DNA from: a virus
Virus record (IMG/VR): IMGVR_UViG_3300037042_001489
Location: 1-29,680 of that record
DNA: 29,680 bases
Strand: one strand, 5' to 3'
Of the stretch, positions 1 through 29,680 are shown in pieces. The notes under the pieces are model-generated. The model saw only the letters and a list, made by a program, of their open reading frames with translations, was not told where the DNA came from and searched no databases. Both the position numbers and the translations under genes were made by a program. How positions within the stretch are numbered: position 1 is the stretch's first letter; each line of letters opens with the position of its first letter.

Positions 1-1
1 A

Positions 2-172
2 GATACAGAGATGACGATGCGCGACTACTTCGCAGCCAAGGTGCTGCCGTGGGTGTTGGCTGATATTGAAGTGGATATGAACGTGGGCCGTCCGTTTCAT
101 GAAGCCGCTGCCGAGTTTGCCTATGACATTGCCGATGCAATGATGAAAGAACGTGCTTTGGTAGCCAAATGA
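2..172 (+). CDS. Conserved small phage protein, 5'-truncated by window edge
   Basis: The frame is open from the window edge to the TGA at 170-172. It reads MTMRDYFAAK from an ATG at base 11 and ends with an Ala/Met-rich helix (AEFAYDIADAMMKERALVAK). The RDYFAAK...ADAMMK pattern is one I recognise from small phage and prophage proteins of unknown function, where it is usually preceded by a short N-terminal stretch, so the true start is probably outside the window. The ATG at 11 is the alternative, but no ribosome binding site can be judged there. The stop overlaps the next start (ATGA), which suggests translational coupling. No enzymatic motif is visible. Confidence 0.6.
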   Translation, partial: DTEMTMRDYFAAKVLPWVLADIEVDMNVGRPFHEAAAEFAYDIADAMMKERALVAK

Positions 173-465
173 CTAAGCCAAAAGACACCACCAAGCTCAG
201 CATATCTGAGCGCACCAAGCAGGTGCTTCGTGTGAACCAAGAGAACCCGGCCCATGCGATGGCTCCCTACACTGACAAGAACCCACCCACGTACGTGCGT
301 GGGGGTGCGGTGCTGTTACCTAAGCGCCTCGGTCAAGCGCTGCCTGCAAATAACAATCTGTTCAAGCGCGACACCTACGTTGTTGGTGACGGTGAGCGTA
401 TGCAGTCAGGTCGCCCCGGTGCTGACGATCATTTTAAATACAAGTCCAAAGGAGATTCAGTATGA
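169..465 (+). CDS. Hypothetical phage protein, 98 aa
   Basis: This is a basic, polar 98-residue protein with no membrane segment, signal peptide or catalytic motif that I recognise. It contains VRGGAVLLPKRLGQALPA around residues 43-60 and a charged C-terminus. The start is set by an ATGA overlap with the preceding gene, and its own stop overlaps the ATG of the following small membrane-protein gene in the same way (462-465). The gene therefore sits inside a coupled early polycistron. I do not recognise the family. Its reality rests on the position, overlaps and lack of a competing frame. Confidence 0.65.
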   Translation: MTKPKDTTKLSISERTKQVLRVNQENPAHAMAPYTDKNPPTYVRGGAVLLPKRLGQALPANNNLFKRDTYVVGDGERMQSGRPGADDHFKYKSKGDSV

Positions 466-605
466 GTATGTTTAAAGAAATCATGGGTTGGGTGGGGGCT
501 ATCACATGGACGTTCATTCTCCTTGCTCTAGCAGCCGCAGGGATTGGGTTCGTCGTAGGCTTCTGCTTTGCGGTAGCTCGTATGACTTTCAAGTATTGGA
601 GTTGA
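462..605 (+). CDS. Small single-span membrane protein, 47 aa
   Basis: A 47-residue frame begins at the ATG at 462, overlapping the upstream stop (ATGA), and ends with TGA at 603-605, two bases before the next ATG. Residues about 10-39 are strongly hydrophobic (ITWTFILLALAAAGIGFVVG), consistent with one transmembrane helix, followed by a short basic/aromatic tail (ARMTFKYWS). AGGAG lies just upstream (450-454) as a ribosome binding site. The function is unknown. Small inner-membrane proteins in early phage operons can act on the host envelope or exclude other phages, but nothing here shows this. It could be non-functional, but its tight fit between coupled genes argues for a real gene. Confidence 0.6.
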   Translation: MSMFKEIMGWVGAITWTFILLALAAAGIGFVVGFCFAVARMTFKYWS

Positions 606-606
606 T

Positions 607-903
607 ATGAAAACAACACTAGAAACCTTGTGGCAGTCTGTCAGACAGTACCCCCCAAAAGACATACCTGAAGAGGCTGTTATTGACGTACCCGTAGTGC
701 AGTTCAAACGTGATCGCATTATTGCGTTCGTAGTAAAGCATGGCCCGTGCACAGCCCGACACGTATCAGAGCGCATGTTCTTAAACGCAGCGGTAGTGAA
801 TGCAACGCTAGGCCAAGCAGTACGAGCGAAGCTACTGACGCGAGAGAAGCGCCACTCTTCAGGTGTGGTACAGCTAGTTAACTTTTATTCGGGGGTCGTA
901 TGA
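607..903 (+). CDS. Probable winged-helix DNA-binding protein, 98 aa
   Basis: A 98-residue protein. Residues about 37-82 have the pattern of a winged helix-turn-helix: a helix (RIIAFVVKHGP), then TARHVSERMFLN and AAVVNATLGQAVRAKLLTRE as a possible recognition helix, ending in a hydrophobic beta-like segment (SGVVQLVNFY). This order fits a small MarR/GntR-like wing domain, but I cannot assign a family. It starts one base after the preceding stop, and its stop is overlapped by the next ATG (900). It may regulate early phage or host transcription; that is inference from the fold pattern only. Confidence 0.6.
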   Translation: MKTTLETLWQSVRQYPPKDIPEEAVIDVPVVQFKRDRIIAFVVKHGPCTARHVSERMFLNAAVVNATLGQAVRAKLLTREKRHSSGVVQLVNFYSGVV

Positions 904-995
904 CTTGGCCCTTCCCCCTGACCTTGCCCGTGAAGCAGCCGAACGCACCACTGCCTAAGTTCAACCCTAACAATTACGAGGACGCACCGCTATGA
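900..995 (+). CDS. Pro-rich mini-protein, 31 aa
   Basis: A 31-codon frame from the ATG at 900 (ATGA overlap with the upstream stop) to TGA at 993-995, which again overlaps the next ATG at 992. The product is Pro/Asn-rich, starting MTWPFPLTLP and ending NNYEDAPL. I recall similar very short WPFP...EDAPL proteins in phages of Burkholderiales, with no known function. Perfect ATGA junctions at both ends support translation as part of the coupled chain. No ordered domain can be expected at this length. It may equally serve as a translational relay for the downstream gene. Confidence 0.5.
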   Translation: MTWPFPLTLPVKQPNAPLPKFNPNNYEDAPL

Positions 996-1246
996 ACAAA
1001 AACAAAATACAAGAACTTGCTGAACAGGCGGGACTTTTAGGCCCAAGCAGTCGAGTAGGCAAGGCGCATGAGGCTACAGAAAAGTTTGCTGCACTAATTA
1101 TTGCAGAGTGTGCCAAGGCGTGTGAACCGCGCACGTGGGTTGGGCTGACGGATGAGTGGGTCACAAGTGCGGGGGCAGTAGGGCGGCGAGATTTACTGGT
1201 AGCCCGAGCCATCGAAGCCAAACTGAAGGAACTCAATCATGACTAA
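992..1246 (+). CDS. Small phage protein with WVGLTDEW / ARAIEAKLKE module, 84 aa
   Basis: An 84-residue protein. The N-terminal half (MNKNKIQELAEQAG, then FAALIIAECAKACE) is helical and resembles a common short phage module. The C-terminal half carries TWVGLTDEWV and ends ARAIEAKLKELNHD. That second half is shared with the protein at 1766-2161, which ends ERAIEAKLKERNHD, so this is one member of a locally duplicated, module-shuffled set. Its ATG overlaps the preceding stop, and its end overlaps the next gene by 8 bases (CATGACTAA). No catalytic residues stand out and the function is unknown. Confidence 0.65.
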   Translation: MNKNKIQELAEQAGLLGPSSRVGKAHEATEKFAALIIAECAKACEPRTWVGLTDEWVTSAGAVGRRDLLVARAIEAKLKELNHD

Positions 1247-1255
1247 AGATGAAGC
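1208..1255 (+). repeat. Direct repeat copy 1 at a gene-gene junction
   Basis: This 48-base stretch matches bases 2123-2170 at 40 of 48 positions by eye. It covers the end of one gene (AIEAKLKELNHD), the 8-base overlap and the start of the next (MTKDEA). The same junction between genes is therefore present twice, about 0.9 kb apart, which indicates duplication of a module that includes the junction. Confidence 0.7.
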
Positions 1256-1769
1256 ACTGAAGCTGGCGCTTGTGGCGCTGGAGAATATCGAGAAGATTCG
1301 GGTGTACGAGGGACTTGCATGGATACCCCATTCACTTGAAGATAGCGCTATTACCGCCATCAAAAAAGCCTTGTCGCAGCCAGAGCCTGTGGAAGAAACG
1401 CCAGAGCAGCACGATTACAGATTGGCGTGCGAGTCGGTAGAAGGTGCTGACCACACTCCCCCACCATCGGAACAGCCAGAGCAGGAGCCACTTGAATATT
1501 GGAACGCAGTAGAAGGATGGGTAAAGATTGATGAGGTGCGTCAGCACTTTGAAACCGTCAGTTGCGGGACGATTTACAAGAAAGCTGGCGAAGGCCGCGT
1601 GCCTCTCTACACCGCCCCACCAAAGCGCAAGCCACTGACTGACCAGCGGATAAATGAGGTTTACCAAGAGGCCACATGCCAATCATTGCGCCCTCAAGAT
1701 TACAAGTTGGTCCGAGAATTCGCCCGAGCCATTGAAGCCGCCCACGACATTAAGGAGTTATTGAAATGA
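1239..1769 (+). CDS. Modular small phage protein, 176 aa (paralogue of its neighbours)
   Basis: A 176-residue protein made of modules seen in adjacent genes. The N-terminus (DEALKLALVALENIEK ... AITAIKKALSQPE) matches the start of the 1766-2161 product (DEALKRALDVL ... AITAIQEALAQPE). The middle is Gln/Glu/Pro-rich (linker-like, about residues 46-85). It is followed by a segment ending VPLYTAPPKRKPLTDQRI, which has a counterpart in the neighbour (VALYTTPQKR). The C-terminal FARAIEAAHDIK is a variant of the RAIEAKLK ending. Such mosaic proteins are common in phages of Burkholderiales, and I know of no assigned function. It overlaps the genes on both sides (8 bases upstream, ATGA downstream). 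Confidence 0.65.
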   Translation: MTKDEALKLALVALENIEKIRVYEGLAWIPHSLEDSAITAIKKALSQPEPVEETPEQHDYRLACESVEGADHTPPPSEQPEQEPLEYWNAVEGWVKIDEVRQHFETVSCGTIYKKAGEGRVPLYTAPPKRKPLTDQRINEVYQEATCQSLRPQDYKLVREFARAIEAAHDIKELLK

Positions 1770-2161
1770 GTGATGAAGCACTGAAGCGGGCGCTTGATGT
1801 CTTAATCAGCTACCGTAAAGTAGTTAAAAAATACGGATATGCTTTTGAAAAGGGAGATGAGGCCATCACCGCAATCCAAGAGGCCTTGGCACAGCCAGAG
1901 CAGGAGCCTGTGGCGTATTTGTGCGAGAACGCAGTAGGTCACAAGTATTTCCGATGGAAGAAGCCTTCAAGCGAATACAAGCCTGTTGCCCTCTACACCA
2001 CCCCACAAAAACGCCCGTGGGTTGGGCTGACTGATGCGGAATGGTCTAATTTATACGAAGCACATCACGATAAGTACAACTTACCGAAGCAGGGAAGCCC
2101 TGATGGGATGGATTATGAAAGAGCTATTGAAGCCAAGTTGAAGGAGCGCAACCATGACTAA
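1766..2161 (+). CDS. Modular small phage protein, 131 aa (paralogue of its neighbours)
   Basis: A 131-residue protein that fuses the N-terminal module of the 1239-1769 product (SDEALKRALDVL ... EAITAIQEALAQPEQEPVAY) to the C-terminal module of the 992-1246 product (PWVGLTDAEW ... ERAIEAKLKERNHD). The central part (VALYTTPQKR) also has a counterpart in the 176-residue neighbour. It is thus a direct example of module recombination. It starts in an ATGA overlap and ends overlapping the next gene by 8 bases, within the 48-base repeat copy at 2123-2170. No active-site motif is visible and the function is unknown. Confidence 0.65.
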   Translation: MSDEALKRALDVLISYRKVVKKYGYAFEKGDEAITAIQEALAQPEQEPVAYLCENAVGHKYFRWKKPSSEYKPVALYTTPQKRPWVGLTDAEWSNLYEAHHDKYNLPKQGSPDGMDYERAIEAKLKERNHD

Positions 2162-2170
2162 AGAAGAAGC
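2123..2170 (+). repeat. Direct repeat copy 2 at a gene-gene junction
   Basis: Second copy of the 48-base junction repeat described at 1208-1255 (40 of 48 bases identical by eye). It spans the end of the 131-residue gene (AIEAKLKERNHD), the 8-base overlap and the start of the next gene (MTKEEA). Confidence 0.7.
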
Positions 2171-2417
2171 CTTAGACATAGCGATGAAGCAGTATTCACG
2201 CTTGCATTACCCAGATGATTGCAAAACCTTTAAACAGGGCTATGAAGCCGGGTGGACTAACGCCGAACAAAATTTGGTTCTGTCTTATCTAGCCGAACGA
2301 CACTTCTGTCAACGCTGTGGCAAGCGGTTGCATGATGCACTAGGCCCGGTAAGTCTCCACACTTGCACACCACCTCAACCGAGAATGTTTGACGAATACG
2401 GGAACAAGCTGCCATGA
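2154..2417 (+). CDS. Small Cys-containing phage protein, 87 aa
   Basis: An 87-residue protein beginning MTKEEALDIAMKQY, a start similar to its upstream neighbours, and containing a C-x2-C pair (residues about 60-63, HFCQRCGKRL) followed later by HTCTPPQ. The HFCQRCGKRL...HTCTPP arrangement, which I recognise from small phage proteins, could form a one-site zinc ribbon using the later His and Cys, though the fourth ligand is not certain. Nothing shows a specific function. The start is fixed by the 8-base overlap with the previous gene, and the stop overlaps the following ATG (2414). Confidence 0.6.
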   Translation: MTKEEALDIAMKQYSRLHYPDDCKTFKQGYEAGWTNAEQNLVLSYLAERHFCQRCGKRLHDALGPVSLHTCTPPQPRMFDEYGNKLP

Positions 2418-2620
2418 CAAGCCATAAGATAACCAAGGATGGGGCGGCTGCGGTTACTACCGAATCCATATGGATGCCGATTGATGAGAACACACCGCGA
2501 GGTGTAACGATGTGGATGATTAACAAGCGCAGCAACGTGGCACAGAAGGGTCAGTACCATGATGGAGAAAAGTTCTTTGACCACTGGTTTCCCCTACCTA
2601 CATTCGATAAGGAATTATGA
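2414..2620 (+). CDS. DUF551-like small phage protein, 68 aa
   Basis: A 68-residue protein with the outline of the DUF551 family: a Trp-x-Pro segment (SIWMPIDENTPRG, residues about 18-30), a central beta-like stretch (VTMWMIN) and a closing FFDHWFPLP, matching the usual W-[IM]-P...P ... HW-[MF]-PLP pattern. DUF551 proteins are short, frequent in phages and of unknown function. It is coupled by ATGA overlap to the genes on both sides. The family match is from memory of the pattern and should be confirmed by profile search. Confidence 0.6.
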   Translation: MTSHKITKDGAAAVTTESIWMPIDENTPRGVTMWMINKRSNVAQKGQYHDGEKFFDHWFPLPTFDKEL

Positions 2621-2913
2621 GAACATCAAACCACGCTGATATACGAGCGCACTTACATGCGTATCAAGATGGACTGAGCGTTGCTGAGTTATCAAAGCAG
2701 ATTGAAATCCCTCAATCTGCTGTGTTGCAAGCATTAAAGGCTATGCCTGATACATACATAGACCGATGGGTTGAAGTGTTTCACAGACCTCCGCACGCTA
2801 TATGGTGTGTGGTTATACCACCAGAGAATTGCCCTAAACCAATACCAAAAGGAAGAAATAAAAATGGACGACCTACCCAACTTCGCAGCATGGAATATTC
2901 ATACACTGGCTAA
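2617..2913 (+). CDS. Probable winged-helix protein, 98 aa
   Basis: A 98-residue protein. Residues about 6-52 look like a winged helix-turn-helix: DIRAHLHAYQDGLSVAELSKQI (first helices), EIPQSAVLQALKAMPDTYI (recognition helix), then strand-like segments (VEVFHRP, AIWCVVIPP). The pattern resembles transcriptional regulators and replication-initiator wings, but no family is assigned. It is the second winged-helix candidate in the early cluster, after 607-903. It starts in an ATGA overlap. Its 3' end overlaps the next gene by 50 bases, the longest overlap in the cluster, where its tail is basic and low complexity. Confidence 0.55.
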   Translation: MRTSNHADIRAHLHAYQDGLSVAELSKQIEIPQSAVLQALKAMPDTYIDRWVEVFHRPPHAIWCVVIPPENCPKPIPKGRNKNGRPTQLRSMEYSYTG

Positions 2914-3046
2914 GTTTGCAACCGATGCGTACAAGCGCATGCAAGAGCAGCAAGATGCTATGGAGCTTATGCGTAATGACTTGAGAACAGCGATGGAAAA
3001 TTATCGCAAACTTGTTAAGGAGATTTATGATGGCAACAACCCCTGA
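2864..3046 (+). CDS. Small coiled-coil phage protein, 60 aa
   Basis: A 60-residue, helix-rich protein (start MDDLPNFAAWNIHTLAKFA, then DAYKRMQEQQDAMELMRNDL and a charged helix). The start at 2864 is chosen over an in-frame ATG at 2771. AAGGAAG lies upstream (2849-2855), the sequence from LPNFAAW onward is of a type I recognise in phages, and the longer form would lie mostly inside the upstream gene. The second half is probably a coiled coil. It ends inside the start of the VRR-NUC gene and contains that gene's ribosome binding site. Function unknown. Confidence 0.6.
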   Translation: MDDLPNFAAWNIHTLAKFATDAYKRMQEQQDAMELMRNDLRTAMENYRKLVKEIYDGNNP

Positions 3047-3335
3047 AGGAAAAGTTAAGGCAGCGGTGAGAAAGATTCTTGACGCTGCGGACGTGTACTA
3101 CTTCATGCCTCCGGGCATGGGGCTGGGTCGTGCGGGTATACCTGACATCATCTGCTGCATGGATGGGTTCTTTGTGGCCTTTGAGTTGAAGGCAGGCAAG
3201 GGCAAGACAACAGCGCTGCAAGACAGGGAGATTGCAGCCATCAACTCGCACGGTGGTAAAGCGTATGTGATAAACGAGAGTAACATTGATGACGTATATG
3301 AAATCATCGAATGGACAAACAACAACTGTGCATAG
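3030..3335 (+). CDS. VRR-NUC domain nuclease, 101 aa
   Basis: A single-domain VRR-NUC protein (PF08774, PD-(D/E)XK superfamily), the fold also found in eukaryotic FAN1 and in many stand-alone phage nucleases. Visible motifs are an N-terminal EGKVKAAV helix (E6), then GRAGIPDIIC (G36, P38, D39), then FELKAGKGK (E52-x-K54) and Q64, which together form the metal-dependent active site. The full-length single-domain form is typical. The start at 3030 is preferred because AAGGAG (3017-3022) is 7 bases upstream; the adjacent ATG at 3027 is possible. It probably cuts structured or branched DNA in phage replication or recombination. It lies just before the polymerase block. Confidence 0.85.
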   Translation: MATTPEGKVKAAVRKILDAADVYYFMPPGMGLGRAGIPDIICCMDGFFVAFELKAGKGKTTALQDREIAAINSHGGKAYVINESNIDDVYEIIEWTNNNCA

Positions 3336-3344
3336 GAGAACCAA

Positions 3345-3632
3345 ATGAACAAAAAAGAATTTAAAGAAATTGCCGAGCTAATTGAAAGCAGGCGAGAAAA
3401 AATGGGTAGTGAAAATGCGGACCGCATGGTGCGCGTATTTGAAATCATCTCACGCAGCTTCGCAGATGAAGATGGTGAGGGGGCACTGCTAATCACGGCA
3501 AGCAACGAGGCGTTGGGATTGATGGTGCTCAACGTAGACCCGGCAAGAACGCTGGATATTCTTGGGCTTGTCTTCACCAGCATGCACGCATCAATGATGC
3601 ACGGCGCACCTGAACGGGAGTTATTCAATTGA
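3345..3632 (+). CDS. Hypothetical phage protein, 95 aa
   Basis: A 95-residue acidic, mainly helical protein that I do not recognise. It starts with a charged helix (MNKKEFKEIAELIESRREK), has a central EISRSF/DEDGEGALLITASNEA region and ends with a hydrophobic helix (ILGLVFTSMHASMMHG). A ribosome binding site (AGGAGA) lies upstream of 3345, within and after the VRR-NUC stop. The stop overlaps the start of the DNA polymerase gene by 4 bases (ATTGAGC; the polymerase start at 3629 is TTG), so the two are translationally coupled. That adjacency suggests, without proving, a replication-related role. Confidence 0.6.
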   Translation: MNKKEFKEIAELIESRREKMGSENADRMVRVFEIISRSFADEDGEGALLITASNEALGLMVLNVDPARTLDILGLVFTSMHASMMHGAPERELFN

Positions 3633-5638
3633 GCAAACCATTCGACAGAATTATTACCATCGACTTTGAAACAAGATGGTCAACCAAGCCCGTGTCATGG
3701 AGTCCTGACGGCCCATACACACTCAGCAAGATGACAACTGAGGAGTACATACGTGATACAAAATTCTTTGCATTCGGAGCGTGCCTACATGAATACGGCA
3801 CCGATGCAGTTACTCAGTGGTATGGAGGAGATGAGCTACATAGAGTCCTATCAACATACGATTGGGGACGAACGGCAATCTTGGCACATAACGCCCAATT
3901 CGACGTTGCCATCCTCGCTTGGAGGTATAGCACGCACCCCTGTTTCATCTTCGACACGCTGTCGATGGCACGCGCTCTCCGTGGCATTGAGGTTGGCAAC
4001 AGTCTCGCCAAACTTGCGGCAGATTTTGGTCTTCCCGAAAAAGGGAAAGCCGTGTATGAAACTGATGGACTGGAATCAATTACAGGAGAGATTGAACGTA
4101 GCCTCGCAGAATACTGCATGCACGACACCTATCTTTGTGAACGAATTTTCCAGAACTTACTGGATGGATTTCCCACCAACGAGCTTCGACTCATCGACAT
4201 GACGTTGAAGATGTACACCGAGCCTGTCTTGGTGCTCGACAAGCTGATGCTTGCCAACGCACTGGAGGATGAGAAGGAGAAGCGGGAAGAGTTGTTAACA
4301 CGCCTTGGTGTGACTGACGCAGCACTGGCAAGCAACGGGCAGTTCGCTGCACTGTTGGAGGCAGTCGGTATGCCACCACCCATGAAGAAAAAGAAGCCGA
4401 CTATAAAGACTCCTGAACCGATAGGCATGAACTATGCCTTTGCCAAGACGGACGCTATGTTCCAAGCTATGCTTAACGGGGACAACGAAGATGTAGCTGC
4501 GCTGTGCGAAGCAAGACTCAAGGTTAAGTCCACCAGTGAGCGCACCAGAGCGCAGCGTTTCTTGGACATTAGCCATCGGGGCACCCTACCCGTACCACTC
4601 AGCTATTACGGGGCTGTAACAGGCCGCTGGACGGCAAGCAAGGGCAGTGCGATCAATATGCAGAACCTCAAGCGTGGATCATTCTTGCGTAAGGCGATCA
4701 TGGCCCCTGAAGGGCACCAACTGGTGGTGGGCGACTTGTCCCAGATTGAGCCACGGGTACTCGCATGGTTAGCAGACTATGAAGATATGATGGACATCTT
4801 CCGTGCAGGGGGCGACCCGTATGCTGCTTTTGGTGCACAGATGTTTAACATACCGGGCATGACCAAAGAGAGTCACCCGGACCTGCGTCAGAGCGCCAAG
4901 TCTGCGTTGTTGGGGTGTGGGTATGGGCTAGGCTGGGCATCGTTCGCAAGCCAGCTTCTGGTAGGGTTCCTTGGCGCTCCACCTGTGCGGTACTCACGCA
5001 AGTTTGCGCGGCAGCTTGGGGTTGACCAGAAACTAGCGCAGGAGTTCTTGGAGTGGCGCACCACCGAGGCTACGCTGCTGGACATACCCCACACTTGTTC
5101 CATAGAGGAGCTAGTGCACCATGCCATTGCAGCCAAGCGCATCATTGACATCTATCGTTCCACTGCGTATCAGGTGGTGTCATTCTGGAACACGTGCAGC
5201 AGTTTGCTGGAGTCTGCCCTTTACAGGGGTGTAGAGGCTAAATATAAGTGTTTGACATTTAGAAAAGAAGCTATAGAATTGCCAAACGGTATGGTACTTA
5301 AGTACCCAAACTTGCGTATACAGAAGGATGCTAAGGGTAGGGATCAGTTTGTGTATGGCGCAGACGCTACCAAGCTGTACGCAGGGAAGATAACAAACAA
5401 TGTTACGCAGGCATTGGCACGCATTGTTATGACGGATGGTATGCTGCGTGTATCCAAAAGGTACAGGATAGTTGGCACGGTGCACGACGAGTTGATCGCT
5501 GTTGTACCTGATGCAGAGGTTGAGTTCGCTAAGACTTGGGTCTTGGCGCAAATGACTATGGAGCCACGGTATTTACCGGGTATTCCGTTGACCGCTGACG
5601 GTGGTGCACACCGTAGATATGGACTAGCTAAAGGATAG
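3629..5638 (+). CDS. Family A DNA polymerase with 3'-5' exonuclease domain
   Basis: A 669-residue replicative polymerase of the PolA/T7 type. The N-terminal DEDDy proofreading exonuclease shows IDFET (D12, E14), NAQFD (D92) and Y162-x3-D166. The polymerase domain shows TGRW (331-334), motif A GDLSQIEPR (D369), the O-helix RQSAKSALLGCGYG (R420, K424, Y432) and motif C VHDE (D620, E621). The residue equivalent to E. coli F762 is L428. There is no 5'-3' exonuclease domain, as expected for a phage enzyme. The start codon is TTG at 3629, coupled to the previous stop; an alternative start further in would remove the exonuclease motif I. It is followed by the HExxH gene and the nuclease/helicase genes of the same operon. 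Confidence 0.95.
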   Translation: MSKPFDRIITIDFETRWSTKPVSWSPDGPYTLSKMTTEEYIRDTKFFAFGACLHEYGTDAVTQWYGGDELHRVLSTYDWGRTAILAHNAQFDVAILAWRYSTHPCFIFDTLSMARALRGIEVGNSLAKLAADFGLPEKGKAVYETDGLESITGEIERSLAEYCMHDTYLCERIFQNLLDGFPTNELRLIDMTLKMYTEPVLVLDKLMLANALEDEKEKREELLTRLGVTDAALASNGQFAALLEAVGMPPPMKKKKPTIKTPEPIGMNYAFAKTDAMFQAMLNGDNEDVAALCEARLKVKSTSERTRAQRFLDISHRGTLPVPLSYYGAVTGRWTASKGSAINMQNLKRGSFLRKAIMAPEGHQLVVGDLSQIEPRVLAWLADYEDMMDIFRAGGDPYAAFGAQMFNIPGMTKESHPDLRQSAKSALLGCGYGLGWASFASQLLVGFLGAPPVRYSRKFARQLGVDQKLAQEFLEWRTTEATLLDIPHTCSIEELVHHAIAAKRIIDIYRSTAYQVVSFWNTCSSLLESALYRGVEAKYKCLTFRKEAIELPNGMVLKYPNLRIQKDAKGRDQFVYGADATKLYAGKITNNVTQALARIVMTDGMLRVSKRYRIVGTVHDELIAVVPDAEVEFAKTWVLAQMTMEPRYLPGIPLTADGGAHRRYGLAKG

Positions 5639-5647
5639 GAGAAGTAA

Positions 5648-5968
5648 ATGATGGCAAAAATAAAAGCAATGTTTCCACGGCGCATGAGGGTGGGGAAGAA
5701 GCTGTACTCCATTGAGGTTGTGGAGGCAATGATAGAGAAGAACTGCATTGGCAGGGTTACGTACGCTGAGAAGCGTATTGAGATTGCAGCCAAGCACAAC
5801 AGCACAAACCGCTTCCGTTCTGGGGTGTCCCTCAGAGATACGTTTTGGCACGAGATGACACACGCTATCCTTGAGGATATGGGGCGACACACGCTGAACC
5901 GTGATGAAGCATTCGTCACCGAGTTCGCTAAACGTCTTTCACATTCTATTGACTCAGCGAGGTTCTAA
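5648..5968 (+). CDS. Small HExxH zinc metalloprotein, 106 aa
   Basis: A 106-residue protein with a zincin signature FWHEMTHAILEDMG (H68, E69, H72) and a probable third ligand E88 in DEAFVTEFA. The organisation resembles short SprT/ImmA-like phage metallopeptidases, in which the helix containing HExxH is followed by a Glu-bearing helix. The preceding basic beta-rich part (RRMRVGKKLYSIEVVE) may bind a partner. AGGAGA (5637-5642) supports the starts at 5648 or 5651. It lies between the polymerase and a recombination nuclease, so a role in removing a replication-blocking or host regulatory protein is possible, but the substrate is unknown. Confidence 0.75.
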   Translation: MMAKIKAMFPRRMRVGKKLYSIEVVEAMIEKNCIGRVTYAEKRIEIAAKHNSTNRFRSGVSLRDTFWHEMTHAILEDMGRHTLNRDEAFVTEFAKRLSHSIDSARF

Positions 5969-6634
5969 ATGCCCAAGGTAGTATGGTCGCACTCAGCGCT
6001 TAAAGACTATGAAAATTGTGCCAAGAAGTACCATGAGGTGCGTGTCCTGAAGAACCACAAGTTCACAGAAACACAAGCCACTATGTACGGAACGGAGTTA
6101 CACAAAGCAGCAGAGGAGTACATCAAGGATGACAAGGCGTTACCTGAACAGTTCGCCTTCATTCAAGGTACGCTGGATGCGTTGAACAAGAAACCCGGAC
6201 GCAAGCTGTGTGAGTATCAGATGGCACTGACGCAGGAATTAATACCCTGCGGTTGGGTTGGTCCCGATGTGTGGGTTCGCGGTATCGCTGACCTTATCAT
6301 CATGGACGATGACAACCTGACTGCATGGGTGGTTGATTACAAGACGGGCAACAACAAGTACCCGGATCGTGAACAGCTAAAGCTCATGGCGATTATGATC
6401 TTCGCGCACTTCCCGCACATCCGAAAGGTGAATGCGGCCTTGCTGTTTGTCGTCAAGAATGATATGGTCAAGATTAGCGTTGGCATTGACCAAGCGGAGG
6501 GTGAGTGGTGGCAGTATCGCCAGCGCATAGCCCGTATCGAACAGGCGCATGAGACAGGTGTGTGGAACCCAAAGGCTTCACCCTTGTGCCCGTGGTGTCC
6601 AGTGACAACGTGTGTACATCATCCCAAACATTAA
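5969..6634 (+). CDS. PD-(D/E)XK nuclease of RecB/Cas4 type
   Basis: A 221-residue nuclease of the PDDEXK_1 type (PF12705-like). In order: SHSALKDYENCAKKYH (C17), YGTELHKAAEE (H45), VRGIADLI (D108), VVDYKTG (D123, K125) and the downstream helix REQLKLMA (Q136). These are the H-D-DxK-Q residues of RecB-family active sites. The C-terminus has C207-x2-C210-x4-C215. With C17 this gives four cysteines placed as in Cas4 and AddB, where they hold a 4Fe-4S cluster, although Cas4/AddB usually have x5 between the last two. It probably degrades or resects DNA during phage replication or recombination. It begins right after the HExxH stop. Confidence 0.85.
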   Translation: MPKVVWSHSALKDYENCAKKYHEVRVLKNHKFTETQATMYGTELHKAAEEYIKDDKALPEQFAFIQGTLDALNKKPGRKLCEYQMALTQELIPCGWVGPDVWVRGIADLIIMDDDNLTAWVVDYKTGNNKYPDREQLKLMAIMIFAHFPHIRKVNAALLFVVKNDMVKISVGIDQAEGEWWQYRQRIARIEQAHETGVWNPKASPLCPWCPVTTCVHHPKH

Positions 6635-6644
6635 AGGAACGGTC

Positions 6645-6905
6645 ATGCCTTACAAAAACTTAGCCGATCGCGCATCATACCCAGCGTACGATCAAAAACC
6701 TGCCGTTAAAAAGAAACGCGCAGCACGCAACCAAGCACGAGCCATCATGGAGAAAGAAGGCTTAGTACACAAAGGGGACGGCAAAGATGTTGACCACAAG
6801 AAAGCGCTGAGCAAAGGTGGCACAACGGTACGCAACAACCTACAGGTCAAGACAGCTACAGCCAACAGGTCGTATGCTAGAAAAAGTGACCACACCATAA
6901 AATAA
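6645..6905 (+). CDS. Small HNH-type nuclease, 86 aa
   Basis: An 86-residue, very basic protein with an HNH-like core: VDHKKALSKGG (D50, H51), then RNNLQV (N64-N65) and ATANRS (N74). This matches the D-H...N-L-x(3-9)-N pattern of compact HNH endonucleases, though no zinc knuckle is present. The start at 6645 is preferred to an upstream in-frame ATG at 6612, which would lie inside the nuclease gene; AAGGAAC (6633-6639) is its ribosome binding site. In phages such proteins are either homing-type or packaging-associated nucleases, or part of recombination modules. Its place between a RecB-like nuclease and a helicase favours the last, as inference. Confidence 0.7.
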   Translation: MPYKNLADRASYPAYDQKPAVKKKRAARNQARAIMEKEGLVHKGDGKDVDHKKALSKGGTTVRNNLQVKTATANRSYARKSDHTIK

Positions 6906-6920
6906 AAATACGAGAAGCAA

Positions 6921-8480
6921 ATGGAAGTTATCGAAAACAAAGCACTACTGTTCAAGACACGCAACCCAGACAAATACAACCTGATACCCAAACACAAAAT
7001 CCTGTCGGAGAACAACGGGACGTTTGAGATATTGGTTTACTGGGGTTTAGAAGAAGTTCAGGTACTACGAAACTTAGGTGTCAAAGATGTACCTTCGCCC
7101 ATTACTGGGCGCTATGGTTGGCCGGGGCGTTACAGACCCATGTCGCACCAGATGGCAACAGCGGATTTCCTTACGGTGCATCGCAGGGCATTCGTGTTCA
7201 GTGAGCCGGGTACAGGGAAAACCCTTAGTGCTTTGTGGGCAGCAGACTACCTGATGAGTATTGGTAAGGTGCGGCGTGTGCTTGTGCTGTGCCCGTTGTC
7301 GATTATGCAGAGCGCGTGGCTTGGTGACTTGAGCAGCAGCGTTATCCATAGGTCGGCTGTTGTGGCCCACCACACGCAAGCATCACGGCGCATTGAGATG
7401 GTGCAGCAGGACTACGAGTTTGTGATAACGAACTACGATGGGCTTAACCTGATCGGTAATGAAATCAAAAACGATGGCAGATTTGATTTGGTCATTGTGG
7501 ATGAGGCCAACGCTTACAAGACACCGACGACAAAGCGTTGGAAGGCGCTGAACAACATCATCAATCAGGACACACGCTTGTGGATGATGACAGGTACGCC
7601 AGCATCGCAGTCGCCAGCAGATGCGTATGGGCTTGCTAAGTTAGTAAGCCCTAACAACGTACCCAAGTTCTTCACGGCATGGCGCGACAAGGTGATGAAC
7701 AAGATCACCATGTTCAAGTGGGCAGCGAAGGTGAATGCTCCGCAGCTTGTCCACGAGGCGCTACAGCCTGCGATAAGGTTTACCAAGGCCCAGTGTTTAG
7801 ATTTGCCCCCGGTGCTGACCACGACCCGCCTAGTGCCCATGACACCGCAACAAGCGAAGTACTACAACACGCTCAAGGATCGGATGTCGATACAGGCAGC
7901 GGGTGAGACGATCACGGCAGTTAATGCGGCTGCAGGCTTGAGCAAGCTGCTGCAGATCAGTTGTGGCGCTGTGTACACAGACGACAAGGACGTGGTGGAG
8001 TTCGACGCTGGCCCCCGGTTGGCGGTGCTGGAAGAGATACTGGCTGAGACAGATAGAAAGGTGTTGATCTTCGCTATGTTTCGCAGCAGCATCGACAGCA
8101 TATACAACCACCTGACCAAGCGCGGTATTCACGCTGACTGTATTCATGGGGGTGTAACACCCAACAAAAGAGCCGATACAATTCGCCGCTTCCAGCATGA
8201 GAAAGAACCGCAGGTACTGGTGATGCAGCCACAAGCTTCAGCACACGGGATTACCCTAACAGCAGCAGACACAGTAATTTTTTATGGGCCTTTAATGTCA
8301 GTCGAGCAGTACATTCAATGCATCGCACGCGCTGATCGGAAGGGTCAAAACTCGGATAAGGTAACAGTTATCCACATAGAAAGTAGCCCTGTAGAGAAGA
8401 AGATGTTCACAGCTTTGGCCTCCAAGGTTGTGGATAACTTTAAACTCACGCAGATGTTTGAAACAGAAATTAATTCGTAA
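6921..8480 (+). CDS. SNF2-family DEAD/DEAH-like helicase
   Basis: A 519-residue superfamily 2 ATPase of the SNF2 branch. Motif I (Walker A) is EPGTGKT (95-101), motif II is DEAN (194-197, a variant of DEAH), motif III TGTP (224-227), then the C-terminal RecA-like lobe with FAMFRS (384-389), HGG (409-411), QASAHGITLTAAD (438-450) and motif VI QCIARADRKGQ (466-476, arginine finger). Length and motif order fit the compact phage SNF2 helicases found next to PolA and RecB-like nucleases. It probably remodels replication forks or displaces proteins. It follows the HNH gene by 15 bases, with GAGAAG as the ribosome binding site. Confidence 0.92.
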   Translation: MEVIENKALLFKTRNPDKYNLIPKHKILSENNGTFEILVYWGLEEVQVLRNLGVKDVPSPITGRYGWPGRYRPMSHQMATADFLTVHRRAFVFSEPGTGKTLSALWAADYLMSIGKVRRVLVLCPLSIMQSAWLGDLSSSVIHRSAVVAHHTQASRRIEMVQQDYEFVITNYDGLNLIGNEIKNDGRFDLVIVDEANAYKTPTTKRWKALNNIINQDTRLWMMTGTPASQSPADAYGLAKLVSPNNVPKFFTAWRDKVMNKITMFKWAAKVNAPQLVHEALQPAIRFTKAQCLDLPPVLTTTRLVPMTPQQAKYYNTLKDRMSIQAAGETITAVNAAAGLSKLLQISCGAVYTDDKDVVEFDAGPRLAVLEEILAETDRKVLIFAMFRSSIDSIYNHLTKRGIHADCIHGGVTPNKRADTIRRFQHEKEPQVLVMQPQASAHGITLTAADTVIFYGPLMSVEQYIQCIARADRKGQNSDKVTVIHIESSPVEKKMFTALASKVVDNFKLTQMFETEINS

Positions 8481-8488
8481 GAAAGGGG

Positions 8489-8516
8489 TTGCACAGCATA
8501 AATTTACGTGTACACT
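8489..8516 (+). promoter_or_regulatory. Candidate sigma70-like promoter before the two ssDNA-associated genes
   Basis: In the 69-base gap between the helicase stop and the next start, TTGCAC (8489-8494) and TACACT (8511-8516) are separated by 16 bases and resemble -35 and -10 boxes (3 and 4 matches to consensus by eye). The perfect 8-base palindrome GTGTACAC (8508-8515) overlaps the -10 box and could be an operator. A good ribosome binding site (AGGAGAA, 8538-8544) follows. This is the only visible promoter-like site in the rightward arm, so it may boost expression of the downstream genes. Confidence 0.45.
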
Positions 8517-8549
8517 TGTCAAACACTAGACATAAAAAGGAGAAGTTAA

Positions 8550-8954
8550 ATGAACGATACAGTTGTTCCGATGGATAAGTTGGCCCGAGTCTACCGAAAG
8601 ATTAAGGCAGAGATTGATGAGATGACGAAGGAGTACGACACCAAAGTCGAGCTACTTAAAGAAAAGCAAACCGTGCTGAAGTTTGCCATGAAAGACCAAA
8701 TGCAAGCGCTGGGTGTGAAGTCGGTTAACACCGCTTTCGGCACAGTGAGCATGATTCAAAAAACCCGCTACTCCACACAGGATTGGGATTCATTCAAGAC
8801 ATTTATTGTTGAGCATGACGCTGTTGATCTGTTGGAGAAACGAATTGCACAGAACAACATGGTGCAGTTCCTTGCGGATAACCCCACATTAGTTCCACCC
8901 GGACTCAATGCCTTTTCGGATTTTGAAATCCGTGTTAACAAACCCTCCAACTAA
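8550..8954 (+). CDS. Conserved small phage protein, Gam-like helical, 134 aa
   Basis: A 134-residue protein with an N-terminal coiled coil (DKLARVYRKIKAEIDEMTKE and on to about residue 50) and a compact second half (FGTVSMIQKTRYSTQDWDSF; LLEKRIAQNNMVQFL; TLVPPGLNAFSDFEIRVNKP). I recognise this arrangement from many phages, where it sits beside a ssDNA-binding protein. The helical hairpin plus small domain is reminiscent of Gam-like DNA-end-binding proteins, but the match is weak. It has the only strong promoter-like sequence of the arm upstream and precedes the candidate SSB by 8 bases, so co-expression and a DNA-related role are likely. Confidence 0.7.
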   Translation: MNDTVVPMDKLARVYRKIKAEIDEMTKEYDTKVELLKEKQTVLKFAMKDQMQALGVKSVNTAFGTVSMIQKTRYSTQDWDSFKTFIVEHDAVDLLEKRIAQNNMVQFLADNPTLVPPGLNAFSDFEIRVNKPSN

Positions 8955-8962
8955 GGAAACCT

Positions 8963-9961
8963 ATGAGCAATATTACCCTTTTCAGTTCCGCAAAAGTCCC
9001 TGCTTTTGCCCGTAACAACACGCTGTCTGATACAGCTAAAGCCCTCGTGGGTTCTGGTGGTGGCGGTGGCGGCAAGCGTATCTCCATCAAGGGCGGTGTG
9101 TTCCGCTTGATGTCTGATGGCGCAGAAGTCGCGGCCATTGAAGACCGTCACTTGGATGTGATCATTATCAAAGCATCGCCCAAGGTAGGCCGCAACTTCT
9201 ACGCTGCCAAGTTCGACAAAGACGCACCGGGCGCACCACCAGATTGCTGGAGCAATGACGGCGAGAAGCCAGACGTAAGCATTGGCGAAGCCAAGAAGCA
9301 GTCGGTCACTTGTATGGCGTGCCCACAGAACCAAGCAGGTTCAGGCACAGGTAATAGCCGCGCTTGCCGCTACGTGCAGCGTTTGGCTGTGGTGCTGGAG
9401 AATGACCCAAGCGGTTCCGTGATGCAGATGGCGTTACCAGCTACGTCGATCTTTGGTAAAGAAGATGGCGACAAGCGTGCGTTGCAAGCATACGCCCGTT
9501 ACCTCGCGGCTCAGAACCCTCCGGTCAACCCCGAACAGATCGTGACCCGTATGCGCTTCGACACCAAGTCGGAGTCACCCAAGTTGTTCTTCCAACCGAT
9601 GCGTTGGTTGGATGATGCTGAGTACGATATTGTCAAGGAGCAAGCTGAGACAAACGATGCCAAGAACGCTATCGTGATGGTCGGTAGCTTAGCGCCATCA
9701 GCAGCCCCGATGCAGATCGCAGGCAAGCCGCCCGCTAAGTTGGCCGCGCCAGCGCAATCAGTCGGTGACATGGCAGACGAAGACGAGGAAGCAGCACCCG
9801 TACCTACCAAGGCAAAAGCCAAAGCCAAGGCCGCACCTGTGGTGGAAGAGGAAGACGTTGCCCCAGAGCCAGAAGTTCGTAAGACTGCTGCCAAGCCCAC
9901 TGCTGTGCCATCAGGCAAGAGCAAGCTGGCAGACATCGTGTCCGATTGGGACGACGAGTAA
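8963..9961 (+). CDS. Probable ssDNA-binding protein with acidic tail
   Basis: A 332-residue protein with the layout of a phage SSB. Residues 1-60 include a glycine run (SGGGGGGKR, 31-39) and beta-like segments, followed by a central domain with C95, C117-x2-C120 and C135, probably a zinc site as in T4 gp32. From about 240 there is a long Ala/Pro/Lys/Glu-rich linker, and the C-terminus ends ADIVSDWDDE, an acidic aromatic tip like those with which SSBs recruit replication partners. I recognise the central RACRYVQRLAVV segment from phage SSB-like proteins but cannot name the family. It lies between the helicase and the primase-helicase genes, as expected for a replication SSB. Confidence 0.65.
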   Translation: MSNITLFSSAKVPAFARNNTLSDTAKALVGSGGGGGGKRISIKGGVFRLMSDGAEVAAIEDRHLDVIIIKASPKVGRNFYAAKFDKDAPGAPPDCWSNDGEKPDVSIGEAKKQSVTCMACPQNQAGSGTGNSRACRYVQRLAVVLENDPSGSVMQMALPATSIFGKEDGDKRALQAYARYLAAQNPPVNPEQIVTRMRFDTKSESPKLFFQPMRWLDDAEYDIVKEQAETNDAKNAIVMVGSLAPSAAPMQIAGKPPAKLAAPAQSVGDMADEDEEAAPVPTKAKAKAKAAPVVEEEDVAPEPEVRKTAAKPTAVPSGKSKLADIVSDWDDE

Positions 9962-9969
9962 TTAGTTTA

Positions 9970-10038
9970 GGGGGGAAAGCGGATGCTGTGTATAGAAGGA
10001 CACCAAATCCGTCGATAGCAGTGCAGCGAGTACCCCCG
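9970..10038 (+). ncRNA. Candidate structured RNA element or leader
   Basis: The 93-base gap between the SSB-like and HTH genes contains nested pairing: G-run 9971-9975 with CCCCC 10033-10037; inside it, CGGAT 9980-9984 with ATCCG 10007-10011; inside that, GTGT 9988-9991 with ACAC 10000-10003, closing an 8-base loop (ATAGAAGG). A short segment, 10012-10032, is left between the inner hairpin and the outer 3' arm. The downstream sequence TTTTGG has only a short U-tract, so simple terminator function is doubtful. It could be a leader that controls the HTH gene 17 bases downstream, or a small RNA. No family is recognised. Confidence 0.4.
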
Positions 10039-10054
10039 CCTTTTGGAATTAACT

Positions 10055-10333
10055 ATGGCTTACTCACCACGAATCATTTCGCTGGTCAAGCATGCACCCA
10101 AAACGCTAGGCAGTAAGCTTGGACGTTGGGCGGTGCACCTTGATTTTCCAGTGACCAAGATAGCCTATGCACTGGGCGTTACACGGCAGACCGTGTACAA
10201 CTGGTTTGAAGGCAAAGACGTATTTGGCGCTTATCAAAACCGCGTTGAACTTTTAACAAAAATAATGTCCACGTCTGCTACGGCTGATGAGGCATGGAGA
10301 AGAATATGCAAAGAATACAACCTCAAACCTTAA
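10055..10333 (+). CDS. Helix-turn-helix DNA-binding protein, 92 aa
   Basis: A 92-residue basic protein. Residues about 32-58 (VTKIAYALGVTRQTVYNWFEG) form a clear helix-turn-helix of the lambda Cro / XRE kind, with the sharp turn G-V-T and recognition helix RQTVYNWF. The N-terminal part (RIISLVKHAPKTLGSKLGRWAV) is basic, and the C-terminus is a helix (TADEAWRRICKEYNL). The start at 10055 is used; upstream spacing holds only a weak GGA motif. It may repress or activate phage transcription from a site near the structured region just upstream, perhaps its own gene. The 3' end overlaps the next gene by 28 bases. Confidence 0.75.
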   Translation: MAYSPRIISLVKHAPKTLGSKLGRWAVHLDFPVTKIAYALGVTRQTVYNWFEGKDVFGAYQNRVELLTKIMSTSATADEAWRRICKEYNLKP

Positions 10334-10479
10334 CCAACGACGAGTTGCGCGACTACGCACACTTGATCGGGCCAGAAGCCTTACCCGTAAGTTGGGTTGG
10401 TGAAATTATCAAGCGAACCCATCAGGCTTGGACAGACCCTAGTACCACAGTGAACCCCCAACAGTTAGAACTCTTCTAA
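10306..10479 (+). CDS. 57-aa protein ending in a sliding-clamp-binding motif
   Basis: A 57-residue protein. The start at 10306 is preferred because GGAGA (10296-10300) lies 5 bases upstream; an ATG at 10294 has no such site. It has a predicted helical body (TNDELRDYAHLIGPEALP, VSWVGEIIKRTHQAW) and a flexible tail ending NPQQLELF at the extreme C-terminus. QLELF fits the bacterial beta-clamp (DnaN) binding pentapeptide QL[SD]LF, with Glu at the third position. Terminal placement on a short tail is the usual way such motifs work. It sits between the HTH gene and the primase-helicase gene, so recruitment to, or interference with, the host clamp is a plausible role. Confidence 0.65.
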   Translation: MQRIQPQTLTNDELRDYAHLIGPEALPVSWVGEIIKRTHQAWTDPSTTVNPQQLELF

Positions 10480-10495
10480 CAAACTAAGGACACTT

Positions 10496-13450
10496 ATGGA
10501 CCCGCTTGAATTCATGGCGGCGGTCCTGCCTCCTCCCGGCAACGGGCGCTACTGCGTGGCAGAACTGACTAAGAAAAAGGAGCATGTATATGCTGACACT
10601 TTGGAGGGCGCATTCAAGGCGGTAGAGCGCTGGAACAGTTCTAATTTTGATATTTACTTTGCGTTGAGTACCTTCGGCGGTGCAGACAACCGCCAAGCTG
10701 CCAACGCCCAGATGACGAAGTGCATCGCAATCGACATCGACTGCAACCATCCCAAGGATGTACCCGACGAGCACGGCGAGTTCAAGCCAAAGGCATACCC
10801 ATCTGCGCGTATAGCAGCGCGTGCCATTCTGGATTTCTGCACAGAGATTGGGCTAGACAGTCTGGGTGAGCCGTGGCTAGTGGCATCAGGTGGTGGTGTG
10901 CATGGTTACTTGCCATTGAAGGAAGCGGTGACCATTGAAGAATGGAAGCCAGTGGCAGAAGCATTCAAACGCCTGTGCATACAGAAGAAGCTGGGTATCG
11001 ACCCGACTGTTACGGGGGATGCGTCTCGTGTGCTGCGCGTACCTGCGACAGTCAATACCGGGGTCAAAAGCGGCAAGCGTGTAAGGGGCGTGACAAACGT
11101 GCGTTTCATGCATGAAGGCTCGTTGTTCGACCTCAATGACATCCGGGCAATTCTTGAACAGCATCTGGCAGGCACAGCGTATGAGGTCAAGGTAGCTACG
11201 AAGCCGAGCATGTCGCTGGTACTACCGGGGCAGCGCCCAACGCAGGCAGTGTCGGATGTTGCAGTCAAGTTGTTTTCCAACAGCATCACGAAGTTTGGCA
11301 ACATCTACAAGGCGACCAAGGCAGGCCGGGGCTGTGACCAGTTAAAGTTCTACGTTGAAAATGCAAGCGATGATGGCATGGAACCGCTATGGCGCGGGAT
11401 GCTGAGCATCGCCCAGAAGTGTGAGGATGGTGAGCGTGCAGCCAAGTGGCTAAGCGACCTGCACCCCTATGACGTTGACCGGATGCACGCTAAGCTGGCC
11501 GAAATCAAAGGCCCGTACCCGTGCACCAAGTTCGACTCGGAGAACCCCGGCGTGTGCGTCAAGTGCAAGCACTGGGGGAAAATCACGAACCCACTAGCGT
11601 TGGGGCGTGATACGGCTGTTGTTACCGCAGAGGCAGAAGTCAAAGTGGTGGTGGCTAAGGAAGTGCGGAACGTGTTGCGACCTGAAGCGCCTATGGGTTA
11701 CGCCTATGGCAAGAACGGTGGTGTGTATCTGGAGAAACAGATTGAAGATGAGGATGGCACGATCACTAAAAAGTTGACCATGCTGCTTAGCTTTGACCTA
11801 TTCCCTGTAGACATTCTGGACAGCGCAGGAGAGCACATCGTTCACATGATGGCGCTACGCCCTGAAGGTGCCCAGACAATAACGATCCCGCAGAAGTGTG
11901 TTGTCAGCAGGGACGACACCATGAAGCACTTAGCTAACCACAACATACTGGCTGCTTTTGGTGCCAACAATGACAAGAATTTCTTTGACTATATACGAGC
12001 GAGTGTAGAAAAAATGAGTACAGAAAAGACACCTAAGAAAGTACCTGCCAGCTACGGTTGGCAACCCGATGACACCTTTGTTTTTGCAGGGCGTATCTAC
12101 TCTAAGGGCGATCCAGTCACCATCCCTATGGTCGGGCTTGAGAACATCGTGGTGAATACGCAGCCCACAGGCAGCATTGAATACTGGCGGGACTTCATCA
12201 ACCTGCTCATACGGCACAAGCTGTACGACCACTTGGCAGTTATCCTGTGCGGTGCTGGCGCTCCCCTGATGCGCTTCACGGGCATCTACGGTCTGTCCAT
12301 CCACTGTGGTTCAACGGACTCAGGCACAGGCAAGTCCTTGGCGCTTGAAGGGGCCGCATCAGTGTGGGGCCACCCGGTGCATTACCGCACAGGCAAGAGC
12401 ACCTCCCCGGTGGCTATGCAGCAGCGCCTTGGCATGCTGAACAGCCTGCCTTTGGTCACGGATGAGATTACCGCTAAAAACCGCCAGCACCCGGAGTGGT
12501 TCTCGGACTTCCTGCTGGACATGACTGAGGGTCGCGGCAAGGAGCGCATGGAAGCAGGCTCCAACAAAGAGCGCATCAATATGTCCACGTGGATGTCGAT
12601 GGCGATTATGTCCTCCAATACCTACGTGGTGGACAGCTTAACAGGCAACCGCAAGCACGCATCCGAGGGCGAACTGCGCCGAGTTCTGGAGTTCCCAATG
12701 AATGATGTGCTGTCATGGGAGCCATTTGAGATTGAGATTATCAAGGCGTTGCACCATAACTACGCTGTCGCTGGTGAGATGCTGGCAGACTACATGGCTA
12801 AGAACGTAGAGAAGCTGCACACACTTGTACAGGAAGTTGTGCGTAACACGTACACCGATTTCAACGCCACCAACGACGAGCGATTCTGGATGGCAGGTAT
12901 TGCTTGTGCGGTAGCATCAGGCTTGGTGATGAGCGACAACAACGCTGGTATTGTTAACGTCCCCCTGCCTGAGATTATTGATGCATTCAAACGCCGGGTG
13001 GAGGATATGCGGGTGGTGTTGCGTGGCAGCAAGCGGGTTGCTGAAGATGTGCTCAACTCCTTTACGGGCGAACACTGGGGGCACTTCGTTGTCGTCAACT
13101 ATGGTAAGGCAGGTGGCATTCTGTCCCAGATGGGTGACGGCGCTTCGATCGACCGCAGCACAACGCGAACGCAGGTCATGGGCCGGGTGGAGAACGGCGC
13201 AACGATCGGGTACATCGACTTCTACTTAGAAGAGCGCGTGCTCAAGACGTTCTGCTCCAGTATGAGTTTTGGCTACGCCGACTTCAAGAAACAGCTTGAG
13301 GCTAACAACCGCTTCATGGTGTCATACATCCACCGCAAGGACTTACTAGCCAAGACAGGTGGCCCCCAGATGCGCGTGTCCGTGATGCGTATCACACGCA
13401 GGATTGATGAAGATGACGCTGCAAGTCAGGTATCCTTGGGCAACACTTAA
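10496..13450 (+). CDS. Primase-helicase (AEP-like primase plus P-loop helicase)
   Basis: A 984-residue multidomain replication protein. Residues 1-220 look like an archaeo-eukaryotic-type primase: CIAIDIDC (D80, D82), SGGGVHGY (H136) and DASRVLRVPATVN (R178, R181). A Cys-rich site (C343, C354-x2-C357, H359) sits between the domains. The C-terminal half carries Walker A GSTDSGTGKS (605-614, K613), Walker B LVTDE (653-657) and sensor-like MSSN (705-708), similar to DUF927-type phage helicases. Such fusions prime and unwind DNA for phage replication. AAGGA lies upstream of 10496, and the gene ends the rightward operon 122 bases before the convergent late gene. Confidence 0.85.
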   Translation: MDPLEFMAAVLPPPGNGRYCVAELTKKKEHVYADTLEGAFKAVERWNSSNFDIYFALSTFGGADNRQAANAQMTKCIAIDIDCNHPKDVPDEHGEFKPKAYPSARIAARAILDFCTEIGLDSLGEPWLVASGGGVHGYLPLKEAVTIEEWKPVAEAFKRLCIQKKLGIDPTVTGDASRVLRVPATVNTGVKSGKRVRGVTNVRFMHEGSLFDLNDIRAILEQHLAGTAYEVKVATKPSMSLVLPGQRPTQAVSDVAVKLFSNSITKFGNIYKATKAGRGCDQLKFYVENASDDGMEPLWRGMLSIAQKCEDGERAAKWLSDLHPYDVDRMHAKLAEIKGPYPCTKFDSENPGVCVKCKHWGKITNPLALGRDTAVVTAEAEVKVVVAKEVRNVLRPEAPMGYAYGKNGGVYLEKQIEDEDGTITKKLTMLLSFDLFPVDILDSAGEHIVHMMALRPEGAQTITIPQKCVVSRDDTMKHLANHNILAAFGANNDKNFFDYIRASVEKMSTEKTPKKVPASYGWQPDDTFVFAGRIYSKGDPVTIPMVGLENIVVNTQPTGSIEYWRDFINLLIRHKLYDHLAVILCGAGAPLMRFTGIYGLSIHCGSTDSGTGKSLALEGAASVWGHPVHYRTGKSTSPVAMQQRLGMLNSLPLVTDEITAKNRQHPEWFSDFLLDMTEGRGKERMEAGSNKERINMSTWMSMAIMSSNTYVVDSLTGNRKHASEGELRRVLEFPMNDVLSWEPFEIEIIKALHHNYAVAGEMLADYMAKNVEKLHTLVQEVVRNTYTDFNATNDERFWMAGIACAVASGLVMSDNNAGIVNVPLPEIIDAFKRRVEDMRVVLRGSKRVAEDVLNSFTGEHWGHFVVVNYGKAGGILSQMGDGASIDRSTTRTQVMGRVENGATIGYIDFYLEERVLKTFCSSMSFGYADFKKQLEANNRFMVSYIHRKDLLAKTGGPQMRVSVMRITRRIDEDDAASQVSLGNT

Positions 13451-13457
13451 TCGGGGC

Positions 13458-13477
13458 GAGGGGTTCTTTGTCCCCTC
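13458..13477 (+). terminator. Weak stem-loop after the primase-helicase gene
   Basis: GAGGGG (13458-13463) pairs with CCCCTC (13472-13477) across an 8-base loop. It stands 8 bases after the rightward stop, but the following CCTTGATG has no U-tract, so it is only a weak candidate for rightward termination or 3'-end protection. Confidence 0.35.
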
Positions 13478-13497
13478 CCTTGATGTAGAGAAAACAA

Positions 13498-13528
13498 AAG
13501 CCGAGGGCTTGGGTAAAGCTCTCGGCTT
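13498..13528 (-). terminator. Intrinsic terminator at the convergence of both arms
   Basis: A 13-bp stem (13498-13510 with 13516-13528, one G-U pair on the plus-strand transcript) closes a 5-base loop, GGGTA. For the leftward strand the stem is followed by a T-rich run (TTTTGTTTT), the form of a classical rho-independent terminator for the giant virion gene that ends at 13573. For the rightward strand the trailing TTCCATCTGTTT is a poor U-tract, but the stem could still contribute. It is the best terminator in the window. Confidence 0.8.
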
Positions 13529-13572
13529 CCATCTGTTTGATGCCCGAGCCACCATTGGCATTCGGGCAGGGC

Positions 13573-16500
13573 TTATGGGCGTGTGGTTTTTTCGACTTGG
13601 GCTTCTACCCGTTTGATAGCCTGCATGTAGCGTTCGGACTGCAACTGACGCTGTGTATTCAACTGGTCTATCTTGGCCTGCTTGACATCACCCGTTGCTT
13701 TTGAAGCGCGTATCGTTTCTTCCATTACACGGAATTTACCCATCATCCGTTCGTACTGCATCGCCATTGGGGCCACTGCCAGTTCTGCCCGGTGCTCCCG
13801 TAAGACCTCCTTGGCTTTATCAACTTGCCCGGTGCGCTTGTACTCGTTAAAGGAAGCCTTGACTTGCAGTGCCTCATTAGCTAGACGGTACACGACATCA
13901 GCTTCTTCGCCACCATACTTGCGCTGGAACGAGCTACCTACCACGGGCAGTTGGGATAAGTGCCGAGTAGGGTCTGTGACGTTCTGGTCTTTGGTGAACA
14001 GGCCATCAGTTGCAGCCAGTGCCGCAAGTGGAAGCTGACCAAGGTAGCCCGACACAAGGTGCTCTATCTGGATAGGTGACAGCAGCGGGAGCATTTTGCT
14101 CATGGCTTTAGCCATCTCAGTGGTGTGCGCGTTGTAGCGATCTTCAGGCAGCATTTTCTGCTGACGCGCCGACTCAATGCTGGAGCCGTTGAAGAAGTTC
14201 TTATTGGTCCACACTTCGGCCACAGGCTTGATAAGCTGTGGTGCTAACATGGATGAAGCGCCGGGTATAGCGCCCACAAACATGTCCTTCAGGGCCAAGA
14301 GTTGCTGCCTGTTATCCACAGTGCCCTTCATGGCATCAACCGTTGCCACAGCGATCGAGAAGAACCAACCTGCTTCGTAGGGGATAGGCAGTTTCAATGG
14401 CTCATCCAAGCCGGGTATGTGCACGAAGAAGTTGCTGTACCGATCCCGTGGCTTGGCATTTTTATAATACTCGTCGTCATCCATCAGCATGGCATACACG
14501 ATACCTGTGCCCATCAGCAGCATGGCATTGTTCATGAACTTCTTCTTGATCTGAAGCTGTTCGTTGTATGGCATTTGCCCCCGCGCTGCTTTGTACAGCA
14601 CGTTAAGACCCTGAATCTGCGCATTGAAGAAGGGGATCAAGCGGCTGGCGTACTGCACCATAGGAGACAGACCGCGCTTGTGGAAGTTCATTGACTCCAT
14701 GACTGCCATGTCCGCTTGCACTTCGGACAAACCATTTTTGATGGCGTTGTCGTATATCAGTGAGCGTGTTGCAGCATCGGCGTTCATGGCGGCTCTGTCC
14801 GTCATTGCAAACAACTTGTCGATGGCACCCATTGATTGGCCGCTGGCTAACTGCAAGGCAAATTTGGATAGATCGCTAGGGTCACCTGTGAAGATGCCGC
14901 TTTGAATCAAGCCCTTTTCAATCAGCTTAGCGCCTGTCTCGCTCTGCCCCATGCTAATCTTTAGAAACTCTTTGTTGGCCTTGAAGATGGCTTTGATTGG
15001 ACCGTAGTCCAAACCAGTTGTAAACGTAGCTGCAAATGGATCACGGAACAACTGACGCAGTAAGTACATGGGGCTACGAGTCACGCCTGTACGCAGCAAG
15101 TCACCCGCAATACTGCCCCACTTAAGGAATGCAGGTATTGTTAGGTGTGCACCTTCCAAGCTCTTGACGATAAGCTCCGCAGGGATACCACCCATCACCG
15201 TGTCGTTGGTCTGCACGCGCAGCCAACGGTGGCCTTTATCCGTATCGTCTTTTGGATCAGGCTCCTGCATCCAGCGAATGATGCTGGGGTCAGCGTGGCC
15301 TTGACCTTTGTGAATAGGCATCAGGTTAGTTGGCTTACCGTCTTTACTGACCGGGCCATGACCTTGACCAAACGCTTGCATGGCGTAACCGATGTTACGT
15401 GCCGCCATATTTGTCATACCTTTTTTCACCAGCAACATAGTGTTGCGTGCGATCGACTCGTTGATCGGCAAGATTTTTGTCTCACCACCTTTGAGTTCTG
15501 CAAGGTACGGTTGATGGCGTACGTCACCAATAGTGATTGTCTTCTCGCCACCAAACACAAGTTCAGCCATGCCATTGTCACGCACACGGTAGTACGGCAC
15601 GTAGTCTTCGTCCTTCAGGAAAGCAGCCGCTTCCTTCTTGGAAATAGCGCCTGTGGAGGCCAACCATTCGATCATGCCTTTGTTGTAAGCGTTGTAAGTG
15701 GTACGTGCTTTTTCAAGTGCAGCTTTTAGTTTAGGGTCAGCGTTTGCCGTACGCATAGCTGCATCCACTTCAGCTTGCGTAACGCCAAGAGCACCAATGT
15801 CCAGTTTGCTCAAACCTTTGTTGGATGCACGTTGTGCAATCATGTAGGCTGTGGCTAAGTTGGTTTTTGCAACCTCATTGCCGTAGCTGTCTGGGATGGC
15901 TGACACTGCTTCAAAGATTTCTTTGGCTGTGTTCTTGCCCGAGGAGCGAATGCCTGTGAAGCCTTTAGCGTCTGTGTACGTCTCAAGAGGGCCGCTGCTC
16001 AGTGCAGCAAGCACCAGCGGCATGCTCTGGTCAGACTTGGTAACAGCATACATCGCCTGCTCGAAATGGCGTGTGTCACCGAGGGACTTAGCGCCAGCTT
16101 CCAAAGCTTTGCGTAACCCCGCACGCATGTCAACCAACTGCATCTCGGACTCAATAGCCAGATGCGTGCCCATGCGTTCTTTAAATCCTTTTGGTGTGGC
16201 CACGATGCGCTTGGCAAACTCGGAAAAGTCGTCGTCTTGCCCGTAGGTTGCTTCCGGGGCATTAAGAATTTCTGCATCCGTTTCTATTGATTTTTTCCAG
16301 CTTTTATTTGCATTCAACGCTTGATTTACTGTCATGGCTTCTTCGGTTATTTCCAAAGCATCATTAAGCAACGAGCGTTCTTCAGGTTTAGCGAAACGAA
16401 ACAGTGAAGCAAAAGCATCAACCAGCCTAGACAGGACAGACTTGTTAGGCGTTTCTGATGGAATCTGATCTAGTAAATTTTGAAAAGCTTTATCAGAAAA

Positions 16501-19500
16501 AACTTCAGCTAAAAACTCATGCGTGTTATTAAGCCCATAAATACTTTTGGACTTAAAACCAACTAAGGCTAGTTTGTTTTTTCTAAAGTAAGCCTTTCCT
16601 TCAGGCGTTGCAAGCCATTTTTCAACCGTTTTACGCAAGTGGTCTACACGCGCATTAAAGGCTTTGTTCGTAAACAACCCGCGTGATGTTGCCGCATGGA
16701 GTAACTCATGCAATAACACCATCGTGTTATCAGGTCGTACTTTAGAATTGGGCACTAGGACATAGTTTTGTACAGGGTTATAGTGGCCCGTTACATTTTT
16801 AGCCGTAGTACCTATTACTTCCATGCCTTTCTTTGAAGTTACATACACGCGACCATGCATGTCGCTAGAGTATGCAGACTCCAAAGAATCAGCAAGGATA
16901 AGAAATAGTTTTTTACTAAGGGGGTTTTGTGCTTTTTCTGCCGCTATTCGTGCCGCTTCCGAATACGTTTTCCCGTGGTATGGACTTGACGTGTCCATTT
17001 CCGTACCAAATCTTTTATCTAACTGCCTACCTTTAGCTTCAACACCGTCAGCAATATCTTGCGCAGAAAGTTTGGGGTTTTCTTTTGACGACTTTTGCGC
17101 TGTAGCAACAGTTACTTCTGCTTCAGGGGCGGTAGTTGTTTCAAACCCTTCTTCAGCCAAAACACCCATCTTCTCCTCGTTGCCTTTGGCTGCAGCAAGT
17201 AATCTATTAAGCCCCTGTAGCTCAACTTTACGTTCTTCAAGAAGGCGCACGCTTTGCTCGTTTTTGTTTCCTGATTGGGCAGAAAACGCCATCTTATTTT
17301 CAAGTTCAGCGATAGTACGCTCCAGACCCCGGCGCATGGTCTGGGCTGCTACGAACAGATCGAAGTCTTGCCGCCTGTCCAGCATCTTAAGATCGGCTGC
17401 GGTCAGAGGTGTACTGTTGGCAATCTTTTCTGCCGCAGCTTCGTTGCCCTCTGCAATAGCCTGCTTGGGTGTGGGGGGCTTAGCTATACCGCTTTGGGTA
17501 GGTCTGTTTCTGCCGCTAAAAAAGCGACTTTGGGTGCTCTCTTTACCGGGCACACCTGTGCGTATGTTGCTTGCAACAACCACTTTATTAACTAGGGGGC
17601 CAATTTTACGTTTAGGCATGCGCTTAGTTAGCAGCATGTCGTACTGCTTCTGCGCTTCAGCAATATTAAATTTGGACTCCGTTGGGTCGTTAATAACTTC
17701 CAACAGTGCTTCCATTTGCGGAGTGACTACGCCTGTAGTCCGCATATCCGTTTGTGCTGCTAAGTACCGTTTGGAACGTCCTTCTTTTTGGGCAAAAGTA
17801 CTTGCCTGCATGGCTTCTATTTGAGCTTGTAAAGCGTCTGCTCTTTTTAACTCTCCCTCACCACGCGCTTTATTCATGGCTTCAGTGGCGCGGTCGATCC
17901 TGTCTGCCAACTGCGATGAGGTGGTTTCAATAGGGGTACGTTCCGCACGGTTTTTAAAACTGCGGACTACTTGTTCCGTTTGCTTGGCCAATCTTTTGGC
18001 TTTGGCTAGTTCTGCTTTACGCGACTTGGTTGGATTATCTGCAACAAGCGCTTCGTGGTGAGGTATTGTGATTTGCTTTAGTTTGGCAAGCGTTTCTTCG
18101 GCTTCTAGTCGTATAGCCCCACTACCCTCGGTGCTGGCATTTAAGAACTTCTCAGCAAGGTTAAGCGCCTTAAGGTCACGCTTTGCGCTGTCCCTAGTTG
18201 TTTTAGTTTCTTTTTCATCAGCAGCTTTGGCTTCTAGCGCTGCTCTACGGGGGCCGACACTATCCAGTGTACTCACGGCTTTTCGGTACGATTTGAACGT
18301 AACAGATTCGCCGGGAAACTCTGTAGCAAGACGCTCAGCGCGTTCGTTCTCGTCTTTTCGTTTTGCACGATCCGCTTCTTCGCGGTCACGCTGTGTTTCT
18401 TCGGGGGCTACTTGAGTGCGGCGTTTTGTTTGTTTAAGTAAGCCTTCTTTTGCAGCTTTGATTCTTCCTTCGGTTACTTTTTTCAAGCGCTCTGCACGAC
18501 CCGCCTTTTGTTCCATCGCCAGTTTTGCTGCGCTTTGCTCCGTTTTGATTTCTTCCAGAACACCTGTATCAACACGACCTGCTTTAACAGCCGCAGTAAT
18601 GCCTTCTTTAGCTTCTTCAATCCCTGCAATGGCTTCCTTAGTGCCCTTACGTTTTTGCTGATTAGAAGCAACACGGTTGAGTGTTTTCTTTGCAGCATCA
18701 AAATCAGCATTAAGTTCAGTAACGGTGGCTAGTTCATTCGCAAGCTTGGCTTGGAAGAACCTGTCTTTCTTAAGGAAGTTGTTAAGCGCCTCGGGTAACT
18801 TACCACGCAGTTCTTCTAGTTTGGCAGATGCTGCAACCACTTCTTTCTGCGCGGAACGCATGCCATCCCAATCGGCTTTACTGACATCGTTGCCCATAGC
18901 ATCCGACAGTTTTTGTTTAGCAGCAATGACGTTAGCTATTGCTTCTTGCACGCCCTGTTGGTAACCCTGAAACTTTTCGGTGTTCTGTGAAATGGTTTCG
19001 CTAATGTCTTTTGAATACTCAACGGCTTCTTTAAGTTTGAGTTGCGCTGACATGTACTCCATTTGCAGGGGGGCCAGTTCCTCGTCAAGTTTACTCTTTG
19101 CAATATTGAATCTAACAATTGCGTCTGTGTGGGCACGTTCGGCCGCAAGTTGCCGCGCTTGTATTTCGGCTGTCACTTCTTGCGTGAAACTTTCGCTTTC
19201 TACTCGTGCCGCATTGTGCTTAGCCACAATGGTTTCTACAGCTTGGGCCAGTGCATCGGCGCGTCTCTGCAGGGGTTGCAGTCGCTTAATTAAATTCGAC
19301 AGTGTAGGTGCTACAGGCCCAATAGATGAGCGCAACTCGTGTAGCGCGTCACCCGCAAGATAGGCATCAAACTCAGCGCTTGTATTGAACGACTTGCCTT
19401 TAAGCTCTTCGTCTTCAAACATATCCTCTTGCACGGCACGTTTGATTTCGCCTGTGCTAGTGGTTTCTGTTTCTGATCGTTTGCCCTGCTCTGATAGTTT

Positions 19501-22494
19501 TTCTACCACCGCTAGGCGTTCTTTCAGCGTATTAGTGAGGTCTGTGGTATCTACGCCCGTGCGTGTACCGTGCAGCCATGAGATGACATCTTGTGCGTCC
19601 CCGTGATCTGCCATCAAAGCCCGTTTATTGGCTTGAATCTTTTGTACAATTGCTTCATTCTCTGGCGACAGTTTCTCAGGAAGCTCTTGGATAAGCCTGT
19701 CTGCATTTGCTTTGTATATACCAAATGGTGTTTTGTGCGGGGGCAAATCAATCGCATCTTCCCGCAGCATGTCCAAACCTTCTTTGACCGCATGCGCGGC
19801 GGCGAAGGGGCTACCAAATGTCTGTTTACCCGGAGCACGGCTTTCAATAGTGTAGCCCGGTTGCCCTGTTCTGGTGAACTCACCCGTATCTTTTTGTGCA
19901 GGGTACGTGTAGGACTTCGTACGCCCCGTACCATCTTGATCCCCTCTATTTCCCGCCACCTCTACCAAACTGCGTGTGTCCCCAAAACGGGTTATTAAAT
20001 CTCGCAGTTGTGTTTCTGCATCACGCCGAACCTGACGCTCTTGGCTGTCGTCCATAGGGTCGGCCTGAAGCTGCCGTAGTTTATTTACACGGTCTATCTG
20101 GGTCTGCTTAGCAGTGCCTGTTGCTTGTGATGTGCGTAATGTTTCTTCTGCTGCCCGGAGTCTGCCCATCATGAGTCCGTATCGAACCGCATTGATGTCA
20201 TTGATTAAATTATCAACAACTTGACTGCGTGCGGAGTCCAATTCAGACTGCTTGGCTTTACCCATATTAAAGCGGTTGAGGATGCTGACCATCTCACCAT
20301 AAGCTTTGGCACGCGCATCGCTGGCGTGCTGCTGCCCTTTAATATAATCAGGTTGCTCCATGCCCGAGTACTCTTCCAGCACCCTATTAGGTGCGGGGGC
20401 TTCTGCTGCTTTCTGCTTAGCAATAGTGTTAATTTCAGTTTGTGTTTTACCCTGCGCTATGAGGGCGCGTACTTCATCTTGGGTAAGACCGTAGCTCTTC
20501 TCTTTAAGGGAGCGCAGCCCATCGACCGCTTCTGCTTCGGCTTTCTTGTTTCCCGTAGCCTTGGCTATGTCCCGGTCTGCAATAAGCTCTGTACGCGACT
20601 TAGACCTAGCTGCATTAGTGGCCCTAGTGTTAGTCGTGTTGAACAGTTCACCCTGACCCATTGCACGTCTGCGTTTATCAAACTCCTCGGCAAGTTGCGC
20701 AAGTTCTGTTTCAGAAAACCCTTGATTCCGCAGCTTATCCAGTGTGTCCAAATCTTCTAAATACGAGGACACGTTGGGGTGGTCCCCTGTTGGGAGCGCA
20801 GGCCCCCCTTGTTGGGCAGCAATATCCGTTTGCCGTTGTGCTAGCTCTCCAACCGCAGGGGCTTGGCCTGCCATATACGCGTCATACTCTGCGCGAAGGT
20901 CTTCTAGTTTCTGGGCTTGTTTACCCATTAACTCCATATCGCCTTGACTCTGCGCTTTCATCATGGCCGTATCAATGCGCTTCATCCGGTCGTTGAACGA
21001 CTTTTCTGTTGGTTCTGCTACTTTGGGCGGCAGTGCGTCCAAAGCTTCTTGCGCTGCGCTTAGCTGGGTTTTAAGTGCTACTTCGCTTTTACCTGCGGCA
21101 ATAAGCTGCTGCGTGTCGGTAATACCTTGGTGGGCCGTACGAAGGTCATCAAGCTGCCTATTCAGAAACTCCATGTGCTGCTGAAGATCATCAGCCGAAG
21201 CCGTAGCTGTAGGCTCCGTAGTAGGCGCAGCAGGGACTTCAGCAGCAGGCGCAACCCCGGGGGGCTTAGCTGTTTGAATAAGGTTGTACTCTTGAATGAT
21301 GCGGCTTGTCTCATCAGCAGAGGTGAAGTCTTTGAATGCTTGCTTGGCTTCTGCCTGCCGTGCTTTACCCGCCAGATCATTGTCAGCTACTTTGGCCGTA
21401 GCTGCGGCTTTCAGCACGTCATACTGTTGTCTAAGCGCCGCATACTGCGCTTCAACTTGGGTAGCATACTCCGGGTCCAGCTTGGCTTCTTCAGCCTGCA
21501 CCCCTGCCGCAGCTTGCGCCTGTTGGGCTTCTGCGCGTGTAACATCTTGACGACCCTGCTCTTCTTTATTGAACCGGGTCTGCTCTGCACCGCGCTCAGA
21601 ATAGCGCCCGACAGGGGCCAAGATGCCACCAAGGGCGGCACCACCAATGAAGTTCTCAAAGTACTCTGCACGCGCTGCGGGGTTATCAATGTCCAGCCCT
21701 GCCTGCATACGCTCAAACACCGCCTGACCCGCTTCGGTCAAACCTTCTCTACCCATCGTCTTCCCGGTGGCAAGCAGATAGTCAGCGGCAGTCTTTTTGA
21801 TGCCTTCTTTGGCCAAGTCCTGCGCTGCTTTTTGAGACAGGTTGACACCTGCCTTCTCAAACATTTTCCCGATACCGGGCATCATGCGCAAACTAGCCAC
21901 ATCCAACAAAGCTTGTGGGATAGATGCTAGGGCGGCATTGGTCAGGTCAGTTTCGCCAAGGCTCTTCTCTGCCATCCCTTCGCCCGGTTTCATTTGGCGG
22001 GTAAGTCCAGCACCTGTGAACTGCGTTGCTGAAGCCAATCCAGAGGCACCAAGACCTGCAGCAGTGGCAAGACCAGCACCAGCGCCCAGAGCGCCAGCGG
22101 CAGGAGCAGCGGCAAAAGCCAGTGCAGGAGCCACCATGTATGGCAGGGAGCCGCCAGCCAACTCACCGATCTTGGTAAGTGGTGCTTCGGTCCAACCTTT
22201 TTCGGTTGGCTTGTACGTTTCCTTCTGGTATTTTTCCTGCTCCGCGATGTACTTCTCCGCTTCGGGAAGTCCCATCAAACCTGTGCGGCCTGCAAGTGCG
22301 GCGATGTCGCCTTTAAGACCTGAGTAGCCCGACTTGAGCGCAGCCGTGAACCCCTCTTGAGGTTGTGCCGTAGGCTCCTTGGAGGCAAACGCTTCGGGGT
22401 ATTTTTGCATGGCTGCTTGCCACGCTTCTTGAGGGCTTTTCCCCTCCTCAACAGGATAGAACGTGCCGTCTGGGAGGGGAAGGTAATTAGCCAT
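13573..22494 (-). CDS. Giant polyvalent virion protein with zincin motif and LPD38-like region
   Basis: A 2973-residue protein. Residues 1-40 form a small N-terminal module (LPDGTFYPVEEGKSPQEAW). Residues 113-163 are an Ala/Gly-rich, potentially membrane-active segment. About 320-1850 is largely charged coiled coil. An HExxH zincin motif lies at 1929-1933 (HELLHAAT) with a likely third ligand at E1993 or E1997 (HEFLAEVF). From about 2290 (DEDYVPYYRV) to 2850 the sequence (including LLRQLFRDPFAATF and RLIPFFNAQIQGLN) resembles LPD38, a domain of large polyvalent phage proteins. It has no RNA polymerase motif that I see. It is probably an ejected inner-virion protein. The ribosome binding site is weak. 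It is the last gene of the leftward operon and ends 45 bases from the terminator stem. Confidence 0.85.
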   Translation of the reverse strand: MANYLPLPDGTFYPVEEGKSPQEAWQAAMQKYPEAFASKEPTAQPQEGFTAALKSGYSGLKGDIAALAGRTGLMGLPEAEKYIAEQEKYQKETYKPTEKGWTEAPLTKIGELAGGSLPYMVAPALAFAAAPAAGALGAGAGLATAAGLGASGLASATQFTGAGLTRQMKPGEGMAEKSLGETDLTNAALASIPQALLDVASLRMMPGIGKMFEKAGVNLSQKAAQDLAKEGIKKTAADYLLATGKTMGREGLTEAGQAVFERMQAGLDIDNPAARAEYFENFIGGAALGGILAPVGRYSERGAEQTRFNKEEQGRQDVTRAEAQQAQAAAGVQAEEAKLDPEYATQVEAQYAALRQQYDVLKAAATAKVADNDLAGKARQAEAKQAFKDFTSADETSRIIQEYNLIQTAKPPGVAPAAEVPAAPTTEPTATASADDLQQHMEFLNRQLDDLRTAHQGITDTQQLIAAGKSEVALKTQLSAAQEALDALPPKVAEPTEKSFNDRMKRIDTAMMKAQSQGDMELMGKQAQKLEDLRAEYDAYMAGQAPAVGELAQRQTDIAAQQGGPALPTGDHPNVSSYLEDLDTLDKLRNQGFSETELAQLAEEFDKRRRAMGQGELFNTTNTRATNAARSKSRTELIADRDIAKATGNKKAEAEAVDGLRSLKEKSYGLTQDEVRALIAQGKTQTEINTIAKQKAAEAPAPNRVLEEYSGMEQPDYIKGQQHASDARAKAYGEMVSILNRFNMGKAKQSELDSARSQVVDNLINDINAVRYGLMMGRLRAAEETLRTSQATGTAKQTQIDRVNKLRQLQADPMDDSQERQVRRDAETQLRDLITRFGDTRSLVEVAGNRGDQDGTGRTKSYTYPAQKDTGEFTRTGQPGYTIESRAPGKQTFGSPFAAAHAVKEGLDMLREDAIDLPPHKTPFGIYKANADRLIQELPEKLSPENEAIVQKIQANKRALMADHGDAQDVISWLHGTRTGVDTTDLTNTLKERLAVVEKLSEQGKRSETETTSTGEIKRAVQEDMFEDEELKGKSFNTSAEFDAYLAGDALHELRSSIGPVAPTLSNLIKRLQPLQRRADALAQAVETIVAKHNAARVESESFTQEVTAEIQARQLAAERAHTDAIVRFNIAKSKLDEELAPLQMEYMSAQLKLKEAVEYSKDISETISQNTEKFQGYQQGVQEAIANVIAAKQKLSDAMGNDVSKADWDGMRSAQKEVVAASAKLEELRGKLPEALNNFLKKDRFFQAKLANELATVTELNADFDAAKKTLNRVASNQQKRKGTKEAIAGIEEAKEGITAAVKAGRVDTGVLEEIKTEQSAAKLAMEQKAGRAERLKKVTEGRIKAAKEGLLKQTKRRTQVAPEETQRDREEADRAKRKDENERAERLATEFPGESVTFKSYRKAVSTLDSVGPRRAALEAKAADEKETKTTRDSAKRDLKALNLAEKFLNASTEGSGAIRLEAEETLAKLKQITIPHHEALVADNPTKSRKAELAKAKRLAKQTEQVVRSFKNRAERTPIETTSSQLADRIDRATEAMNKARGEGELKRADALQAQIEAMQASTFAQKEGRSKRYLAAQTDMRTTGVVTPQMEALLEVINDPTESKFNIAEAQKQYDMLLTKRMPKRKIGPLVNKVVVASNIRTGVPGKESTQSRFFSGRNRPTQSGIAKPPTPKQAIAEGNEAAAEKIANSTPLTAADLKMLDRRQDFDLFVAAQTMRRGLERTIAELENKMAFSAQSGNKNEQSVRLLEERKVELQGLNRLLAAAKGNEEKMGVLAEEGFETTTAPEAEVTVATAQKSSKENPKLSAQDIADGVEAKGRQLDKRFGTEMDTSSPYHGKTYSEAARIAAEKAQNPLSKKLFLILADSLESAYSSDMHGRVYVTSKKGMEVIGTTAKNVTGHYNPVQNYVLVPNSKVRPDNTMVLLHELLHAATSRGLFTNKAFNARVDHLRKTVEKWLATPEGKAYFRKNKLALVGFKSKSIYGLNNTHEFLAEVFSDKAFQNLLDQIPSETPNKSVLSRLVDAFASLFRFAKPEERSLLNDALEITEEAMTVNQALNANKSWKKSIETDAEILNAPEATYGQDDDFSEFAKRIVATPKGFKERMGTHLAIESEMQLVDMRAGLRKALEAGAKSLGDTRHFEQAMYAVTKSDQSMPLVLAALSSGPLETYTDAKGFTGIRSSGKNTAKEIFEAVSAIPDSYGNEVAKTNLATAYMIAQRASNKGLSKLDIGALGVTQAEVDAAMRTANADPKLKAALEKARTTYNAYNKGMIEWLASTGAISKKEAAAFLKDEDYVPYYRVRDNGMAELVFGGEKTITIGDVRHQPYLAELKGGETKILPINESIARNTMLLVKKGMTNMAARNIGYAMQAFGQGHGPVSKDGKPTNLMPIHKGQGHADPSIIRWMQEPDPKDDTDKGHRWLRVQTNDTVMGGIPAELIVKSLEGAHLTIPAFLKWGSIAGDLLRTGVTRSPMYLLRQLFRDPFAATFTTGLDYGPIKAIFKANKEFLKISMGQSETGAKLIEKGLIQSGIFTGDPSDLSKFALQLASGQSMGAIDKLFAMTDRAAMNADAATRSLIYDNAIKNGLSEVQADMAVMESMNFHKRGLSPMVQYASRLIPFFNAQIQGLNVLYKAARGQMPYNEQLQIKKKFMNNAMLLMGTGIVYAMLMDDDEYYKNAKPRDRYSNFFVHIPGLDEPLKLPIPYEAGWFFSIAVATVDAMKGTVDNRQQLLALKDMFVGAIPGASSMLAPQLIKPVAEVWTNKNFFNGSSIESARQQKMLPEDRYNAHTTEMAKAMSKMLPLLSPIQIEHLVSGYLGQLPLAALAATDGLFTKDQNVTDPTRHLSQLPVVGSSFQRKYGGEEADVVYRLANEALQVKASFNEYKRTGQVDKAKEVLREHRAELAVAPMAMQYERMMGKFRVMEETIRASKATGDVKQAKIDQLNTQRQLQSERYMQAIKRVEAQVEKTTRP
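13639..13746 (-). repeat. Internal protein repeat copy 2 (giant protein residues 2917-2952)
   Basis: Residues 2917-2952 (MMGKFRVMEETIRASKATGD and on to RQLQ) match residues 775-810 at 21 of 36 positions without gaps. The unit is a charged helix-loop-helix. It sits near the extreme C-terminus of the giant protein. Confidence 0.7.
20065..20172 (-). repeat. Internal protein repeat copy 1 (giant protein residues 775-810)
   Basis: Residues 775-810 (MMGRLRAAEETLRTSQATGT and on to RQLQ) match residues 2917-2952 at 21 of 36 positions, more than 2100 residues away. The copies have diverged at DNA level, so this is an old duplication or repeated use of one short helical module. Confidence 0.7.
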
Positions 22495-22514
22495 TTTGTC
22501 TTTACAGTGTTTAA

Positions 22515-22531
22515 CCGGGGGCGCATCCCGG
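22515..22531 (-). other. Short hairpin in the gap before the giant gene
   Basis: CCGGG (22515-22519) pairs with CCCGG (22527-22531) across a 7-base loop. It lies in the 63-base gap between the 689-residue gene and the giant gene, 20 bases upstream of the giant start. No U-tract follows it in the leftward direction, so it is more likely to limit read-through, protect RNA or tune initiation than to terminate. Confidence 0.35.
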
Positions 22532-22557
22532 AACTTTAGCGCCTGTGTGACTATACC

Positions 22558-24627
22558 TTATGGGGCACGTACCTGTCCAGCAGCGGGGGCACCGGACACC
22601 ATGCCGGGAGTCATCTGCAGCAACATGCGCTGCTGTACTATTTTTTTCATTTCAGGGGAGAGGCTCTCCAAAACCATTGGGTCTTTCATTGCTGCCAAAA
22701 TAATTGCTTGGTCGCCTTTACCTTCAGCCGTAGCAGTAGTGTAATAGTCGAAGCCTTTCTTGGCATCGCCACCGCCAAGTGTTTTAAATAGACGCTCTTG
22801 CGCACCCGGCAGCAGTGCATTTTCACGTTGCGTTTGCGCAGTGAGCGCTGCAATACCTGCCTGCGATTGACGGTTTAACTGGTTCTCTCTGGACTCAAAT
22901 GCTTGTTTTTTGTCTAGACCACGATCAGCCATAGATGCGTCATAGATATGCCCAGCAGTCTTAAGGTTAACATCTTCTTGCTTAGCAATGTAGTCCACAT
23001 TTGCTTTCTTGGTGGCAACCTGCGCGTCTGTGATTTTGCCTTTGGCAGCAAGTATTTGCTTACGAGACATATCGTTGCGGTTGAACTTCAAGTCATCGTA
23101 TGCATCACGGGCTTCTTCAGCCTTCTGACGAGCCGCTTCTGTCAGGCGGTTTTCTTCCGTGTAGCGTTTTGTGCCTACGGCGGCACCTTCAGCAATACCT
23201 GCCAAGCCTTGACCGCGAGACTGCATCATAGCTAGACCCGCATCAATAAGCGCCATATTAAGATCATTGTTGCCCTTGTCCGCAAGCCTCTTTTCACGTT
23301 TGCCAAGACGATCTTCTCGGCTCTGTAACATGGCTTCGGATGCTGCCTTGGCTTCTTCTTCGGAGGCTATTTCTTTATTTGCCCGGTCTGTCAGCAGCTT
23401 TTCTGTTTCACCAAACTCTTTGGGGATTTTTGTGCGTGGATCAGGCATGGCTGCGTTTACGCGCTTCCAAGCGTCTTCATAAGATTCACCCGGTTTTTGT
23501 ACAACAGGTGCAACTTTTTCAGCACCACCCAACGCTGCATAACGCTTGTTCATACTGGCTCTGTACTGGGCTTCTGCGTCTACGGGAGCACCTGTACCGG
23601 ATGGAACGTATGGACCGCTGCTGACACCGCTAGGACCAGCAAGCGCCTTGTTCAACTCTGGACTCATGCGAGGGTCGTTAGCCATTCGACCGTAGCGGGT
23701 GCTGTCCGTTGGCATGGTAGCTACGGATGGACGTTGTGTAACAGCAGCTTTAGCAGGGGCTGCTTGTTCAGTGGGGTTATTCCTACCTTCCCGCATGATG
23801 GCTGCGGCCAAAGAAGTATCGTCACCACCACCCGATTCCAAAAGTTGTTCAAGCTGATCGTCGCTTAGACGGTTAAGATAGTTTGCACTCAAGGCTGATA
23901 ACCCCGCACCACCAGCACCAACACCCAACGCCATAGGGTTAAGGGCGGCTGCAGCCAAATTGCCTTGCGGTGTTTTTGGGAGGTTTTGATAAGAGAGGCC
24001 GCTGCTTCCGGGGGTTGGTATTTGGCCTGTTGTAACGGGAGACGGGGCCACTTTTGGCATTTGAGGGCCGCTTGTGGCGCGACCAAACGCATCCTTGAGG
24101 CTTTGCTGTGTTGCCTTGTCTGCGTTCGCATACTCGGAACCTGTCTTACCCACACTTTCCAGAAACTTACGGAACAACTCTGAGTTAAACCCACCGTCTG
24201 CAAACGCCACAATGCCGCCGCCAGCCATGCCACGCATGTTGTCCGCAGGTAAAGCACCGATGCCCGAGTCTTCGGGTAAACCCTGCGGTTGTTGCGGTTG
24301 TTGCGCTTGTTGCGGTTGTTGCGCTTGTTGCGGTTGTTGCGCTTGTTGCGGTTGTTGCGGTTGTTGTTGCTGTGGGGGTTGACCCATTTGCTGCACAACC
24401 TGCTGGTTGACAGGTGGGGGAGCGCCTGTCTGCTGCGCCAGCATGCTTGTTGCCTGACTCTTGATCTGGTTGTCCACATACTTAGCTGCGGACAGCATCA
24501 GAGGGTCATCCGAATGCATAGACGCAAACTGCTGGCGCTGTTGCGGTGTCATCCCAACAAGCTTGGAGATGACGGAGTTGATATTCATTGGTGCGGTGAT
24601 GCCGCTGTCCGAAGTTCCGAGTGCCAT
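22558..24627 (-). CDS. Putative virion protein with PQQAQQ repeat, 689 aa
   Basis: A 689-residue protein. An N-terminal helical part (NSVISKLVGMTPQQRQQFA) leads to a Gln/Pro low-complexity region at residues about 66-115 built from PQQAQQ units. Next comes the motif GGGIVAFADGGF (136-147), which I recognise from structural proteins of uncultured aquatic phages. The middle is Pro/Ser/Ala-rich and probably disordered, and residues about 410-620 are charged coiled coil. The C-terminus (SPEMKKIVQQRMLLQMTPG) is helical. AAGGAAA precedes the start by 5 bases. Its place between the giant protein and the Gln-rich protein suggests an inner-virion or ejection-apparatus component; the function is not shown. 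Confidence 0.7.
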   Translation of the reverse strand: MALGTSDSGITAPMNINSVISKLVGMTPQQRQQFASMHSDDPLMLSAAKYVDNQIKSQATSMLAQQTGAPPPVNQQVVQQMGQPPQQQQPQQPQQAQQPQQAQQPQQAQQPQQPQGLPEDSGIGALPADNMRGMAGGGIVAFADGGFNSELFRKFLESVGKTGSEYANADKATQQSLKDAFGRATSGPQMPKVAPSPVTTGQIPTPGSSGLSYQNLPKTPQGNLAAAALNPMALGVGAGGAGLSALSANYLNRLSDDQLEQLLESGGGDDTSLAAAIMREGRNNPTEQAAPAKAAVTQRPSVATMPTDSTRYGRMANDPRMSPELNKALAGPSGVSSGPYVPSGTGAPVDAEAQYRASMNKRYAALGGAEKVAPVVQKPGESYEDAWKRVNAAMPDPRTKIPKEFGETEKLLTDRANKEIASEEEAKAASEAMLQSREDRLGKREKRLADKGNNDLNMALIDAGLAMMQSRGQGLAGIAEGAAVGTKRYTEENRLTEAARQKAEEARDAYDDLKFNRNDMSRKQILAAKGKITDAQVATKKANVDYIAKQEDVNLKTAGHIYDASMADRGLDKKQAFESRENQLNRQSQAGIAALTAQTQRENALLPGAQERLFKTLGGGDAKKGFDYYTTATAEGKGDQAIILAAMKDPMVLESLSPEMKKIVQQRMLLQMTPGMVSGAPAAGQVRAP
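24292..24363 (-). repeat. 18-bp tandem repeat encoding PQQAQQ
   Basis: Three perfect tandem copies of TTGCGCTTGTTGCGGTTG (plus strand; 24301-24354) are flanked on each side by a 9-base half-unit TTGCGGTTG (24292-24300 and 24355-24363). The repeat lies inside the 689-residue gene, stays in frame (18 is a multiple of 3) and produces the Gln/Pro-rich segment. Copy number could change by slippage without breaking the frame. Confidence 0.9.
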
Positions 24628-24636
24628 AGCGTTTCC

Positions 24637-26052
24637 TTATGCCATTCCGTGGAGGATCAGTGCAGCCAACCCAGCAGGTTTTTTAGATTGGATAGCACCA
24701 CCTTTTGCTTTGTTGGCAGCGTTGTACGCACCGTACAGACCTGCCCCGGCTGTGGCTAAACCCGCAACTTGGTTCATTGTCGAAGGCTGTGCCGAATACA
24801 CACTGCTGCCTAAATTAGACACGGGCGACCCGCGCACAACATCAGACATAAAGCCGACTTTTTTGTACAGGTCATTCATCTCGTTGGTGTAGTTCTGGTA
24901 GCCAACATTAAGCAGGTTTTGAGTCTGCTGCTGCTGCTGTGTACCGTACAGGTTCTGCGCTGCGATGTTGCCTGTTGTCTGTCCATACAGATTTTGACCT
25001 GCCGAACCAAGAGCACCATAGCCTTGCATACCCGTCTGCTGCCCTTGCAAACCTAAGTTAGCACCAAATTGGTTTGATTGCTCACCTGCATTCTGACCAG
25101 CCAACCCGTATTGGGCGGTGCTTTGTGCGCCTGTCATGCCCTGACCCGCACCAAACTGTTTTGATTGCTCCGCGAGTTGTTGCGCGGTCATGCCTGTCTG
25201 CTGATTGGCAAGCTGGGACTGCATATTTTGACCCGAACCTAGCTGCTGTGTCCCCAACTGCGAAGCTAAGTTTTGCTGACCTACAGTAAGCCCCGCCTGT
25301 TGATTGGACTGTTGTGCAGCTAGTTTGGCATTTTGCTCTGCATTGAACTGCTGCTGTGCTTGCTGGTAGGCTGCTTGGCTTCCTTGTGCTTGGATGTCGC
25401 CCATCTGCTGTCCAAGATTACGCTCCCGTTCAGCACGCATGATAGCGTCCCGACTCCCGCCAAAAGCCCCTGCTTGGACTGCTTGTGCTTGCTGCTGCGT
25501 ACCTTGAATGCCAGACTGCCTTTGTGCTTCACGCTTCTGAATGTCCACAACATTCTGCATGTAGGGGTCCATGTACTGGCCCGCAGTACCCTTACCTGTA
25601 AAACTCTGTGTACCTACTTGCGCGGCTGGACCCATTTGGTACTGCTTCAAAGCAGGTGCGGAAACTTTGTCTGCCTTGAACTGTCCTGCTTTATAGGCTG
25701 CAGGCGCTTTAAATTGATTGTCAAATTTCGCAGCTTTGTAGCTTGTATCGCCTGCCTTTTTAGCTAGACCTGCCAGACCTGTAGCGGATTGTGTGGAGTA
25801 CTTGTTTTCGGTTAAATTTTCTGCTTTCTTAAAAGCGTCCGTTTGCGTTTTATTAAACTTTGCTACTTGGTCCCCAGACAATTTTTTAGATTTTGCCCAA
25901 TCAGCGTAACTTTGGTAGGGTTTTTTAACTGCAGCGGCTGCACCACCTAGTACACCTTCAGCATAGGGTGCAACCTGCGGGGCAAAACCTACCTGCTGTT
26001 GGGTAGTCGTTGTAGGAGTTGATGGGCTTCCACCTAAATATTTAGTAGCCAT
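24637..26052 (-). CDS. Gln-rich repetitive virion protein, 471 aa
   Basis: A 471-residue protein. After an N-terminal Thr/Gln-rich and Lys-rich part, a conserved core at about 159-225 reads QYMDPYMQNVVDIQKREAQR, then AFGGSRDAIMRAERERNLGQ. I recognise this from structural proteins of uncultured aquatic phages. Residues about 230-385 are degenerate short repeats rich in Q, G, A and N (QQTGMTAQQLAEQSKQFGAG is typical) and may form an extended helical or disordered array. The C-terminus (AGLATAGAGLYGAYNAA; KGGAIQSKKPAGLAALI) is small-residue and hydrophobic. AAGGAAC precedes the start. It is probably an inner-virion or scaffold-like protein of the late operon. Confidence 0.7.
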   Translation of the reverse strand: MATKYLGGSPSTPTTTTQQQVGFAPQVAPYAEGVLGGAAAAVKKPYQSYADWAKSKKLSGDQVAKFNKTQTDAFKKAENLTENKYSTQSATGLAGLAKKAGDTSYKAAKFDNQFKAPAAYKAGQFKADKVSAPALKQYQMGPAAQVGTQSFTGKGTAGQYMDPYMQNVVDIQKREAQRQSGIQGTQQQAQAVQAGAFGGSRDAIMRAERERNLGQQMGDIQAQGSQAAYQQAQQQFNAEQNAKLAAQQSNQQAGLTVGQQNLASQLGTQQLGSGQNMQSQLANQQTGMTAQQLAEQSKQFGAGQGMTGAQSTAQYGLAGQNAGEQSNQFGANLGLQGQQTGMQGYGALGSAGQNLYGQTTGNIAAQNLYGTQQQQQTQNLLNVGYQNYTNEMNDLYKKVGFMSDVVRGSPVSNLGSSVYSAQPSTMNQVAGLATAGAGLYGAYNAANKAKGGAIQSKKPAGLAALILHGMA

Positions 26053-26061
26053 GACTGTTCC

Positions 26062-28119
26062 TTATGCTGGTAAGTGCCGAGCAGCTTTGCTGTTCGTAGC
26101 CACTTTGTTTTTGCCGATTGTTTTAGCACGTCCCTTTTGGATACGTGCCATCATTGCGTAAAGCTGCTTGGCTCCTGCCGCTGTAGAGCCATTCCCTAGT
26201 TCAGATACGATTCTTGCCGGGACAACGAACTCCCCATCTGCGAGTCGTGCTGGTTGACCCCGACCAATTGTAGCGGGGATGCCATCACTCACACCATCAC
26301 CCGGACCCCGAAGAAGTTGACCACCATCAGAGTAGCCGCCAAGAGAACCCAAACCGCCATTTGAAAGATTTGCAATACCGCCGTAGGCGTAATGGGCAGC
26401 AGCACGGTTATCAAAACGACCACCGCTATAAAAACCACCACGGGCATCATCAGGAGCATCGCCAACACCGGGTCCACCGGGTCCACCGGGTCCACTGGGA
26501 CCAACCCCATCACTTCCTTGGCCACCAGCACCCCCATCAGGCGCTCCACCACCACCGCCACTATCATTACCAGTACTAATACCGTCTACCCCAAGACCCG
26601 GATTACTAGCCGTGCCAACACCTGTATCATTTGTAACAGAATTAGCACCTTGTGCCTGTGCTTCAGCTTGTGTCTGGCCTTGCACAGATGCGTCTGTCTG
26701 GTCATCTGCTGCAACGGTATCATTAGGCGTTGGCATGCCTATGGAAGTACCCGCGTTTGATACAGGCGCTAAACCCTCACTAGGACCGACCGTAGGCCCT
26801 ACCAAGCCCAGCGCCTGACCGAGAGAAGCAATTCCGTTCATGCCCATTGTTGCCAGTCCGGGGCCAGTCGTATTGCTTGAATCCGTTGTAGAACCCGCAT
26901 CAAAACCACCAGCGTTGTTTGCTTTGTAAAGTGCACCTAGGCCAGCATCACCAGCACCAGCACCACCACCAGCGGCTGTATCTGCTAACCAATCGTACGT
27001 GTTGGTTTCTTCGTTGTACACGTAGTGACCACCCTCACGTGTGTAAATGTCAAGGGGTACTATTGCTTGCTTTTCTGGTTCTTGGTGTGTGAACAGCATT
27101 GGGTTTTTAGCACCCGGAACCCCCATTAGATAATCGTATGCTTTTTCTGAATCCGAACGTTTGTCTGTAGGGTCATTAACGTTGGTGGACTCTCCCACAC
27201 CACCAAACGAAACGGAGTCTGCCGGGATAACCGTCCCACTGGAGGACACCGAGTCATATGATTCGGTTTCTGGGTTCCAAACCAAACGGCCTAAACTTTT
27301 TCCAACCGTACCGCCACCTGCATACCTCGTGCTCTGCGGAACACCGCCAAAAGTCACGGCAGACCGACTGCCAAACTCTGCAGTAGGCGTTGCAGAAACT
27401 TGGTACATTGCGCCCGTCACAGGGTCTGTGGCGTATTCACGAATATAGCCGGGGCTGGTTTGGGTAGGTGGAGCGCCTGTTTGATCGTTGTTCGATGCAA
27501 AGCCTCCCAATACCGCAGGGCCAAATGCTTTGAACAGATTTCCCGATTGGTCTTTTAGGAAGTCTTTTGGAGAATCCATAGCGGCACTTGCTCCTGCTTT
27601 AAGCTTGCTTAGTGTGTCCGTAGGGGCGGTACTGGCTGAATAGGCGGCATTGCCTGCCTCCCCCGCTGGTATTAAGCCACCCGCCATATCTGCGTCAGCC
27701 GCACTTTGGGCCAAGTTGCCTGCACTACCCAAGCCCATAAGACCTTGGTGCAAACCCGCACCGCCATAAGCACCCATGCCTGCCATGATGCCTTCAGACA
27801 AACTGCCTGAACTAAGACCCGCCAAGCCGCCTACCGTAATAGCTGTACCCGCAGCTTGACCAAGCCCCAACGCACCCCCTACGGCTTGGCCTACTCCCGG
27901 AAGAAAGTAATCAAGCGCGAAGCCTGCTACCGCAGGAAGAATGTCATTTAGTGAAAGGGCTTCGGGTAAACCCGTAGTAGGGTTTATTGTCAGCGATGTG
28001 CCATGTTGCTCCGCAAGCGCTTGGAGACCGTGCACTTCTCGTGGAGACATATGCACAAGCATTGAGTCAGGGCCACGCCCCTGTGAGGCAAGGTGTTGGG
28101 CTGCATTATTTAGGCTCAT
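26062..28119 (-). CDS. Gly-rich virion protein with DGEFVVPA C-terminal module, 685 aa
   Basis: A 685-residue protein in three parts. Residues 17-55 hold MLVHMSPREVHGLQALAEQH and SLTINPTTGLPEA, a recurring phage N-terminal module. Residues about 57-135 are a long Gly/Ala hydrophobic segment (ILPAVAGFALDYFLPGVGQA) that could insert in membranes. A Gly/Ser/Pro/Asp-rich linker includes a collagen-like GPGGPGGPG at about 541-549. The C-terminal module (GPGDGVSDGIPATIG, then ARLADGEFVVPARIV and KQLYAMMARI) is a conserved ending of phage structural proteins. Its stop lies 9 bases before the start of the Gln-rich gene. Together these suggest a virion protein that acts during DNA delivery; that is inference. 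Confidence 0.75.
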   Translation of the reverse strand: MSLNNAAQHLASQGRGPDSMLVHMSPREVHGLQALAEQHGTSLTINPTTGLPEALSLNDILPAVAGFALDYFLPGVGQAVGGALGLGQAAGTAITVGGLAGLSSGSLSEGIMAGMGAYGGAGLHQGLMGLGSAGNLAQSAADADMAGGLIPAGEAGNAAYSASTAPTDTLSKLKAGASAAMDSPKDFLKDQSGNLFKAFGPAVLGGFASNNDQTGAPPTQTSPGYIREYATDPVTGAMYQVSATPTAEFGSRSAVTFGGVPQSTRYAGGGTVGKSLGRLVWNPETESYDSVSSSGTVIPADSVSFGGVGESTNVNDPTDKRSDSEKAYDYLMGVPGAKNPMLFTHQEPEKQAIVPLDIYTREGGHYVYNEETNTYDWLADTAAGGGAGAGDAGLGALYKANNAGGFDAGSTTDSSNTTGPGLATMGMNGIASLGQALGLVGPTVGPSEGLAPVSNAGTSIGMPTPNDTVAADDQTDASVQGQTQAEAQAQGANSVTNDTGVGTASNPGLGVDGISTGNDSGGGGGAPDGGAGGQGSDGVGPSGPGGPGGPGVGDAPDDARGGFYSGGRFDNRAAAHYAYGGIANLSNGGLGSLGGYSDGGQLLRGPGDGVSDGIPATIGRGQPARLADGEFVVPARIVSELGNGSTAAGAKQLYAMMARIQKGRAKTIGKNKVATNSKAARHLPA
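26468..26503 (-). repeat. 9-bp tandem repeat encoding a collagen-like GPG run
   Basis: Three perfect copies of CCGGGTCCA (26468-26494, plus strand) are followed by one degenerate copy (CTGGGACCA). They encode GPGGPGGPG in the linker of the 685-residue virion protein. The unit length keeps the frame. Confidence 0.85.
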
Positions 28120-28370
28120 ACTTTTACTTTCAGTGCGTTATCCGCAGTAGTATCGCGGTAGACATCCCCAATCCGCAGGATGGCAATATTAGCTTCAGTG
28201 GGTAGCGTGTTAAGGTCTAAGTTTAACCCCGCCAACGATAGCACTTGAACTGCATTAATGTTATTAAAGAATAGCCGCAAAACATTGTTAAGCGCATTGA
28301 GGTACTCCCTGCTATATGCCGCAGGCGGCAACGGTAGATTAGGCGTACTTTGCAGAGATAGCATACCCAT
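28116..28370 (-). CDS. Small conserved virion-operon protein, 84 aa
   Basis: An 84-residue protein with a Pro-rich N-terminus (TPNLPLPPAAYSREYLNALN), a helical middle (NNVLRLFFNNINAVQVL) and a conserved ending LPTEANIAILRIGDVYRD to LKVKV. I recognise the LPTEA...GDVY.D...LKVKV pattern as a short structural-operon protein of phages; its function is unknown to me. The start has a strong GGAGG site inside the end of the upstream gene, and the two overlap by one base (TAATG). Its stop overlaps the next start (ATGA). This tight coupling suggests stoichiometric co-translation with the neighbouring tail and Gly-rich proteins. Confidence 0.7.
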   Translation of the reverse strand: MGMLSLQSTPNLPLPPAAYSREYLNALNNVLRLFFNNINAVQVLSLAGLNLDLNTLPTEANIAILRIGDVYRDTTADNALKVKV

Positions 28371-29680
28371 TATAAATTACCTCCAGCACGTCCATCTTGG
28401 CGTATGTCTATCCGGGGGCTACCTAGCTGCCACTGCACCCCGAGCGCGGTAGAGTCAATCTTCATTTGTATTTGCCGCCCCCTGATGCGGACATAAACTT
28501 GCCCAGTAAATTGTTCAATAGGTATGACGGCAGTCCGTACAACCCCCGCAGAGCTATTACCACCCACGGATTCAGGGTTGTTGAACCCCGAGCCTGAGTT
28601 GGTCAGGGGCTGTATCTCCATTGTAATTGCCGGGTTTGCGGCAGTAGACCCACGAAATGTGACATCAGGCAGTACCCGGTTTATAAACGAAAAGTTATGG
28701 CCATCACCAATATCAAACTGGGACGAAACAATATTGGACGCAAGGGGTAGTAGCGCATTAATTCCATAGGTGCCATCGTCCACACCGTTCTCATGCTGCA
28801 CAATGTTGTTTGCATATGTAGCGGCTATGGGGTAGTTTTGTATGCCTGTGTCTAACCATGCAGTACGCCCCAGATAACCGTAGTACCAAATGTCCTCTAG
28901 GTAGTTGTACACCACATACCGATCTACGGCAAGGGAGTTTGCGGAACAATAAAACCACCAGACTTCATTGAACCCTTCGTTGGTTCCTGCACATACTTGA
29001 TACTGCTGGGTCTTGCTAGAGTCATTAAAAATATACTGCCATAGGTCACACCGTAGGGTCTTAGCACTGCCGTCATACTTGTAGAACTTGTCAACCCCCA
29101 TCCAGAATGTAACCCCAGAAGCTACTGCCATTGCATTCGGGCTTATGATGGATGTGTTGTCAGCCAATATCTGAATACCCCATATATAGGGTGGACCAAG
29201 ATATTGCAAAGAATACAGCGCTTGGTCGGTCCAGACCAAAATCTCCTGCCGAACCTGCAGCACAGCAATAATTTCAGACCCGTGCGACAACCGGACATCG
29301 CCTGCTTGGTTCAGAACAGTGGGGGTCCACATGCTTACGCTTTCTTGGTTCGACCACCGGATCAGCATAGGGTCTCTGATCACACTGCCTATTTCGTTAG
29401 TGCCAAACGCAAAAACAAAACGTGATGAATCAGACACCATGAGGCACGATTGATACAGCGGTACATCAGAGGCTGCAGCAAAAGAAGTAACGGCTACTCC
29501 CCGCGATGTAACATCAAGCGCAGCAGACCAGTAGTACAGCCCCCCACCGCGAGGGCCAAACACAAGGTCTTCACCAAAGTTCTGTTGGTTCCATAGTTGT
29601 AGCGTGACGGTGCTCTCTGTACCAATGCCCCAAGGCCCCGCGCCCCATGTTCCTGATCCCCACCCCGTGGCAGGAATCTG
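28370..29680 (-). CDS. Phage tail/structural protein, 5' end outside window
   Basis: The frame runs open to the window edge (437 codons visible, 436 complete), so the start is not present; an internal GTG at 29561-29563 is probably not the start because the upstream frame reads sensibly (WGSGTWGAGPWGIGTE, then LQLWNQQNFGEDLVFGPRGG). The sequence is beta-rich and aromatic, with repeated motifs such as ILVWTDQALYSLQYLGPPY, VTFWMGVDKFYKYDG and NEVWWFYCS that suggest repeated propeller-like blades. I recognise the family from the tail modules of podovirus-like phages and infer a tail nozzle/hub-type role, but a specific name is not justified. It leads the visible leftward late operon. Confidence 0.75.
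   Translation of the reverse strand, partial: QIPATGWGSGTWGAGPWGIGTESTVTLQLWNQQNFGEDLVFGPRGGGLYYWSAALDVTSRGVAVTSFAAASDVPLYQSCLMVSDSSRFVFAFGTNEIGSVIRDPMLIRWSNQESVSMWTPTVLNQAGDVRLSHGSEIIAVLQVRQEILVWTDQALYSLQYLGPPYIWGIQILADNTSIISPNAMAVASGVTFWMGVDKFYKYDGSAKTLRCDLWQYIFNDSSKTQQYQVCAGTNEGFNEVWWFYCSANSLAVDRYVVYNYLEDIWYYGYLGRTAWLDTGIQNYPIAATYANNIVQHENGVDDGTYGINALLPLASNIVSSQFDIGDGHNFSFINRVLPDVTFRGSTAANPAITMEIQPLTNSGSGFNNPESVGGNSSAGVVRTAVIPIEQFTGQVYVRIRGRQIQMKIDSTALGVQWQLGSPRIDIRQDGRAGGNL

Follow-up and report, generated by a model that had tools for sequence, protein, structure and literature searches.

A giant LPD38 phage protein with an exchangeable zincin-type domain and likeness to podophage ejection proteins

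The locus and the layout of the giant protein

The stretch of DNA analyzed here (the window) comprises 29680 bases and is a virus contig from IMG/VR. Its plus-strand genes include those for a family A DNA polymerase, a PD-(D/E)XK nuclease, a SNF2-type helicase, and a DUF927/primase-like protein, while the minus-strand genes begin with a virion structural protein (phrog_3287) and end with a giant gene (Table 1). The giant gene is one intact open frame on the minus strand with an ATG start, and the coordinates and the length of 2973 residues given in the earlier note are exact. The phrog_3287 gene (28370-29680, minus strand) is probably cut by the contig end, because its relative in a related contig (L003:755-3118) is 787 aa long, as against 397 aa in the window. 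The gene order, with a structural (nozzle-like) protein followed by smaller proteins and the giant last, fits that of PhiM1 and N4; the three intervening genes belong to no recognized family, with no Pfam or PHROG match for the 689-aa protein and no family match for the 471-aa protein. The latter is very rich in Gln, Gly, and Ala, lies near the giant, and is a possible small ejection partner. In one contig from a related phage, a distinct protein of a peptidase family is encoded on the opposite strand (L014:14611-15906; phrog_4191, E 1.5e-65).

What kind of phage does the window come from? The related contig G002 encodes a terminase and a portal protein on the corresponding strand, and the window is therefore assigned to a tailed phage. 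Judging by relatives such as the podovirus PTXU04 (PMC6563267), the phage would be short-tailed.

Table 1. Features of the giant gene and its minus-strand neighbors (positions in the window; residues are those of the giant protein)
Feature	Position	Strand	Basis
Whole gene, giant ejection-protein candidate	13573..22494	-	single frame; full-length relatives L025/L035 2975 aa, L005 2961 aa
N-terminal block, residues 1-300	21595..22494	-	55-82% identity in L002-L004 (windowed identity)
Ala/Gly-rich hydrophobic segment, residues 108-160, possibly membrane-inserting	22015..22173	-	composition; borderline hydropathy peak
Charged mosaic central region, residues 301-1800	17095..21594	-	poor conservation, close relatives included
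Zincin domain, exchangeable cassette, residues 1814-2045	16360..17055	-	profile matches to solved ejection proteins, hhalign, model, fold comparison
HELLH, residues 1929-1933; putative zinc ligands H1929 and H1933, putative catalytic E1930	16696..16710	-	invariant in 16 relatives
HEFLAE, residues 1992-1997; putative third zinc ligand E1993, following helix	16504..16521	-	E, F, E invariant in 16 relatives; predicted helix
Conserved C-terminal module, residues 2046-2973, TEP hub-like at start	13576..16359	-	identity; VIA-align to PhiM1 TEP 268-911
LPD38 domain (PF18857), residues 2674-2852	13939..14475	-	E 1.2e-26
689-aa protein directly upstream of the giant, same direction; ejection-complex partner position	22558..24627	-	gene order only
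471-aa Gln/Gly-rich protein, possible virion partner	24637..26052	-	gene order only
685-aa Gly-rich protein, possible virion partner	26062..28119	-	gene order only
C-terminal part of virion structural protein (phrog_3287)	28370..29563	-	E 4e-44

The giant was earlier described as having a membrane-active Ala/Gly segment near its N-terminus, followed by some 1500 residues of charged coiled coil. The Ala/Gly-rich stretch is there, but "membrane-active" was a guess; the segment has a single borderline hydropathy peak (residues 120-138, mean Kyte-Doolittle 1.61). Likewise, the central region is charged (D/E/K/R 21-44%), but coiled coil would apply to parts of it at most, since a crude heptad score reaches high values only around residues 400, 900, and 1050-1170. 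The expected LPD38-like C-terminus was recovered clearly (94 bits, cutoff 27). The C-terminal module around it is mostly 51-70% identical over about 40 relatives, and PHROGs match the C-terminus to one family without a function and to nothing else. LPD38 and a zincin-type domain thus occur in one chain, as anticipated for a multi-domain "polyvalent" protein, and the zincin is the sole enzymatic domain recognized in the giant by Pfam and PHROGs scans. Two other identities were considered and rejected on the same scans: a virion RNA polymerase (vRNAP), because no polymerase family was found, and a lysozyme or transglycosylase within the giant, because no profile matched.

The zincin-type domain and its solved relatives

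The zincin-type domain is marked by HELLHAAT at residues 1929-1936 and by a later HEFLAEVF at residues 1992-1999, both exactly where the earlier note had read them. HExxH is a short motif, and it could in principle arise by chance in a charged protein. The HELLH motif is not a chance occurrence, because it is conserved in relatives and only 0.03 copies are expected from the composition of this giant. With all 63 of 63 relatives positive and homologous domains solved, coincidence is vanishingly improbable and was rejected. Across 16 relatives, H1929, E1930, H1933, A1934, A1935, E1993, F1994, and E1997 are essentially invariant. In the predicted model HELLH lies on a helix, as a zincin requires. 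The earlier note had named the lack of a third zinc ligand as the finding that would count against the domain; instead, a conserved Glu, E1993, is predicted on the next conserved helix, and it is invariant and aligned with the corresponding positions of a solved tetrameric ejection protein (TEP), that of PhiM1, and of N4 C1. Taken with the profile matches described below, the invariant residues indicate a genuine zincin-type domain, and its fold and zinc site are very probably real. No curated Pfam peptidase family was matched; the best was DUF6782 (putative metallopeptidase), at 13.8 bits against a cutoff of 27. Plasmids yielded no relatives of the zincin, and bacterial genomes yielded 24 pattern matches, none of them a relative.

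What does the domain resemble? A profile of only two zincin sequences already matched the PhiM1 TEP gp48 and a gp10. A 16-sequence profile matched the gp10 of 23sg (E 2.4e-9), 8vb2 (E 6.6e-9), and the internal virion protein of 9sfn (E 6.5e-8). Comparison by hhalign gave 96.3% for the PhiM1 TEP and 57% for N4 vRNAP C1, with HExxH and the later Glu aligned in both. The PhiM1 match spans HEAAHAKT and YGLSDTHEF, within Asp268-Asp528, and the HEFLAE of the giant is aligned with the THEF of the PhiM1 TEP. The PhiM1 authors named this region endolysin/exotransglycosidase-like from BLASTP and DALI, and a metallopeptidase is nowhere mentioned in the text of their paper (PMC11440229). The "endolysin-like" domain of PhiM1 TEP 268-528 is read here as a zincin. 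Using tblastn, the same domain was found in podophages of Klebsiella, Pectobacterium, Dickeya, Xanthomonas, and Pseudomonas, where it is part of internal core proteins. Many of these proteins are labeled "internal virion protein with endolysin domain," an annotation given in many phiKMV/KP34-like phages. This "endolysin domain" contains HExxH and a later HEF, and is homologous to the zincin of the window.

Structural models extend the comparison. AlphaFold2 models of the zincin alone (mean pLDDT 69, pTM 0.72) and of the zincin plus C-terminal module (mean pLDDT 68, pTM 0.48) are both of middling confidence. For the zincin model, the top rows of VIA-align are nearly all HExxH proteins, with zincins at Z up to 6.4 and N4 C1 at Z 5.8; a Foldseek search of the PDB with the same model returned no E under 0.001 (best 0.08). 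For the longer model, the first PDB chain is 8vb2_A, the PhiM1 TEP (Z 10.0, 346 residues, rmsd 21.7), a score to be read in light of the fact that Z of about 10 can be reached by chance among helical proteins. This match places model residues 3-641 on TEP 268-911, the high rmsd reflecting domain motions or partial errors. N4 vRNAP C1 is the second PDB match (Z 7.6), followed by unrelated helical proteins. In a viral structure library, the longer model found LPD38 proteins first, PTXU04 included, and a Pseudomonas phage internal core protein lower down (E 1.5e-6). By sequence, whole-protein phmmer against the PDB gave nothing useful, a C-terminal module profile matched nothing in the PDB, and comparison of the module with N4 C2 aligned the HExxH strip alone.

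Because profile matches, fold match, and gene order agree, the TEP class is the best reading of the giant, which is quite probably an ejection protein of the kind represented by T7 gp16 and PhiM1 gp48. Confidence in TEP homology beyond the zincin, as suggested by the models, is moderate. A virion or ejection role had been proposed earlier; homology to solved ejection proteins and the gene order speak for it, as does, by analogy, a distant LPD38 protein, JC1 gp69, which was detected in virions by mass spectrometry (PMC9144972).

How does the giant compare with known systems? First, phage polyvalent proteins that combine LPD38 with a zincin-like peptidase were described by Iyer et al. 2017 (PMC5512222), whose main functional proposals were already the same. 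As depicted there, they are giant phage proteins and share with the window giant LPD38, an embedded HExxH, and a later-helix Glu, whereas only one enzymatic domain is recognized in the window giant. The latter is thus a further LPD38 and zincin protein of a described kind. Second, the PhiM1 TEP gp48 (8vb2, PMC11440229), the gp10 of 23sg, and 9sfn have a homologous zincin (HEAAH ... THEF), a hub region after it, and a place in the gene order that fits, but solved TEPs are ~1240-1340 aa long, compared with 2973 aa for the window giant. Third, N4 vRNAP gp50 (9pnr/9pnt, PMC12633501) is likewise ejected and of giant size; it has an HExxH domain, C1, and a gene position that fits. In gp50, C1 is followed by a helical C-terminal part of ~1100 residues; unlike the window giant, in which none was found, gp50 has an RNA polymerase domain, and its C2 gives no sequence alignment with the LPD38 module. 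Fourth, Escherichia phage PTXU04 gp25, which is required for plaque formation (PMC11879866), has an LPD38-type module and a zincin ~1040 residues from the C-terminus, but its motif is HEIIVH (HExxxH type), its length is 2197 aa, and it is only ~23% identical.

Exchange of zincin types among relatives

Among close relatives on viral contigs, three carry the same zincin (L005, L025, and L027). In contrast, L002-L004 match the window giant closely in the C-terminal module (65% identical) and in the N-terminal 300 residues (see Table 1), but have no similarity in the zincin stretch, where HEIAGH ... EEVLADIAE (an HExxxH motif) takes its place. The HExxxH variant is described for polyvalent proteins by Iyer et al. 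2017 (PMC5512222). Most cultured phages with LPD38-type proteins have a zincin motif 1000-1250 residues from the C-end; it is present in Vibrio D274 and D171, Aeromonas phiARM81mr, Achromobacter CF418P1, Planktothrix Pag-Yong1, PTXU04, and Pondi. The distant LPD38 proteins of Bacillus Palmer and Pelagibacter Lederberg have no such motif, and the zincin is therefore not needed everywhere.

A search with the C-terminal module collected 80 loci. Exactly one HExxH or HExxxH occurs in each of the 63 ORFs of at least 1900 aa, against 0.5 expected after shuffling; these ORFs include near-copies and do not represent 63 independent cases. A Glu-containing third-ligand helix follows the motif in 70 of 70 motif ORFs (69 by pattern, L083 by eye). 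The zincins fall into three types: HExxHAA (type A, 23 rows, window and L027 included), HExxGH[FY]G (type B, 26 rows), and HEVG[AV]H (type C, 23 rows). By hhalign, B and C are related at 96%, with A more distant from both (81% and 41%). One long ORF, L057, lacks the motif but is too short to count as an empty slot: it holds 1636 residues, and in its twins L056/L094 the distance from motif to C-end is ~1890 residues. In some relatives the zincin is separated from the C-terminal module by additional residues, ~170, 330, or 870 in number; such stretches lie at ORF positions ~2065-2400 in L089, ~1800-1990 in L075, and ~1850-2700 in L054. No Pfam domain was recognized in these stretches, nor in the inserts that follow type-C or HEGTH zincins.

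Zincin types have been exchanged repeatedly. A quick tree of the C-terminal module implies 17-18 type changes; when only its well supported branches are considered, 9 to 11 changes are still required for each type. Even at 85-90% C-terminal module identity, 69 of 112 pairs differ in type, and both flanks are conserved in 29 pairs of differing type. The clearest pair is L073 (type B) and L089 (type C). Their proteins are 92-100% identical up to residue ~1300 and again from ~1520, and 8-40% identical between. At the DNA level, identity is 97% for nt 1-3191 and nt 4582-16185 of L073 and 93.5% for nt 3117-3904, with nt 3905-4581 replaced by a longer stretch in L089 and the rest ~97% identical across 16 kb. 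The same hole is seen in L051/L053, L097/L104, and L040/L043. The central region of the giants is also mosaic, and the zincin is one among several exchanged parts; it is distinctive in that its slot is never seen empty in the surveyed group.

This pattern bears on whether the fold has a purely structural role, as a spacer or docking domain for which catalysis is irrelevant. The domain does belong to the packed core in PhiM1, and N4 C1 is described merely as a portion of a bulky C-terminal domain (PMC12633501). However, the residues retained across all types are the catalytic ones; a spacer would be expected to drift, and it would have no need of three types that all keep the zinc site intact. 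A solely structural role is thus quite improbable.

A proposed role after ejection

How might the giant work? Its position and architecture suggest an ejection protein, carried inside the virion of a short-tailed phage and comparable to T7 gp16 and the PhiM1 TEP, in which a variable N-terminal and central part would lead into a zincin metallopeptidase and then into a conserved C-terminal module of ~900 residues with LPD38. The giant would be packaged in the head and would exit before the genome. Complete retention of the catalytic residues suggests a working metallopeptidase, and the domain is probably active, judging from its sequence. Activity would come after ejection, while or after the giant occupies the cell envelope, and the target would be at least one host protein, located in the envelope or the cytoplasm, whose identity differs from host to host. 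That a giant TEP-like ejection protein carries a zincin acting post-ejection on host protein(s) is the best overall explanation, and a likely one. Its parts differ in strength: action after ejection is somewhat favored, whereas the chance that the substrate is a host protein rather than the giant itself falls a little short of even.

The main rival is self-processing, in which the zincin cleaves the giant, before packaging or after ejection, and releases parts of it. Iyer et al. 2017 chiefly proposed this function for the zincin-like peptidases of polyvalent proteins, and P1 DdrB is reported to be cut to 76 kDa prior to packaging (PMC5512222). The zincin is also suitably positioned for a cut, with the variable N-terminal part on one side and the conserved C-terminal module on the other. 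However, in the closest solved relative, the PhiM1 TEP, the domain is modeled in place within the hub of the mature virion (PMC11440229), and N4 vRNAP is packaged without processing (PMC5512222). For both reasons, activity after ejection is likelier than activity before it. It is also unlikely that a fixed cleavage site lies outside the cassette, because three very different zincins sit between unchanged flanks; a site inside the cassette would fit obligatory presence and exchange equally well. Overall, self-processing is somewhat unlikely.

Alternatively, the domain could open the wall or an envelope protein for the channel, replacing the lysozyme or transglycosylase of other ejection proteins. 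T7 gp16 carries a transglycosylase, and the PhiM1 authors suggested peptidoglycan cutting for the homologous domain (PMC11440229). No wall hydrolase was recognized in the giant or its neighbors in Pfam and PHROGs scans, and a task that is host-tuned yet obligatory would agree with the exchange pattern. Against this, HExxH zincins cut peptide bonds and are not known to cut glycans. In addition, the PhiM1 OEP holds a separate lysozyme-like domain (PMC11440229). A role in envelope passage is thus unlikely, although it overlaps with post-ejection action on host proteins if the substrate is an envelope protein. As for the post-ejection reading itself, some zincin is always kept while its type is swapped between unchanged flanks, which agrees with a task that is required but whose substrate depends on the host; retention of a host-directed protease without loss is somewhat unexpected.

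What are the implications? Neither an obligatory slot, nor repeated type exchange, nor a link to TEPs was found in the passages of Iyer et al. 2017 consulted (PMC5512222). More broadly, a search of the open-access literature found no description of the obligatory-but-exchanged slot, of homology between such zincins and solved TEPs, or of a relabeling of the "endolysin-like" domain. Tentatively, the LPD38 giants may be the TEPs of a large podovirus group, with an obligatory zincin slot before the hub that holds a host-matched, exchanged cassette, such that the zincin would serve as a host-tuned entry protease. The role of the most common enzyme domain of polyvalent proteins has been a standing question since 2017, and it is now testable, given natural pairs nearly confined to a zincin difference (L073/L089), a solved relative, and an E. 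coli phage, PTXU04. The zincin homology suggests a correction for the many phiKMV/KP34-like internal core proteins that are now labeled as having an "endolysin domain." Finally, the TEP link would join the literatures on polyvalent proteins and on podophage ejectosomes.
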